In this document: one piece after another, positions 1-64,000 of the stretch | How the letters are laid out: the number at the start of each line of letters is the position of its first letter | Position numbering within the stretch: the first letter of the stretch is position 1 | Origin: Caballeronia peredens | GTDB taxonomy: Bacteria > Pseudomonadota > Gammaproteobacteria > Burkholderiales > Burkholderiaceae | Direction of reading: 5' to 3' | Assembly (NCBI GenBank): GCA_001544595.2 | Contig: FCOH02000004.1 | Coordinates: 1 to 64,000, forward strand | DNA length: 64,000 bases | Notes under the pieces: generated by a model | The model's input: only the letters and a program-made list of their open reading frames with translations | The model's database searches: none | Told to the model about the DNA's origin: nothing | Translations under genes and position numbers: made by a program

Positions 1-74
1 CTTTCTATATATAAAGGATTTCATTTTTTTGTCAATAGCAAAAGACGACTTGGATATCTTCTTTTGTTGAAAAT

Positions 75-97
75 AAAAAGCCCACCGAAGTGGGCTT
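75..97 (-). terminator. Rho-independent terminator of the 1257-aa gene
   Basis: A perfect AGCCCAC/GTGGGCT hairpin with a short loop. Read on the minus strand it is followed by a run of T residues. It lies about 20 bases past the stop of the large minus-strand gene. The identical 23 bases recur at 5790-5812. Confidence 0.8.
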
Positions 98-118
98 GGT
101 AGCGCTGTTGGTGCACAG

Positions 119-3100
119 TCAGAACAAGTTTTCAAAAATCGTCGCCGTCTGAATGCAGATCATCGAATTTTCCTGGGTGTCTGGCAGACGGGCAATAGGA
201 CCCGCTGGATGCCGTTGCGTCGGAAGAGTCTGGTTGCTCATGTCAATGTTGACTTGCTGCAAGTCCGTATAGAGAAAAGCCATCAATGCCAAAGCCGGTC
301 CCTGATTCGGGTATTCCGAGAGGCGAGCTTGCTGGCCGGTCATGTCCACCATCCGTTTGACGGAAATGATGGCGTTCTTGAAATTCACCACGCTCCACAC
401 ATCCCGATAGTCCTCAGGAAGTATTGCTTGAACTTGGTCCGGGTCGCTCAAGGCTGCGCTCAGGCGTCCGCTTTCTGCTCCCAACGAGAGCGTAGCGCTC
501 ATGTAGAGGCAACACGCTCGGCAGAAGTTCTGGATGATTTGCTCATCGCTCCAGTCGGGCTCCGGCTGCATGGAGAAGTTCATCAACGAACGCGGCATCT
601 TCGCTCTGAAGTTGCGTGCCACCTCTTTCGGATCGCCGTCAGCAATCAAAGGGCTAATGAAGTTTTCAAAGGTGTAGGCGAAGAACGGCTTCGCTTGCGC
701 CATGGTGAAGACTTCGCGCACATAAGGCTTGGAAGACTTCTCACACAACGCCAATGCGGTGCTCATCAAGCCCGCTTGACCCATCATTGCGGTTCTGTGC
801 CAGTAACCTGTCAGGTTATGCAGGAACGCCACTTTGTATGCTTGGTCCAGACTCTCAAATTTCGGGTTGCCGTCTTTGTTCAGAGGTCCAGGTGCATAGG
901 TGAACGCGCGGGTGATTTCGATGACTTGGCGGCAAAAATCAGTCATCACCTCAACGACATTCTTGGCTCGCTCCTCGTGCTGAGGATAAGACTCGTAGCC
1001 CGTCTTGAACTTGGGATAGTAGGGGGTGAAATCTGTGGTGATGGGGATGGGTGCCGCGTTAGCGTTCGCCTTGCGCATATGCTCGCGCAAGCCTGAGAGC
1101 AAGGCTGCTGACTCATCCTCAGGTTCATCTTCAGCTTCATCGTCAACATCGTTTTCGCTACTGATTCCGAGTTGCTCTTGGAGTTCAGAAAGCAGTGTGC
1201 GAGCTTGTTGCACGATTGCTTCGGGATTCTCTCGCCCCGTAATTTCTCTGACACGCTTTTCGACCAGGTCAAACACCTCATGCCCTAGATGTTCCTGGGT
1301 GTTGGCCGCGGCATAGTAGACGCCATAGTTATAGGCGATGATCTGATACTTGTTGGCGTCCGAAAGCCTAGACTGCACATGTGGAAGAACCCTCTTCTTG
1401 CCTCGGACTTCGGACGTGCAAATGGCGGCATCGGTGAACCAGTCAATCAAATCGTCTTGATTTGCATAGGCTGTGATGAAGGCTTTTGTGTCACCCACCA
1501 ACGGCTTCAGGTAGCCTTGGTTGCCGATGATTCCTGCCAGCGCTTGAGGGTCGTTCGCAACGGTGTTGAACGCGCTGCGCATCTTGCCCATCACTGCTTC
1601 ATCTTCCTTGACTTGGTCAATCGAAAGCTGGAAGGCTGCTGCCTCCATCATGTTCAGGAAGGTAGTCCGTGATACATCAGTAACCTCATCTTCATCGTCG
1701 TCGTCAAACTGACGAGATCTCTTCTCAATCAGTGCGAACGCCTCCTGAGCGAGACTCTCGGTGTGTTTTGCATCTGAGAAGGCGACTCCGTGGGTGTATG
1801 CGATCAACTCATACCTGTCAGCACAGATGAGTTTCTGTCTCATGTGCTCAATGGCGGCGCCTCGGATGGGCACTGCCGCTGCCGAAAAGAAGGCATCGTA
1901 GAGCCACTCAAAGTTGTCGCGTTGCGCGAACTCGGCCAGATAGGACTTCATATCTCCGATTACCGGTCGCAGGAAGACAAACTCCTTGGCAAGTTGTTGC
2001 AAGATCTCCGACGACTGACTGATTGCAACATACACTTCGCGAAGCCCATCTACCAGTGACTTGTTTTCCTTACTTCGCTCAATCTTGCGTTCAAATTCAT
2101 AATCTTGCATGAGATGAAAGAGCGCGAGATCGTTGATCAAGCCCTCGGGGTCACCACTCAGGTCGTCAATGCGCGAACTGATTGCCTGCAACAATGCTTG
2201 CACGGCCTTATCTTTTAGCGACGCATCATCGGTTGTCCAGCAAGAAGCGACGCCGATGAAAAATGAAGTCAGTTGGCGGGTGTCTGCATCCTGAAGCTGC
2301 TCGGTCGCGAGCACCTTAGCGATGTCCGGAGCATAGTTCATCATTGCAAGCTGCATGGCATAGCCAAACCATTGCGAAGCGTCTGGGTAGTTCCTAAGGA
2401 CTTCGAGGAATTCAGTCGTATCTCCCGCAAGTTCCTGAAGTCTGAAGTCGGCTTCGAAGATTGCCTCAAGAACCCGGCTGTCAGTCATCTTTTCAGCAAA
2501 CGCTTCTTTGTTTACTTCAATCAGGCGCGGGTCGTCCTTGCTCTCGTTGAAAATCTGCCGAGCGCCTTTTTTGAGTTGGTCTGGCGGTGTCGCCTTCACG
2601 AGCTTTAGGATGTCGCTCGCATCTTCCATCTCGAAACCAGTCAGTTCTTTGAGCCTCCTCGTTGCTTCCTTGTTCTTGTCCTCGGGCATGCCGTCAAGAA
2701 TTTCCCGGAACATGGCTTCCATTCCGTCCTTTTTCAGACTCATGGTCGTGCCATCTTTGCGGGCAAGCAGCAGATCGTCGTCTTCGTAAGGGTCGGGTTG
2801 TGGTGCCGACTCTCTGGACGCAGTCTCGTTAAGCTCATTCACTCGCTGGACTGCTAAGGACACCAGAGCGGGCAGGAACTCCTTGAGGTTGGCATCGCGC
2901 TGTTTGGATGCGCCGTAGTAGAGACCCAAGATGAACGCGACTACCTCATACTTTGTAGCATCCTTTATCCTTTCGGCAGCAACAACGAGAGGAGTTTCCC
3001 CCTGCTCGGACAACGTAGTGAGCACCATGGCCGTTCCGAACCAGGTGTGTCCGTCTTCGCACGAACGGGCCTGTGCGCAGAAGCTGTTGACGTCGCCAAC

Positions 3101-3892
3101 GAGGGTTGCGAGAGGCGGAAGCTTTTTGCAAAGCTCGGCTACCGCTTGACCATTGCTGAGGATCTTGTCCAGCATCTCGCGGTTTTTGCTAACGAATTCC
3201 GGCGGTTCAAGGACGCGGTCAATCGCTCTGTGCATCAAAGCGGTCACTTCCGTTATGGTGACGGGCTTCTGGTCTTTCGCTTCAGCGTCCTCAGGTTCCG
3301 TCTTCACCTCTTCGACTGGAGGTTGAACGACTGTTGCGGCCGGCTGCTCTCTTGGAGGCTCCTTCTGCTCGCTTGCTTGAACCGTCTCATACTTGGCAAG
3401 ACGTTCGCTCACGAGGTCAAGCTCACTGAAGAGATCTGCGGTGTCTTTGCCTTTTTTCTCCAGTGCTGTCTTCATGGAGTCAATGGCATCGCTTCGGATG
3501 TCCCGGTAAAAGCCGTGAAACGGTGCTTGAAGGTCGGTGGACAAGCCGTTGAAACTCTTGCTCACGAGGTCTGCATGAAGGCGGTAGCTGGGTTCGGATG
3601 CGGCGCCGCGTAGCCCGATGTCGCGCAAAATCGTGAGGAGCGACGAGACCGTCCTCGTCAGTTCTGCAATCGGCTCATTGCCGTGGAAGAGCGGGGCATA
3701 GTAGTTAGCGACGATGGGGTATTGCCGCTGCTTCTTGCCGATGAACTCCTGAATGGTCTCATTCGCCAGTTCATCCATCGGTGCTGCCTGGGACTTCTCC
3801 GACTGCGTGACGGAGCCCAACAAGCCGAACAAACCAAAAACGCCATGGGAGCTAGCCTCTCCCTTTTTCTTGCCCGATCCAAACAGACCCAT
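119..3892 (-). CDS. Large repeat-containing protein of unknown function (1257 aa)
   Basis: I do not recognise the family. By eye it contains about four degenerate copies of a 100–130-residue module, near residues 248-355, 475-575, 625-727 and 772-885. The clearest copies run L-(V/I)-GD-x3-(F/Y), then an acidic spot and W(F/L), then A-x-(K/R)-Y-(E/Q)-(L/V/I)-(I/V)-A-(Y/F), and close on an (L/V)-x-(E/Q)-(K/R)-(R/V) helix. Acidic linkers separate modules (around 728-740 and 915-930). A non-repeat C-terminal part follows from about 930. The first 30 residues are glycine/phenylalanine-rich and not a convincing signal peptide, so a cytosolic protein is likely. ATG at 3892 has AGGG seven bases upstream. 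It is transcribed divergently from the 360-aa gene and followed by a strong terminator, so it is probably a single-gene unit. It may be an accessory or defence protein, but nothing seen fixes a function. Confidence 0.85.
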   Translation of the reverse strand: MGLFGSGKKKGEASSHGVFGLFGLLGSVTQSEKSQAAPMDELANETIQEFIGKKQRQYPIVANYYAPLFHGNEPIAELTRTVSSLLTILRDIGLRGAASEPSYRLHADLVSKSFNGLSTDLQAPFHGFYRDIRSDAIDSMKTALEKKGKDTADLFSELDLVSERLAKYETVQASEQKEPPREQPAATVVQPPVEEVKTEPEDAEAKDQKPVTITEVTALMHRAIDRVLEPPEFVSKNREMLDKILSNGQAVAELCKKLPPLATLVGDVNSFCAQARSCEDGHTWFGTAMVLTTLSEQGETPLVVAAERIKDATKYEVVAFILGLYYGASKQRDANLKEFLPALVSLAVQRVNELNETASRESAPQPDPYEDDDLLLARKDGTTMSLKKDGMEAMFREILDGMPEDKNKEATRRLKELTGFEMEDASDILKLVKATPPDQLKKGARQIFNESKDDPRLIEVNKEAFAEKMTDSRVLEAIFEADFRLQELAGDTTEFLEVLRNYPDASQWFGYAMQLAMMNYAPDIAKVLATEQLQDADTRQLTSFFIGVASCWTTDDASLKDKAVQALLQAISSRIDDLSGDPEGLINDLALFHLMQDYEFERKIERSKENKSLVDGLREVYVAISQSSEILQQLAKEFVFLRPVIGDMKSYLAEFAQRDNFEWLYDAFFSAAAVPIRGAAIEHMRQKLICADRYELIAYTHGVAFSDAKHTESLAQEAFALIEKRSRQFDDDDEDEVTDVSRTTFLNMMEAAAFQLSIDQVKEDEAVMGKMRSAFNTVANDPQALAGIIGNQGYLKPLVGDTKAFITAYANQDDLIDWFTDAAICTSEVRGKKRVLPHVQSRLSDANKYQIIAYNYGVYYAAANTQEHLGHEVFDLVEKRVREITGRENPEAIVQQARTLLSELQEQLGISSENDVDDEAEDEPEDESAALLSGLREHMRKANANAAPIPITTDFTPYYPKFKTGYESYPQHEERAKNVVEVMTDFCRQVIEITRAFTYAPGPLNKDGNPKFESLDQAYKVAFLHNLTGYWHRTAMMGQAGLMSTALALCEKSSKPYVREVFTMAQAKPFFAYTFENFISPLIADGDPKEVARNFRAKMPRSLMNFSMQPEPDWSDEQIIQNFCRACCLYMSATLSLGAESGRLSAALSDPDQVQAILPEDYRDVWSVVNFKNAIISVKRMVDMTGQQARLSEYPNQGPALALMAFLYTDLQQVNIDMSNQTLPTQRHPAGPIARLPDTQENSMICIQTATIFENLF

Positions 3893-4026
3893 TTTGCGAC
3901 CCTATTTTTGTTGATTGGCGGTGACCCTCAGGACAACGAGTGTAGCCGTGAAGCTTCGTTCCGGCTATATCGGCACGCGGTGCAGTATCTTGAGATATCT
4001 GACCGCCCCAATCTTTTTCCCCAAGG

Positions 4027-4054
4027 TTGATAAATGGTAATTTCCTGTTAATGT
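4027..4054 (+). promoter_or_regulatory. Candidate sigma-70 promoter of the 360-aa gene
   Basis: TTGATA at 4027-4032 and TAATGT at 4049-4054 are separated by 16 bases, in an AT-rich patch 22 bases upstream of the start codon. A GGGAG ribosome-binding site follows. Confidence 0.4.
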
Positions 4055-4075
4055 GGATGTAAACGGGAGACTAAG

Positions 4076-5158
4076 ATGCCAACAACAATTGACAAAAATA
4101 AAATATATAGATTAACTGATGGCGAGAATGAAGTATTCACTATCGGATATCTTTCAAATTCAGAAGATGTATCTAGCTTGGTCTGTCAAAGTGCTGCAAG
4201 GGCAATGGCTGAACTTGAGGCCAAGTCTGTCGATGCAGTCAGAGACTTGTTGAACGCGAGAGATGTCAGCTACACAAGTAAGCGTCCCGATCTTGATGCC
4301 GATGTTGATAGGGTCTTCGGACATGCGAAGCGCAACATCGCCAAGGCGACGACCATAGTAGTTGATCGCATTGAAGTCCGGGATGATGCGGTTGTCGTCC
4401 GCGATGCGAAGATGGGGATGGAGTCTTGGGCTGTGCCGTTTCACTATCCGGCACATGATGAGTCCATGCTGGAGCGCGACCGGAAGTGTCTGGCTTTTCT
4501 AGAGGGAAGGCGAAGCATTGAGGAAGCCGTTGAGCTTGCGAAGATTGACGACAAACTTCCGGTTCTATTCGCTAACCGTGACCTGACCGAAAAGCAACTC
4601 GCTACCCTGGCTGCGAACACGAGTGAGCAAAGCTGGAACTGGATACTGCAAAGAACGGAACGAAGGTTGACGGACCATAGAACCGCTTACGAGCTTCTGC
4701 GTGATGTGGCGGCCGGCTCCGATTTGACCGATCCAACGGACTTGCCTGTTCGGGTGGCTCAGTTCGTGGATTACTCCGTGCGAAGCGACCCGTCCTTCAT
4801 CAAAAGTGTCGTCTCCCTGCCTGATTGTGGCTGTTATGCGCTCGCAACCGTGTGCCCGAACTCCATGAGAGCAGACCCTGAGATTGTGATACCCGCGTTG
4901 AAAAATGGTTTGCCCTTTCATGCGGTGATGCCGTCGCTGAAGCAAAACGATGACTTCGTGTTACGTGCCGCCTACGAGGTGCCAGCCGATAGGCTCAAAG
5001 GTGTGGGCAAGTCACATCTGAGTGAAAAGCTGCAAGCGGAGATAGGAGAGCATGACCCCTCCATCTACTTGAGAGCCAAGGCTCTGCGCATGAAGCTAGA
5101 CAGCCAGCTTCCGAATAACGAAGGAAAACAAGTGAGGCGGGTAGGATTGAAGATCTGA
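4076..5158 (+). CDS. Hypothetical protein (360 aa), island orphan
   Basis: I do not recognise this protein. It is soluble in composition, with no signal peptide or membrane segment, and mostly mixed helix and strand. A DCGCYA stretch lies in the C-terminal third and the C-terminus is basic. The ATG at 4076 is preceded by GGGAG at a good distance. It is the only plus-strand gene of the island part seen here and lies between the divergent 1257-aa gene and a convergent small gene, so it is probably a single-gene transcript with its own promoter and terminator. No function is proposed. Confidence 0.8.
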   Translation: MPTTIDKNKIYRLTDGENEVFTIGYLSNSEDVSSLVCQSAARAMAELEAKSVDAVRDLLNARDVSYTSKRPDLDADVDRVFGHAKRNIAKATTIVVDRIEVRDDAVVVRDAKMGMESWAVPFHYPAHDESMLERDRKCLAFLEGRRSIEEAVELAKIDDKLPVLFANRDLTEKQLATLAANTSEQSWNWILQRTERRLTDHRTAYELLRDVAAGSDLTDPTDLPVRVAQFVDYSVRSDPSFIKSVVSLPDCGCYALATVCPNSMRADPEIVIPALKNGLPFHAVMPSLKQNDDFVLRAAYEVPADRLKGVGKSHLSEKLQAEIGEHDPSIYLRAKALRMKLDSQLPNNEGKQVRRVGLKI

Positions 5159-5167
5159 GGCATGAAG

Positions 5168-5189
5168 AAGCCCCGTTTTCAGGGGCTTT
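5168..5189 (+). terminator. Terminator-like hairpin after the 360-aa gene
   Basis: AAGCCCC and GGGGCTTT form a perfect stem over a GTTTTCA loop about ten bases past the stop codon. The T run is short (CTTTC), so it may act in both directions for the two convergent genes. Confidence 0.65.
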
Positions 5190-5202
5190 CGGACTTACGC
5201 GA

Positions 5203-5736
5203 CTACAGACCTCGGGCAACATCGGGAAGCTTCAATTTGTGCCTGTTTTCCCATGCATTGAGCCACATCTGGGCGGTGCTGTGGATGAGGGCGAAGATGC
5301 GCTCGTCCAGTTCGGTGACGGGCATCGTGCCATCGGTGTGGAAGATATGAGCATCAACATCTCGGGGAAAGCGGTGGCTGTCAAAGACGGCTGGGTTTTG
5401 GTGTCTGGTTGATTCCACACGGTAGCCGAAAATCAGGTCGCCGTTCTCGTCCATCTTGTAGCCGATGTCATACCAGATGAGCGACAGGCTATTGAGCCAA
5501 AGGTTGAACTTCAGGATGGTTTCGAGAGCCTTCTTGTGTTCGCTTGGATGCCATGCCAATGAGATGACCTGAAGGAACTCTTGGCTCGTGAGGTAGCAGT
5601 GTCCATTGGCAACCAGTTCATCGCGAATTTTGAGATGAAGTGAAGTGACGGCAATGCGGAACGCTCCACGGACTTCCAGCTTGTTGTCTTCCTTGGAGAT
5701 ATAGACATTCAGAAGCTTAGGTTTCGTCTTCGTCAT
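5203..5736 (-). CDS. Hypothetical protein (177 aa)
   Basis: I do not recognise this protein. It is small and soluble, with a lysine-rich N-terminus (MTKTKPKLLNVYISKEDNKL), a central region rich in Trp, His and aromatic residues, and a basic C-terminus. No signal peptide or transmembrane segment is visible. The ATG at 5736 has no clear Shine–Dalgarno sequence, and the region just upstream is AT-rich (TATATC), so a promoter close to the start is possible. It converges on the 360-aa gene. Function unknown. Confidence 0.7.
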   Translation of the reverse strand: MTKTKPKLLNVYISKEDNKLEVRGAFRIAVTSLHLKIRDELVANGHCYLTSQEFLQVISLAWHPSEHKKALETILKFNLWLNSLSLIWYDIGYKMDENGDLIFGYRVESTRHQNPAVFDSHRFPRDVDAHIFHTDGTMPVTELDERIFALIHSTAQMWLNAWENRHKLKLPDVARGL

Positions 5737-5789
5737 GATGTTAGTAGATATATTGTTGTTAGAAAGCTAAGGTAAATCTAACGGGTACA

Positions 5790-5812
5790 AAAAAGCCCAC
5801 CGAAGTGGGCTT
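5790..5812 (-). terminator. Rho-independent terminator, copy of that at 75-97
   Basis: The same 23 bases as at 75-97: an AGCCCAC/GTGGGCT hairpin with a T run on the minus strand. It lies 20 bases past the stop of the H-NS-like gene. Confidence 0.8.
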
Positions 5813-5833
5813 CTCTGTGGGTGCTGCTAGCTA

Positions 5834-6544
5834 CTACGCTGCCTTCTTTTCGGGAGCCGCTTTTTTTGCCTTCTTGTCAGCGGCGATTCGTGCTTGTTCG
5901 GCTGCACGTTTCTCGTATGCCGCGCCCGCCTTGTCTACCGCTTCACGACTGAAGCCGAAATCGTCAAGCTGGCTTTTGCTCGCCTTTTGCTTTGCGATGA
6001 GTTCAAGGCGATAGATTACCTCCATCACTTTGTTCGGCTTGTCCAAGGACTGGTGGATGTAACCCTTAAGAGGTTTTCCTTCTTTCAGATCCTTGACGAT
6101 TGTCGCGATGTGCGCGTTGTCTGCGATGCCACGGCCGCCGAAGAACACTTCGTTACCGTTCACGAGGAAGTGACGGCGGGAACCTGCCGACTCAGAATCA
6201 GAAGACCGATCTGCCGCTTTTGCGGGGGTGGTCTTCCCCAGACCCAGCGTAGACACTGCATATTCCCGAATCGCTTCTTTCGGGAAGAGTTTGTCGATGC
6301 TCAGGCCTTGAGCTTGAATGACGTCGGGCAGGGTTGCACCGTAGAGTTCTTCGAGTGTAAGACCAAAATCAGTCACTTGCTTTTGGACCTTGGCTATGTC
6401 GGTGCCGCGCTTCGCTTTGTTCGTCTGGATTTCCGTGCGGAGCTTCGTAAGTTCTTCCAGTTCTTTGCCGTCGAGTTCAACGAAGCGCGCATAGAGGTAT
6501 TCGTAACGTGCAGCATTTTTTTCGCTAAGATAGGTCACAGACAT
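5834..6544 (-). CDS. Possible H-NS/xenogeneic-silencer-like protein (236 aa)
   Basis: The N-terminal 60 residues are predicted to be coiled, with a charged helix about 26-58. They run into DFGLTLEELYG (59-69), which resembles the linker seen after the oligomerisation helix of betaproteobacterial H-NS-type proteins. Near 128-140 the NGNEVFFGGRGIADNA segment recalls, weakly, the Gly-Arg-Gly AT-hook-like motif of that family. The C-terminus (205-236) is a Lys/Ala-rich tail suited to DNA binding. ATG at 6544 follows AAGGA nine bases upstream, and the gene has a good promoter and a terminator of its own. Islands often carry such nucleoid proteins that silence their own genes, so this role is plausible. 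The match is motif-level only; a phage-type DNA-binding protein is an alternative. Confidence 0.6.
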   Translation of the reverse strand: MSVTYLSEKNAARYEYLYARFVELDGKELEELTKLRTEIQTNKAKRGTDIAKVQKQVTDFGLTLEELYGATLPDVIQAQGLSIDKLFPKEAIREYAVSTLGLGKTTPAKAADRSSDSESAGSRRHFLVNGNEVFFGGRGIADNAHIATIVKDLKEGKPLKGYIHQSLDKPNKVMEVIYRLELIAKQKASKSQLDDFGFSREAVDKAGAAYEKRAAEQARIAADKKAKKAAPEKKAA

Positions 6545-6603
6545 GTTGTTTCGTCCTTGTTTCTAAAAAGTTCTTGTTGGGACACACTAGGTGGGTTACC
6601 GTT

Positions 6604-6626
6604 CAACAAACAACACTTGCTTGTTG
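6604..6626. repeat. CAACAA/TTGTTG imperfect inverted repeat
   Basis: CAACAA (6604-6609) and TTGTTG (6621-6626) flank an 11-base centre just downstream of the -10 element of the H-NS-like gene. It could be an operator for autoregulation; function is inferred from position only. Confidence 0.3.
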
Positions 6627-6634
6627 ATGTATGT

Positions 6635-6664
6635 ATTGTATTTAGGGTAGAGATGTAGCGTCAA
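6635..6664 (-). promoter_or_regulatory. Strong sigma-70 promoter of the H-NS-like gene
   Basis: On the minus strand TTGACG (6664-6659) and TACAAT (6640-6635) are 18 bases apart, both near consensus. The start codon is about 90 bases downstream, leaving a long leader. Confidence 0.6.
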
Positions 6665-6739
6665 TCGAAATAGAGTGAACGTTTCGAAAATAATTGATAT
6701 CGGAACAGACTTGTTTGATAGCTAACACGTATGACACGC

Positions 6740-6768
6740 CGCCTGAAGATCTCTCAACACTTCAGGCG
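6740..6768. repeat. Perfect 9-bp inverted repeat after the defence operon
   Basis: CGCCTGAAG (6740-6748) and CTTCAGGCG (6760-6768) can form a hairpin 16 bases past the stop of the last gene of the operon. There is no T run on either side, so it is either a weak terminator, an RNA 3'-end stabiliser or an operator. Confidence 0.45.
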
Positions 6769-6783
6769 AGCCAAAACGAAGTA

Positions 6784-7341
6784 TCAAAGTGGACGTCTGG
6801 CCGGTCTTCTTGCAACCGGCTTTCTTGTCACACCAAGGATGTGAGCGAGACCGTCAGCTTCCAAATCTGCGAGCAAATTCGCATACATCTCGGTGCGGAA
6901 GCTGCGAAGGGAATTCGCGAACTCGGGGCTGAGCTTGTCGGAACTGGCGTCGTCAATGAATCTATAGATTTGGTAAGTATTTTTGAGCTTGTCCAGAGCC
7001 CGCAACCCCTTCACCGCGTCCACCACGTCATCGGTTGAGATTTCGGGAACGGGCTGATCCTCCCGTTGTGCCACGAAAATGCCGAGAACATAAAAAGGCA
7101 ATGTTCTCGGAAAACTACGAATAAGGGTTGCTGGATACTGGGAACCCGAGTTCAGTATCGCTTGCTTCAGGTCTTCGACCGGGACATAGGGCTCAACCAC
7201 CTTATAGTCCGCCTTTCTAACCGCCAAGGCTTCGTTCAGCCGGTCGAGTTCTTGATGCGCACTCGTCAATGCATCAGCGAGTTCTTGAGGGTTGTGTTGC
7301 TCTGGGTTCTTCAAAACGACAAGTGCTTGCAGGTAGTCCAT
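6784..7341 (-). CDS. Small protein of unknown function, last gene of the defence operon (185 aa)
   Basis: I chose ATG at 7341 rather than the longer reading from 7521. It is preceded by a TGGAG ribosome-binding site, and the longer form would overlap the upstream gene by more than 100 bases with low-quality sequence. The protein is soluble and mostly helical, with heptad-like spacing in its first 45 residues and an Arg/Pro-rich C-terminus (RKPVARRPARRPL) that could bind nucleic acid. It lies 46 bases after the GHKL gene on the same strand and so is probably cotranscribed. I do not recognise a family; a structural or regulatory partner of the neighbouring ATPase is a guess. Confidence 0.75.
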   Translation of the reverse strand: MDYLQALVVLKNPEQHNPQELADALTSAHQELDRLNEALAVRKADYKVVEPYVPVEDLKQAILNSGSQYPATLIRSFPRTLPFYVLGIFVAQREDQPVPEISTDDVVDAVKGLRALDKLKNTYQIYRFIDDASSDKLSPEFANSLRSFRTEMYANLLADLEADGLAHILGVTRKPVARRPARRPL

Positions 7342-7387
7342 GAACACTCCAGTCGGGTGGGTGAAGGTGAGCTTTTTCGGGATATGG

Positions 7388-9328
7388 CTACTGCTCAGCC
7401 AAGAGGCTGTCTTGAACGACATCTTGCGGGTTGAGGAAAGTCTCAAGTTGCATTTGCTGGTCAAGCAAGAAGGGGGCATCCTTGACCTTGTGGTGAAGGT
7501 TGAGCATTCGCCTTTCCGCACGAACTAAGATGGTGTCGTAGCGTAACGGGCGGATCTTCACTTGGTCATCGTCTTCGGTTCGCACACCTCCTTCGCCCTG
7601 CTCGATTTGGTCGCCCAAGATGAAGCCATCAACCTTGGTGGATCTCGTGATGATTCCCTTCTTCTTCAATTCCTTCACATACTTCCAAACCTGCTCCTTC
7701 TCCTTAGAGCCGAGTGCCAAACCTGTAGTTTTTAGATCCACGATGATGACATGGGCGACACCCGCTTCATTGTATTCCTCATCGAACGACGAACACGCAT
7801 AAAAGCCGACACTGCTGTCAGGGAGGATAACGAAATCTGGTCGGTTTAAGGTGCCCCTTGCCCCCTTAACGCCAAAGAGGTCGCGGATTACCGTTGTCAT
7901 GCCACGGTTCGCCGTAAATTCAATGGATTCGAATTGAGGACCGAACATCCACAGCCCTTTTTCAAACAGCGGCTGAAGCTCGTGGACTTCATCGATACCG
8001 GGGACTTGCACCTTCGCCTTAAGTTCAGAAATCAGTTTGAGACGCGTCTGAATTTCATCAAGCGCAATCTTTGCCATGCCCACGGTCCATTCCGTGAGGA
8101 TATTATGAAGAGCGTCTAGGTCTGATGATGCCTGAACGTGAAGGAGGTCCAAAAGACCAAATCGTGACTTCGTCTTCTCAAGTTTCGTCAGAATGGTGGA
8201 AAGCTGTAGGATTTCCTGTTCACCAAAGTTTGGGCACTTCTCTACCACTTCATGAACAAAAGCGTTGACTCGCTCCTTGCTAAGCGGTCCGAGTGTCTTG
8301 ACTGATGGACCAATCTTGTCCAACACGTTTTGACGCTTGGCATTTAGCTCGTCGCGTGTCGTATCAGCAATGATGCCCCTAATCTTGTCTTGGATGATCG
8401 GGCGCACCTTCGCCCAGACAGGGTTTTCATCCTTAAACCAAGACCAGTCTTCCTTCACAGCATCGGCCGCTTTGAGGAAGTCAGCTTGAACAATGAAGGT
8501 ATAACGCTTTGCCTCTGACGACCGCCCGTCCAGGATGCGCGAGTAATCGGTGCTGCGCCACGCACAATCTCCTACCGCGCGATTGAGAACCCACCATGCG
8601 ATGCCATGTTGCTTGGTCGATTTATCAGCTTTGCGAGCGTCTATATGGTGAATCGTTGCCTTTCCCGCTCCAGGAATATCCACCTCAACTACTGACAGGC
8701 TTTCGGTCGGGATATCGTTGAATGTGATTCGCGTGTCATGCACATAGACTTCAAACGCTGGATTTGCAAGGAACCTGCTACCGAGTAGTTGGCGTGCCTG
8801 TTCATCGCTGAACGATAGCTGCGGGATGGTCCCAACGCCGCGAATCTCGGTGCCATGACCCGTGAGACCTTCGATTTCGTGCTCAATTGTTTCAAGAACG
8901 AGAGGGTTGCTGGGTGTTCTCGACACCTTGACCGTAAATTCCTCACCATCCTTGCGTGATGTCACCGTATATTCGGTTGCGAAGCAGAAGCTTGCAAAGC
9001 GTCCCTTCCCATTCTTTCCAAACACTGGACGAGGAAAGCCAACAACGTCGCTCGGTGGTTCCGTGGTCGTTCCGAACTTGGCGATGCGGTCATACGACAT
9101 CGCGCGCCAAATGTATTGGAACTCGGCTAACGTCATGCCCTTTCCATTGTCGACGATGGAGAAGGGCACGTTGGCTTTTGCATCGGGCAGGGTAATACTA
9201 ACCTGCGTTGCATAGGCGTCCCAACCGTTGGCTACCAATTCAACGATAGCGGTGCTCGGATTCGTGATAATCGGTCCTGCCCAACTCTCAAGAAATCGGT
9301 CCTCGTAGAGCAATCCTTGCTGATCCAT
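7388..9328 (-). CDS. GHKL ATPase with C-terminal PD-(D/E)XK-like domain (646 aa)
   Basis: The N-terminal domain has the Bergerat fold signatures of gyrase B/Hsp90/MutL ATPases: the N box with E30, N34 and D37, the G1 box DNGKGM (60-65), a glycine-rich lid KNGKGR (105-110) and a GHGTEI segment (157-162). Residues 340-450 are helical. The C-terminal part reads like a PD-(D/E)XK nuclease: RPDFVIL with D498, a V-D-L-K strand with D531 and K533, and QVWKY (Q546, Y550), which fits the Q-x3-Y helix. The sequence before it (GLWMFGPQF, 458-466) recalls the layout of Shedu-type DUF4263 proteins. ATP-driven conformational change could gate cleavage. It lies 50 bases after the GIY-YIG gene in the same transcript. 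The ATPase call is strong; the nuclease call is from motifs only. Confidence 0.85.
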   Translation of the reverse strand: MDQQGLLYEDRFLESWAGPIITNPSTAIVELVANGWDAYATQVSITLPDAKANVPFSIVDNGKGMTLAEFQYIWRAMSYDRIAKFGTTTEPPSDVVGFPRPVFGKNGKGRFASFCFATEYTVTSRKDGEEFTVKVSRTPSNPLVLETIEHEIEGLTGHGTEIRGVGTIPQLSFSDEQARQLLGSRFLANPAFEVYVHDTRITFNDIPTESLSVVEVDIPGAGKATIHHIDARKADKSTKQHGIAWWVLNRAVGDCAWRSTDYSRILDGRSSEAKRYTFIVQADFLKAADAVKEDWSWFKDENPVWAKVRPIIQDKIRGIIADTTRDELNAKRQNVLDKIGPSVKTLGPLSKERVNAFVHEVVEKCPNFGEQEILQLSTILTKLEKTKSRFGLLDLLHVQASSDLDALHNILTEWTVGMAKIALDEIQTRLKLISELKAKVQVPGIDEVHELQPLFEKGLWMFGPQFESIEFTANRGMTTVIRDLFGVKGARGTLNRPDFVILPDSSVGFYACSSFDEEYNEAGVAHVIIVDLKTTGLALGSKEKEQVWKYVKELKKKGIITRSTKVDGFILGDQIEQGEGGVRTEDDDQVKIRPLRYDTILVRAERRMLNLHHKVKDAPFLLDQQMQLETFLNPQDVVQDSLLAEQ

Positions 9329-9378
9329 GAGCTTCCTTTGTTCTTATGTCTCGATCCGTCAATGTGCTTCGCAATCTT

Positions 9379-10542
9379 CTAGCGAAGGACTACCTCTTGC
9401 TTGTCGCCGTCATAGCGATAGTGAACGATTTCACCGTTGATGAGCAACTGGACAGCAAGCTCAATGGCTTGAATGGGAGCGATAAACCATTCTTTTGGCA
9501 CAGCTTTCTGCCCCTTGGCATCAATGACTTCCACGTTCAGGCAATGGTTGCCAAAGAAGGTATGAATCAGGTGCTCAAACTTCTGGGTGTTCATGTTGTA
9601 GCACTGGAACGCCATGACAGCTTTCACAGGTGCCATCAGATAGGTAGCCTCGTGCGCGGCGTTCTTGATGCGGTCTTGCACGGACCCCGTGGTGAAGCCT
9701 ATCTTGTAGAGGTGATCGATACCTGCAATCTCGGGGTTCTCGCTTAGCGACTTGAGGATGTAGATGTAGCCGCTGGGTTTGTCCTCGTCAGTGATGCCTT
9801 CCAAGGCTTCCAACGCCTTGTCCCGGCTGTCCAGAATGCGGCGGCCGGCATCATCTCGATAAAGCTCACGAGCAAGAGAGCGAAGCAGGATGTCGGACTC
9901 TGTGCCGTTTTGATAGATGCATCGAAGCCGCGCATTCATCTTCCCGTTCTTCGCAATCCGCTCGGGTGCGCCGACATGAGCCACATAGACCATGACACCA
10001 TGAACGATGAAGAAGTGACCTTCCTTGATTTGCTGTTCGCCTGTGAACTTGCGGGATTCGCGGACCCCAGCAACCAACTCCACCTGACACTGCTTAAATA
10101 GGAGTTCAAACTCAGCGAAGTCCTTGCACGGTTTGCGCTTGGCAATGCGGTCTGGAAGGTCCACATCGGTTGGCACATGCTTCATTTTGAAGATGTCTTC
10201 GGCTCCATCGTCCAGTAGCCCCATGGAGTCGTCAGCGAAGATGTCGTCAATGCTGGAAACGGGCTTGCCCAGAAGCTCGCGAGAGTCAAACGGGCGCAGC
10301 TTCTCTAGCTTCTCCGGACTCGTGCGGATTGCCGCCAAGCGATTGCATAGGCGATATTCGTGAACACTGGTTTCGCTGGGCCCTGGCTCGCGGCCGTTTG
10401 CGGCGTAGAAATCTTCGATTTCCTTGAAAGATTCCAGCAGGCGCGCATCGTCTCCCAGCGGTTTGAATGCGGCTGGCTGCTTGACTTGCAGCAGCCCGTC
10501 GTCGTCATCTTCAACTAGCCTAAGAAGGTCTTCGAGCTTCAT
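9379..10542 (-). CDS. GIY-YIG nuclease family protein (387 aa)
   Basis: The C-terminal third is a GIY-YIG fold of the T5orf172 type. GYIYILKS (258-265) supplies the first strand, LYKIGFTTG (278-286) the second with conserved Tyr and Gly, R291 begins the following helix, and E323 in KFEHLIHTFF is the expected metal-binding glutamate. EWF (351-353) closes the fold. The first 255 residues are helical, without a motif I recognise, and may be a targeting or partner-binding domain. The start overlaps the helicase stop by four bases, so translation is probably coupled. In a defence operon without an HsdR-type subunit this is a candidate effector nuclease. It could instead be a structural use of the fold, though the key residues appear present. 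Confidence 0.85.
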   Translation of the reverse strand: MKLEDLLRLVEDDDDGLLQVKQPAAFKPLGDDARLLESFKEIEDFYAANGREPGPSETSVHEYRLCNRLAAIRTSPEKLEKLRPFDSRELLGKPVSSIDDIFADDSMGLLDDGAEDIFKMKHVPTDVDLPDRIAKRKPCKDFAEFELLFKQCQVELVAGVRESRKFTGEQQIKEGHFFIVHGVMVYVAHVGAPERIAKNGKMNARLRCIYQNGTESDILLRSLARELYRDDAGRRILDSRDKALEALEGITDEDKPSGYIYILKSLSENPEIAGIDHLYKIGFTTGSVQDRIKNAAHEATYLMAPVKAVMAFQCYNMNTQKFEHLIHTFFGNHCLNVEVIDAKGQKAVPKEWFIAPIQAIELAVQLLINGEIVHYRYDGDKQEVVLR

Positions 10543-12461
10543 ACGCCCTCTTTGCGACGTTGTGTTTTAATATAAATGAGCGCCTCGGCCATGCGCACTT
10601 CGATTGGGTCGGCCGCCTCAAGGTTTGGTGCGCGACCGTTGATGCGATTGAACTCTTTGATTTTCGGCCAAAGTACAAGAGCTTCTTCGTCCGTCATTTC
10701 GATGCGCGTTGAGGCGATGGTTTCCTGAATAAGCTTGAGCACGCCAGCAGTCACCGACTTAGACAGAATTTCATATGCCGCTTGGAACGGGTTGATCTGG
10801 TCAATGAGGTCGATGTGCAGGTCGTTAATGTTGACGAACCTGCCCGCCATCTTGATGAACTTCTTGTTGCCGTCTTCCTTGAACTCGCTACCCTTAAAGA
10901 CTGAATCGGCCACCACATGCTGGCGAAGCGACTCTACGTCCTCTTCATTGAGGTCGGGGTAGCGTATCTTAATGATCTTTGGAATGAGAACTTTGTTGAT
11001 GACCTCAGGACTCACGCTGCGAGGTAGAGCCTTCAGCATGGTCTCGTCCTGAAGGATCTGCGCCTTGAGATCCTGAAGGTCGGAGTCCAAAATCTCCTTC
11101 ACTCGCTTGGACTTCGGCTCCTTGAAGCCTTTGATCTTCACTTCACCCGGTCCCGCCTGATCATCATCCGAGACCTTCGTTTTGAACTTGAAGGTAGGGG
11201 CCAAGACCTGCTCCATCAAAAGAGAACAGGTAATCGCCTTTAGCATGTTGTTCACCGACAGTCTCACCAGACCATCAGAGGCATCTGGCTGTGCGATGAG
11301 GTTGGTGAACTGCGCGTGTGTCTTATTGCTGCTGTCACGCGTGCAGCGGCCGATGATTTGGATGATTTCAGTAAGGGAGCCGCGATACCCGACCGTCAAT
11401 GCGTGCTCGCAAAACGACCAATCGAAGCCTTCTTTGGCCATGCCCAATGCGATGATAAGGTCCAGGTCATCCGGCGACTTGACGTTACGCAGAAACGACA
11501 CGATGCGGTCACGAGCTTTGGGTTCGTCAAAAACCAAGTCAGCAACCTTGATAATTTTGCCATCTTTACGCCGTTTGACATGCAGCAATCCAGTCGCCTC
11601 GTCTTGAAAGGCAACTGTGCCGATGCTTTCGAGGATTTGGTCAACTTCGTTGTATTTGTCCTGCGTTGCCTCGCCCGAACGGACACTAGGGATGTGCAAG
11701 ATCGTCTTTTTGTCCGTATCCAGAATATCGGGGATCGCCTTGAGGTATTTTCCGCCTGTATAAAAATGATAGCCAATACCCAGCGACTTCAGATACGTGT
11801 AGCCGTTAAGTTGCTCGTAGTAGTTATAGGTTACTTTGGTGAAGCGGGATTCGTCCTCAGGCAAAAGGACTGGAACACTGTCTCCCCGGAAGTAAGAGCC
11901 TGTCATCGCAACTACATGAGCGGTCGAGTTCTGCATGATGCTGCGAAGCAAGTAGCCCAGACGGTTGTCGCCATCTGCTGACACATGATGGAACTCGTCA
12001 ATTGCGAGAAGGCAGTTGTTGAAGACCTCGTCTTCCATCGCTTCACACGCGAAGCGAAGCGTTGCGTGCGTGCAAACAAGTATCTTGTCGTCGCCCGCCA
12101 TGAAATCGACGAACGCTTTGACTTTGCTGCCGTCGCCACCAGGAGTGCAGAGATTGTTTTTCGGTTCCACGGTCCAGTTAGCGAAGAAGCCGGATTCGCT
12201 CAGCGCCGTCGACCGGAACGAAGCACCAATGGAACGCTCCGGCACGGCGATGATCGCCTTCTTCACACCTTGGTGATGAAGTTTGTCCAAAGCGATGAAC
12301 ATGAGGGCACGGCTCTTCCCAGATGCGGGAGGAGCCTTCAACAACAGATATTGATTCTGGCGAGCTTCGAATGCGCGAGCTTGCATCTCACGCATTCCGA
12401 ATTCGTTGATGCTCGTGCTGTGGCCGGTCTGTTGGTAGGTCACTTCGATGAGATTAGGCAA
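10539..12461 (-). CDS. SF2 DEAD/DEAH-type helicase (640 aa)
   Basis: Motif I (Walker A) is APPASGKS at 43-50, motif II is DEFHH at 155-159, motif III-like MTGSY is at 186-190, motif V-like ALGMAKEGFDW at 338-348, and motif VI QIIGRCTRD at 368-376 supplies the arginine finger. This is a complete two-lobe superfamily 2 core such as is found in restriction and defence helicases, followed by about 250 residues without an evident nuclease domain. It starts eight bases inside the end of the methyltransferase gene and ends four bases inside the GIY-YIG gene, so the three are translationally coupled. The expected role is ATP-dependent DNA translocation or remodelling on unmodified or invading DNA. 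Function as the helicase subunit of an Hma-like system is inferred from context. Confidence 0.9.
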   Translation of the reverse strand: MPNLIEVTYQQTGHSTSINEFGMREMQARAFEARQNQYLLLKAPPASGKSRALMFIALDKLHHQGVKKAIIAVPERSIGASFRSTALSESGFFANWTVEPKNNLCTPGGDGSKVKAFVDFMAGDDKILVCTHATLRFACEAMEDEVFNNCLLAIDEFHHVSADGDNRLGYLLRSIMQNSTAHVVAMTGSYFRGDSVPVLLPEDESRFTKVTYNYYEQLNGYTYLKSLGIGYHFYTGGKYLKAIPDILDTDKKTILHIPSVRSGEATQDKYNEVDQILESIGTVAFQDEATGLLHVKRRKDGKIIKVADLVFDEPKARDRIVSFLRNVKSPDDLDLIIALGMAKEGFDWSFCEHALTVGYRGSLTEIIQIIGRCTRDSSNKTHAQFTNLIAQPDASDGLVRLSVNNMLKAITCSLLMEQVLAPTFKFKTKVSDDDQAGPGEVKIKGFKEPKSKRVKEILDSDLQDLKAQILQDETMLKALPRSVSPEVINKVLIPKIIKIRYPDLNEEDVESLRQHVVADSVFKGSEFKEDGNKKFIKMAGRFVNINDLHIDLIDQINPFQAAYEILSKSVTAGVLKLIQETIASTRIEMTDEEALVLWPKIKEFNRINGRAPNLEAADPIEVRMAEALIYIKTQRRKEGV

Positions 12462-15117
12462 CTTCGGCCTCCGTTATTCTTTCGTAGAGCTTGAACAGGA
12501 ACTCCAGTCGTTCCTGATCTGTTTCGAATGCCTTCGCACGAAACACCTTGTCAACCTCTCGGTCTAGCCGGTCGTGTGCGCACTTCAGCGACACTGGCAT
12601 CGTGTCTGGGTCGTAGAGAAACTCAATGCTTTTGTCTGGAAACTGCTCCCGCTCCGCTAGCACTGCCATTGCTGCCTTGGCAATCGCTTTCTTCGTTTCT
12701 TCCTTCACCTTGGGCATTGGAAAGGTGTTGTAGACGATCTCCGGTGCGTAACGAAGGCGGGTCTCAAGTTGTCCGCCAATCGACCGCACCCAAGCAATGT
12801 GCATCTTCGAGGACACGATGCCGAACACGAAGGGTGACGCATCATAGATAGCGTTGGCTGAATTGGTAATGACAACCCCAGGTTCAAGATAGCCGACTGG
12901 TATGTATTCGCGACGTTCCGAGGAGGTAGCAGGAACAACTATCGAGTGTTGATTCTTGAACAGTCGTTGTGCGAACTTGTGCGGTATCTTCGCGTATTGA
13001 TTTGTTGTCTTCGCGCTCGACGCCATACGGAACTCATAAACAGCATCTATGCGCTTGGCGATTGGAGGGATCGACCGCGCTAGTTCTAATTGGCTGTCTT
13101 CTATCCAGAGACACCAACGAAATACACCACTGATGAACTCGTTCGTCCCGGTGAGGCGTTTGAAGAGTGGCTGTGCCTGTGGATACTTCGCCAGAATTTC
13201 GTCCTTGGTCTCTTCCAGCATGATGAGCTGCTTGCCGTCGCGAGCCATGCTGCCAATCATCATTACGGGAAGATCCGATATGATCGTAGAGGTGCGTTCA
13301 ACACAAATGTTGCTTCCCTCGGTGAGGTAGGGACTTATGTTGGCGACGGTGGTCTTAATGTTGTCGGAATAAAGTGTCTTTGGGGCGTTGGAAATGTTAC
13401 GCACGCCGACAATTACACACGTAACTCCGGCATTACGTTTTGCGTTGTTTGACCACTTGAAGGACTGGTAAGCGAAGTGCAACTCAAGCCCTTCATTCCA
13501 CACTCGTGGCCAAATGTATGAAACCTGCTCGCCTTGGCAGATGGAGTTTGTCGAGACGAATCCGAAGCTTGAGTTGTGTCCGGAGATATAGCGCGAAGCC
13601 TTTAGCAACCAGACACTTATGTAGTCGCTGTCTTTATGGTCTTCATGGTCATTGAAAGCCTGACGCAAATCTTCCTTCTGCTCACGAGTCTGATTTCTCG
13701 CTCCGAGGTAGGGTGGGTTGCCGAGGACGAAGACCGGATCAGGCATGGTGTTGTCGCATACCGCTCGCCAATCGGCGCTTGCAGCGTTGTCGCACACGAT
13801 GTTTCCGCTGGGCTTCAGAGGAAGGGTGGGCTCGCTCCTGCCAAAGCGCTCGTGAAACACAAGGTTCATCTGATGCTCGGCAAGCCAGAGTGAAAGTAGA
13901 GCCACTTCGTGAGCGAAATCATCTAGCTCAATGCCGTAAAACTGTGACAGGCGTACACCAGACATTCCCAAGTCGCTTTGCTTGTTTATCTCGTCCAGGC
14001 GCTTGAAGATTTCCATCTCAAGCTTGCGCAACTCCTTGTAGGCGATGATGAGAAAGTTGCCAGAGCCGCAAGCCGGGTCAAAAATTTTGATCTTCGAAAT
14101 GCGCAAAACAAGCTCGTGAAGACGCTTACTGTTATTCTTGTTTCGCTCAAATTCGGCGTTGAGGTCATCAAGGAACAACGGTTTGATGACCTTCATGATG
14201 TTCTCGAAGGATGTGTAGTGCATCCCCATGCTGCCGCGCTTGTCAACATCAACTACGGCTTGAATCATCGAACCGAAGATGTCAGGATTGATCTCTGACC
14301 AATTCAGTTCGGCGCCGCATTCAATGAGGATGCTGCGTGCGTGCTTAGAAAACTTGGGGACGGGGTGCTCGTCGGAAAACAATCCCCCATTCACATACGG
14401 GAACTCGACTAGGTAGCTAGGAACCTTGCTTCTGTCCTCGGTGTTAAGGACGCGGAAGAGAGTCGTCAGATAACTAGGAAGATCGCTGCCATCTTCCAGG
14501 GTGTGACCCTTCACCTTCAAAGTGAACAGGTCTTTGTCGAAGATACCTGTGTCTTCTGCGAAGAAGCAGAACAGGACGCGTGAAAGAAATACGTTTAGTG
14601 CGTGATTGCTTTCGGGGTCGTTTGCGGGGTTGTCGACCTTCAAGATGTCAAAGAGCTTCGCCATCTTCTCGGCGGCTCTGGCATCAGCTTGGTTCTCTTT
14701 TATGGGCAGATCTTTTTCCCGTCCGTCCCAAGGCAAGAAGAAGGCGAAGTTGTTCGGAAGCTCAACAAAGGGGACGTTTAGCCGTTCTCTCGTGCAAGTA
14801 TCAATGGCAGCGAGATCGTTGAAGTCGGTGACGATGATGAAGCGAGGCTGGTTACGCGAGACGGCCTGGCTCGACAACGCCTCTTCAAGTTTTGCGTGGA
14901 GATCGCTCTCAGCAGTCGGAATGTAGAGAACAGTTTTCTTCCAGAGTACTTGACCCGGCACCTTGGACAAGTTGTAGGAGCCGGGTCCCGTCGACTGAAG
15001 ACGGCTAACAGATGTCTTCGGCTTGCCATAGGCGAGCAAGAGGTCGTAAATGAACGACTGTTGATTAGAGTTCAGCAGTAGATGCCGGACATTCTCTTCT
15101 ATTTGTTCAATGTGCAT
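12454..15117 (-). CDS. Class I SAM-dependent adenine-type DNA methyltransferase (887 aa)
   Basis: Motif I for SAM binding is FDPACGSGNF (346-355) and motif IV is GNPPYLG (466-472), the N-P-P-Y form of N6-adenine methyltransferases. YGIELDD (394-400) fits motif II. The length and order (about 340 N-terminal residues, catalytic core, then a target-recognition C-terminal half) resemble MmeI-like and PglX-like enzymes. The N-terminal domain has no obvious PD-(D/E)XK triad, so this is probably a methylase without its own cutter. It heads the tightly overlapping methylase–helicase–GIY-YIG run. A GGGAAG sequence lies upstream of the ATG at 15117, slightly far away. Likely role: marking host DNA so that the operon's nucleases act only on unmodified DNA. 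Confidence 0.92.
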   Translation of the reverse strand: MHIEQIEENVRHLLLNSNQQSFIYDLLLAYGKPKTSVSRLQSTGPGSYNLSKVPGQVLWKKTVLYIPTAESDLHAKLEEALSSQAVSRNQPRFIIVTDFNDLAAIDTCTRERLNVPFVELPNNFAFFLPWDGREKDLPIKENQADARAAEKMAKLFDILKVDNPANDPESNHALNVFLSRVLFCFFAEDTGIFDKDLFTLKVKGHTLEDGSDLPSYLTTLFRVLNTEDRSKVPSYLVEFPYVNGGLFSDEHPVPKFSKHARSILIECGAELNWSEINPDIFGSMIQAVVDVDKRGSMGMHYTSFENIMKVIKPLFLDDLNAEFERNKNNSKRLHELVLRISKIKIFDPACGSGNFLIIAYKELRKLEMEIFKRLDEINKQSDLGMSGVRLSQFYGIELDDFAHEVALLSLWLAEHQMNLVFHERFGRSEPTLPLKPSGNIVCDNAASADWRAVCDNTMPDPVFVLGNPPYLGARNQTREQKEDLRQAFNDHEDHKDSDYISVWLLKASRYISGHNSSFGFVSTNSICQGEQVSYIWPRVWNEGLELHFAYQSFKWSNNAKRNAGVTCVIVGVRNISNAPKTLYSDNIKTTVANISPYLTEGSNICVERTSTIISDLPVMMIGSMARDGKQLIMLEETKDEILAKYPQAQPLFKRLTGTNEFISGVFRWCLWIEDSQLELARSIPPIAKRIDAVYEFRMASSAKTTNQYAKIPHKFAQRLFKNQHSIVVPATSSERREYIPVGYLEPGVVITNSANAIYDASPFVFGIVSSKMHIAWVRSIGGQLETRLRYAPEIVYNTFPMPKVKEETKKAIAKAAMAVLAEREQFPDKSIEFLYDPDTMPVSLKCAHDRLDREVDKVFRAKAFETDQERLEFLFKLYERITEAEVA

Positions 15118-15205
15118 TTTTGGGTTCTTCCCGGTCTCTCGGCCGGAGTTCCAACATGTTTCTTATCAGCCGCTTGACGAAAGCTCAGGACTATCACTGT
15201 GTTAA

Positions 15206-15235
15206 CGGGCTACGAGCAAGATTCTTGAGCCCGTA
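15206..15235. repeat. Hairpin-forming inverted repeat between the two nuclease/methylase units
   Basis: ACGGGCT (15206-15212) pairs with AGCCCGT (15229-15235), and CAAGA/TCTTG nests inside with a five-base bulge. On the plus strand TATTTTCG follows, but the neighbouring genes run on the minus strand, so a terminator for them is uncertain. It may instead be a regulatory structure in the 142-base gap ahead of the methyltransferase gene. Confidence 0.45.
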
Positions 15236-15259
15236 TTTTCGTCTGTTATCGGGGTGATG

Positions 15260-16288
15260 TCAGTATTTTTCATCTAAATCGCTTTTCTCCCACAAAAATT
15301 GGGAGTAGTAGAGCGGTAGCTTGAAATGCTTGCGTAGATGGATGAGATACTTTTTATCTTCATCGTTCGGTGCGGCCTCTCCAACAACAAGAAGCTCGTC
15401 AGCTAGTTGTTTATTTGAGTAGCATGAATATTCAAGAACCTGACCCAATGCTTCTCTGATGCACCGCTTTGCCGTTGATGCCGTTTTTATTTCTATAAAT
15501 GTCATGTGACCAGGCAAGTCAATTTTCAAATCCACGAAGTCGTCCTCATACTTCATGGCCTTCTTGCCGTGTCGGTCTCGCAATGTTTTGTAGAGCAAGT
15601 TTTGTATTTGGACGTGGCGTGGATCGTAGGTGGTGCCGCCAAAACCTTTCCTCGTTCTTTTTTTCTCGGACCGGGTCGCGTCACTTTCATCTTCCGATAC
15701 GTTGAGGTTCAGGACGAGCTTCAAATCGTCAGACCCGTAGTCGTAAGGATGGTAGCGTGAATTTTGAGCTATGGTGAGATTTGTGCTCGTTACATCAATC
15801 CATGGGTCAAAGAGAGTGACATCTTCCTGACGAAAACGAATATTTATTGATGGCTCGGTGAAGTAGGTCGTATCAACATCAAGAGCCTTCAGTTCGTTTC
15901 GCATGGTTCTGAGCCAGCCATTCTTCTTATACTGTTCCTGCGCCCACTCGATTTCGTCGGTCGGCGGGATGTAGACATGGTCAATCTTCCCAACAATCCA
16001 GCGTCTGCCTCTTTCATCAATGGTCCAGAGGAGAATCGATATCTCGTTGTCTTCGTAACTATCGCGGAACTTCTGGAGTGGTTGCACGAAAGCATAGTGA
16101 TATGCAGTTTCGTCACCCTCGTAGCCGGAGAGCATCCACTCGTAGCGAAACAGCCACTCCTCGGACCCGTATCCATTTTGTGACGCGTGACTCTTGGTCT
16201 CTAGACGCCTCGCGTCTCCCGATGGAAATTTCCAGCCGTATGTGTTGTAGCAGATCCTGACGAATTTATTACAAACGTTGTGCTTCAT
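15260..16288 (-). CDS. PD-(D/E)XK nuclease-like protein, possible modified-DNA sensor (342 aa)
   Basis: The C-terminal half shows a well-formed PD-(D/E)XK core: an acidic strand DDFVDLKIDL (249-258) with D253, FIEIKTA (264-270) with E266 and K268, and REALGQVLEY (278-287) giving Q283-x3-Y287. The N-terminal 110 residues (NGYGSEEWLFRYEW, then YAFVQPLQKF, and RRWIVGKIDHVYIP) look like a compact beta-rich module. Modules of this position and style in restriction enzymes are often PUA/EVE/SRA-like readers of modified bases; that is an inference. The ATG at 16288 has a poor ribosome-binding site. It precedes the methyltransferase by 142 bases and follows the small 189-aa gene by 45 bases, all on one strand. 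It could be a stand-alone type IV-like restriction enzyme or a partner of the downstream system. Confidence 0.8.
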   Translation of the reverse strand: MKHNVCNKFVRICYNTYGWKFPSGDARRLETKSHASQNGYGSEEWLFRYEWMLSGYEGDETAYHYAFVQPLQKFRDSYEDNEISILLWTIDERGRRWIVGKIDHVYIPPTDEIEWAQEQYKKNGWLRTMRNELKALDVDTTYFTEPSINIRFRQEDVTLFDPWIDVTSTNLTIAQNSRYHPYDYGSDDLKLVLNLNVSEDESDATRSEKKRTRKGFGGTTYDPRHVQIQNLLYKTLRDRHGKKAMKYEDDFVDLKIDLPGHMTFIEIKTASTAKRCIREALGQVLEYSCYSNKQLADELLVVGEAAPNDEDKKYLIHLRKHFKLPLYYSQFLWEKSDLDEKY

Positions 16289-16333
16289 TTTTTTTGTTTA
16301 TCTAAGGCTGCTTTTGGGTATCTGAGGAATTGC

Positions 16334-16903
16334 CTATAGTTTTCCGCCGTTGCCGCTCAAGCCTTTTTGGGTGGATAGGTTTGCCTCAAGCCTGCGAGCA
16401 AGGTCACGCGATCTAATGTAGCGGTTGACGATGCTGGAGGCGTTGCCGTCGCGCTCATCAATCAGTGTCGCGAGATCCAGGGCACTTTTCTCGTCGCCGT
16501 CCAACAGATCGAAGTCCAGCCCCATCCTGTCCACGGCCGCTAGGAACTGGACAAATGAAGCATGACTGTCGGCTGGGGCGAGGCGGGGATTGTTGCTGTA
16601 ACCGAAGTTGGCAAGAAAGTGAGCTAGGGTGCCCGTATATTTCCGTTGCTGGCCGTTTTGCAACACCACGGACTTGGTGTAAGCGTTGATGTCACTTCCG
16701 TTGGCGGTCAACAAACTGATCGTGTGCTGGGCTTCGGAAAGGCATGTCAGCGGGTAGCCGTCCAACAATTTCTCTTGTAGCCACTGGGCGATGTTGAAGC
16801 TCGCCAGTTCGCGGGAAGGGATGAGGGCGATGCATCGCTCTGCTTTTTCAGCGTTCGTGAAGAACACCTCTTTGAGTCGTTCCAGCTTCCCAAGAACAGT
16901 CAC
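16334..16903 (-). CDS. Hypothetical protein with weak ankyrin-like stretch (189 aa)
   Basis: I do not recognise the family with confidence. Residues about 90-150 contain two helix-loop units ending in DLLDGDEKSALDLATL, which resembles a degenerate ankyrin repeat. The rest is helical with a basic C-terminus. No signal peptide or transmembrane segment is visible. Its start overlaps the stop of the upstream HTH gene by four bases, so the pair is translationally coupled. It is probably a protein-binding accessory or regulator; the function is unknown. Confidence 0.75.
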   Translation of the reverse strand: MTVLGKLERLKEVFFTNAEKAERCIALIPSRELASFNIAQWLQEKLLDGYPLTCLSEAQHTISLLTANGSDINAYTKSVVLQNGQQRKYTGTLAHFLANFGYSNNPRLAPADSHASFVQFLAAVDRMGLDFDLLDGDEKSALDLATLIDERDGNASSIVNRYIRSRDLARRLEANLSTQKGLSGNGGKL

Positions 16904-17442
16904 ACTCTGTCTCCAAGAATGTCGTCCAGCTTCGCCAGCGTGTCTTCGCTCAGAGAAAAACCGTCCAAGGAGAAGATGAGCTTGTAGCCAGTAGGGTCAT
17001 CCTGAAGCTCAAGACTTTCGAAAAATTCAACTTCCTTCGTGCCGAAGATTATGAGGGGAGTGACGCTGTAGCCGGATGCGAACCGGCGCATCTGATTGAC
17101 CTTCTTGCCTTGCAAGGTGTTTTGAACCCGGTGGGCGTCAATGTATTCCCGAACATCAGCAAGGCAGTAGCGAACGGACTTCGGGTTTTTGATGGCTTTC
17201 GGTCCCTTGTCGATCTTGCGCCATTTCCTCAATGTCTCAACCGACTCACCTAGTAGCTCAGACAGTCGTTGCTCATCGATCAGTTGGAGGTCTTCCCAAG
17301 CATCGTGTTTTCTGGTCTGCGCCGTTGGCTGTTTATCCAGTAGCGGAATGAGGGCTTCAACCAAAGAAATGACGTGTGCCGCTGAGACAGGTGTGTCCGG
17401 GTCTAGCTTCTTGAGTTTGTAGAGTAGTTCAGTGGGGTGCAT
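16900..17442 (-). CDS. Excisionase/AlpA-like helix-turn-helix protein (180 aa)
   Basis: Residues 53-104 form a MerR/excisionase-type winged HTH (the HTH_17 style): LIDEQRLSELLGESVETLRK, then a basic turn W-R-K-I-D-K-G-P and a wing SVRYCLADVREYID. Such domains occur in AlpA/Xis-like recombination directionality factors and in phage or island regulators. The C-terminal half (110-180) is not recognised. It is the first gene of the minus-strand block and lies next to the iterons and tRNA-Lys. It could therefore regulate the block, assist island excision, or both. No integrase accompanies it here, which weakens a pure excisionase role. Confidence 0.8.
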   Translation of the reverse strand: MHPTELLYKLKKLDPDTPVSAAHVISLVEALIPLLDKQPTAQTRKHDAWEDLQLIDEQRLSELLGESVETLRKWRKIDKGPKAIKNPKSVRYCLADVREYIDAHRVQNTLQGKKVNQMRRFASGYSVTPLIIFGTKEVEFFESLELQDDPTGYKLIFSLDGFSLSEDTLAKLDDILGDRV

Positions 17443-17505
17443 AGCGACGAGGATGGAAGCTTCGCTATCGATGATGTCGGAAGAAAGTTGCGTTGTCTAT
17501 GGCGA

Positions 17506-17644
17506 GGCAACTAGGCAACCGGACGGGGGTTTCAAGGCAACCAAAGCCAGCCTTGTGCATGCTTCGCGACGTGCAAAGGGCCGTTTATGCGACCTTCAGG
17601 CAACCTTTTTGTGGTCATTGGCTGGTTGCCTATGGGTTGCCTAG
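17506..17644. repeat. GGCAACC iteron cluster next to tRNA-Lys (possible attachment-arm sites)
   Basis: Four direct copies of GGCAAC(C) (17506-17511, 17514-17520, 17536-17542, 17599-17605) and two inverted copies GGTTGCC (17624-17630, 17635-17641) lie within 140 bases. The outermost pair extends to a perfect inverted repeat, CTAGGCAACC (17511-17520) and GGTTGCCTAG (17635-17644). The position between the HTH gene and the tRNA 3' end suits arm sites of a recombinase or excisionase, or an operator array for the HTH protein. The rest of 17443-17717 holds only the terminator of the tRNA. Confidence 0.6.
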
Positions 17645-17668
17645 AACGGAAACCCGCGTTCGGACAAG

Positions 17669-17701
17669 AAAAAAGGGACTACGATTTCTCGTAATCCCTT
17701 T
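17669..17701 (-). terminator. Terminator downstream of tRNA-Lys
   Basis: Read on the minus strand, AAAGGGATTACGA pairs with TCGTAGTCCCTTT (one mismatch) around a short loop and is followed by six T residues. It lies 17 bases past the tRNA 3' end. It looks like the native end of the tRNA transcript. Confidence 0.8.
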
Positions 17702-17717
17702 ATTTTCAAGCATTTAG

Positions 17718-17793
17718 TGGTGGGGCGTGAGTGACTCGAACACTCGACCTACGGATTAAGAGTCCGCTGCTCTACCAACTGAGCTAACGCCCC
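17718..17793 (-). tRNA. tRNA-Lys (anticodon CTT)
   Basis: A 76-base cloverleaf with encoded CCA. The 5' end GGGGCGT pairs with ACGCCCC, the anticodon loop is CTCTTAA, which gives anticodon CTT reading AAG, and the T loop is TTCGAGT. The 3' end borders the low-GC island, making this the likely insertion site; the gene itself is intact. Confidence 0.97.
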
Positions 17794-17805
17794 AACAGAA
17801 GCGAA

Positions 17806-17811
17806 ATTATA
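17806..17811 (-). promoter_or_regulatory. -10 element of the tRNA-Lys promoter
   Basis: A perfect TATAAT on the minus strand 13 bases upstream of the tRNA 5' end. No good -35 hexamer is seen at 17 bases. Confidence 0.6.
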
Positions 17812-17969
17812 GCGGAGTTTTTTTCTGAAGCGCAAGCCCCCGCGCGGAAAATTCTTAAAATTTTTACGAACTCGACCGAGCACCGCTTCTACACCCATCC
17901 GATCCAGGCGGATGGCGCCCGACAGCCCGTTATCATGGCGCATCCTTCGAAGCTCGATCACAGGCAAAA

Positions 17970-18377
17970 ATGGACGAATCCGCCATCCGCGCGTTGCTCG
18001 ACAGCATCCTCGCCCCGTGGGTGAAGGAACTGCGCCTCGCGCCCGAATCCATCGGTGAAAACGAAGTCACACTGCGTCTGCCGTATTCGGAGCACCTGCG
18101 CCACGCGGGCGGCGTCATCTGCGGGCAGGTTTTCATGGCCGCCGCCGATACCGCGATGGTCGTCGCCGTGTCGCACGTCATGGGCGGCTTCTCGCCGATG
18201 ACCACCGTCTCGCTCAACACCACGTTCATGCGCCCCGTAAAAGCGGGCGACGTGCTCGTCACCGCGCGCATCCAGCGCCGCGGCCGCAATCTCGTCTTCG
18301 GCGACATCGAACTGCGCGACGCGCAAGGCGAACTCGCCGCGCACGCCACGACAACCTACGCGCTCATCAGCAAATAA
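17970..18377 (+). CDS. PaaI-family hotdog-fold thioesterase (135 aa)
   Basis: A small single-domain hotdog protein. HAGGVICGQVFMAAADTAMV (46-65) is the central helix region with the usual His-Gly-Gly start and catalytic acidic residue, and SLNTTFMRPVKAGDVLVTAR is the typical strand pair. This family hydrolyses acyl-CoA thioesters, in the PaaI case of phenylacetate-type intermediates. Its stop codon is directly followed by the ATG of the patatin gene, so the two form an operon. It is the first chromosomal gene beyond the tRNA and has the high-GC codon bias of the host. Confidence 0.85.
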   Translation: MDESAIRALLDSILAPWVKELRLAPESIGENEVTLRLPYSEHLRHAGGVICGQVFMAAADTAMVVAVSHVMGGFSPMTTVSLNTTFMRPVKAGDVLVTARIQRRGRNLVFGDIELRDAQGELAAHATTTYALISK

Positions 18378-19250
18378 ATGTTCGATCAGGTCGTATTCGC
18401 CGGCGGCGGCAACCGCTGCTGGTGGCAAGCCGGTTTCTGGGACGTCGTCCGGCCGGAGCTGAATCTCAAGCCACGCATCATCGCCGGGATTTCGGCGGGC
18501 GCGGCGACCGCCTGCATGCTCTACACCAACGAGTCGCGTTGGGTGATGGACTACTACGCCCACGCGCTGCGCAACAACACGCGAAACGCCTACTGGGGCA
18601 ATCTGCTGCGCGGGCAATCGGTGTTTCCGCATTACCGCATCTACCGGCAAGCCCTGCTCGATATCTTCGCGGAGCGCTTTGCGGCACTCCAGCAAGCGCC
18701 GGAGATCCGCATCGGCGTATCGCATTTGCCGCGCTGGCTCGGTGCGCGCAGTGCGGTCGCGGCGGGACTCATCGCGTACAACATCGAAAAGTACGTGCGC
18801 AAGACGCTGCATCCGACACTTGGTCAGGCGCTCGGCTTCCATCCGGAATTCGTCAGGGCGCAGGAATGCGCGAGCATCGACGATCTCGCCGATCTCATCC
18901 TGCAATCGTCGAGCACGCCGCCGTTCACACCGATCCTGCGCCGCAATGGCCGCCCCGTGCTCGACGGCGGCATGGTCGACAACGTGCCCGTTTCCGCGCT
19001 CGATTCATCGCCGGGACTGGTTCTCGTGATGGTCACGCGCCTCTATCCGCGCGAGCGCATGTTCGTCGTGCCGCACGGCGAGCAGCAGCGCATCTACGTT
19101 CAGCCGTCGCGCAAGGTGCCGATTTCGAGCTGGGACTATACGAGTCCGTCCCAGATGCAACATGCTTACGATCTGGGCCGTGCGGACGGCGAGGATTTTC
19201 TGGAACGCCTGCCGCGTCTCACGCAAACCGCAGCGCATCTCGCTCGATGA
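18378..19250 (+). CDS. Patatin-like phospholipase (290 aa)
   Basis: An oxyanion-type glycine stretch FAGGGNRC (8-14) and the nucleophile elbow GISAG with S39 begin the protein, and the catalytic aspartate is D196 in LDGG. These are the Ser–Asp dyad signatures of patatin-type lipid acyl hydrolases. No signal peptide is visible, so it is probably cytosolic and may act on membrane lipids. It starts immediately after the thioesterase stop codon, suggesting coupled lipid or acyl metabolism, and is followed after 18 bases by an OsmC-family gene. Confidence 0.88.
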   Translation: MFDQVVFAGGGNRCWWQAGFWDVVRPELNLKPRIIAGISAGAATACMLYTNESRWVMDYYAHALRNNTRNAYWGNLLRGQSVFPHYRIYRQALLDIFAERFAALQQAPEIRIGVSHLPRWLGARSAVAAGLIAYNIEKYVRKTLHPTLGQALGFHPEFVRAQECASIDDLADLILQSSSTPPFTPILRRNGRPVLDGGMVDNVPVSALDSSPGLVLVMVTRLYPRERMFVVPHGEQQRIYVQPSRKVPISSWDYTSPSQMQHAYDLGRADGEDFLERLPRLTQTAAHLAR

Positions 19251-19268
19251 ACGCAAAGGAGCACGACC

Positions 19269-19745
19269 ATGGCGAAGAAGCACATCTATGAACTGAGCAT
19301 CGACTGGACCGGCAATCTCGGTTCCGGCACCTCGGCCTACGACGCCTATTCGCGCGATCATCTCGTGCGCGTCGGCACGAAGGCGGCGATCGAGGCATCG
19401 AGCGATCCGGCATTTCGCGGCGATCCCGCGCGCCACAATCCGGAGGAATTGTTCGTGGCGTCGCTGTCGTCGTGCCACATGCTCTGGTATCTGCATCTGT
19501 GCGCGACGAACAAGGTCGTCGTGACGAGCTATGTCGATGAAGCCATCGGCACGATGCAGGAAGAAGCGAAGGGCGACGGCCGTTTCACCGACGTACTGCT
19601 GCGCCCGCGCGTGACCATCGGCGCGGGCGGCGATACCGCTCTCGCGGCGCGCCTGCACGAGGAGGCGCACCGCTTCTGCTTCATCGCGAACTCGGTGAAT
19701 TTCCCGGTGCGTTGCGAACCGTCGATCGATATCTCGACGGTCTGA
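19269..19745 (+). CDS. OsmC-family protein (158 aa)
   Basis: It shows the OsmC/Ohr-type pattern: NPEELFVASLSSCHM with Cys69 and a second conserved cysteine in the C-terminal VNFPVRCEPS region, with Glu60 nearby. Such proteins reduce organic hydroperoxides with a Cys pair. AAAGGAG-like bases precede the ATG. It is probably cotranscribed with the patatin gene. The exact subclass (OsmC, Ohr or YhfA-like) is not decided by eye. Confidence 0.88.
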   Translation: MAKKHIYELSIDWTGNLGSGTSAYDAYSRDHLVRVGTKAAIEASSDPAFRGDPARHNPEELFVASLSSCHMLWYLHLCATNKVVVTSYVDEAIGTMQEEAKGDGRFTDVLLRPRVTIGAGGDTALAARLHEEAHRFCFIANSVNFPVRCEPSIDISTV

Positions 19746-19751
19746 TCCCGC

Positions 19752-20768
19752 TCAGCGGCGGCGCGCGTGCTGGAGCGCTTCCTTGTTGTAGACGCTCGAC
19801 ATATCGCCCGCATCGAACGCGAGGATGTTCCGGAACGCCGCATCGAAGTAGAGCTCGTAGTTCTCGCGCTCCACATAACCGATGTGCGGCGTGCAGATCA
19901 CGTTCTCGAGCCGCAGCAGCCCGTAGCCCTGCAGGATCGGCTCCGTCTCGAAGACATCCACCGCGACCATGCCCGGCCGGTTGTGATGCAGCGAATTGAG
20001 CAGCGCGTTGTCTTCGAGCAGCTCGGCGCGGCTCGTGTTGACGAACAGCGCGGTCGGCTTCATGCGCATCAGATCGTCCTGCTTGACGATGCCGCGCGTC
20101 TCGTCCGTGAGACGCAGATGCAGCGAGAGCACATCGCTCTGCTCGAACAGCGCCTCACGGCTCTCGGCGACCGCGATGCCGTCCTCACGCGCAGCGCTCA
20201 TCGAATGCTCGCGTCCGTAGACGAGCACGTTCATGCCGAACGCCCGGCCGTAGCCCGCGACCAGCTTGCCGATCTTGCCGTATCCCCAGATGCCAAGCGT
20301 CTCGCCGCGCAGCACCTGACCGAGACCGAAGTTCGGCGGCAGCGCGGAGGTTTTCAGGCCCGACTGCTGCCACGCGCCTTGCTTCAAATTGGCCACGTAC
20401 TGCGGAATACGCCGCTGCGCCGACATGATCAGCGCCCACGTCAGTTCGGCGGGCGCCACCGGCGAGCCCGTCCCTTCCAGTACCGCGATGCCGCGTTCGG
20501 TACACGCATCGACGTCGATGTGCCCGCCGCCCGCCCGCCCGGTCTGGCTGATCATGCGTAGTTTCGGACATTTATCGAGTAGTTGAGAGCTGATGCGCGT
20601 ACGTTCGCGAATCAGCACGAGCGCGTCCACTTCCGAGAGTCTGCTGGCCAACTGTCCGAGACCACGCACCGTGTTATTGAAGACCTTTACCTCGTGGTCA
20701 TCGAGCAAATGGAAGCAATCGAGCTTCCGGACGGCGTCCTGGTAGTCGTCGAGAATGGCGATTTTCAT
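19752..20768 (-). CDS. D-2-hydroxyacid dehydrogenase family protein (338 aa)
   Basis: An NAD-dependent 2-hydroxyacid dehydrogenase. The nucleotide-binding segment is LGIWGYGKIGKLVAGYGRAF, the substrate-side arginine lies in VNTSRAE, the glutamate in FETEPI, and the catalytic His in CTPHIGYVERE. I placed the start at MKIAILDDYQDAV (20768), the usual N-terminus of this group; ATG at 20795 and TTG at 20798 would add 9–10 residues. The substrate is not evident; SerA-like and glyoxylate/hydroxypyruvate reductase relatives share these motifs. It is convergent with the OsmC gene, with six bases between the stops. Confidence 0.88.
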   Translation of the reverse strand: MKIAILDDYQDAVRKLDCFHLLDDHEVKVFNNTVRGLGQLASRLSEVDALVLIRERTRISSQLLDKCPKLRMISQTGRAGGGHIDVDACTERGIAVLEGTGSPVAPAELTWALIMSAQRRIPQYVANLKQGAWQQSGLKTSALPPNFGLGQVLRGETLGIWGYGKIGKLVAGYGRAFGMNVLVYGREHSMSAAREDGIAVAESREALFEQSDVLSLHLRLTDETRGIVKQDDLMRMKPTALFVNTSRAELLEDNALLNSLHHNRPGMVAVDVFETEPILQGYGLLRLENVICTPHIGYVERENYELYFDAAFRNILAFDAGDMSSVYNKEALQHARRR

Positions 20769-20798
20769 GGGCTTTGATTGGCTTTTGTTAGGCATCAA

Positions 20799-21248
20799 AC
20801 GTGCTACTTTTTTGTCGGGCGCGAGAATAGAGCACTTAAATTCGGGTAATTACCGATAAATTGCGCTTTATCTGCGTTATTGCGCTGCATCACGGCGATC
20901 CGGCGATGCGATGTTATGCTTGTCTCCCATTTTTCAGGAGCCCTGCGCCCGCGCCAAAATAAAGACTGTGAGCGCAAGTAGCGGAAAACACGGTAATCCG
21001 CGAGGAGACAGGCCGCTTAGTATCTCTTTTTAACAGTTTGTTCCTTGGCGACGCAAGCCGCGATACAACGCGCTATGCGCGCCAGGAATTGATGCCCGTG
21101 ACGCCGCAATGGCTTGCGAACCGCATTTCGTGCAATTAAAGAGCGCATCGGAACTGCACGAGAGCGCCCGGCGGTTCGAGTCGCAAAAGCCTCTCGCATG
21201 CAGCGTCGAAGGGTCGAGGTTTTCATTGCAGAGAACGGAGACAGCTCG
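20799..21248. other. Non-coding gap between the dehydrogenase and pckG
   Basis: No convincing gene is seen. It should hold the divergent promoters of the dehydrogenase and of pckG. A perfect 10-base palindrome GGTAATTACC at 20845-20854 is a possible operator. The pckG side is a long leader of about 300 bases in which I recognise no riboswitch; an ORF reading from 21114 is only an in-frame extension of pckG. Confidence 0.6.
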
Positions 21249-23120
<1,872 letters not shown>

Positions 23121-23472
23121 GTGCAGCCATGATCGCGCGCATGTTTCGGCGCATTACAGCGGATTGATGCCGAAAACCGAATCAATCCCTTTATTCCGGG
23201 CCCGCTTCTGCGGGCCCGTTTTATTTGCGCATACACTGTCAAAATTGACGCTGCCAGCCCTTCCAATATTTCGTTCGATGGCATGAAACTGACAGAGTGT
23301 TGTGCGATCGACAACAATCAGTGATCTTTCATCGGCGTAAAGCGGCTAACAGGCCGATATTTTTCGATTTTCCGTCGCTTACCGGCAACTTCTGCACGAT
23401 TTCACCAGTCCTAGGATAATCCTGAATTGCTTTGCAGCAGAATTCGAGCCGCCCGGCGGCAGGAGTTGTCTT
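23121..23472. other. Gap between pckG and the LysR gene
   Basis: It holds the pckG terminator and then the LysR promoter region. TGTTGT (23298-23303) and ACAACA (23311-23316) form a perfect inverted repeat around GCGATCG, a candidate operator upstream of the LysR gene. No gene is seen. Confidence 0.5.
23197..23226 (+). terminator. Terminator of pckG
   Basis: CGGGCCCGC and GCGGGCCCG pair around TTCT, followed by TTTTATTT. Confidence 0.92.
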
Positions 23473-24561
23473 ATGGATCATTTGCAGTCGATGAGAGTGT
23501 TTGTCCGCGTCGCCGATCTCGGCAGTTTTGCCCGGGCCGCGAGCGCGATGGACATCTCCAACGCAGTGGCGACGCGCCACGTCGCGGACCTGGAGGGTCG
23601 CCTCGGCACGCGTCTGCTCAACCGCACGACGCGCAGTCTCTCGCTCACGGAGTCCGGCCAGGTTTATCTGGAGCGCGCCCGGCAAATTCTCGACGAACTT
23701 GAAGACGTCGAACAGATGGTGGTGGCGCGCAATCACGAGCCGCTCGGCTCGCTCAGGATCGTCGCGCCCGTGGTGTTCGGGCTGCACAATCTCGCGCCCG
23801 TCTTGCAGACCTACGCGCAACGTTATCCGAAGGTCATTCCCGATGTCACGCTGGTCGACCGTCAGGTCGATCTGGTCGAGGAAGGCTTCGATGTCGGCAT
23901 CGTGATTGCGCGCCAGGTGAAGAGCGCGAGCGTCGTCACGCGCCGCCTGACGACGGGCTGCATGACCGTCTGCGCGACGCCGGCGTATCTGGAAAAGCAC
24001 GGCACGCCGACGCGCCCCGAGCAGTTGCTCGAACATCCGTGCCTGAGCCTGCCTTCCGAATATTGGGGCGACGAGCGTGTGTTCACCGGCCCGGCGGGCG
24101 AAGTGCGCGTGCGGCCGCAGAACGTGATCATCGCGAACAACACCGAGATGCTGCGCCAGTTCGCGCTGCTCGGCATGGGCATCGCGATCCTGCCGAGCTA
24201 TCTGATCGGCAACGACACCACGAAAGGCCAGCTCGTGCGCCTGCTTGGCGACTATCAGTTGCCGCAGGTCGAGATCAACGTCGCGTATCCGAGCCGCCGT
24301 CACTTGCCGGCGAAGGTGCGCACGTTCATCGATCATCTGGTCGAGTATTTCAGCCAGACGCCGAATCATCAGGTGAGCGAGCAGTGGATTCGCGACGGAC
24401 GCGGCAAGCCGGTCGCGCCCGCCGCGCAGCCGCACTACGAACATGCCGACGAAGACGCGGTACGTCCGCCGCGCTCGCGTCCGATCGACGGCGAACTCGC
24501 GCCGAAGCTCTCCAAGCCTTCCCGAACGCGCGGACGCCTGCCGGCAGCCTCGCCGTTCTGA
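23473..24561 (+). CDS. LysR-family transcriptional regulator with C-terminal extension (362 aa)
   Basis: Residues 1-60 are the LysR winged HTH (FVRVADLGSFARAASAMDIS, then LEGRLGTRLLNRTTRSLSLT). Residues 90-295 are the periplasmic-binding-protein-like effector domain. From about 300 onward there is an unusual low-complexity tail rich in Pro, Arg and Ala, about 60 residues longer than most LysR proteins. The gene has its own promoter region and a strong terminator shared with the convergent topB. The target and effector are not visible; it is not divergent from an obvious structural gene. Confidence 0.92.
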   Translation: MDHLQSMRVFVRVADLGSFARAASAMDISNAVATRHVADLEGRLGTRLLNRTTRSLSLTESGQVYLERARQILDELEDVEQMVVARNHEPLGSLRIVAPVVFGLHNLAPVLQTYAQRYPKVIPDVTLVDRQVDLVEEGFDVGIVIARQVKSASVVTRRLTTGCMTVCATPAYLEKHGTPTRPEQLLEHPCLSLPSEYWGDERVFTGPAGEVRVRPQNVIIANNTEMLRQFALLGMGIAILPSYLIGNDTTKGQLVRLLGDYQLPQVEINVAYPSRRHLPAKVRTFIDHLVEYFSQTPNHQVSEQWIRDGRGKPVAPAAQPHYEHADEDAVRPPRSRPIDGELAPKLSKPSRTRGRLPAASPF

Positions 24562-24582
24562 GGCTCGCGCCCGGCGCAAATG

Positions 24583-24618
24583 AAAAACCCCGCGAAGTTT
24601 TGCTTCGCGGGGTTTTTT
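24583..24618. terminator. Bidirectional terminator between the LysR gene and topB
   Basis: ACCCCGCGAAG and CTTCGCGGGGT form a long stem, with A residues on the left and a run of seven T residues on the right, so it works for both convergent genes. Confidence 0.93.
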
Positions 24619-24666
24619 TCTTTCGACGCCGGTGGCCCGCGCCGACAACCATGACGGCCGCGGCGA

Positions 24667-27312
24667 TCAGCCCGTCTTGCGCGCCGTCGTCTTCTTAGCG
24701 GCGGCCTTCTTCGCAGGCGCTTTCTTCGCGGCAGGTTTCGCGCGCGTCGTCTTGGCGGCGACGGCGACGTCGCTGTCGCCGCTTTCATCGCCGCTGTCGG
24801 TTTGCGCTTCCGCCGTCGCGCCGCGCTTGGCCGCGGTCTTTGCGCCCGGTTTGGCTTCCTTCTTCTCGAATTCGAAGCCGATCTTGCCGTCCGGCTGCTT
24901 CACGAGAAACGCCTTGAAGTTGCGCCCGGTGCGCGACGATTTGAAGTTGGTCAGCAAGTCCGTGCGGCCTTCGGTCAGGAGCTTGTGCATCTGCTCCCGC
25001 GCGATTTCCTGTTGCAGGATGACCTTGCCCGAGCGGAAGTCGCAGGTTTTCGGATTCGCAACCGAGTTTTCGCAGACGTAGCTCATGCCGTGCTCGAACA
25101 CGCGCGAGTGGCATTTCGGGCACGCGCCGACCGGCGTCTGATCGGAGAAATCGGGCGGCTCCCCGTCTTCGCCGCCGCTGTCCTGGCCGAAGTCGAATTC
25201 GAGCTTGTAGTTCTTGATTTCGTCGTCGAGGGCGAGCTTGAGAATTGCCGAGAATGGGCGGCCCATCTTGCTGCGGAAACCCGACAGCGGCCCGATGGTT
25301 TTCTCGCGCAGCAATTCCTCGACTTCGGGAATCTCGAACTGGCGTCCGCCCGGAATTTTGGAAATGGAGAACTCGCATTTCGTGCACGCGAAGCGCCGGT
25401 AGTTTTCCTTCACCTGCGCGCCGCAATTCGGGCACGGCGTCTCGAGCGTGGCGTAATCGCCGGGAATCGTGTCGGAATCGTATTCCTTCGCGCGCTTGAC
25501 GATGGTCTGCGTCATGCGGGCGATTTCCTGCATGAAGGCATCGCGATGCAGGTTGCCGCGCTCCATCAGCGAAAGCTTGTGTTCCCACTCGCCGGTGAGT
25601 TCCGGCGCGGTGAGTTCCTCGACGCCGAGCCCGCGCAGCAAGGTCATGAGCTGGAACGCCTTTGCGGTCGGAATCAGCTCGCGGCCTTCGCGCACCATGT
25701 ACTTCTCGCCGAGCAGACCTTCGATGATCGCCGCGCGCGTCGCCGGCGTGCCGAGACCCTTCGCGGCCATCGCTTCGCGCAGTTCTTCGTCTTCGACGAG
25801 CTTGCCCGCGCCTTCCATCGCCGAAAGCAGCGACGCTTCGTTGTAGCGAGCCGGCGGCTTGGTCACGAGACCGTGCGCCTCGACTTTCTCGACATCGACC
25901 TTCTCGTCCTTCTGCACCGGCACGAGATTGCCTTCCTCGCCGGCGGCCTCGCGCCCGTAGACCTGCAACCAGCCCGGCTCGACGAGCACCTTGCCTTCCG
26001 TCTTGAAGTGATGCCCCGAGACTTCGGTGATGCGCGTGGTCACGAGATATTCCGCCGCCGGGAAAAACACGGCCAGGAAGCGCTTGACGACGAGGTCATA
26101 CAGCTTCTGCTCCGGCTCGGACAGCGCCTTCGGCGCCTGCAGCGTCGGGATGATGGCGAAGTGATCGCTGATCTTCGAGTTGTCGAAGATGCGCTTGTTC
26201 GGCTTCACCCATCCCTTGTCGAGCACCTGCTTGGCGAACGGCAGATAGTTGTTGCTCTCCTTGAGCATGGTCAGCGTGTCCTTGACCGTGCCCAGATAGT
26301 CTTCGGGCAGCGCGCGCGCATCGGTACGCGGATACGTCAGGACCTTGTGCTTTTCATAGAGCGCTTGCGCCAGGCCGAGCGTGTTCTTTGCCGAGAAGCC
26401 GAAGCGGCCGTTGGCCTCGCGCTGCAAACTCGTCAGGTCGAAGAGCAGCGGCGACATCTGCGTCGAAGGCTTCGACTCTTCGGTCACGATGCCCGTCTTG
26501 CCACGGCACGCGGCGACCACCGATTCCGCAGCCGCGAGACTCCACAGGCGCGAATCGCGCTGTTCGGGATCGTTCTCGACACGCTTGAACTTCGGATCGA
26601 ACCAGCGCCCTTCGTAGATGCCCTTCGCGGCGATGAATTCGGCGCGCACTTCCCAGTAGTCGCGCGGCACGAAACGGCGGATTTTCTCCTCGCGTTCGAC
26701 GACGATCGACAACGTTGGCGTCTGAACGCGGCCGACGGTCGTCAGGAAGAAGCCGCCGCCCTTGCTGTTGAACGCGGTCATCGCGCGCGTGCCGTTGATG
26801 CCGACGAGCCAGTCGGCTTCCGAGCGGCAGCGGGCGGCGTCGGCGAGCGGCTGCATGTCGGCGTCGCTGCGCAGATGCGCGAAACCGTCGCGGATGGCAG
26901 CGGGCGTCATCGATTGCAGCCACAGGCGCTGGACCGGCTGCTTCGCCTTCGCGTGCTGCGCGATCAGGCGGAAAATCAGCTCGCCCTCGCGCCCCGCGTC
27001 GCATGCGTTGATCAGCCGGTCGATATCCTTGCGTTTCAGGAGCCTGGTCAGCACCTTCAGGCGCGACTCGCTCTTCGCGATCGGATTCAGGTCGAAATGC
27101 GGCGGAATGACCGGCAGATTGGCAAAGCTCCACTTGCCGCGCTTGACGTCGTATTCCTCCGGCGCGGCGATCTCGAGCAGGTGGCCGACCGCGGACGAGA
27201 GCACGTAATCGTCGCTCTCGAAGTACTCGTCATGCTTGGTGAAGCCGCCCAGCGCACGCGCGATATCGTTCGCGACGGAGGGCTTCTCAGCGATGATCAG
27301 GGCTTTGGACAT
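24667..27312 (-). CDS. topB: DNA topoisomerase III (type IA), long form (881 aa)
   Basis: The N-terminal Toprim domain starts ALIIAEKPSVANDIARALGG, with the acidic CDAGREGELIFR motif following. The active-site tyrosine is in LTYPRTDARAL near residue 327. Two zinc-finger-like segments follow: CPNCGAQV with a later CTKC near 628-650, and CPKCHSRV near 733. The last 60 residues are a Lys/Ala-rich tail typical of Burkholderia proteins and probably bind DNA. It relaxes or decatenates single-stranded-region DNA during replication and recombination. Chromosomal copies of this type are widespread in the genus group; nothing links it to the island. Confidence 0.94.
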   Translation of the reverse strand: MSKALIIAEKPSVANDIARALGGFTKHDEYFESDDYVLSSAVGHLLEIAAPEEYDVKRGKWSFANLPVIPPHFDLNPIAKSESRLKVLTRLLKRKDIDRLINACDAGREGELIFRLIAQHAKAKQPVQRLWLQSMTPAAIRDGFAHLRSDADMQPLADAARCRSEADWLVGINGTRAMTAFNSKGGGFFLTTVGRVQTPTLSIVVEREEKIRRFVPRDYWEVRAEFIAAKGIYEGRWFDPKFKRVENDPEQRDSRLWSLAAAESVVAACRGKTGIVTEESKPSTQMSPLLFDLTSLQREANGRFGFSAKNTLGLAQALYEKHKVLTYPRTDARALPEDYLGTVKDTLTMLKESNNYLPFAKQVLDKGWVKPNKRIFDNSKISDHFAIIPTLQAPKALSEPEQKLYDLVVKRFLAVFFPAAEYLVTTRITEVSGHHFKTEGKVLVEPGWLQVYGREAAGEEGNLVPVQKDEKVDVEKVEAHGLVTKPPARYNEASLLSAMEGAGKLVEDEELREAMAAKGLGTPATRAAIIEGLLGEKYMVREGRELIPTAKAFQLMTLLRGLGVEELTAPELTGEWEHKLSLMERGNLHRDAFMQEIARMTQTIVKRAKEYDSDTIPGDYATLETPCPNCGAQVKENYRRFACTKCEFSISKIPGGRQFEIPEVEELLREKTIGPLSGFRSKMGRPFSAILKLALDDEIKNYKLEFDFGQDSGGEDGEPPDFSDQTPVGACPKCHSRVFEHGMSYVCENSVANPKTCDFRSGKVILQQEIAREQMHKLLTEGRTDLLTNFKSSRTGRNFKAFLVKQPDGKIGFEFEKKEAKPGAKTAAKRGATAEAQTDSGDESGDSDVAVAAKTTRAKPAAKKAPAKKAAAKKTTARKTG

Positions 27313-27483
27313 GACTCAATTGGGTTGGTAACAGGCAGCAGCCCGGTTTGGACTGCTTTAACGACCGCTTTATAGCACAGGCTTTGTGCCGTGGGCGTCG
27401 AAGGGCGAATCACGACGTTGCGCCGCACGGCTCGCGGTGCACGTTTCGAAACACGCGAAACGTCCGTTCCACACGCCGCGCGA

Positions 27484-27861
27484 TCAGGCCGTGGCAAGCG
27501 CCGGACGCAGCTTCGGCGCGCCGCTCACGTCCGGCAGCGCGGTCAGATCTCTCAGCATGCGCTCGACGATCGACGCCTGCGGCAGCACCGTGCCGAAAAA
27601 TCGCGTCGTGTTCGAATCTTCGATCAGGATGGTCGGAAAATTTTCCACGTCGAGGTCGTCGAGGACGTCGGCGTGATTCTCGATGTCGATCCAGGCGAAG
27701 CAGACGTCCGGATGCGCCGCCGCGAGTCTGTCGAAGCCTTCGCGATACTCGCGGCACGTGCCGCACCAGTCGGCGCACAGGCAAGCGACGAACAGCGTGT
27801 CGGGCTCGGCGATGCGCTCAGCGATGCGGTCGGCATCGGTATCGAGATTCAGCGCGGACAT
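27484..27861 (-). CDS. Thioredoxin-like protein (125 aa)
   Basis: A thioredoxin fold with active site W32-C33-G34-T35-C36 and cis-proline in ENFPTILI. The central residues G-T differ from the G-P of classical thioredoxins, so the redox potential may differ. No signal peptide is seen, so it is cytoplasmic. It lies between topB and dprA on the same strand, with separate spacing to each. Its specific partner is unknown. Confidence 0.88.
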   Translation of the reverse strand: MSALNLDTDADRIAERIAEPDTLFVACLCADWCGTCREYREGFDRLAAAHPDVCFAWIDIENHADVLDDLDVENFPTILIEDSNTTRFFGTVLPQASIVERMLRDLTALPDVSGAPKLRPALATA

Positions 27862-27929
27862 GGCGGGGGCGGGATCCTTTTTCGACTGCGGGGCGGCTCG
27901 TTTTTTGCCGAATGTAGCACGACGCGGCT

Positions 27930-29135
27930 CTAGCGGCGCTCCAGCGCCGTGAAGCGGCCCCCCGGCAGCGTCGCCACGCGGCCCGACAATTCGAGCTGCA
28001 GGAGTGCGCCCTGGAGCGCCGCGCCATCCAGTTCGGTACGCGCGGCGAGAATTTCAAGCGTTGCGGGCGCGTGGCCGAGCGCGGAGAGCACCCGCGCGGC
28101 ATCGCCGGTTTCGCCCGGCTCGGGCAGATGCGCCGACGCCCAGGACGCATCGGCCGGACACGGCCTGATGCGTCTCGCTCCCGCCGCTGCAACCTGTGCG
28201 GGCGGGAAACCGAATTCTTCGAGCACGTCTTGCGGCGTTTCGACCAGTTTCGCGCCTTGCTTGATGAGCCGGTGACATCCCTGCGAAAGCGGCGCGTGAA
28301 TCGAGCCGGGAACCGCGAAGACATCGCGCCCCATTTCGTTGGCGAGCCGCGCGGTGATGAGCGAGCCGGAACGCATGGCCGCCTCGACGATCAGCACGCC
28401 CTCCGACAAGCCCGCGATCAGCCGGTTCCGCTGCGGGAAGTTGGCCGGACGCGCGGGCGTGCCGAGCGGCCATTCGGAGAGAATCGCGCCGTCGCGGGCG
28501 ATTTCGTGCGCGAGCGTGTGATGTTCGGCCGGGTAGACGAGATCCGCGCCCGTGCCGATCACGGAAATCGTGCCGGCCGCGCCCTCGAGCGCGCCCCGAT
28601 GCGCCGAAGCGTCGATGCCGAGCGCCAGTCCCGACACCACCGCGAGCCCCGCATCCGACAACGCGCGTGCGAAGCGCCGCGCGTCTTCCAGGCCTTGCGG
28701 CGTGGCGTGCCGGCTGCCGACGATCGCCACGGCGCGCATCTGCAGCAGGTCGAGCCGGCCCTTGGCGTAGAGCAGCGCGGGCGGATCGGGCATGGTGAGC
28801 AGCGCCTGCGGATAGGCGGCATCCGCGAGCGTCAGAACGTGATTGCCCGGGTCGGACGCCCACGCCAGCGCCTCTTCAATATAGTGGTCGAAGGCAACGC
28901 CCTCGATTTCCGGCGGCGGCGCGAGCACGGCTTCGGCGGCGCTCGCGCCCGCCGTCTCCGCGAGCGACGCGAAGCTCTCCGACAGCACTTCGCCCGGGCC
29001 GCCGAAAGCCGCGAGCAGCGTGCGCAGTGCGAGCGGCCGCAGGCCTTTTGCGTGAGCGAGCCGCAGCCAGGCGCGGAGTTCATCGGCATCGGGTGTCGGG
29101 TTGGCTTGCCCGGTCGGCGGTACGGCGGTCGTCAT
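27930..29135 (-). CDS. dprA: DNA-processing protein DprA (401 aa)
   Basis: DprA/Smf binds incoming single-stranded DNA during natural transformation and loads RecA. The Rossmann-like core has AVAIVGSRHATPQG, SGLALGIDASAHRGAL, GTGADLVYPAEH, NFPQRNRLIAGLS and MRSGSLITARLA, all diagnostic. The C-terminal 60 residues are the winged-helix DUF domain. I chose ATG at 29135 because the longer reading from 29327 runs into the divergent def promoter region and has no family-like sequence. It is divergent from def–fmt, as in many proteobacteria. Confidence 0.94.
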   Translation of the reverse strand: MTTAVPPTGQANPTPDADELRAWLRLAHAKGLRPLALRTLLAAFGGPGEVLSESFASLAETAGASAAEAVLAPPPEIEGVAFDHYIEEALAWASDPGNHVLTLADAAYPQALLTMPDPPALLYAKGRLDLLQMRAVAIVGSRHATPQGLEDARRFARALSDAGLAVVSGLALGIDASAHRGALEGAAGTISVIGTGADLVYPAEHHTLAHEIARDGAILSEWPLGTPARPANFPQRNRLIAGLSEGVLIVEAAMRSGSLITARLANEMGRDVFAVPGSIHAPLSQGCHRLIKQGAKLVETPQDVLEEFGFPPAQVAAAGARRIRPCPADASWASAHLPEPGETGDAARVLSALGHAPATLEILAARTELDGAALQGALLQLELSGRVATLPGGRFTALERR

Positions 29136-29335
29136 GTTAAGATTTTTGATCCGAAAGAAATAAAGAATCGTCGCGCGGCCCGCTCCACAGGCCCGCCGCG
29201 ACGCCGTCTGGCCGCTTGCCGGCGGCGTTGAATCCCATGGGTTCACCCGCATATCTTCGGCATGCCGCCACTCACCCGCAACCTGGCCGAATGGCCGATT
29301 TACACGCGTCGCGGCGCGCGTAGACAATCCGAATC

Positions 29336-29839
29336 ATGGCTCTGCTCAAGATACTCAACTACCCCGACAAGCGGCTGAACAAGGTGGCGAAGCCCGTCGA
29401 AGTCGTGGACGACCGCATCCGCAAACTCGTCGCCGACATGGCCGAGACCATGTACGCCGCGCCCGGCGTCGGCCTCGCGGCGACTCAGGTGGACGTGCAC
29501 GAGCGCGTGATCGTGATCGACGTTTCCGACGCGCACGACGAACTGATGGTCTTCATCAATCCGGAAATCGTCTGGGCGAGCGAGGAAAAGAAGGAGTGGG
29601 AAGAGGGCTGTCTGTCGGTGCCCGGCATTTACGATTTCGTCGAGCGGCCCGACCGCGCGCGCGTGAAGGCGCTGAACGAAAAGGGCGAGACCTTCGAGAT
29701 CGAATGCGAAGGTCTGCTCGCGGTGTGCATCCAGCATGAGATGGATCACCTGAACGGTCACGTGTTCGTCGAATATCTGTCTCAGCTCAAGCAGACGCGC
29801 ATCCGCGGCAAGATGAAGAAGCTGGAAAAGGCGCTGTAA
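29336..29839 (+). CDS. def: Peptide deformylase (167 aa)
   Basis: It removes the formyl group from new proteins. All three metalloprotease motifs are present: GVGLAATQ (44-51), EGCLSVP with metal ligand C92, and HEMDH (134-138) with two His ligands and the catalytic Glu. Length is typical. It is followed after three bases by fmt, which supplies formyl-Met-tRNA, so the pair forms a functional operon. Confidence 0.97.
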
Positions 29840-29842
29840 CCC

Positions 29843-30835
29843 ATGACTCAATCGCTGCGCGTGGTATTCGCCGGAACGCCGGAATTCGCTGCCGCCGCGC
29901 TCGCGGCCATTCATGCAGCCGGTTTTGCGGTGCCGCTCGTGCTCACGCAACCGGATCGTCCGGCGGGACGCGGCATGAAGTTGACCGCAAGCCCGGTCAA
30001 GCGCTTTGCCGTCGAGCATGGGTTGAGTGTCGCGCAGCCGGCGTCGCTGCGACGCGCGGGCAAGTATCCGCAGGAGGCGGCGCAGGCAATCGACCTGTTA
30101 CGCGCGACGCCGCACGACGTGATGGTCGTCGCCGCCTACGGCCTCATTCTTCCGCAGGAAGTGCTCGACATTGCGCCGCGGGGCGCGATCAACATTCACG
30201 CGTCGCTGCTGCCGCGCTGGCGTGGCGCCGCGCCGATCCATCGTGCCATTGAAGCGGGCGACGCCGAAACCGGCATCACGCTGATGCAGATGGACGCCGG
30301 CCTCGACACCGGCGCGATGATCCGCGAGGCGCGCACACCGATCCACGCCGGCGACACCACCGCGACGCTGCATGACCGGCTCGCACAGATCGGCGCGGAG
30401 CTGATCGTGGCGGCGCTGCGCGATCTCGAACGCGACGGCGCGCTGGCCTCCACGCCGCAACCGGAAGACGGCACGACCTACGCCGAAAAAATCGCCAAAA
30501 ACGAGGCCGCGCTCGACTGGCGCCGTTCGGCTGAAGAACTCGCGCGTCAGATTCGCGCATTCGATCCGTTTCCGGGCGCGTCCGGCACGCTGGACGGTGC
30601 CGCAATCAAGCTCTGGGCGGCGCTGCCGGTCGATGGCGCGGCGTACGCGGGCGAACCCGGCACGATCGCCGACGTGTCGCCGGAAGGAATCATCGTGACG
30701 TGCGGCAGCGGCGCGCTCCGGCTCACGCAATTGCAGAAGCCGGGCGGCAAGCGCCTGCCCGTGCGCGAATTCCTCGCGGGCGCGCCGCTCGCGAAAGGAC
30801 AACGCTTCGCGCTGCCGGACGCCGGCCAGCCATAA
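29843..30835 (+). CDS. fmt: Methionyl-tRNA formyltransferase (330 aa)
   Basis: It transfers a formyl group from 10-formyltetrahydrofolate to initiator Met-t[12 protein letters not shown] begins the formyltransferase fold; [20 protein letters not shown] carries the catalytic Asn/His/Asp environment, with NIHASLLP just before. The C-terminal 110 residues are the tRNA-binding OB-like domain. It directly follows def. Confidence 0.96.
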
Positions 30836-30922
30836 GAGAGTCACGGACGCCGTACAGGCGCGGCGCTAAAATAAATCGCTCGTCAATCGCTTTCCTTCGC
30901 GCCCGTCAGTCTGGAGTTTCCG

Positions 30923-31564
30923 ATGCTCGGCATTACCGGTTTTGCTTTTTTCCTCGTCGCCGTCTTCTTGCTGAACGTCACGCCCGGTCCTGACACCGCG
31001 TATATCGTCGGGCGTAGCGTCGCGCAGGGGCGGGGCGCGGGCATCGTGTCGGCGCTCGGCATTTCGGCGGGCTGCATCGTCCATACGCTCGCATGCGCAT
31101 TCGGCCTGACCGCCATCCTGGCCGCCTCGGCGACGGCGTTTACCGTCATCAAGATTGCCGGCGCGATTTATCTGATTTATCTCGGCGTGCGCCTCATCTT
31201 CGCCAGACACGACGATTCGGCGCAGCAAGTCCGGACGAACGAGAAAGTCGCGCCGAAATCGTTGCGCCAGCTTTTTGCGCAAGGCTTCGTCACCAACGTG
31301 CTGAATCCGAAAGTGGTGCTGTTCTTCGTGTCGTTCTTTCCGCAGTTCGTCGCCGCCGACAGCCAGCACAAAACGCTCGCGTTTCTCACGCTCGGCGTCG
31401 TGTTCATCGCGATGAGCACGGTCTGGAACGGCTTCGTCGCGTGGATCGCGGGCAGCGTCACCGAGCGCTTCGCCGGAAAATCGGGCGTGAAGAAATGGCT
31501 CGACCGCGGCGTCGGCGGCGCGTTCGTCGGACTGGGCATCAAGCTCGCCACCTCGCATCGATAA
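30923..31564 (+). CDS. LysE-family amino-acid exporter (213 aa)
   Basis: About six hydrophobic segments are visible. The N-terminal FFLVAVFLLNVTPGPDTAYI is the LysE/RhtB hallmark (TPGPD). This family exports lysine, arginine, threonine or homoserine lactones across the inner membrane. The substrate cannot be read from sequence. It is a single gene with an AT-rich promoter patch (TAAAATAAAT) upstream. Confidence 0.88.
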   Translation: MLGITGFAFFLVAVFLLNVTPGPDTAYIVGRSVAQGRGAGIVSALGISAGCIVHTLACAFGLTAILAASATAFTVIKIAGAIYLIYLGVRLIFARHDDSAQQVRTNEKVAPKSLRQLFAQGFVTNVLNPKVVLFFVSFFPQFVAADSQHKTLAFLTLGVVFIAMSTVWNGFVAWIAGSVTERFAGKSGVKKWLDRGVGGAFVGLGIKLATSHR

Positions 31565-31697
31565 ATCTCGCAACCGCGGATTGAATTATTGCCGGATGCC
31601 TCTATCTAACATTTTGCTTACAATCGTGGCGCCGGTCGTGCTGGCCGGTGCAACCGCGCAAATCGCGCACCGTGCATAGGGAGAAGGAGTTCCGGAT

Positions 31698-32552
31698 ATG
31701 TTCAACTGGGTCAAAACCGCGATGCTGATGGCTGCGATCACGGCCCTCTTTGTCGTGATCGGCGGGATGATCGGCGGATCGAAGGGAATGATGCTGGCGC
31801 TGATCGTCGCGCTCGGCATGAATTTCTTTTCGTACTGGTTCTCGGACAAGATGGTTCTGCGCATGTACAACGCGCAGGAAGTCGACGAAACCACCGCGCC
31901 GCAGTTCTATCGCATGGTTCGCGAACTGGCGACGCGCGCCCAGTTGCCGATGCCGCGCGTCTATCTGATCAACGAAGACGCGCCGAACGCGTTCGCCACG
32001 GGCCGCAACCCGGAGCACGCGGCGGTCGCGGCGACCACGGGCATTCTGCGCGTGCTGTCCGAGCGCGAGATGCGCGGCGTGATGGCGCACGAACTGGCGC
32101 ACGTGAAGCACCGCGACATCCTGATCTCGACGATCTCCGCAACCATGGCCGGCGCGATCTCCGCGCTCGCGAACTTCGCGATGTTCTTCGGCGGACGCGA
32201 CGACGAAGGCCGTCCGGCCAATCCGATCGCGAGCATTCTGGTGGCGATCCTCGCGCCGATCGCGGGTGCGCTGATCCAGATGGCGATCTCCCGCGCGCGC
32301 GAATTCGAGGCCGATCGCGGCGGCGCGGAGATTTCGGGCGATCCTCAGGCGCTCGCGAGCGCGCTCGAAAAGATTCACGCCTATGCCACGGGCGTGCCGT
32401 TCCCGACGGCGGAAGCGCATCCGGCGACCGCGCAGATGATGATCATGAATCCGCTGTCGGGCGGCGGGATCGCGAATCTGTTCTCGACGCACCCGGCAAC
32501 CGAAGAGCGCGTCGCCCGTCTGATGGAGATGGCGCGCACCGGCCGCTTCTGA
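31698..32552 (+). CDS. htpX: Membrane protease HtpX (284 aa)
   Basis: A zinc metalloprotease of the inner membrane (M48 family) that helps degrade misfolded membrane proteins. Two hydrophobic segments lie near 10-48, the zinc motif HELAH is at 131-135, two more hydrophobic segments follow around 148-190, and the third zinc ligand is in EFEADRGG. The N-terminus [10 protein letters not shown] is typical. An AGGAG-like site precedes the start. A terminator follows. Confidence 0.95.
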
Positions 32553-32571
32553 CGCGTCCGATGTCGTCACG

Positions 32572-32605
32572 AAGGCCGTTCCGGTTCTGCCGGAGCGGCC
32601 TTTTT
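32572..32605 (+). terminator. Terminator of htpX
   Basis: AAGGCCGTTCCGG pairs with CCGGAGCGGCCTT around TTCTG, followed by TTTC. Confidence 0.88.
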
Positions 32606-32705
32606 CTTGGCAGGCGTCCGTGAATCGGGCGCGCGACCCCTGCACGTTACAATCCACGTTCACGCAAGCTCCGCGCTTGGCCGACTGACCGTTCCCGCTT
32701 CACCC

Positions 32706-34160
32706 ATGACCGACAAGCCTTCCCGGCGGCACGCCGCCGCGCATTCCCGCCTGAGCGCGCTTCATCTCGCGCCGGATTCGCTCGCGTTCGCGCTCGATTG
32801 CGCGGCGCAAGCCGTGGGCGCCGTGCGCGCGGGCTCTGCGTTGCCGGCGGCGCTGCAGACGGTCATCGGGTCGGGCAAGCAGGCGGCGGCGCGCGGTGCG
32901 GTGCAGGACATCGCGTATCGCACGATGCGCCGTCTCGCACTCGCCGATGCGCTGCTGCACAGACTCGTGAAGAAAGCGCCGCCGCCGCATGTGATGAACG
33001 TGCTTGTCTGCGCATTCGCGCTGCTGACCGACGACGACGCGCACGCGGCGTACGCGCCGTTCACGGTCGTCGATCAGGCTGTCGGCGCGATCGCCGCGCG
33101 GCGCGAATTTGCATTCGCGAAGGGTCTGGTGAACGCCGTCCTGCGCAATTTCCTGCGCGAGCGCGAAGCACTCATCGAAGAAGCGTGCGCGAGTCCCGTC
33201 GCGCGATGGAACTATCCGCAATGGTGGATCGATGCCGTGAGGCGCGGTCAGCCCGATGCGTGGGAAAGCATTCTGCACGCAGGCAACGCGCAAGGGCCGC
33301 TCACGTTGCGCGTGAACGCGCGTCACGCAACGGTCGATGAATATCTCGATCGACTGCGGGCGGAGCATATCGAAGCCGATGCGGCCGGCCTGCACGCCGT
33401 GCGCCTGAAAACGCCCGTGTCCGTCGAGCGCATTCCGGGCTTCGCGGAAGGCGTCGTCTCGGTTCAGGACGCGGGCGCGCAACTCGCCGCCCAACTGCTC
33501 GGCGCGCAGGACGGCATGCGCGTGCTCGATGCGTGCGCCGCGCCGGGCGGCAAGACGGGCCACATTCTCGAACTCGCGAACGTCGACGTGATCGCGCTCG
33601 AAAGCGATGCGCAACGCGCGACGCGCATCGAACAGAATCTGACGCGACTGAAGCTGCAGGCGCAGACGAAGGTCGGCGACGCGGGCGATCCCGCGCACTG
33701 GTTCGACGGCAAGCCTTTCGATCGCGTTCTCGCCGATGTGCCGTGCTCGGCGTCGGGCATCGTGCGGCGTCATCCGGACATCCGCTGGCTGCGGCGCGAG
33801 TCGGACATCGTCGCATTGGTCGACGAGCAGCGGCGTATCCTGAGCGCGCTGTGGCCGCTCGTCGCGAAGGGCGGCGAACTGCTTTACGTGACATGTTCCA
33901 TCTTTCCGGAGGAAGGCGAAGAACAGGCGCGCTGGTTTGGAGCCGCGCATGAAGATGCGGTACGATTGGACGCGCCGGGCCAGTTGTTGCCGACAGCGGC
34001 GCGCGCCAGCGCGGATGCGGCGCAAGGTTCACCGGACGGTACAAATCTCGCGGGCCCCGTTGCGGACGAGGCGCCTGGCGCCCGTCGGTCATCCAGCCGG
34101 GACGCGCGGGCTTTCGCGGACCACGACGGATTCTTCTACGCGCGCTTTCAGAAACGGTGA
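32706..34160 (+). CDS. rsmB: 16S rRNA m5C967 methyltransferase RsmB (484 aa)
   Basis: The N-terminal 150 residues are the NusB-like RNA-binding domain; the C-terminal Rossmann domain has DACAAPGGKTGHILEL for SAM, DVPCSASGIVRRHPD and LYVTCSIFPEEGE, the two catalytic cysteines of RNA m5C methylases. ATG at 32706 is chosen over an in-frame upstream start at 32607 which lacks family sequence. A short low-complexity insertion lies near the C-terminus. It overlaps the next gene by four bases (GTGA). Confidence 0.94.
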   Translation: MTDKPSRRHAAAHSRLSALHLAPDSLAFALDCAAQAVGAVRAGSALPAALQTVIGSGKQAAARGAVQDIAYRTMRRLALADALLHRLVKKAPPPHVMNVLVCAFALLTDDDAHAAYAPFTVVDQAVGAIAARREFAFAKGLVNAVLRNFLREREALIEEACASPVARWNYPQWWIDAVRRGQPDAWESILHAGNAQGPLTLRVNARHATVDEYLDRLRAEHIEADAAGLHAVRLKTPVSVERIPGFAEGVVSVQDAGAQLAAQLLGAQDGMRVLDACAAPGGKTGHILELANVDVIALESDAQRATRIEQNLTRLKLQAQTKVGDAGDPAHWFDGKPFDRVLADVPCSASGIVRRHPDIRWLRRESDIVALVDEQRRILSALWPLVAKGGELLYVTCSIFPEEGEEQARWFGAAHEDAVRLDAPGQLLPTAARASADAAQGSPDGTNLAGPVADEAPGARRSSSRDARAFADHDGFFYARFQKR

Positions 34161-34753
34161 CGATCAAACGCTTTTTTCCGCTTCGGCTCGCGGCCGTCAT
34201 CTGGACTGCGCTGACGCTCTGGCTGAGTTTCGTCGCGGCCGAACCGGCGTTCGCCGAAACGATCGGCGTGCAGCGCGCGTCGCTGCAGGCGGACAATGCC
34301 GGCTGGAGCCTCGACGCCCATTTCGACTTCGATCTCAACAACAGCCTCGAAGAAGCCGTGAACCGCAGCGTGCCGCTCTATTTCACGATCGACTTCAACC
34401 TCTCGCGGCCGCGCTGGTACTGGTTCGACGAAGAGCCGGTCAACGTGTCGCAGAGCATCCGGCTTTCTTATCAGCCGCTGACCAACGAATATCGCGTATC
34501 GACGGGCGGCCTGCAATTGCGCTTCGCGTCGCTCAATGAAGCGCTCGCGGTCATCAAGCATGTGACGTCGTGGCACGTCATCGACCGCAATCAGGTGCGC
34601 GCCGGAGAAACCTATACCGCATCCGTGCGCATGCAGCTCGACATCGCGTTGATGCCCAAGCCGTTCCAGATCGACGCGGTCAACAACCGCGACTGGAACC
34701 TTTCCTCGGACTGGAAGCGTTTTACTTTTACGGCGGCAGAACGTGCGAAATAG
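34157..34753 (+). CDS. DUF4390-domain protein, exported (198 aa)
   Basis: It starts with GTG overlapping the rsmB stop codon. Residues 1-33 look like a signal peptide (basic start, hydrophobic core, cleavage after AEPAFA). The mature part is a beta-rich domain recognised in Burkholderiales as DUF4390, which lies between rsmB and an NtrY-like kinase. The function is unknown; the conserved position suggests it could serve the sensor kinase in the periplasm. Confidence 0.85.
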   Translation: MTIKRFFPLRLAAVIWTALTLWLSFVAAEPAFAETIGVQRASLQADNAGWSLDAHFDFDLNNSLEEAVNRSVPLYFTIDFNLSRPRWYWFDEEPVNVSQSIRLSYQPLTNEYRVSTGGLQLRFASLNEALAVIKHVTSWHVIDRNQVRAGETYTASVRMQLDIALMPKPFQIDAVNNRDWNLSSDWKRFTFTAAERAK

Positions 34754-37205
34754 ATTTCGACGCGGCCGCACGGACATGAAGAGTTTCGTCGTCCGGTTGC
34801 TGGTCTCCACGGTGGCGCTCACGGCAGTCCTGCTGCTCGTGATGCTCGCGCTCGCCAGCGCGAACACGGAGTTCTTCGACCGCTATTACGGCTGGCTCTA
34901 CGCCGCGAACGTTGCGGTGGCGCTCATCTTCATGCTGATCGTCATCAGTCTGTTCGTGATCATCGTGTCGCGGGTGCGGCAGGGGCGCTTCGGCACGCGC
35001 CTGCTCGCGAAGCTCGCGTTCATCTTCGCGCTCGTCGGCGTGGTGCCGGGCGCGATCATCTATGTGGTTTCGTATCAGTTCGTGTCGCGCAGCATCGAGT
35101 CATGGTTCGACGTCAACGTGGAAACCGCGCTCACGTCGGGTCTGACGCTCGGGCGCGGCATGCTCGAAACTTCGCTCGCCGACTTCAAGAACCGCGGCCG
35201 GCAGATGAGCGATCAGCTCGCCAGCGCCGATCCGTCGAGTCTCACGCTCGCGCTGCTGCGGCTGCGCGATCAATACGGCGTGCAGGACGCGGTCGTGTTC
35301 GAGCGCCCGCGCGACCAGTACAACCGTGAGGATCTGTCGGCGAACAACGGCTTGCAGCGCGTGCCGGGCCTGCGCACGGTCGCGCAGGCATCGGGCAATT
35401 ACTACGCGCTGTTGCCGACCAACGAGCCGAGCAGCACGATGCTCAAGGCGGCGCAGGATCATCCGTATGGCGCGATCGAGGGCGAGATTGACGGCGATCC
35501 GAAATCGAACGGGCCGAAGGGCGCGTTGCGGCTGCGCGTGATCGCGAAGATCCCCGACCCGACCACGACCACTGAATTTCAGCACGTCGATCGATACCTG
35601 CAGATCGAGCAGCCGGTCAGTCAGGAACTCGCGCGCAATGCGGATGCGGTGCAGCGCGCGTATCGCGAGTATCAGGAGAAGCGGCTCGGGCGCACGGGCT
35701 TGCGCAAGATGTATATCGGCACGCTGACGCTCGCACTCTTTCTCGCGACGTTCATCGCGATGATGCTCGCGCTCGCGCTCGGCAATCAGCTCGCGCGGCC
35801 ACTCTTCCTGCTCGCCCAGGGCACGAAGGAGGTGGCCGAAGGCGATTACACGCCTAAACGAGAGATCAATTCGCGTGACGAACTCGGCTTTCTCACGCAG
35901 TCCTTCAACGCGATGACACGCCAGTTGTCCGAGGCGCGCGCGGCGGTCGAGAACAATCGCGTGGCGCTCGAGCATTCGAAGGCGTATCTGGAAAGCATCC
36001 TCGCCAATCTGACGGCGGGCGTGTTCGTGTTCGACCGGCAGTTCCGCCTGACGACCGCGAATCGCGGCGCGGAGCGTATCTTCCGCCAGCCGTTCGCCGC
36101 GCTGCTCAATCAGTCGATCGATCAGATCGGCGTGCTCGCCGAGTTCGGCGCGATGGTGAAGAAGGCGTTCGCCGAGCGCGACGCGGCGTCGGTCGGCAGC
36201 GGGCATCCCGTCGGCGATCGCGGGCACTGGCAGCAGCAGGTCGCGGTGAGCGTGCCGGGCGAGAACGATCCGCTGACGCTGCTCGTGCGCGGCACGCAGT
36301 TGCTGGGCGTGACCGAAAGCGAGACCGAGGACGCCGAAACCACCGGCTATGTCGTCGTGTTCGACGACATCTCGGATGTGATCTCGGCGCAGCGTTCCGT
36401 CGCGTGGGGCGAAGTGGCGCGGCGTCTCGCGCACGAGATCAAGAATCCGCTCACGCCCATTCAGTTGTCGGCCGAGCGCCTGCAGATGAAGCTCGCGGAT
36501 AAACTCGCGCCGCCGGATGCCGACGTGCTCAAGCGCGCATCGACGACCATCGTGAATCAGGTGCAGGCGATGAAGCAGATGGTCGACGACTTCCGCGAGT
36601 ACGCGCGCACGCCGCCCGCGGTGCTCGGCAATCTGCAACTGAACGATCTCGTCGCCGAAGTGCTGACGCTCTACGGCATCGAAGAGGGCAAGAGCCCGAT
36701 CAAGATCGACCTCGCGAAACTGCCGGTCATTCGCGGCGACGCGACGCAGATCCGCCAGGTGATCCACAACTTGTTGCAGAACGCGCAGGATGCCGTGGCG
36801 GATGTCGCGGAGCCGCGCGTGCTGCTCGAAACGAGAACAGTAGAATATGGCGAACCCGACGCATCGGGCCATGCGCGTGTCGCGGTGCGGCTCACGGTGT
36901 CGGACAATGGTCCGGGCTTTCCCGCACGCATTCTGTCGCGCGCGTTCGAACCTTACGTGACGACGAAAGCGAAAGGCACGGGCCTGGGACTTGCAACGGT
37001 GAAGAAGATCGTCGATGAGCACGGCGCGCGCATCGACATACGCAACCGCTCGAAGTCGGCGGATGTGGTCGAAGGAGCGCAGATATCCATTCTGTTTCTG
37101 CAGCTCGCGGACGATACCGCAGCACCGGGCGCGACGCCGTCGGGCGCCGGTGCGTCGGCGAATCAGGGAACGACAAAAGCAACAGTGCAGACAAGGGCAG
37201 CGTAA
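34743..37205 (+). CDS. NtrY-like membrane sensor histidine kinase (820 aa)
   Basis: Hydrophobic segments near 16-40, 55-80 and 88-115, a periplasmic or membrane-adjacent stretch, and another segment near 325-348 are followed by a HAMP domain, a PAS-like domain (about 410-520), the phosphoacceptor H-box RRLAHEIKNPLTPIQ with H564, and a GHKL ATPase ending in NGPGFP and GTGLGLATVKKIVDEHGA. This is the NtrY layout. GTG at 34743 overlaps the DUF4390 gene; ATG at 34776 is an alternative. The stop codon abuts the response-regulator start. Signals sensed are unknown; nitrogen or redox control is known for relatives. Confidence 0.9.
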   Translation: MRNRFRRGRTDMKSFVVRLLVSTVALTAVLLLVMLALASANTEFFDRYYGWLYAANVAVALIFMLIVISLFVIIVSRVRQGRFGTRLLAKLAFIFALVGVVPGAIIYVVSYQFVSRSIESWFDVNVETALTSGLTLGRGMLETSLADFKNRGRQMSDQLASADPSSLTLALLRLRDQYGVQDAVVFERPRDQYNREDLSANNGLQRVPGLRTVAQASGNYYALLPTNEPSSTMLKAAQDHPYGAIEGEIDGDPKSNGPKGALRLRVIAKIPDPTTTTEFQHVDRYLQIEQPVSQELARNADAVQRAYREYQEKRLGRTGLRKMYIGTLTLALFLATFIAMMLALALGNQLARPLFLLAQGTKEVAEGDYTPKREINSRDELGFLTQSFNAMTRQLSEARAAVENNRVALEHSKAYLESILANLTAGVFVFDRQFRLTTANRGAERIFRQPFAALLNQSIDQIGVLAEFGAMVKKAFAERDAASVGSGHPVGDRGHWQQQVAVSVPGENDPLTLLVRGTQLLGVTESETEDAETTGYVVVFDDISDVISAQRSVAWGEVARRLAHEIKNPLTPIQLSAERLQMKLADKLAPPDADVLKRASTTIVNQVQAMKQMVDDFREYARTPPAVLGNLQLNDLVAEVLTLYGIEEGKSPIKIDLAKLPVIRGDATQIRQVIHNLLQNAQDAVADVAEPRVLLETRTVEYGEPDASGHARVAVRLTVSDNGPGFPARILSRAFEPYVTTKAKGTGLGLATVKKIVDEHGARIDIRNRSKSADVVEGAQISILFLQLADDTAAPGATPSGAGASANQGTTKATVQTRAA

Positions 37206-37919
37206 ATGGCAACCATCCTGGTGGTAGACGATGAAATGGGGATCCGGGAACTGCTCTCCGAGATCCTGAGCGACGAAGGCCATGTTGTGGATCTGGCGGA
37301 GAACGCGCAGTACGCGCGCGACTACCGTCTACAGCAGACGCCCGATCTCGTCCTGCTCGACATCTGGATGCCCGATACCGACGGCGTCACCTTGCTGAAG
37401 GAATGGGCCGCGCAAGGCAAGCTCACGATGCCGGTCATCATGATGTCCGGGCACGCGACCATCGACACGGCCGTCGAAGCGACGAAGATCGGCGCGCTCA
37501 ACTTTCTCGAGAAGCCGATCGCGCTGCAGAAGCTGCTGAAGGCCGTCGAGCAGGGACTGGCGCATGGCACCGCGGTGCCGCCCGCTGCTGCCGCGACGAA
37601 GCCGCCGGCGAGCGCGGGCGCATCGGGCGTGCCGGTGGCGGCTGCGTTGCCGATGGCGTCGTCGATAAGCGCATCGGGCGACCCGGCAGCGAGCGGCACA
37701 GCGCACGCGCAGGCGGGACAGACGGCATCGATCTCTTTCGACATTCCGTTGCGCGATGCGCGCGATGCCTTCGAGCGCGCGTACTTCGAGTATCACCTCG
37801 CGCGCGAGAACGGCAGCATGACGCGCGTCGCGGAGAAGACGGGGCTCGAGCGCACGCACTTGTATCGCAAGCTCAAGCAACTGGGCGTCGATCTCGGCAA
37901 GAACAAGAACGAGGTCTGA
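37206..37919 (+). CDS. Response regulator with Fis-type HTH and no AAA+ domain (237 aa)
   Basis: The receiver domain (1-120) has D8 and D9, the phosphorylation site D52 in LLDIWMP, S82 and K105. A 70-residue Ala/Pro/Gly-rich linker follows. The last 50 residues (AFERAYFEYHLARENGSMTR, then VAEKTGLERTHLYRKLKQL) are the Fis-like HTH found at the end of NtrC/NtrX proteins. The sigma-54-activating AAA+ domain that normally lies between is absent, so it should not activate sigma-54 directly. It is paired with the kinase immediately upstream. Confidence 0.92.
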   Translation: MATILVVDDEMGIRELLSEILSDEGHVVDLAENAQYARDYRLQQTPDLVLLDIWMPDTDGVTLLKEWAAQGKLTMPVIMMSGHATIDTAVEATKIGALNFLEKPIALQKLLKAVEQGLAHGTAVPPAAAATKPPASAGASGVPVAAALPMASSISASGDPAASGTAHAQAGQTASISFDIPLRDARDAFERAYFEYHLARENGSMTRVAEKTGLERTHLYRKLKQLGVDLGKNKNEV

Positions 37920-37959
37920 CGCGGTTCGCGAACGGTCGCAGAAAATTGCGCGAGGGGGC

Positions 37960-37988
37960 TTGAGGGGCGCGATAGTCTCTGCTATAGT
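37960..37988 (+). promoter_or_regulatory. Promoter of tRNA-Phe
   Basis: TTGAGG (37960-37965) and TATAGT (37983-37988) are separated by 17 bases, 14 bases upstream of the tRNA 5' end. Confidence 0.7.
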
Positions 37989-38002
37989 TTCACCTCTTCG
38001 TT

Positions 38003-38078
38003 GGCCCGGTAGCTCAGTTGGTAGAGCAGCGGATTGAAAATCCGCGTGTCGGTGGTTCGATTCCGCCCCAGGCCACCA
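38003..38078 (+). tRNA. tRNA-Phe (anticodon GAA)
   Basis: A 76-base cloverleaf with encoded CCA. The anticodon loop TTGAAAA gives GAA; the T loop is TTCGATT. The acceptor stem GGCCCGG/CCAGGCC has a C–A mismatch at the fifth pair. Upstream promoter and downstream terminator are present. Confidence 0.97.
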
Positions 38079-38088
38079 GAATGCAGGA

Positions 38089-38120
38089 AGCCCGAGAGTG
38101 TCATGCTCTCGGGCTTTTTT
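38089..38120 (+). terminator. Terminator of tRNA-Phe
   Basis: AGCCCGAGAG pairs with CTCTCGGGCT, followed by TTTTT. Confidence 0.93.
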
Positions 38121-38171
38121 CATTGGCGGACGCCTTTCTGCATGTCCGTTCTGCGCCGCAAATCGAAGGCA

Positions 38172-38210
38172 AAAAAACGGGCGGATCGCGCAAGCGATCC
38201 GCCCGTTTTT
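38172..38210. terminator. Terminator of the glycoside hydrolase gene
   Basis: ACGGGCGGATCGC and GCGATCCGCCCGT form a 13-bp stem with A and T runs on its two sides, so it can stop transcription from either direction. The minus-strand gene ends about 50 bases away. Confidence 0.92.
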
Positions 38211-38259
38211 CGTTTCGGCGTTGCTTTGTTACAAGCGGCCCGTGACCGAGCCGCCATCC

Positions 38260-39663
38260 TTACTTCGGATTCGACGCGACGAAATTCTTGAATGCCGTGT
38301 AGGCCGCCTTCGGCGTCTTGCCGTCGTTCTTCAGAAGACCGTATGCGCCTTCGCCGCCGGCCGGATCATCGTAGAGTTCGTACGTCTGGATCGCCTGGAT
38401 GTTGTACTTCGACGCTACCGAGACGAACTGCGCCATCATCTTGTTGCCGACGAGGTAGGACGCGATCTGCTGATCCGAACCCAGGTTCGGACGCACGCCG
38501 AACTCGTTGATCCAGATCGGCTTGCCCATCTGTTGCAGCACCGCGAGAACGTCGTGGCAGCCCGTGCCGCCGCATGCGTTCGTGATGTCGCCCTGATCCG
38601 AGTACCAGTGCCACGCGGTGATGTCCCACGTCACGACCGGATGGCCCGTCGAGCCGTCCGGCTGCGTGCCGTTCGCGAGCATCTGGTCGAAGCCGTAGTG
38701 CATCCACGCGCCGCCGCCCATGATGATCTTGCCGTTCGTATCGACCGACTTGATCCCGGCGATCATGCCGCGAATCACGCCGCGCGCCTTCTGGAACTTC
38801 GTGTTGTCGAAGTGTTGCGGATAGACGCCGTCCACGTTGCCGGCGAGCGCCTCGGCTTCGAGTTCGTTCGACACTTCGTAGTACGGGTACTTGTTCGCCG
38901 TGGCCGTCCACACGCCGAGCTGATAGCCCGCGTTGTAGGCGTCGGACTCGCTGTTGAAGTCGATGCCCATCAGCATTACCGGGTACACGGTCACGCCGCC
39001 CGCCGCCATCGTCTTCGCGATGCCCGCGAGCTTGTTCGCGGCCGCCTGGCTATACACCTCGTTGCGGTACATCTTCACGCCGAGATCCTGCAGCTGCGAC
39101 AACTGCAGCGCCGGGTTCGAGATGTCGTACGCGCCGCCTTCGTTGTTGTGGCCGTTCGCGCCGTAGAAGATCTTGGTGGTCGCGGGCGTCGTCGGCGTGG
39201 TGGCCTTCGTGTTGTTGACGACGACGTTCACGTTGAGCACCGAGCGCGTGCCGCCCGTCGAGTCGGTCGCCGTGACTTGCCACGTGTGATTGCCGGCGAC
39301 GAGGCGCGTCGTGTCGACGGTCGTCGAGAACGCGCCGTTCGCGGGCGTGACGTCGCGCGCGATCTTGTTGCCGGTCGACGTATCGACGACGGAGACTTTC
39401 GTCCACTTCGAGCCGGTCGTGCCGTTGACCGTCGCGGTGCCGGAGACGGTCGCGTTCGCGGTGGGCGCGCCCAGTGCGAAGGCGCTCGTGTTGCGGCGTG
39501 CTGCATCGACGGTCGATGCCGTGTCGAAAGCGTCGCTGGTGCCGCCACCGCCACACGCGGCGAGCAGCAGGCTGGTGGCGATCGCGGCGGCCACAAGGCT
39601 CGCCTTCGGTGCGGAAATCATGCGCTGAACGGCGCTGGAGGAGATTTGGGTCGAATTCTTCAT
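38260..39663 (-). CDS. Secreted lipoprotein, clan GH-A glycoside hydrolase (467 aa)
   Basis: Residues 1-37 are a lipoprotein signal peptide with lipobox LLAAC and acylation Cys37, followed by a Gly stretch. Residues 62-150 look like an Ig-like or bacterial repeat domain. The catalytic part from 163 has two glutamates in the clan GH-A arrangement: E267 in SNELE after strand 4 as acid/base, and E387 in WINEFG as nucleophile. The best guess is a GH39- or GH5-like enzyme acting on an exopolysaccharide, as PslG does; the substrate is not known. A lone gene with a long non-coding upstream region. Confidence 0.82.
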   Translation of the reverse strand: MKNSTQISSSAVQRMISAPKASLVAAAIATSLLLAACGGGGTSDAFDTASTVDAARRNTSAFALGAPTANATVSGTATVNGTTGSKWTKVSVVDTSTGNKIARDVTPANGAFSTTVDTTRLVAGNHTWQVTATDSTGGTRSVLNVNVVVNNTKATTPTTPATTKIFYGANGHNNEGGAYDISNPALQLSQLQDLGVKMYRNEVYSQAAANKLAGIAKTMAAGGVTVYPVMLMGIDFNSESDAYNAGYQLGVWTATANKYPYYEVSNELEAEALAGNVDGVYPQHFDNTKFQKARGVIRGMIAGIKSVDTNGKIIMGGGAWMHYGFDQMLANGTQPDGSTGHPVVTWDITAWHWYSDQGDITNACGGTGCHDVLAVLQQMGKPIWINEFGVRPNLGSDQQIASYLVGNKMMAQFVSVASKYNIQAIQTYELYDDPAGGEGAYGLLKNDGKTPKAAYTAFKNFVASNPK

Positions 39664-39666
39664 ACT

Positions 39667-39685
39667 ATTAGTAAGGAGTACTAAT
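39667..39685. promoter_or_regulatory. Perfect palindrome at the hydrolase start codon
   Basis: ATTAGTA (39667-39673) and TACTAAT (39679-39685) flank AGGAG, three bases upstream of the ATG on the minus strand. It could be an operator or mRNA hairpin in the translation start region, where no normal ribosome-binding site is visible. Confidence 0.4.
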
Positions 39686-39894
39686 GGATGTGGTGTGTCG
39701 GCGAAGTCGGTGCGTTTGCAGGAGCGCCGCGAGACGGGCGGATCGGAAACGGACCAGCGATCCCGCTTAACCCAGCGGGAGGGTGGCAGGAATCAGGTCA
39801 TTCGGAGTGCGAATGAACGTTCCCTGTGAGTGGCAGGATCGTCCGACGAAGGAAGGACGCTGCCAGGCGAAAATCAACGCGGCGCGCTGAACCA

Positions 39895-39906
39895 GCAAAC
39901 GTTTGC
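39895..39906. promoter_or_regulatory. LacI/PurR-type operator candidate
   Basis: GCAAACGTTTGC is a perfect 12-base palindrome matching the core of PurR/LacI-family operators (A-A-C-G-T-T centre). It lies 230 bases upstream of the hydrolase start. Confidence 0.45.
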
Positions 39907-40485
39907 ACGCAAAGTTCGCTTAAAACAGACGAATTACGACTTCGGGATAAATTGCAGATTCGACCCGACGCCTCGGTATCCGGTGCCTGTATATCGGCGG
40001 GATTCTTCGAGGGTTGAGCCGGTTTCCCAAAATTGCCAGTTCGATACTTCTGATCAAGGCAATAATTGCCGGAAATCGGCAGCGCGGACGTAAGATTACT
40101 ATAGGCTCGATAAAAACGTGAAAATTCATATGTAACGACGGTTGCATTTAAGGAAAAATTTGCTATTTCTTCCCTGTCGAAAGCTCAAATTTCCGATTCG
40201 AATTTTCTGATCATTTACTTTTGACCGATTCTTAGCTATTCGTCGTACAACATTGATATATCTGGGTTTTTTGAGCGCACCGGCGTCTCGTCGGACATAA
40301 CGGACGTACGCTGAACGGGTGTCAGTCCAAAAAATGTTTCTATTTGCAGACAAACCACGTTTCGCCGGCGAATCGAGTCGATGACCGATGCCGAGAAACC
40401 ATTGCCGCGATGAGGTTTAGAAAAGCGGCCGCCGTGGCACGCCACACTCCGATGCCGAGCCGGGCGCGCGATCGCGCTCCGTGCT

Positions 40486-40545
40486 AAAATTCGCGCCGAA
40501 TTAAGGACTTGCCTCGTCCTCGGACCAGCAAGTCCTTTTCTTTTC
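40486..40545 (+). promoter_or_regulatory. Short leader ending in a terminator upstream of queC
   Basis: A -10-like TAAAAT (40486-40491) is followed by AAGGACTTGC (40504-40513) and GCAAGTCCTT (40529-40538) with a TTTTCTTTT tail to about 40545. The same bases can form two smaller hairpins instead (AGGAC with GTCCT at 40517-40521, and GGAC at 40523-40526 with GTCC at 40533-40536). This is either an attenuator for queC, about 280 bases downstream, or the terminator of a very short RNA. Confidence 0.55.
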
Positions 40546-40826
40546 GACGCTCCGAATCGTTCGCGCGATGCGCCGAAATCATCCCGCGGCGCTCGACGAG
40601 CCTTTCCCGTTCCGCTATCGGCGGCATAAAAGGCGCGCGCGTCCGCGAGAAGGTCGCCGGCCTATACTGGACTCTCAGGGCGTCGCTGCCCGCGCCGCTC
40701 ATCGAATGGACCGACCACGCAGACAGCCTGATCGTCTGAGTGATCAGCCTGAGTGATCAGTCTCACTGAGCGACTGCTGCGCGCCGCGCGACGCCAATCT
40801 CATTCACGGAGTACGGAGTTTTCACG

Positions 40827-41561
40827 GTGACTCGGATAGACGCTAAAGACAGCGCGCTCGTGCTGTTCTCCGGCGGCCAGGACTCGGCCACTTGCCTCGC
40901 CTGGGCGCTCGAACGTTTCAGGACGGTCGAGACGCTCGGCTTCGATTACGGACAGCGGCATCGCGTCGAACTGGAATGCCGCGACGGCTTCCGCGCGGCG
41001 GTCGTGCGCGAGTTTCCGCAATGGGCTGCGCGCCTCGGCGAAGATCACATGATCGACTTGTCGGTGCTCGGCGCGATCAGCGATACCGCCATGACGCGCG
41101 AGATCGAGATTCAGGCGACGGCGAGCGGACTGCCGAACACGTTCGTGCCGGGCCGCAACTTGCTGTTCATGACGATCGCGGCGGCGCTGGCGTACCGGCG
41201 CGGGCTGAAGGTGCTGGTCGGCGGCATGTGCGAGACCGATTTTTCCGGCTATCCCGATTGCCGCGACGACACGATGAAAGCGCTGCAGGTCGCGCTCAAT
41301 CTCGGCATGGAAACGCGCTATGCGCTGGAAACGCCGCTCATGTGGCTCGACAAGGCCGACACGTGGCGTCTCGCGGAAACGCTGGGCGGCGAGACGCTCG
41401 TCGAACTGATCCGCGTCGAAACGCATACGTGCTATGTCGGCGAGCGCGCGGAACTGAACGAATGGGGCTTCGGCTGCGGCCAGTGTCCGGCATGCAAGCT
41501 GCGCAAGCGCGGCTACGAGGCGTATCGCGCGGGCGAGCAGGTCACCACCGCGCCGGTCTGA
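40827..41561 (+). CDS. queC: 7-cyano-7-deazaguanine synthase QueC (244 aa)
   Basis: It converts 7-carboxy-7-deazaguanine to preQ0 using ATP and ammonia for queuosine. The PP-loop SGGQDSAT (near 15-22) and the C-terminal zinc site [14 protein letters not shown] with an earlier Cys are present. The start is GTG at 40827 with GGAG 8 bases upstream. First gene of queC–queE–queD. Confidence 0.95.
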
Positions 41562-41589
41562 TTTTTTATTCGAGCTTCACAGGGCAGTC

Positions 41590-42222
41590 ATGACGTACGC
41601 GGTAAAGGAAATTTTCTACACGTTGCAGGGCGAAGGCGCCAATGCCGGACGCCCGGCCGTGTTCTGCCGTTTCGCGGGCTGCAACCTGTGGTCGGGGCGC
41701 GAGGAAGATCGCGCGGATGCCGTCTGCCAGTTTTGCGACACCGATTTCGTCGGCACGGACGGCGAGAACGGCGGCAAGTTCAAAACGCCGGCGGAACTCG
41801 TCGCGAAGATCGCCTCGCTGTGGCCGGAAGGCGCGGGCCACAAGTTCGTGGTGTGCACCGGCGGCGAACCGATGCTGCAGATCGACCAGCCTTTCGTCGA
41901 TGCCTTGCACGAAGCTGGCTTCGAAATGGCGATCGAAACGAACGGCTCACTGCCTGTGCTCGAAAGCATCGACTGGATTTGCGTGAGCCCGAAGGCCGAC
42001 GCGCCGCTCGTCGTGACGAAGGGCAACGAGCTGAAAGTGGTCGTGCCGCAAGACAACCAGCGCCTCGCCGAGTACGAGAAGCTCGATTTCGACTACTTCC
42101 TCGTGCAGCCGATGGACGGCCCGTCGCGCGACCTCAACACGAAGCTGGCGATCGACTGGTGCAAGCGGCATCCGAAATGGCGCCTGTCGATGCAGACGCA
42201 TAAATACTTGAACATCCCCTAA
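41590..42222 (+). CDS. queE: 7-carboxy-7-deazaguanine synthase QueE (210 aa)
   Basis: A radical-SAM enzyme that rearranges 6-carboxytetrahydropterin. It has the QueE cluster motif with Cys31 and a distant CQFC pair (C-x14–17-C-x2-C) and the SAM-binding GGEP. Length is normal. It lies 28 bases after queC and 13 before queD. Confidence 0.95.
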   Translation: MTYAVKEIFYTLQGEGANAGRPAVFCRFAGCNLWSGREEDRADAVCQFCDTDFVGTDGENGGKFKTPAELVAKIASLWPEGAGHKFVVCTGGEPMLQIDQPFVDALHEAGFEMAIETNGSLPVLESIDWICVSPKADAPLVVTKGNELKVVVPQDNQRLAEYEKLDFDYFLVQPMDGPSRDLNTKLAIDWCKRHPKWRLSMQTHKYLNIP

Positions 42223-42235
42223 ACGGTCAGCCGAC

Positions 42236-42682
42236 GTGCAGACGATTACCCGAAAACTCGAATTCGACGCGGGCCACCGCATCCCCGATCACCGCAGCCA
42301 GTGCCGCAACTTGCACGGGCATCGCTACGTGCTCGAAATCACGCTGCGAGGCGATCTCGTCGACGTGGAAGGCGCGCCCGACCGCGGCATGGTCATGGAC
42401 TTCGCCGACGTCAAGGCGCTCGCCATGGAGCATCTCGTCAACAAGTGGGATCACGCGTTCATCGTCTATGAAGGCGATGTCAAAGTGCGCGAATTCCTGC
42501 AAACGCTCGCCGATCACAAGACTGTCGTGCTGGACCGGATTCCGACCGTCGAGAACATGGCGGCCGTTGCGTTCAACATACTCGCCGAAGTCTACGACGC
42601 GCATTACGGCGTCAATCTGAAGCTCTCGCGCGTGCGTCTGTACGAGACGCCGAACTGCTGGGCGGACGTCGAGCGCGGCTGA
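42236..42682 (+). CDS. queD: 6-carboxy-5,6,7,8-tetrahydropterin synthase QueD (148 aa)
   Basis: A PTPS-fold enzyme that makes the queuosine precursor from dihydroneopterin triphosphate. Zinc ligands lie in FDAGHRI and NLHGHRY, with catalytic Asp/His further on (WDHAFIVYEGD). The start is GTG at 42236. The E at the C-terminal VYETPNCWADV is the substrate-recognition element. Confidence 0.93.
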   Translation: MQTITRKLEFDAGHRIPDHRSQCRNLHGHRYVLEITLRGDLVDVEGAPDRGMVMDFADVKALAMEHLVNKWDHAFIVYEGDVKVREFLQTLADHKTVVLDRIPTVENMAAVAFNILAEVYDAHYGVNLKLSRVRLYETPNCWADVERG

Positions 42683-42880
42683 TTTCCGGCGGCGTCGCGG
42701 CCCGGAACACGCCCGACGCCCGCGCGTTTGTCACGGTATGATCGTCCGATAAGTCGCCCGCGCCCAGGGCGATGAGACACGGAGCGCACGCATGCCGTCA
42801 CTTCTTCCGTCGTTTTCCCCGTCGTTTTCCTCAATGCGGTCACACGCGGTCGTCCTTCCTGCACGCGAAGGAGCCGCGCG

Positions 42881-43663
42881 ATGAGCACCTTCACGAATCC
42901 CATCAAACAGCGCCTCTCCGAACCGGGCACGCTGTTCGGCCTGTGGCTTTCGCTCGGCAGCGCCGACGCCGCCGAAGCGCTCGCGCACGCGGGCTTCGAC
43001 TGGCTCTGTATCGACATGGAGCATTCGCCGAACGACAGCGTCGATGTCGTCGCGCAGTTGCGCGCAATCGCTGCCGCCCATCTGCCGAGCGAGCCGATCG
43101 TACGCGTGCCCACTAACGAAGGCTGGCTCGTCAAGCGCGCGCTCGATGCCGGCGCACGCACGCTGATGTTCCCGAACGTGCAATCGGCGGCGGACGCGGC
43201 GCAGATCGTGCGGCTCACGCAATATCCGACCGAGGCGGCGCTGGACGGCCTGCGCGGCGTCGCGGGCGCGGTGCGCGCGGCGGGCTACGGCATGCGGCGC
43301 GACTATGTGACGACCGCGAACGCGCAGATCGCGACCATCGTGCAGATCGAATCCGTGGCGGCGCTTGACGCCGTCGACGAGATTGCCGCGACGCCGGGCG
43401 TCGATTGCCTGTTCATCGGACCGGCGGATCTCGCCGCGAGCCTGGGTCACCTCGGCGACGGCAAGCATCCCGACGTGCAGGCGGCTATCACGAAGATCGT
43501 CGATGCGGCGAAGCGCGCGGGCATCGCGAGCGGCATCTTCGCGCTCGATGCCGCGAGCGCGAAGCAGTACGCGCAGGCGGGCATCAAGCTCGTCGCGATC
43601 GGCGCGGACGTGATGTGGCTGTTGAAGGCAACGCGACAGGCATTGCAGGAGGCGAGATCATGA
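42881..43663 (+). CDS. HpcH/HpaI-family aldolase (260 aa)
   Basis: A class II pyruvate aldolase of the 4-hydroxy-2-oxoheptanedioate aldolase type. DWLCIDMEHSPND (45-57) holds the metal-binding region, IVQIESVAALDAVDEI the second metal Glu, and CLFIGPADLAASLG the active-site strand. The substrate is not evident, since there is no homoprotocatechuate cluster. Its stop codon overlaps the next gene (ATGA), so translation is coupled. Confidence 0.88.
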   Translation: MSTFTNPIKQRLSEPGTLFGLWLSLGSADAAEALAHAGFDWLCIDMEHSPNDSVDVVAQLRAIAAAHLPSEPIVRVPTNEGWLVKRALDAGARTLMFPNVQSAADAAQIVRLTQYPTEAALDGLRGVAGAVRAAGYGMRRDYVTTANAQIATIVQIESVAALDAVDEIAATPGVDCLFIGPADLAASLGHLGDGKHPDVQAAITKIVDAAKRAGIASGIFALDAASAKQYAQAGIKLVAIGADVMWLLKATRQALQEARS

Positions 43664-44352
43664 AAACCGCAAGGCGGGCCGGGATCGCGGCGGCCCTGGC
43701 GATCGGCTTGTCGACACTGACTTCTGGCGCGGCGAACGCCGACAATACGCTCAAGCCGACCGATCTCGCAACGCAGAACGCGGTCGCCGACTACAACGCG
43801 GGCAATTTCGGCGCGGCGCGTTCGGAGTTCCGCCGTGCGGCGCAAAAGGGCAGCCGTCTCGCCGAATTCAATTACGCGATGATGCTGCTCAACGGCGAAG
43901 GCGGTCCCGCGGACGTGCCGGAAGGCAAGAAGTGGCTGCGCCGCGCCGCCGATGCCAACATGACGCACGCGCAATACGTGTACGGCAAGATGTACGACGA
44001 CGGCCAGTTCGTGGACAAGGATCCGGCCGAGGCGCATCGCTGGTTCCTGCGCGCGGCGAGTCAGGGCCACGTACAGGCGGAACTGGCGCTCGCCAATCAG
44101 TTCCTCGATGGACGCGGCACCGCGCGCGACAACGAGCAGGCGTTCAACTGGTACAAGAAGGCGGCGGAAGGCGGCGACATGACGGCGCAATACGTCGCGG
44201 GCTCGTTCTACGAGCGCGGCGGCGACGGCGTCGAACGGAATCTGAACGTCGCGCGCGCGTATTACGCCGCGGCGGCCGCGCAGGGCGATCCGGCGGCCAA
44301 ACTCAAATATCTGCAATTGAGCGCCGAGCTCGAACGTCAAAAGCCGCAGTGA
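43660..44352 (+). CDS. Exported Sel1-repeat protein (230 aa)
   Basis: A signal peptide with cleavage after SGAANA (about 27) precedes tandem Sel1-type TPR units, each with A-x2-G-x3-A-x4-(G/L)-x3-Y; they cover about 60-220 in four to five copies. ATG at 43660 overlaps the aldolase stop; the longer reading is rejected. Sel1 proteins are periplasmic adaptors; the partner is unknown. Confidence 0.85.
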   Translation: MKTARRAGIAAALAIGLSTLTSGAANADNTLKPTDLATQNAVADYNAGNFGAARSEFRRAAQKGSRLAEFNYAMMLLNGEGGPADVPEGKKWLRRAADANMTHAQYVYGKMYDDGQFVDKDPAEAHRWFLRAASQGHVQAELALANQFLDGRGTARDNEQAFNWYKKAAEGGDMTAQYVAGSFYERGGDGVERNLNVARAYYAAAAAQGDPAAKLKYLQLSAELERQKPQ

Positions 44353-44370
44353 CGGCGCGCTGAGAAAACA

Positions 44371-44406
44371 AAAAGCCGCGGATCGAAGGACGAATCCGCG
44401 GCTTTT
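44371..44406. terminator. Bidirectional terminator between the Sel1 gene and rodA
   Basis: AAAAGCCGCGGAT and ATCCGCGGCTTTT form a long stem with A and T runs on both sides. Confidence 0.92.
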
Positions 44407-44438
44407 GCGTTCAGGCGATGATGCAACGCTTGCTCCGC

Positions 44439-45599
44439 CTAGCTCTGCATCAGGCGCTTTTGCCGTGCGACGCTCATGATGAGCCCGACGGCGACGCCGA
44501 GCGTCGTCAGTGCCGTGCCGCCGTAGCTCATGAACGGCAGCGGCACGCCGACCACGGGCAGAATCCCGCTGACCATGCCGATATTGACGAACGCGTAAGT
44601 AAAGAACGCGAGCGTGAGCGATCCGGCCAGTAATCGCCCGAAGAAGGTCGCGCCGTTCGCCGCGATGAACAGCCCGCGCGCGATCAGCGCCATATAGAGA
44701 AAGAGCAGCACGAGCCCGCCCGCTAGCCCGAATTCCTCGGAAAACACCGCGAAGATGAAGTCCGTATGCTTTTCGGGAATGAACTCGAGGTGTGCCTGCG
44801 TACCCTTCAGCCAGCCCTTGCCGAGCGTGCCGCCGGAGCCGATCGCGATCACGGCCTGAATGGTGTGGAAGCCTTTGCCGAGCGGATCGGAGGTCGGGTC
44901 GAGCAGCGTGCAGATGCGATGCTTCTGATAATCGTGCATCAGCGGCCAGTTCACTTCGGGCTGGCAGATGCGGTTTTGAAACACCGCGACGCACACCACC
45001 ACGATCACACCCGCCGCGAGCACCGGCACGATCAGTTTGAAGCTCAGGCCGGCGAGATAGATGACGAACACGCCCGCCGCGAACACGAGCACCGCGGTGC
45101 CCAGGTCCGGCTGCTTCGCGATCAGGCCGACGGGCAGCAGCAGAATGACGAAGCCGACGATGTAATCCCACCAGCGGATGTTGCTTTCGCGTTTCTGGTA
45201 GTACCACGCGAGCATCAGCGGCATCGCGATCTTCATGATCTCCGACGGCTGGATCACGACCCCCACGTTGAGCCAGCGTTTCGCGCCCTTGCGCGTGAGC
45301 CCGAACGCGGCAACCGCGATCAGCAGCGCGACGCCGACCGTATAGAGCGGCACGGCGAAGCGCATCAGCATCTGCGGCGGGATATTGGCGAGCACCCACA
45401 TCAGGCCGAAGGTCAGCATGATGTTGCGCAACTGGTCCTCGACGCGCCCGGGCATGTCGAGGCTCGCGCTGTACAGCGTCACGATGCCGACGCAGAGCAG
45501 CAGAAAAACGATTAGCGCGAGCGGCTTGTCGAAGCCCGCGAACATGCGCCGGGCGCGTTCGAGCCACTCGCGCTTGTCGAATTGCATGTGCAGTTGCAT
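44439..45599 (-). CDS. rodA: Rod-shape peptidoglycan polymerase RodA (386 aa)
   Basis: A SEDS-family glycosyltransferase with about ten membrane segments; VVFQNR and QPEVNWPLMHDYQKHRI mark the long periplasmic loop, and the family Asp lies in the PDLGTA segment. It works with the downstream-encoded PBP2 in elongation. ATG at 45587 (MQFDKREWLERA) is an alternative start. It is ten bases after mrdA, last in the mreBCD–mrdA–rodA set. Confidence 0.94.
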   Translation of the reverse strand: MQLHMQFDKREWLERARRMFAGFDKPLALIVFLLLCVGIVTLYSASLDMPGRVEDQLRNIMLTFGLMWVLANIPPQMLMRFAVPLYTVGVALLIAVAAFGLTRKGAKRWLNVGVVIQPSEIMKIAMPLMLAWYYQKRESNIRWWDYIVGFVILLLPVGLIAKQPDLGTAVLVFAAGVFVIYLAGLSFKLIVPVLAAGVIVVVCVAVFQNRICQPEVNWPLMHDYQKHRICTLLDPTSDPLGKGFHTIQAVIAIGSGGTLGKGWLKGTQAHLEFIPEKHTDFIFAVFSEEFGLAGGLVLLFLYMALIARGLFIAANGATFFGRLLAGSLTLAFFTYAFVNIGMVSGILPVVGVPLPFMSYGGTALTTLGVAVGLIMSVARQKRLMQS

Positions 45600-45609
45600 G
45601 GCGGTTTCC

Positions 45610-47913
45610 TTATTCGTCGATGCCGCCGGACGGCGCCAGCACGCGCACGCCGTCGTTCGGATTGCCGCGGACCATGGTCGGCGTCGGCTCCGTCGGGCGC
45701 TTTTTCGGGGCCGGCGCGGGGCTCGGCGTGGAGGCCGGCTGCGCGACGGCGGGCGCGGGCGCGGACGCGGCGCGCGGCTTCGCGGCCTTCGGCGCGGATG
45801 CCTGAAGCGCGGGAGCCGAAGCCGCCCGGCCGGCAGCGGGACTCGACGCGGCCTGGCCCGCCGCGGGACTTCCGTCGGGGCGTGGCGAGAACGCCGGCGA
45901 TGAATTTGCCACCGACGCAGGCAAGGCCGCGGATGCGGGCAGTTGCGTGCCGCCGATCATCGGCAGGCCTTCGTCGGCCGTGGCTGAAGCGGCGGCGGCG
46001 ACAGCGGCCGCTTCGGCGCCCGGTTTCATCCGGTCGATCAGATAGTAGTCGAGCACCTTGCGCGCGATCGGGCCCGCGGATTCCGCGCCCCAGCCGCCGT
46101 TCTCGACGATCAGCGCGAGCGCGATCTTCGGCTGCTCCGCCGGCGCAAACGCGATGAACAGCGCGTGGTCGCGCAGATGCTCGGCGAGCGCGTGGCCCTT
46201 GTAGTTCGCGCCCTGCAGCGAGTAGACCTGCGCCGTGCCGGTCTTGCCCGCCGCCAGATACGGCGCGCCCGCGAACACCTTCGCCGCCGTGCCGTTCGTG
46301 ACCACGCCTTCCATCGCCCGCTTGATGAAGTCCACGTCCTTCTGCTGCACGGCGATCTTGTCGCTCGGATCGCGCACGACGGCGCGCGTTTCCTTCGAGA
46401 TCGGGTTTTCGATATCGCGCACGAGGTGCGGCTTCATTACGACGCCGTTGTTCGCGAGCGTCGCGGTGGCGTGCGCGAGTTGCAGGATCGTGAACGAGTT
46501 GTAGCCCTGACCGATGCCCAGACTGATCGTTTCGCCTTCGTACCAGCGTTGCTGCTCGGGTTTGCGATACGCCTTGCGCTTCCATTCCGTCGACGGCAGG
46601 ATGCCGCGCGCCTCGCCCGCGATGTCGATGCCGGTGATCTGCCCGAAGCCCCACGGCTTCATGAAGCCGGCCATCGCGTTCACGCCGAGATCGCGCGCGA
46701 GCATGTAGAAGTACGTGTCGTTCGACACGACGATCGCGCGGTTCATGTCCACCCAGCCCTGACCCGAGCGCACGTCGTTGCGGAACGTGTGGCCGCCGAA
46801 GGTGAAGTAGCCCGGATCCTGAAAGCCCCAGCCCGGCGTGCGCTTATGCAGCGTGAGCGCGGCGAGCGCCATGAACGGCTTGTAGGTCGAGCCCGGCGGA
46901 TACGTGCCGTGCAGCGGACGGTTCAAGAGCGGATGATCCGGCGAATTGTTGAGCGCGTCCCAGGTTTGCTGGTCGATGCCGTCGACGAACGAATTCGGAT
47001 CGAAGCTCGGCGCGGAGACGAACGCGAGCACGTCGCCGGTGGTTGGCTCGATCGCGACGAGCGCGCCGCGCTTGCCCGCGAACGCCTGCTCGGCGACCTG
47101 CTGCAAGCCGATATCCAGCGACAGCACGAGATTGTTGCCGGGCGTCGCCTGCGTGCGCGACATCGTGCGCACCGGGCGCCCGCCGGCGGTCACTTCCACT
47201 TCCTCGAAACCGGTCAGCCCGTGCAGCTCGGTTTCATAGCTCTGCTCGACGCCGATCTTGCCGACGTAATCCGTGCCCTTGTAGTTGTTCGCGTCGAGTC
47301 GCGGATCGTAGTGGTCCGAGCTTTCATCGTTGGCGTCGCTGGCGTCGTCGATGCGCTCCTGATCGCGCTGCGAAATACGCCCGATATAGCCGATCACGTG
47401 CGCGGCGGTCGCGCCGAGCGGATATTGGCGGAACAGCCGCGCGCGCACTTCCACGCCGGGAAAGCGGAAACGCTGCGCGGTGAATTTGGCGACTTCCTCG
47501 TCGGTTAAGCGCGTGCGGATCGGCAGGCTTTCGAAATTCTTCGAGTCTTCGAGCAGCTTCTTGAAACGGCGCCGGTCGCGCGCGTCGATCGGAATGACTT
47601 GCGCGAGTTCGTCGATGGTTTCGTCGAGCGTGCCGTTGATCTTCGAGCGCGTGATTTCGAGCGTGTACGCCGAGTAATTCTTCGCCAGCACGATGCCGTT
47701 GCGATCGGTGATGATGCCTCGGTTGGGCACGATCGGCGCGACGGAAATGCGGTTCTCGTTCGCCTGCAGCGAGTATTTGCTGAAGTGCCAGACCTGCAGA
47801 TACAGAAAGCGCAAGCCGATCAGCCCGAAGCAGACGAACACGAACAGTCCCGCCGCCGCGACGCGCAGGCGGAACTTCGACAACTGTTGCTCGGTGTTCT
47901 TGATTTCGGTCAT
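45610..47913 (-). CDS. mrdA: Penicillin-binding protein 2 with long C-terminal tail (767 aa)
   Basis: A transpeptidase of the elongation complex. One N-terminal membrane segment (residues 16-38) is followed by the dimerisation domain and the transpeptidase with PPGSTYKPF (S-x-x-K), SND and KTGTAQ motifs. About 110 residues beyond KVLDYYLIDRM form an Ala/Pro/Ser-rich low-complexity tail absent from E. coli PBP2. It lies 92 bases after mreD. Confidence 0.94.
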   Translation of the reverse strand: MTEIKNTEQQLSKFRLRVAAAGLFVFVCFGLIGLRFLYLQVWHFSKYSLQANENRISVAPIVPNRGIITDRNGIVLAKNYSAYTLEITRSKINGTLDETIDELAQVIPIDARDRRRFKKLLEDSKNFESLPIRTRLTDEEVAKFTAQRFRFPGVEVRARLFRQYPLGATAAHVIGYIGRISQRDQERIDDASDANDESSDHYDPRLDANNYKGTDYVGKIGVEQSYETELHGLTGFEEVEVTAGGRPVRTMSRTQATPGNNLVLSLDIGLQQVAEQAFAGKRGALVAIEPTTGDVLAFVSAPSFDPNSFVDGIDQQTWDALNNSPDHPLLNRPLHGTYPPGSTYKPFMALAALTLHKRTPGWGFQDPGYFTFGGHTFRNDVRSGQGWVDMNRAIVVSNDTYFYMLARDLGVNAMAGFMKPWGFGQITGIDIAGEARGILPSTEWKRKAYRKPEQQRWYEGETISLGIGQGYNSFTILQLAHATATLANNGVVMKPHLVRDIENPISKETRAVVRDPSDKIAVQQKDVDFIKRAMEGVVTNGTAAKVFAGAPYLAAGKTGTAQVYSLQGANYKGHALAEHLRDHALFIAFAPAEQPKIALALIVENGGWGAESAGPIARKVLDYYLIDRMKPGAEAAAVAAAASATADEGLPMIGGTQLPASAALPASVANSSPAFSPRPDGSPAAGQAASSPAAGRAASAPALQASAPKAAKPRAASAPAPAVAQPASTPSPAPAPKKRPTEPTPTMVRGNPNDGVRVLAPSGGIDE

Positions 47914-48005
47914 GCAGCTTTCGCGATTCGTTTCGCGATGTATCGCGATTCAAGTGTAGTCCGCGCGCGGGCGTTCGGAGGGCCGGCGCGCCGGGGCCGG
48001 CCGGC

Positions 48006-48518
48006 TCAGATCGGACGGGTATCGTCGGGGTCGGCGGCGCGGCGTTGCGGTATCAGCAACAGGAAGCTCGCGACCGGCCAGAGCAGCGCTTCCACGAAGC
48101 CGTTGACGAGATAGCTCCAGCCGGGAAACGCCGCGCCCGTCATCAGCCGGATCACGAACGGCACGAGGTGCGCGCCCACCAGCAGCGGCGCCACGACGAA
48201 CGTCTGCACCGGCAGCGCCATCCACAGCACGCGGCGGTGAATGGTGATCGCGCCGTAGGAGAGCAGCGTATAGGCGAGCGCGTGTTCGCCGAGCAGATTC
48301 GCGTTATGGACGTCCATGAGCAGGCCGAGCATGAACGCGATGCCCATGCCGACCTTGCGCGGCTGATGCACGTTCCAGAACAGCAGCACCAGCGCGACGA
48401 AATCCGGTACGCCGACGAGCCGTCCCCATGGAATCAGATTCAGCAGGAACGCGGCCGCGAGACTGAACGTGATGAAGTACGGATTGACCGGCTGAAGAAT
48501 GTATTGCGGGCGGTTCAT
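48006..48518 (-). CDS. mreD: Rod-shape-determining protein MreD (170 aa)
   Basis: A small membrane protein with about five hydrophobic segments, beginning PQYILQPVNPYFITFSL. The start overlaps the mreC stop by four bases. It links MreB/MreC to the wall synthesis enzymes. Confidence 0.9.
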   Translation of the reverse strand: MNRPQYILQPVNPYFITFSLAAAFLLNLIPWGRLVGVPDFVALVLLFWNVHQPRKVGMGIAFMLGLLMDVHNANLLGEHALAYTLLSYGAITIHRRVLWMALPVQTFVVAPLLVGAHLVPFVIRLMTGAAFPGWSYLVNGFVEALLWPVASFLLLIPQRRAADPDDTRPI

Positions 48519-49636
48519 CGCGCGGCTCCCGAAGAAGCGGGCTTGGGCATGTGCGCCTTCTTCGACGGCCTCGCCGCCGCGCCCGATGCCGCTTTGGGTG
48601 CCGTGGCCTTCGCCGCGGGCTTTTCAGCGGGTTTCTCCGCGGGTTTTTCGGCGGCGGCGGGCGCCGAACCCGGTACCGCCGCCGATGCGCCGCTCGCGCT
48701 CGCGGGCGCCGCGGCCTTTGCCGCCGGCTTCTTCTTGCCCTTGTTTTCCTTCGCTTCCTTGGCGGCCGCGGCCGCTTCCACTTCGATCGGATTCGGCGGC
48801 ACGTTCACGTTGTAGTGCAGCACGAGCAACTGGCGCGCGCCGCGCACCGCCGCGATCGGCACGCAGACGACGCGCGCGAACGCCGTATCCGCCTGCTTGT
48901 CGACGCGCAGCACTTTCGCGACCCGCAACCCGGGCGGATAGATGCCGTCGAGGCCGCTCGTCACGAGTTCGTCGCCGGCCTGCACGTCGGCGCTGATGGG
49001 CACGAAGCGAAGATCGAGCGTGTCGCCCTTCGGCGTGCCGTAGATCACGCTGCGCAGACCCGTGCGCGCGATCTGCACCGGCACGGCCTGATCCTTGTCC
49101 GTCAGCAAGGTGACTTCCGATTGCATCGGAAAGACGCGCGTCACCTGGCCGATTACACCGTCTTCGGTAACGACCGGCGCGCCGTCCTGGATGTTCTGCT
49201 GCGAACCCTTGCCGATCACGACTTTCTGCGTGAAGGGATCGCGCGTGTCGTACTGGATCTCGGCGGGCGTTTCATCGGTCGTGGCGCGCGATTGCAGGTT
49301 CAACAGCGCGCGCAAATGCGCATTCTCGATCGCGAGTTGCGCCGCATCGCCCGCCTTGACGGAGAGTTGCAGATTCTTGTCGGCCAGCTTCTGGTTCTCA
49401 CTGCGCAGGTTCGCACTCGTCACGGCGAGATCCGCCGCGCCCATGAAGATGTCGCGCGGCACAAGCGCCGCGCGCTGCAACGGATAGAGCCCCGCGCCGA
49501 GCATGCCGCGTGCGATTTCCAGCGTATTGAAACGGGCATCCGAAATGAGCAATGCGATCGCGAGGACCACAAAGAAGATCAGGCGCGCGAGCGCGGAGGG
49601 GCCTTGCTTGAAAAGTGGCGGCGGACTGTATTCCAT
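48515..49636 (-). CDS. mreC: Rod-shape-determining protein MreC with Ala/Lys/Pro tail (373 aa)
   Basis: One membrane segment near the N-terminus (ARLIFFVVLAIALLISDARF) is followed by a coiled coil (about 75-120) and the beta-barrel periplasmic domain ending GARQLLVLHYNVNVPP. The last 80 residues are an Ala/Lys/Pro-rich tail with EKPAEKPAEKPA repeats. ATG at 49636 (MEYSPPPLF) is the usual start; the longer reading from 49720 is not supported. Confidence 0.93.
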   Translation of the reverse strand: MEYSPPPLFKQGPSALARLIFFVVLAIALLISDARFNTLEIARGMLGAGLYPLQRAALVPRDIFMGAADLAVTSANLRSENQKLADKNLQLSVKAGDAAQLAIENAHLRALLNLQSRATTDETPAEIQYDTRDPFTQKVVIGKGSQQNIQDGAPVVTEDGVIGQVTRVFPMQSEVTLLTDKDQAVPVQIARTGLRSVIYGTPKGDTLDLRFVPISADVQAGDELVTSGLDGIYPPGLRVAKVLRVDKQADTAFARVVCVPIAAVRGARQLLVLHYNVNVPPNPIEVEAAAAAKEAKENKGKKKPAAKAAAPASASGASAAVPGSAPAAAEKPAEKPAEKPAAKATAPKAASGAAARPSKKAHMPKPASSGAAR

Positions 49637-49832
49637 GGTCGGCGCCGAGGGCGTGAACGGATGGATCGATGCTGCAGACTTGGTCGCCGTGGCGGAGCCT
49701 GCCCTACGCTGTTTCGACAACGGCCCGGACTGGAGCCGGGCCGCGCGCGCGTCGCGTGACGCGGGTCATTTCAGTTGTCGCGCGGCAGGCCGCGCGCGCG
49801 CCGAAAACCGGCCGCGAACGGCCTGGCGGAGA

Positions 49833-50876
<1,044 letters not shown>

Positions 50877-51253
50877 TCAAAAATCCTGTCTCGCTGGGGG
50901 CCGTTCCTCGCTCGTAGCGCCGGGGACGGCAGCGGAAAAAATAACGGTTTTGCCGGGGCGGCGAACGCTCGCCGCGAGATGCAAAACCGGGAAGAAATCT
51001 ACCGCAGAATGGAACGCCCAACGCAAACGTTTCTCGCAATACCTTGATTCAGGGAGAAAGCCGCTGAGAGACCGATCCAGAGGTGAGTCGAACGTGTAAT
51101 GATACCTTATAATTTGGGGGTATCTATAGGAAAAGGATGGCATCTTCTGCCATCGCAAGACCTGTTTCCGAGGGCTCCTTCCAAGTTCGTAACTGGCTGT
51201 CACAGCTAAGGTTTTCGAAACTGGGGCTGTCCACGCTTTTCTCCGGTGATCCC
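50877..51253. other. Divergent promoter region between mreB and gatC
   Basis: No separate gene. A perfect TATAAT lies at 51108-51113 for gatC; the mreB promoter is on the other strand. An in-frame extension of gatC starts at 51137 (see findings). Confidence 0.55.
51108..51113 (+). promoter_or_regulatory. -10 element of the gatCAB operon
   Basis: TATAAT in an otherwise AT-rich patch; no good -35 hexamer at 16–18 bases. Transcription would start near 51120. Confidence 0.5.
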
Positions 51254-51553
51254 ATGTCTTTGACCCTGACCGACGTAAAACGCATCGCGCATCTGGCGCG
51301 GCTCGAATTGCCCGACCACGAGGCCGAACCCACGCTCGCGCGGCTCAACGATTTTTTCGGTCTCGTCGAGCAGATGCAGGCCGTCGACACGACCGGCATC
51401 GAGCCGCTCGCGCACCCGATCGAGCAGATCGAGGAAGTGGCGCTGCGTCTGCGTGACGACGCTGTCTCTGAGCGCGTCGAGCGCGAAGAGTTCCAGCGTT
51501 CGGCACCTGCCGTGCAAGATGGGCTCTATCTCGTGCCGAAGGTGATCGAATAA
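51254..51553 (+). CDS. gatC: Asp/Glu-tRNA amidotransferase subunit C (99 aa)
   Basis: A small stabilising subunit of Gat[23 protein letters not shown] and the C-terminal [20 protein letters not shown] are diagnostic. ATG at 51254 is the usual start, but an in-frame ATG at 51137 with AGGAAAAGG just before it would add 39 residues. It precedes gatA by 72 bases. Confidence 0.92.
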
Positions 51554-51625
51554 CGGTCGCCTGTCCAGCGATACCGCGGCGAAAACAAAGGCCGCGCTCA
51601 TCAGGGAACTGATCAGGGAACTGCA

Positions 51626-53122
51626 ATGCATCAAAAAAGCTTGACCGAATTGCGCGCCGCGCTCGACTCGAAGGAAATTTCCGCAGTCGAGCTGGCGCAG
51701 ACTTATCTGCAGCGCATCGAGGCCGCGAAGGGCCTGAATGCGTTCATCGGCGTCGATCGCGAACTCACGCTCGAACAGGCGAAAGCCGCCGACGCGCTCA
51801 TCGCGCAAGGCGGCGCGGGCGCGCTCACCGGCCTGCCGGTCGCGCACAAGGACGTGTTCGTCACGCGCGGCTGGGCGTCCACGGCCGGCTCGCACATGCT
51901 CGAAAACTACGCGAGCCCGTTCGACGCGACCGTCGTCGATCGTCTGAAGCACGCCGGCATGGTGTGCCTCGGCAAGACCAACATGGACGAATTCGCGATG
52001 GGCTCGTCCAACGAGAATTCGTACTTCGGCGCCGTGAAGAATCCGTGGGACCTGAAAGCCGTGCCGGGCGGTTCGTCGGGCGGTTCGGCCGCGGCCGTGG
52101 CCGCGCGTCTCGCGCCCGCCGCGACCGGCACCGACACCGGCGGCTCCATTCGCCAGCCTGCGTCGTTCACCGGCATCACGGGCATCAAGCCGACTTACGG
52201 CCGCGTGTCGCGTTACGGGATGATCGCGTTCGCGTCGTCGCTGGATCAGGCCGGCCCGATGGCGCAAACCGCCGCCGACTGCGCGCTGCTGCTCAACGCG
52301 ATGGGCGGCTTCGACGAGCGCGATTCGACCAGCCTGCAACGCGACAACGAAGACTACACGCGCTATATCGGCAAAACGTGGAGCGGCTCCGATGATGCAG
52401 GCAAGCCGTTGAAAGGCCTGCGCATCGGCATGCCGAAGGAGTACTTCGGCGCCGGTCTCGCCGACGACGTCCGCGCATCCATCGACGCCGCGCTGAAGCA
52501 GTACGAAGCGCTCGGCGCCACGCTCGTCGAGGTGACGCTGCCGCAGACCGAGCTGTCGATTCCCGTGTACTACATCATCGCGCCGGCGGAGGCTTCGTCG
52601 AACCTGTCGCGCTTCGATGGCGTGCGCTACGGACATCGCGCGGCCGAGTACCGCGACCTGCTCGACATGTACAAGAAGTCGCGCGCGGAAGGCTTCGGGC
52701 CGGAAGTGAAGCGGCGGATTCTGGTCGGTACGTACGTGCTGTCGCACGGCTATTACGACGCGTACTACCTGCAGGCGCAGAAGATTCGCCGCATCATCGC
52801 GCGCGACTTTCAGGAAGCGTTCAGGCAGTGCGACGTCATCATGGGACCGGTCGCGCCGACGGTCGCGTGGAATCTCGGCGAGAAGGCCGACGATCCCGTG
52901 CAGATGTATCTCGCCGATATCTATACGCTGTCCGTGAGTCTCGCGGGCTTGCCCGGCATGAGCGTGCCGTGCGGCTTCGGCGCGGGCGCGAACGCGGATC
53001 GGCCGGTCGGCCTGCAGATCATCGGCAACTATTTCAACGAAGCCCGGATGCTCCAGGTCGCCGACGCGTTCCAGCGCGCGACCGACTGGCACCGTCAGGC
53101 ACCATCGGCATCGGGAGTGTGA
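51626..53122 (+). CDS. gatA: Asp/Glu-tRNA amidotransferase subunit A (498 aa)
   Basis: The amidase subunit that releases ammonia from glutamine. Catalytic triad K75 (AHKD), cis-Ser S150 and nucleophile S174 ([10 protein letters not shown]) are in place within the amidase signature. It starts 72 bases after gatC and ends two bases before gatB. Confidence 0.97.
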
Positions 53123-53124
53123 AC

Positions 53125-54594
53125 ATGCAGTGGGAAGTCGTCATCGGTCTGGAAACGCACGCGCAGCTTTCCACCGTCTCCAAGATTTTCTCGGGCGCGC
53201 CCACGCAGTTCGGCGCGAGCCCGAACTCGCAGGCGAGTCCCGTCGATCTCGCGCTGCCCGGCGTGCTGCCGGTGATGAACCGCGGCGCCGTCGAGCGGGC
53301 GATTCGCTTCGGCCTGTCGATCGGTGCGCACATCGCGCCGCGCAGCATCTTCGCGCGCAAGAACTACTTCTATCCGGATCTTCCGAAGGGCTATCAGATC
53401 AGCCAGTACGAGATTCCGGTCGTGCAGGGCGGCCAGATCACGATCCAGGTTCCGGCCAATGAAAAGGCAGGCAAGGAAGCGTACGAGAAGACCGTCAATC
53501 TGACGCGCGCGCATCTTGAAGAAGACGCGGGCAAGTCGCTGCACGAAGACTTCGCGGGCATGACGGGCATCGACCTGAATCGCGCGGGCACGCCGCTGCT
53601 CGAGATCGTCACCGAGCCGGAAATGCGCAGCGCGGCCGAAGCGGTCGCGTATGCGAAGGCGCTGCACGGGCTCGTCGTGTGGCTCGGCATCTGCGACGGC
53701 AACATGCAGGAAGGCTCGTTCCGCTGCGACGCGAACGTGTCGGTGCGGCCGGTCGGCCAGAAGGAGTTCGGCACGCGCGCCGAGATCAAGAACCTGAATT
53801 CGTTCCGCTTTCTCGAAGAAGCGATTCAATACGAAGTGCGCCGTCAGATCGAACTGATCGAAGACGGCGGCACGGTGGTTCAGGAAACGCGTCTCTACGA
53901 TCCGGACAAGCGCGAAACGCGTTCGATGCGCAGCAAGGAAGACGCGCACGATTACCGCTATTTCCCCGACCCGGATCTGATGCCGCTCGTGATCGAGGAA
54001 AGCTGGATCGCGCGCGTGAAGGGCGACTTGCCCGAACTGCCGGCCGACATGCAGAAGCGTTTCGTCGACACGTACGGTCTGACGCCGTATGACGCGGGCG
54101 TGCTGACGTCGTCGAAGGCGATGGCGTCGTACTTCGAAGCGCTCGTGCAGAAGGCCGGCGCGAGCCAGGCGAAGATCGCCGCAAACTGGATGATGGGCGA
54201 CGTCTCCGCGCAACTGAACCGCGAATCGCTCGATATCGGCGAATCGCCGGTGTCGGCAGTGCAGCTCGCGTTGATCATTCAGCGCATCGCCGACGGCACC
54301 ATCTCCAACAAGATCGCGAAGGACATCTTCCAGGCGATCTGGGACGAAAAGGCGACGGACGAAGGCGCGGCGGATCGCATCATCGAGGCGAAGGGCCTGA
54401 AGCAGATTTCCGATGCCGGCGCGCTCGAAGCGATCATCGACGAAGTGCTCGCGGCGAACCAGAAATCGGTCGAAGAATTCCGCGCGGGCAAGGAGAAGGC
54501 GTTCAACGCGCTGATCGGCCAGGCGATGAAGGCGACCAAGGGCAAGGCGAATCCGCAGCAGGTCAACGAACTGCTGAAGAAAAAGTTATCCTGA
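53125..54594 (+). CDS. gatB: Asp/Glu-tRNA amidotransferase subunit B (489 aa)
   Basis: The kinase and transamidase subunit. [17 protein letters not shown] is the canonical N-terminus, and [16 protein letters not shown] and [10 protein letters not shown] follow. The C-terminal 150 residues form the GatB/Yqey tail that binds tRNA. ATG at 53125 is used; the upstream in-frame extension overlaps gatA. The set corrects misacylated Asn/Gln tRNAs. Confidence 0.97.
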
Positions 54595-54615
54595 TTCTCC
54601 GACGCGGATAACTCG

Positions 54616-54653
54616 CGGGCTGCTGCCGGTAATGCCCGGCAGCAGCCCGTTTT
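54616..54653 (+). terminator. Terminator of gatCAB
   Basis: CGGGCTGCTGCCGG pairs with CCGGCAGCAGCCCG, followed by TTTT. Confidence 0.92.
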
Positions 54654-54679
54654 CATTGGCGAAAGTGGAAAAAAGAGAC

Positions 54680-55519
54680 ATGGCAAAGAAACCCGGGCTG
54701 GACGACTTCCGCGTACCTTTCTTCGATGCCGGCAAAAAGCCGAAGCCCTTCGATCTGAGCGCGGTCGATCCGTCCGCGAAGCCGTTTTCGCTCGGCGCGA
54801 AGGACGCGGACCGCGAACGGCTCGCGGCCATCGGCGCGCAGCTCGACGACCTGCAGGAGAAACTGCACGCACAGCGCCGCCAGCGCGTGCTGCTCGTGTT
54901 GCAGGGCATGGACACGAGCGGCAAGGACGGCACCGTGCGCGCCGTGTTCCACGATGTCGATCCGCTCGGCCTGCGCATCGTGCCGTTTCGCGCGCCGTCC
55001 GAACGCGAGGCTGCGCACGATTTCCTGTGGCGCGTGCACGCGCAGGCGCCGATGGCCGGCGAATTCGCGATCTTCAACCGCAGCCACTACGAAGACGTGC
55101 TCGTGCCGCGCGTGCTGAAGCAGATCGATGCCGATCAATGCGAGCGCCGCTATCGTCACATTCGCGAGTTCGAGTCGCTGCTCGCGGACAGCGGCACGAC
55201 CATCGTGAAATGTTTTCTGCATATTTCGAAGGACGAGCAGCGCGAGCGGCTGCAGGCGCGCATCGACGATCCGACCAAGCACTGGAAATTCGATGTCTCC
55301 GATCTCGAAGCGCGCAAGCAGTGGGACGACTACCAGGCCGCGTACGCGGACGCGCTCGGCGCGACGTCGACGGAATACGCGCCGTGGTACATCATTCCGG
55401 GCAATTCCAAGACGCATCGCAACGTGATGGTCGCGGAGCTCCTGTTGCGCACGATGCAGGACATGAAGCTCGAATTTCCGCCGGCCAAGGAATCGCTGAA
55501 GGGCGTGAAGGTCGACTAA
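54680..55519 (+). CDS. PPK2-family polyphosphate kinase (279 aa)
   Basis: A single-domain PPK2 with the Walker A-like GMDTSGKDGTV (about 83-93), a catalytic acidic FNRSHYEDVLVPRV segment and an arginine lid. Such enzymes phosphorylate nucleotides from polyphosphate or the reverse; the class (ADP, AMP or both) is not clear. ATG at 54680 (MAKKPGLDDF) is used. It is followed by xth after 25 bases. Confidence 0.9.
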   Translation: MAKKPGLDDFRVPFFDAGKKPKPFDLSAVDPSAKPFSLGAKDADRERLAAIGAQLDDLQEKLHAQRRQRVLLVLQGMDTSGKDGTVRAVFHDVDPLGLRIVPFRAPSEREAAHDFLWRVHAQAPMAGEFAIFNRSHYEDVLVPRVLKQIDADQCERRYRHIREFESLLADSGTTIVKCFLHISKDEQRERLQARIDDPTKHWKFDVSDLEARKQWDDYQAAYADALGATSTEYAPWYIIPGNSKTHRNVMVAELLLRTMQDMKLEFPPAKESLKGVKVD

Positions 55520-55544
55520 TCAAAACAGATAAAAGAGGAAGCGT

Positions 55545-56333
55545 ATGTTTCGCGTGATTACCGCCAATCTCAACGGCATCCGTTCGGCCGCCAAGAAAGG
55601 TTTCTTCGACTGGTTCGGCGAACAGAAGTCCGACGTCGTGTGCGTGCAGGAAATCAAATGCTCGCAGGACGATCTGACGCCTGAATTTCTCGCGCCGCAC
55701 GGTTTTCAGGGCTATTTCCAGCATGCGGTGAAGAAGGGCTACAGCGGCGCGGGCCTCTACACGCGCCATGAGCCGGATGACGTGATCATCGGCTTCGGCT
55801 CGGAAGAGTTCGATCCGGAAGGGCGCTATGTTGAAGCGCGTTTCGGCAAGCTGTCGGTGGTGTCGGTGTATGTGCCGTCCGGCTCCAGCGGCGACGAACG
55901 TCAGCAGGCGAAGTACCGTTTCATGGACGAGTTCATGCCGCATCTCGACGCGCTTTCGAACGAGCGCGAAGTGATCCTGTGCGGCGACGTGAACATCGTG
56001 CACAAGGAAATCGACATCAAGAACTGGAAGAGCAACCAGAAGAATTCAGGCTGCCTTCCGGAAGAGCGCGCGTGGCTCACGAAGCTGTTCGACGACGTCG
56101 GCTATGTCGACGTATTCCGCACGCTGGACCAGCGGCCCGAGCAATACACGTGGTGGAGCAATCGCGGCCAGGCGTATGCGAAGAATGTCGGGTGGCGGAT
56201 CGACTATCAGATCGCGACGCAGGAAATCGCGGCGACCGCGAAGAAGACGTCGATCTTCAGGGATATCAAGTTCAGCGACCACGCGCCGCTGACCATCGAT
56301 TACGACTGGAAGATCGCGAAGGCGAAGAAGTAA
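55545..56333 (+). CDS. xth: Exodeoxyribonuclease III-family AP endonuclease (262 aa)
   Basis: An endonuclease/exonuclease/phosphatase fold repair enzyme. VITANLNGIRSAAKKGF begins it, CVQEIKC holds the metal Glu, CGDVNIVHKEID holds Asp/Asn, and KFSDHAPLTIDYDW supplies the catalytic Asp–His. An AGAGGAA site precedes the ATG. It converges on the M48 gene with only two bases between stops. Confidence 0.95.
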   Translation: MFRVITANLNGIRSAAKKGFFDWFGEQKSDVVCVQEIKCSQDDLTPEFLAPHGFQGYFQHAVKKGYSGAGLYTRHEPDDVIIGFGSEEFDPEGRYVEARFGKLSVVSVYVPSGSSGDERQQAKYRFMDEFMPHLDALSNEREVILCGDVNIVHKEIDIKNWKSNQKNSGCLPEERAWLTKLFDDVGYVDVFRTLDQRPEQYTWWSNRGQAYAKNVGWRIDYQIATQEIAATAKKTSIFRDIKFSDHAPLTIDYDWKIAKAKK

Positions 56334-56335
56334 GG

Positions 56336-57250
56336 CTAGCGCCCGCTCTTCTTGAACCGCCCCATGCCCGCATAATTCGGCAACTGGTCGATGGTCTTGC
56401 CGAGGGCCTTCGCGTAGAGCGGCATCATGTCCGGCATACGCTTGAGCAGGTCCTGCCTGCGATCCGGACCGTACGGATGCATCCAGATGAAGCCGGCATC
56501 CGCGCGGCGCGTGCCGGAATCGATCTTGTTCCACAGTGTGACGGCAGCGCGCGGATCGTAGCCCGCGCGCGACGCGATCTCGCTGCCGATCACGTCGGCT
56601 TCGGTTTCGTCGGCGGGGGAATAGCGCATCGACAGCAGTTCGTCGCCGATATCCGGCTGCTGCGACGAATAATTCGAGAAGCCGAAAAGCTGCGGCATGC
56701 CGCCGGCGCCGAGTTGCGCGGCCTGCTGCCGGCCGAGCCGTTCGCGCGCATGCTCGCGCAGCGCGTGTGCGATTTCGTGGCCGATCATCATGCCGATCTC
56801 GTTGTCGTTCAGATGCAGGCGGTCGATGAGCCCGCTATATACGACGATCTTCCCGCCCGGCAGGCAGAACATGCGTTCGTCGGACGACTTGATGACATTG
56901 ATCTCCCACTTCCAGTTCTTCGCGCGATCGTTCCACTTGAGCGCGAACGGAATCTCGTGATTCGCGATCTCGCGCACGCGCTTCACGAGCGGATTGCTGT
57001 CCGGGAGGAGTGTCTTGTCGCGCTCGGCGTCGTGGATGATCTGCGCGTATTCGCCCGCCGCCTGCGCTTCGAGCGTTGCGGGCGGAATCAGGTTGCGGAA
57101 CAGCGCCGTATTGCCGAAGCGGATCTGGTTGTTCGGTGCGCTGTACGGCGGCGGCGTCTTCTGTTCGTCCTGAGCGTGCGCGGACAAAGGCGCGAGCGAC
57201 GCCAGTGCCCATGCGCAAACCGAGGCGCGAAACTTGAAAGAAACCGTCAT
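56336..57250 (-). CDS. Exported M48 zinc metalloprotease (304 aa)
   Basis: A signal peptide ends after AHA (26). The zinc motif HEIAH is at 158-162, with a third ligand in DETEAD (215-220). Such periplasmic proteases (BepA or LoiP-like) act in outer-membrane quality control. Its ATG overlaps the ampG stop (four bases). I chose ATG at 57250; a longer reading in this frame runs antisense-like through ampG and is rejected. Confidence 0.9.
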   Translation of the reverse strand: MTVSFKFRASVCAWALASLAPLSAHAQDEQKTPPPYSAPNNQIRFGNTALFRNLIPPATLEAQAAGEYAQIIHDAERDKTLLPDSNPLVKRVREIANHEIPFALKWNDRAKNWKWEINVIKSSDERMFCLPGGKIVVYSGLIDRLHLNDNEIGMMIGHEIAHALREHARERLGRQQAAQLGAGGMPQLFGFSNYSSQQPDIGDELLSMRYSPADETEADVIGSEIASRAGYDPRAAVTLWNKIDSGTRRADAGFIWMHPYGPDRRQDLLKRMPDMMPLYAKALGKTIDQLPNYAGMGRFKKSGR

Positions 57251-58533
57251 CGTTGAGTTCTCCAGGGCGCGATTTTCGGCAACAGTAGCATGCCCGGAAT
57301 GGACAGCACGACGCAGATCATGAAGTACGGGAACCAGCCCGTTTCGCTCACGATAAAGCCGCTGCCGGCCGCGGCGAACGTGCGCGGCACGGCGGCAAGG
57401 CTCGTGAAAAGCGCGAACTGCGTCGCGGTGTAGCGCGGATCCGTCGTGCTGGCGATATACGCGGTGAAGGTCGCGAGCGTGAGGCCCGTCGCGAAGGTTT
57501 CGAAGCCGTACAGCACGGCGAGCGCCATCGGCGACGGCCCGATCTTCGCGAGCCAGGCGAAGCCCAGCGTGGCGACAATCTGCAGAAAGCCGAAGATCCA
57601 CAGTCCGCGCGCGATGCCGATCTTCACCAGCGCGATGCCGCCGAGCAAACCGCCCGCGATGCTCGCCCAGAACGCGACCGCCTTCGCGATCACGCCGATC
57701 TGCGCGAGCGAGAAGCCGACGTCGATGAAGAACTTCGTCGCGAGCGCGGTGGCCATCGTGTCGCCGAGCTTGTAGAGAAAGATGAAGCCGAGCACGAGCA
57801 GCGCCGCGCGCCAGCCGTCGCGCGTGACGAATTCGTGGAACGGCTCGACGATCGCCTCGCGCAGGCTTTTCGGCGGCGCGCCGTGAATCGCCGGCTCCTT
57901 GACGACGAGCGTCATGACGAGGCCCGGCAGCATGAACGCGGCGGTGATGATGAACACGGTCTTCCACGGCAGGAAGCCCGCGAGAATCAGTGACAGCGAA
58001 CCGGGCACGAGGCCGGCCACTTTGTACGCATTGACGTGCACCGCGTTGCCGAGCCCTTGCTCGGTGTCGGCGAGCAGTTCGCGGCGATAGGCGTCGATGA
58101 CGATATCCTGACTTGCCCCGAAGAACGCGACGAGCGCGGCCACTGCCGCGACCGCCCACAGGTTCTTTTCGGGCGAAAAGAAGCCGAACGAGCCGATCGC
58201 CACCATGACGAGCACTTGCGTGAGGAACATCCAGCCGCGCCGCCGCCCCGGCGACCAGCCCGGAAAGCGCGGCACGTAGCGATCCATCAGCGGCGACCAG
58301 ACGAATTTCCACGTGTACGGCAGGCCGATCAGCGCGAACAGGCCGATTTCCTTGACGTTGACGTGCGCGGTCGTGAGCCACGCCTGCAGCAGGCTGAACA
58401 GCGTGAAAAGCGGCAATCCCGACGTGAAACCGAGAAAGACGCAAATGAGGATGCGCGCGTTGAGAAACGCGCGCCAGCCGGGATGATCTTCGTGAGCAGT
58501 TAGAGCGGGCGCCTCGTGTGGCGTATCGGGCAT
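57247..58533 (-). CDS. ampG: AmpG-type muropeptide permease (428 aa)
   Basis: An MFS transporter with twelve hydrophobic segments. LGFTSGLPLFTLFSLLQAWL and SQDIVIDAYRRELL are AmpG signatures. It imports anhydro-muropeptides for cell-wall recycling and beta-lactamase induction. It is coupled to the M48 protease gene by overlap; both are cell-envelope genes. Confidence 0.9.
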   Translation of the reverse strand: MPDTPHEAPALTAHEDHPGWRAFLNARILICVFLGFTSGLPLFTLFSLLQAWLTTAHVNVKEIGLFALIGLPYTWKFVWSPLMDRYVPRFPGWSPGRRRGWMFLTQVLVMVAIGSFGFFSPEKNLWAVAAVAALVAFFGASQDIVIDAYRRELLADTEQGLGNAVHVNAYKVAGLVPGSLSLILAGFLPWKTVFIITAAFMLPGLVMTLVVKEPAIHGAPPKSLREAIVEPFHEFVTRDGWRAALLVLGFIFLYKLGDTMATALATKFFIDVGFSLAQIGVIAKAVAFWASIAGGLLGGIALVKIGIARGLWIFGFLQIVATLGFAWLAKIGPSPMALAVLYGFETFATGLTLATFTAYIASTTDPRYTATQFALFTSLAAVPRTFAAAGSGFIVSETGWFPYFMICVVLSIPGMLLLPKIAPWRTQR

Positions 58534-58578
58534 GTCGTATTACGGGCAGTAGTCGATGCGTGATGAATCCGGCAGTCG

Positions 58579-59187
58579 TTACCGGCGCTTCACGCGATAG
58601 ACCGCAAGACTACCACGCCAGTTCGCGCCCCAACGGACCGACTGCCCGCCGTGCAGCACCACGCGGTCCTGAATCTCGATGCCCACTTCAGGCGCGAGCG
58701 CCTCGAAGTCCTTGATGGTCAGCACGCGCACGTTCGGCGTGTTGTGCCACTGATAAGGCAGCGATTTCGACACCGGCATGCGACCCTGAATCACCGAAAG
58801 CCGATGCTGCCAGTAGCCGAAATTCGGAAACGACACGATGCATTCGCGCCCGACGCGCACCGTTTCGCGCAGGATCGCGGCGGTCTGATGAATGGTTTGC
58901 AGCGTCTGCGAGAGGATCGCGAAATCGAAGCTGTCGTCTTCGAAAAGACGCAGGCCGTCTTCGAGATTCTGCTGGATCACGTTCACGCCCTTCTGCGCGC
59001 ACGCGAGCACGCCCGCATCGTTGATCTCGATGCCGTAACCCTTCACTTCGAGCTCTTCGCCGAGCAGCGAGAGCAGCGAGCCGTCGCCGCAGCCGAGATC
59101 GAGCACCGTCGAGCGCGGCTCCACCCAGCGGGCGATCGCGCGGAAATCGGAGCGCAGCGCGAGCGAATCGAGAGTGTTCTGGTTCAT
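58579..59187 (-). CDS. metW: Methionine biosynthesis protein MetW (202 aa)
   Basis: A SAM-methyltransferase-fold protein with [11 protein letters not shown] (29-39) and the family-typical QTLQTIHQ and [11 protein letters not shown]. It partners MetX. It overlaps the metX stop by four bases, so the two are translationally coupled. Confidence 0.95.
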
Positions 59188-60329
59188 GCGCCGATCTCCG
59201 TGGCGATGCGTTCGTAATAGGCGCGCATCAGGTTGTGATAGCGCGCGTCGTCGAGCAGGAAGGCGTCGTGGCCGTGCGGCGCGTCGATTTCGGCGTAGCT
59301 CACCGTGCGCTTGTTGTCGAGCAGCGCCTTGACGATTTCGCGCGAGCGCGCGGGCGCGAAACGCCAGTCCGTCGCGAAGCTCGTGACGAAATATTTGGCC
59401 TGCGTATTGGCGAGCGCTTTCGTCAGATCGCCGTCGAAGGCTTTCGCGGGATCGAAGTAGTCGAGCGCGCGCGTGATCAGCAAATACGTGTTGGCGTCGA
59501 AGTATTCGGCGAACTTGTCGGCCTGATAGCGCAAATACGATTCCACTTCGAATTCCACGTCGAAGTTGAAGTTGTACGCATCGAGCGCGCCTTCCGCCCG
59601 CCGCAGCGCGCGGCCGAACTTCACGGCCATGTCGTCGTCGGAGAGATACGTGATGTGGCCGATCATGCGCGCGACGCGCAGGCCGCGGCGCGGTTTTACG
59701 TCGTGCGCGTAGTAGTCGCCGCCGTGGAAATCGGGATCGGAGAGAATCGCCGAGCGCGCGGTTTCGTTGAACGCGATGTTCTGCGCGGACAGTTTCGGCG
59801 TCGATGCCACCACGATGCAGTGCGCGAGCCGTTCCGGATACATCAGGCTCCACGCCATCGCCTGCATGCCGCCGAGGCTGCCGCCCATCACGGCGGCGAA
59901 GCGCTCGATGCCGAAGCGGTCCGCGACCCGCGCCTGCGCGTGCACCCAGTCTTCGACGGTAACGACGGGAAAGCGCGCGCCGTAAGGCTTGCCGGTCGTG
60001 CGATCGATGCTCATCGGTCCGGTCGAGCCGAAGCACGAGCCGAGATTGTTCACGCCGATCACGAAGAAGCGGTTCGTGTCGAGCGGCTTGCCGGGACCGA
60101 CCATGTTGTCCCACCAGCCGACGTTCTTCGGATCGTCGGCATACACGCCCGCGACGTGATGCGACGCGTTCAGCGCGTGGCACACGAGCACGGCGTTCGA
60201 GCGCGCGGCGTTGAGTTCGCCGTACGTTTCGACGACGAGTTCGTAGTCGGCGAGCGTCGAGCCGTTCTGCATGGCGAGCGGCTCGGCGAAGCGCAGTGTT
60301 TGGGGAGTGACGATGCCGATCGATTCCAT
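59184..60329 (-). CDS. metX: Homoserine O-acyltransferase MetX (381 aa)
   Basis: An alpha/beta-hydrolase-fold enzyme that acylates homoserine. Nucleophile S151 is in MGGSLGGMQ, and the Asp and His of the triad lie near 320 and 353 (HGHDAFLLD). Proteobacterial MetX may use succinyl-CoA rather than acetyl-CoA; sequence alone does not settle it. AAGG precedes the ATG at 60329. A SAM-II-type riboswitch lies upstream. Confidence 0.95.
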
Positions 60330-60401
60330 TCATTCCGCCTTGATTGAGCGGCTAAACGGTGTCGGCGAAGCGCGGAGGAAACAAAAGATGGCGCAGCTGA
60401 C

Positions 60402-60486
60402 GACCTCTTTAGCCGCATTTGTAGTGAACGCCCGGCATGAAGCCCAAGGTTCGCGCGCCCGCAATCGAGTCAGCAAATCGGCGCGT
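60402..60486 (-). ncRNA. SAM-II-type riboswitch upstream of metX–metW
   Basis: Read on the minus strand, CGCGCC pairs with GGCGCG (P1) around GAUUUGCUGACUCGAUUGCG; the loop bases GACUC can pair with GAGGUC at the 3' end, making the pseudoknot. The conserved AUUGC and AAAUGCGGCUAAAGAGG segments match the known SAM-II pattern (AAAUGUAGCUAAAAAGG). Relative to the short form, an extra hairpin of about 27 bases (GAAC…GUUC) sits between P1 and the 3' segment. S-adenosylmethionine would turn off metX–metW. It ends 72 bases before the start codon. A TATACT -10 lies at 60521-60526 on this strand. Confidence 0.72.
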
Positions 60487-60536
60487 TTCTGGTGTGTCGA
60501 GATTATCTCGTCAGCGCTGAAGTATAGCGGAAAACG

Positions 60537-61286
60537 TCATAACGGCACGCCGCCGCGCATCCCCAGCGTGAGCGCGCGTAGCGAGCGCACCGTGCGATCG
60601 ACGTAGTGCGGCCGCCCCGCGCCCGGCAGGCGCACCGACATGCCGCCGCTCGACGTCCGCGCGACCGGCAGATGCCCGACGATCCACACGGTGCGGATGC
60701 CCAGCCTCCGATAGCTTTTCAGATGCCCGCGCGTATCCTCGACGAGAATCGCGTCGGCGAGACGCACGTGCGCCTGACGCATCGCGCGGCGCAGCATCGG
60801 CGCGTCGGGCTTGGCACGCCAGTGGTTGCCTTCGCGCATGTCCTCGATGGCGATCACGCGCTCGAACAGCCTGCCGATGCCCAGTTCCGCGAGCACGGTG
60901 CGCGCGTAGAGCGACGGCGCGTTGGTCAGCACGATCTTGCGTCCCGGCAGCGCGCGCAGCATGCGCGTGAGACCGCGCTCGGCGCGCAGCATCGACGGGA
61001 GATCGGCGAAGGTGTGCACTTCGCGCAGGAAATCGGCCGCGTCGATGCCGTGATGCCGCACGAGCCCGAGCAGCGTCGCGCCGTAACGCACCGTGTAGCC
61101 GACGCGCAGCCGGTTCGCCTCGTCGATGTCGACGTTCAGCCGGTCCATGATGTATTGCGTCATGCCGCGATTGATCGCCGGAAAAATCGCGTGCGACGCG
61201 TGGTGCAGCGTGTTGTCGAGATCGAAGAGCCAGACGGGTCCGCGCGTTTTCACGCGGCGGCGGCGAGCGGGACGATGCGGTCTCAT
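60537..61286 (-). CDS. HAD-family pyrimidine 5'-nucleotidase-like phosphatase (249 aa)
   Basis: The HAD signature FDLDNTLHH (21-29) with nucleophile D22 and acid D24, then VLTNAPS, a Lys in the cap end, and VEDTRGHLKSYRRLG for metal binding. This is the pyrimidine 5'-nucleotidase/SDT1-like class. The first 16 residues are Arg-rich; a later start is possible. It follows the argB terminator by 19 bases and has a separate start. Confidence 0.85.
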   Translation of the reverse strand: MRPHRPARRRRVKTRGPVWLFDLDNTLHHASHAIFPAINRGMTQYIMDRLNVDIDEANRLRVGYTVRYGATLLGLVRHHGIDAADFLREVHTFADLPSMLRAERGLTRMLRALPGRKIVLTNAPSLYARTVLAELGIGRLFERVIAIEDMREGNHWRAKPDAPMLRRAMRQAHVRLADAILVEDTRGHLKSYRRLGIRTVWIVGHLPVARTSSGGMSVRLPGAGRPHYVDRTVRSLRALTLGMRGGVPL

Positions 61287-61304
61287 GGGCTTTTGCGTTG
61301 CGCC

Positions 61305-61333
61305 AAAGAAAACGCCCGCGCGTGGGCGGGCGT
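61305..61333 (-). terminator. Terminator of argB
   Basis: ACGCCCGC and GCGGGCGT pair around a short loop and, on the minus strand, are followed by TTTTCTTT. Confidence 0.85.
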
Positions 61334-61353
61334 CGGGATCAAGGATACGAAGC

Positions 61354-62277
<924 letters not shown>

Positions 62278-62401
62278 TTAAACACGCCGAATTGTACAGG
62301 ACTGACGCAACGCAGCAGGACGAATTGCCGCGGGCCGTCGCGCGTTTTCCAGCGGGGCGGCGGGCGTGCGATCATCGTTTCGGCGAATCGATGACAAGAT
62401 G

Positions 62402-62653
62402 ATGAACGACCCCGTCCAACAGAACGATGCGCAGCCGCTTCGCGCCGATGCCGGTGCCGAAGTCGGCGCTCAACTCTGCGCCCGCTGCGGCGCGGCGTTT
62501 CGCTGCGGCACGCTCGCGGGCGATGCCTCCTGCTGGTGCGCGACGCTGCCCGCGCTGCCGCACGACATGCTGTCGCCCGGCGCGGCCTGTCTGTGTCCGG
62601 CGTGTCTGACGCGGCTGACGGCGCAGAGCGGGCGCGCGTCCCGGCCCGCCTGA
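62402..62653 (+). CDS. Cysteine-rich CWC-type small protein (83 aa)
   Basis: A short protein with CARCGAAFRCG, CWC and CLCPACL: eight cysteines spaced as two zinc ribbons or metal sites. Known as a Cys-rich CWC family in this genus group; the function is unknown. ATG at 62402 is used (62399 also possible). Confidence 0.7.
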   Translation: MNDPVQQNDAQPLRADAGAEVGAQLCARCGAAFRCGTLAGDASCWCATLPALPHDMLSPGAACLCPACLTRLTAQSGRASRPA

Positions 62654-62780
62654 GAAGCCGGCTGCGGGTGCGACAAATCGCGCCAGATGCGGCAGCGCGC
62701 CCGGCGCAAGCGGGATAATGTCGCATGGCGCGCCAATCCCGTCCGGCGCGCATGCAGGCGTCGACAGGCACTCAAACCAG

Positions 62781-64000
62781 ATGCATCGCATAACCACCAC
62801 CGGCCGCGTCAACCTCGGTCATCTCTTCTGGCTGCGCTCGCTCGCGATCATCGGCCAGTTGCTGACGATCGCGATCGTGCAGATTTTCTACGGCGCAAAG
62901 CTGCCGCTGCCCGCGATGCTGCTCGTCATCGCGCTCGAAATGCTCTTCAACGGGCTCACGTGGCTGCGTGTTTCGCGGGCGCGGCCCGAAACGAACATGG
63001 AGCTGTTCGGGCAGATGTGCGTCGATCTCGGCGCGCTCTCGGCGCTGCTGTTTCTCTCCGGCGGCGCGACCAATCCGTTCGTGACGCTTTATCTGCCGTC
63101 GCTCGCGATCGCCGCCGCCGTGCTGCCGTGGATGATGATGGCGTGCCTCGCGCTCTTCGCCGTCGCGTGCTATGCGCTCCTCAGCTACAACTACGTGCCG
63201 CTCAATATCGAAAATCCGGCCAATCTGTTCGATTATTTCCGCATGGGGCTGTGGGTCAACTTCATGGTGAGCGTCGGGCTGATCGGCTGGTTCGTGGCGC
63301 GCATGTCGCGGGCGCTGCGCGTGCGCGACGCCGCGCTCGCCGATGCCCAGCAGCGCCATCTGCGCGACGAACGCGCTGTCGCGCTCGGCGTGCAGGCGGC
63401 GACCGTCGCGCACGAGATGGGCACGCCGCTCTCGACCATCGCCATGCTCTCCGAGGAACTGCGCGATTCCGCCGCGCACGACAAGAATCTCGCGCCCTAC
63501 GCCGCCGATTTCGAACTGCTCGAACAGCAGATGGCGCTGTGCACGTCGGCGCTGGCGCGCCTGCGCAGCCGCGCGACGGGGCCGTCGAGCCGCCAGGCGC
63601 TCGACGAATGGCTCGCGAGTTTCATCGAGCAATGGCGTCTGCGGCATCCGCAGGTGAAATTCGCGCAGATCGGCTCGACGCCGGCCGACGCGGCAATCGA
63701 CGATCCCGTCGCCGTCGGCCAGATTCTCACGATCCTGCTCGACAACGCCGCGCGCGCGAGCAGCGAATCGGTGACGCTGCAGGCATCGGCTGAAACAATC
63801 GACGGGAAGAATACGGTGCGCTTCGACGTCTGCGACCGTGGCCCGGGCATTCCGCCCGCGCTGCGCGCGTCGCTCGGCGCGGGGCCGGTGGACAGCACGC
63901 AGGGCGGACATGGCGTCGGACTGTATCTGGCGTTCGCGGCGGCGGCGCGCCTGAACGGTTCGATCGAACTCATCGATGGCGAGCCGCGCGGCACGCGCGC
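62781..64000 (+). CDS. RegB/PrrB-like redox sensor histidine kinase, cut by the right edge
   Basis: It starts ATG at 62781 and runs off the window after about 406 codons. About six hydrophobic segments occupy 10-175. GGATNPF at 94-100 is the quinone-binding GGxxNPF motif of RegB. The H-box is VAHEMGTPLSTIAML with H211, and C254 in the MALCTSALARL helix lies where RegB has its redox-active cysteine. The ATPase end has DNAAR, RGPGIP and GGHGVGLYLA. It should sense respiratory redox state through ubiquinone. A response regulator is expected just beyond the edge. Confidence 0.9.
   Translation, partial: MHRITTTGRVNLGHLFWLRSLAIIGQLLTIAIVQIFYGAKLPLPAMLLVIALEMLFNGLTWLRVSRARPETNMELFGQMCVDLGALSALLFLSGGATNPFVTLYLPSLAIAAAVLPWMMMACLALFAVACYALLSYNYVPLNIENPANLFDYFRMGLWVNFMVSVGLIGWFVARMSRALRVRDAALADAQQRHLRDERAVALGVQAATVAHEMGTPLSTIAMLSEELRDSAAHDKNLAPYAADFELLEQQMALCTSALARLRSRATGPSSRQALDEWLASFIEQWRLRHPQVKFAQIGSTPADAAIDDPVAVGQILTILLDNAARASSESVTLQASAETIDGKNTVRFDVCDRGPGIPPALRASLGAGPVDSTQGGHGVGLYLAFAAAARLNGSIELIDGEPRGTR

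Follow-up and report, generated by a model that had tools for sequence, protein, structure and literature searches.

Five adjacent genes on a tRNA island of Caballeronia peredens raise the question of whether they act together as one, possibly undescribed, defense system or are neighbors of kinds that have been described before. The genes lie in the stretch of DNA analyzed here (the window; 64,000 nt, positions 1 to 64,000 of contig FCOH02000004.1), and a first-pass annotation had read them as a candidate Hma-like, possibly undescribed system. That interpretation held in part: the defense role and the island setting were supported, and the Hma assignment and the single undescribed system were not. 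The reading that we favor, and consider probable, is that two defense modules share one tRNA-Lys island, namely, a restriction-modification-like module of the DnmA/YeeA-YeeB-YeeC type and a paraMORC3/VcSduA-like protein that is most likely independent of it. The cluster looks largely ordinary, and its relatives show what look like signs of swapping of the DNA-reading part.

Gene cluster and tRNA-Lys island

12454..15117, minus strand: gene 1, 887 aa, DnmA/YeeA-type adenine methyltransferase (MTase)
10539..12461, minus strand: gene 2, 640 aa, TTG start behind GGAGG, YeeB-type SF2 helicase (DEAD/ResIII)
9379..10542, minus strand: gene 3, 387 aa, YeeC-type protein with a C-terminal GIY-YIG (T5orf172) domain
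7388..9328, minus strand: gene 4, 646 aa, GHKL protein, paraMORC3/VcSduA-like
6784..7341, minus strand: gene 5, 185 aa from its ATG, acidic, no family
15260..16288, minus strand: upstream neighbor of the MTase gene, 342 aa, in neither module
16900..17442, minus strand: excisionase/HTH-like island gene (phrog_66 "excisionase and transcriptional regulator," 9.2e-7; HTH_17 below the cut-off)
17718..17793, minus strand: tRNA-Lys(CTT), integration site of the island
1-17717: island, ending at the 3' end of tRNA-Lys

Genes 1 and 2 overlap by 8 bp and genes 2 and 3 by 4 bp; genes 3 and 4 are separated by 50 bp (9329-9378) and genes 4 and 5 by 46 bp (7342-7387), with no terminator-like site in either of these two gaps around the GHKL gene. 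The earlier description of five closely packed minus-strand genes was confirmed except for its "small basic" last protein: gene 5 has a pI of 5.7, and the basic protein (pI 9.3) is the product of the next gene (5834-6544). Gene 5 matched no family above the cut-off in profile scans (Pfam, PADLOC, and others) of a piece that started 5 codons upstream, and it had no match in plasmids or in 57 other genomes of its genus; in the favored two-module reading, the 185-aa protein would be an unassigned passenger. The 342-aa neighbor on the other side contains a stretch, FIEIKTA, that appears nuclease-like by eye. It matched no Pfam family and nothing in the loci that were read, and it had distant matches in 6 plasmid records, one of them beneath an annotated HNH endonuclease.

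The placement of these genes in a tRNA island is supported by two features of the right border. In each of the 12 relatives searched within the genus, the match to the right flank begins at window positions 17712-17718, the 3' end of tRNA-Lys (as one long piece in 8 relatives and in several pieces in 4), and GC content is 51.6% to the left of this border versus 63.9% to the right. Because the window begins at base 1 of the contig, the island extends beyond the contig end. In the relative G502, a GHKL homologue (64%) is located ~21 kb away from the corresponding tRNA-Lys, and a partial copy of the tRNA lies in between.

Genes 1 to 3 form a DnmA/YeeA-YeeB-YeeC cluster

The product of gene 1 had been called an N6-adenine-type methyltransferase, and it proved to be an MmeI-type NPPY enzyme. 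All five MmeI domains scored above the Pfam cut-off (PF20464/20465/20473/20466/20467), in the order MmeI_N, helical spacer, MTase (NPPY), TRD, and C domain; MmeI was the sole solved relative at an E value of 0.001 (5hr4, E = 6e-193), and the PADLOC scan returned REase_MTase_IIG at 1.1e-300. The available part of PMC4833311 gives D70, E80, and K82 as the nuclease residues of MmeI. At the corresponding columns, (D/E)xK was found in 0 of 62 YeeA-type MTases, the window's included, with the MmeI-type enzyme of locus L037, which has EHK, as the reference. A single-chain restriction enzyme of Type IIL/IIG was ruled out on this ground, since the nuclease D..ExK is absent from the MTase chain, and this is also where the window protein differs from the Type IIL enzyme MmeI.

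The residues that contact bases in MmeI, taken from the same portion of PMC4833311, allow part of the target to be predicted. E785/R787 of the window MTase equal the two MmeI residues that specify C at position 6, and R789 together with the small S753 would read R or G at position 4; T731/L784 flank the methylated A at position 5, and A730/N752 stand at position 3, to which no base was assigned. The predicted target therefore ends in RAC or GAC.

Gene 2 carries DEAD and ResIII, and gene 3 carries T5orf172/MUG113 (GIY-YIG), so the SF2 helicase and GIY-YIG nuclease of the first-pass annotation are confirmed at the level of Pfam domains. Both proteins belong to large families, with at least 8,000 homologues of the helicase (8,000 of 8,000 scored candidates) and at least 3,559 of the GIY-YIG protein (3,559 of 7,996 scored candidates), and the source names among the best 120 listed homologues include YeeC-like and YeeB.

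Besides the window, we read 81 helicase loci: 27 found among 399 genomes from the order (where the window's own made a 28th match), 13 further ones from 398 genomes of the family (16 matches, the others being the window's own and two already counted), and 41 from viral contigs. At 69 of the 81 loci, the helicase gene had an MTase gene on its own strand no more than 4 kb away (61 of 62 where the upstream flank was 3.5 kb or longer), and a GIY-YIG gene was likewise present at 77 of 81 (75 of 77 where the downstream flank was 1.5 kb or longer); these are counts of mechanically called open reading frames (ORFs) at loci and not of independent events, as some viral loci are near copies (L155/L159 and L143/L144). 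Dozens of loci thus contain genes 1 to 3 in this order, and the full five-gene set was not seen in any other locus read.

This trio is the DnmA/YeeA-YeeB-YeeC cluster described previously. According to the available portions of two papers on Bacillus subtilis (PMC7261158 and PMC9973331), DnmA/YeeA is an MmeI homologue that lacks the endonuclease motif and makes m6A at GACG(m6A)AG, and yeeB and yeeC lie directly 3' of dnmA in conserved order; the same portions point to older work in which the cluster was proposed to be a Type I-like system and, in 2011, predicted to consist of defense genes. The window matches B. subtilis and its relatives in having an MmeI-type methylase without ExK, an SF2 helicase, and a T5orf172/GIY-YIG gene, with the helicase gene first and the GIY-YIG gene second downstream of the methylase gene on one strand. 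It differs in that the trio is followed by the GHKL-nuclease gene and the 185-aa gene.

The methylase also bears on the idea that the cluster is Hma or a variant of it, which we regard as extremely improbable. A helicase, a methylase, and an ATPase are all present, as they are in Hma, a PADLOC candidate system. However, Hma as described in the available text of PMC8565338 combines a helicase and an ATPase with an m5C methyltransferase (HmaB), whereas the window has an MmeI-type NPPY adenine enzyme, an extra GIY-YIG gene, and an ATPase with a nuclease motif, and we rejected the Hma assignment. No Hma-named family appeared among the 10 PADLOC families listed for the helicase, the 2 listed for the GHKL protein, or the best 25 of 46 for the MTase in a copy of PADLOC that may lack Hma models. 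BREX and MADS were likewise rejected, with NCBIfam scores of 33.7 bits against a cut-off of 500 (BREX-1, PglX) and 14.3 bits against a cut-off of 720 (MAD2). For class 1 DISARM, the DrmMI model matched the MTase at 1.1e-35 and 120.9 bits, far below the 997.7 bits of the IIG model, and no Drm-named match was among the families listed for the other eight proteins scanned.

Apparent TRD replacement among near-identical trios

Results from B. subtilis give weight to an alternative in which the trio is a methylation relic, the MTase serving as an orphan regulator and YeeB and YeeC being spent. In the accessible sections of PMC7261158 and PMC9973331, single deletions of dnmA, yeeB, and yeeC left sensitivity to three phages unchanged, deletion of dnmA left transformation unchanged, and phage genomes showed no avoidance of the DnmA site; the authors called the cluster a "relic." The sections of PMC9973331 at hand also relate that deletions of dnmA and yeeB in Vibrio crassostreae raised sensitivity to some phages, which speaks against this alternative, as does the conservation of catalytic residues in YeeB and YeeC across the family. 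The helicase stretches GKS, DEFHH, TGSYFRG, and GRCTRD are conserved and nearly invariant across 58 loci, and none of the 37 aligned sequences of the YeeC-type protein departs from Y261, R291, and E323.

A further argument comes from the TRD, which we compared across the 58 loci that have all three genes at full length, the window included (24 others were dropped). NPPY/F/W was present in 56 of the 58 MTases, and the residues equivalent to the MmeI base contacts occurred in 44 combinations. Among the 244 pairs of loci whose helicases are at least 75% identical, median identity was 0.44 in the TRD versus 0.79 in the N domain and 0.88 in the C domain; TRD identity was below 0.5 in 197 pairs and at least 0.8 in 3, and a sliding view placed the drop at about residues 481-800. 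The 14 pairs with helicase identity of at least 95%, all of them outside the window's own helicase subgroup (640 aa), had medians of 0.43 for the TRD versus 0.95 and 0.94 for the N and C domains, with TRD identity below 0.5 in 10 of 14 and at least 0.8 in 2 of 14. The pairs share loci and are thus not independent, and YeeA-type MTases were the only family compared.

We read this drop as replacement of a specificity cassette between near-identical operons. Replacement of the TRD while the remaining operon stays nearly identical is what the specificity subunit of a working restriction-modification system would be expected to show, and it argues against the relic view for the family, not for every member. 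The pattern appears to fit live restriction-modification better than a relic, and we consider the relic alternative quite improbable. We found no report of TRD replacement in YeeABC in the open-license literature; the pattern is new here and is the most useful by-product of this analysis.

Gene 4 encodes a GHKL ATPase with a putative C-terminal nuclease

The claim of a GHKL ATPase with an apparent nuclease domain was upheld by a match to Pfam HATPase_c_3 and by a conserved C-terminal PD-(D/E)xK motif. The GHKL ATPase, with its N-terminal ATP-binding motifs intact, occupies about residues 1-205 and is followed by a possible S5-like region to about residue 328 and by the motif R496-P-D498 ... 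D531-L-K533 ... Q546. The C terminus has a conserved E-D-(D/E)xK-Q pattern, by which motif the nuclease was assigned, the restriction fold itself being unmatched. Across 10 GHKL sequences, the E, RPD, K, Q, and Y columns are invariant; the window protein has DLK, and ExK occurs in relatives.

This layout of N-terminal GHKL, middle region, and C-terminal PD-(D/E)xK nuclease is that of VcSduA (GHKL-Shedu, "Shedu type I-D") and paraMORC3, and gene 4 appears to fit that class. It differs from VcSduA/paraMORC3 in having DLK rather than ELK, in its position behind yeeC, and in that SduA_C, the Shedu domain model, did not recognize the window protein or its C terminus. SduA_C was not listed for any of 44 GHKL relatives, PF14082 reached an E value of 0.028, below the cut-off, on the protein of L038, and no Shedu chain was matched in the profile A3 search. 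In the parts of the published accounts that are available, the class is presented as a stand-alone defense, mostly without fixed partners, and VcSduA protects against phage alone, with its ATPase and nuclease residues required.

Association of the GHKL gene with the trio

Genes 1 to 3 and the GHKL gene thus each fit known defense-type modules, which leaves the notion of an undescribed five-gene system weakly supported at best. One alternative is an integrated system, in which the methylase would mark self for both a YeeB-YeeC arm and a GHKL-nuclease arm, with or without the 185-aa protein. The common strand, the 50- and 46-bp gaps, and the lack of a terminator-like site in them agree with such a system. 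Against it, no GHKL gene was found within 8 kb of the helicase gene at any of the 81 helicase loci (75 with at least 4 kb downstream), and neither a helicase gene nor a GIY-YIG gene was found at any of 23 other GHKL loci (two of them on short contigs: L039, 6.7 kb, and L104, 11.3 kb). Of these 23 loci, three came from the order, ten from the family, four from a set of 8 plasmids, and the other six from two further sets (four and two). GHKL homologues were present in 4 genomes out of 399 for the order and in 11 out of 398 for the family; both figures include that of the window. One genome, G214, has both a GHKL gene and a helicase gene, on different contigs.

Four of the 23 other GHKL loci (a raw count) have a methylase for asymmetric sites nearby, and the nine loci closest to the window's GHKL protein (58-65% identity; L001-L004, L037, L039, and L095-L097) include three of the four, which favors integration. 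At L037, an intact MmeI-type methylase gene lies two genes upstream of the GHKL gene on the same strand; at L091, a split and weak methylase is nearby; and at L095, a truncated Type ISP enzyme that matches LlaBIII over residues 19-1116 is separated from the GHKL gene by one 312-aa gene. L097 has an IS21 element between remnants of a YeeA-type MTase (first 361 residues, 56% identical to the window's) and a GHKL protein (first 367 residues, 64% identical), which face each other. In addition, one 12,946-base metagenome contig probably holds a GHKL gene (84%), a helicase gene (82%), and a GIY-YIG gene (72%), a joint placement deduced from the longest-contig size shared by P0242, P0123, and P0003.

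Co-occurrence of the neighbors in other genomes, which the single-system claim presupposed, was therefore lacking between the GHKL gene and the helicase and GIY-YIG genes (0/81 and 0/23) and for gene 5, and the L097 remnants and the metagenome contig leave a possible link for the GHKL gene. Islands gather restriction genes in any case, and the GHKL class is documented as stand-alone. Weighing these points, we consider one integrated system rather unlikely. Also unlikely, and slightly more so, is a version in which the GHKL branch of the window would supply an accessory destroyer to restriction systems for asymmetric sites (YeeABC, the Type IIL system of L037, the Type ISP system of L095, and the L097 remnant). 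The shared strand, the 50-bp gap, L097, and the metagenome contig are nevertheless signs that run counter to full independence of the two modules.

Other trios have genes lodged within or behind them. At 20 of 81 loci, the MTase and helicase genes enclose an ORF of 120 aa or more on their strand; at 32 of 81, an ORF of at least 100 aa, likewise on the same strand, starts within 150 bp of the GIY-YIG gene; and 44 of 81 have either kind. All three counts are upper bounds, since mutS is one of these ORFs and some others seem spurious. When 20 hand-picked ORFs of this kind were compared with PADLOC, 13 matched a family at an E value below 1e-25, one matched weakly (L049, 2.2e-13), and six had no match. 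The families were PDC-S02/YhcG, Ppl, GajA, GajB, PDC-S05/RhuM, AbiJ, PDC-S60, "Helicase" PDLC03002, Drt3a, Drt3b, HEC-08, PDC-S15, and PDC-S32. The GHKL gene of the window occupies the same place, behind yeeC, as the trailing ORFs.

Proposed function and implications

For the strain of the window, we infer function throughout, including recruitment, cutting, the target, and the independence of the modules. The domains, motifs, gene order, border of the island, and diversity of the TRD among relatives were observed directly, and m6A formation by B. subtilis DnmA and phage defense by VcSduA are taken from the literature. In the two-module reading, the first module (12454-15117, 10539-12461, and 9379-10542) would be restriction-modification-like. 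Its MmeI-type enzyme would methylate one adenine in an asymmetric site with the predicted end ...RAC or ...GAC. With no nuclease of its own left, the MTase would probably be the recognition subunit on unmethylated foreign DNA, where it may engage the helicase/translocase YeeB and the GIY-YIG nuclease YeeC, the latter making the cut. In the second module (7388-9328), the GHKL ATPase would license the C-terminal PD-(D/E)xK nuclease against phage DNA, and this module most likely works by itself. If the accessory-destroyer version were true instead, YeeB-YeeC and a MORC-like nuclease would both rely on the self marks set by one nuclease-dead MmeI-like methylase.

The analysis gives names to the parts of a supposed new system. 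It also bears on how the DnmA-YeeB-YeeC cluster, which is widespread, should be seen: as a live restriction system or, as has been argued for B. subtilis, as a relic. The replacement of the TRD and the recognized defense genes within and behind trios speak for the former and indicate where it can be tested.

Other proteins of the island and related elements

A Pfam search returned no family for three proteins of the tRNA-Lys island in the window, and a fourth protein, a neighbor of the five-gene cluster, contains a stretch (FIEIKTA) that looks nuclease-like by eye.

119-3892: island protein, 1,257 aa, no Pfam family
4076-5158: island protein, 360 aa, no Pfam family
5203-5736: island protein, 177 aa, no Pfam family
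15260-16288: neighboring protein, 342 aa, with a FIEIKTA stretch

Distant homologues of the 342-aa protein were found on plasmids. The genome of the window carries a further element on contig C27, where an integrase-like gene (L174:7740-9158; assigned by eye) adjoins 53 bp identical to the 3′ part of tRNA-Lys (L174:9393-9445).

GHKL-nuclease genes also lie near methylases elsewhere. At L097 (genome G495; 8893-13540), an IS21 element separates remnants of a YeeA-type methylase gene and a GHKL-nuclease gene, both of them broken. At L095 (genome G502; 4366-10752), ~21 kb from the same tRNA-Lys as the window island, the gene for a truncated Type ISP enzyme resembling LlaBIII is followed by one encoding 312 aa and then by a GHKL-nuclease gene.

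Variability and annotation of yeeABC loci

Among the 58 methylases of full-length yeeABC loci, median identity in the target-recognition region (residues about 481 to 800, window numbering) was 0.43 for the 14 operon pairs whose helicases were at least 95% identical. The PADLOC type IIG model PDLC03598 matched the window methylase (12454-15117) at 1.1e-300, although this protein lacks the nuclease residues; because of such scoring, annotation may list yeeABC loci under single-chain type IIG enzymes. Recognized defense genes, including GajA/GajB, Drt3a/Drt3b, AbiJ, RhuM, and YhcG, lie within or immediately behind the trio (e.g., at loci L048, L050, L061, L121, L125, L129, and L131), an arrangement in which the trio resembles a cargo site.
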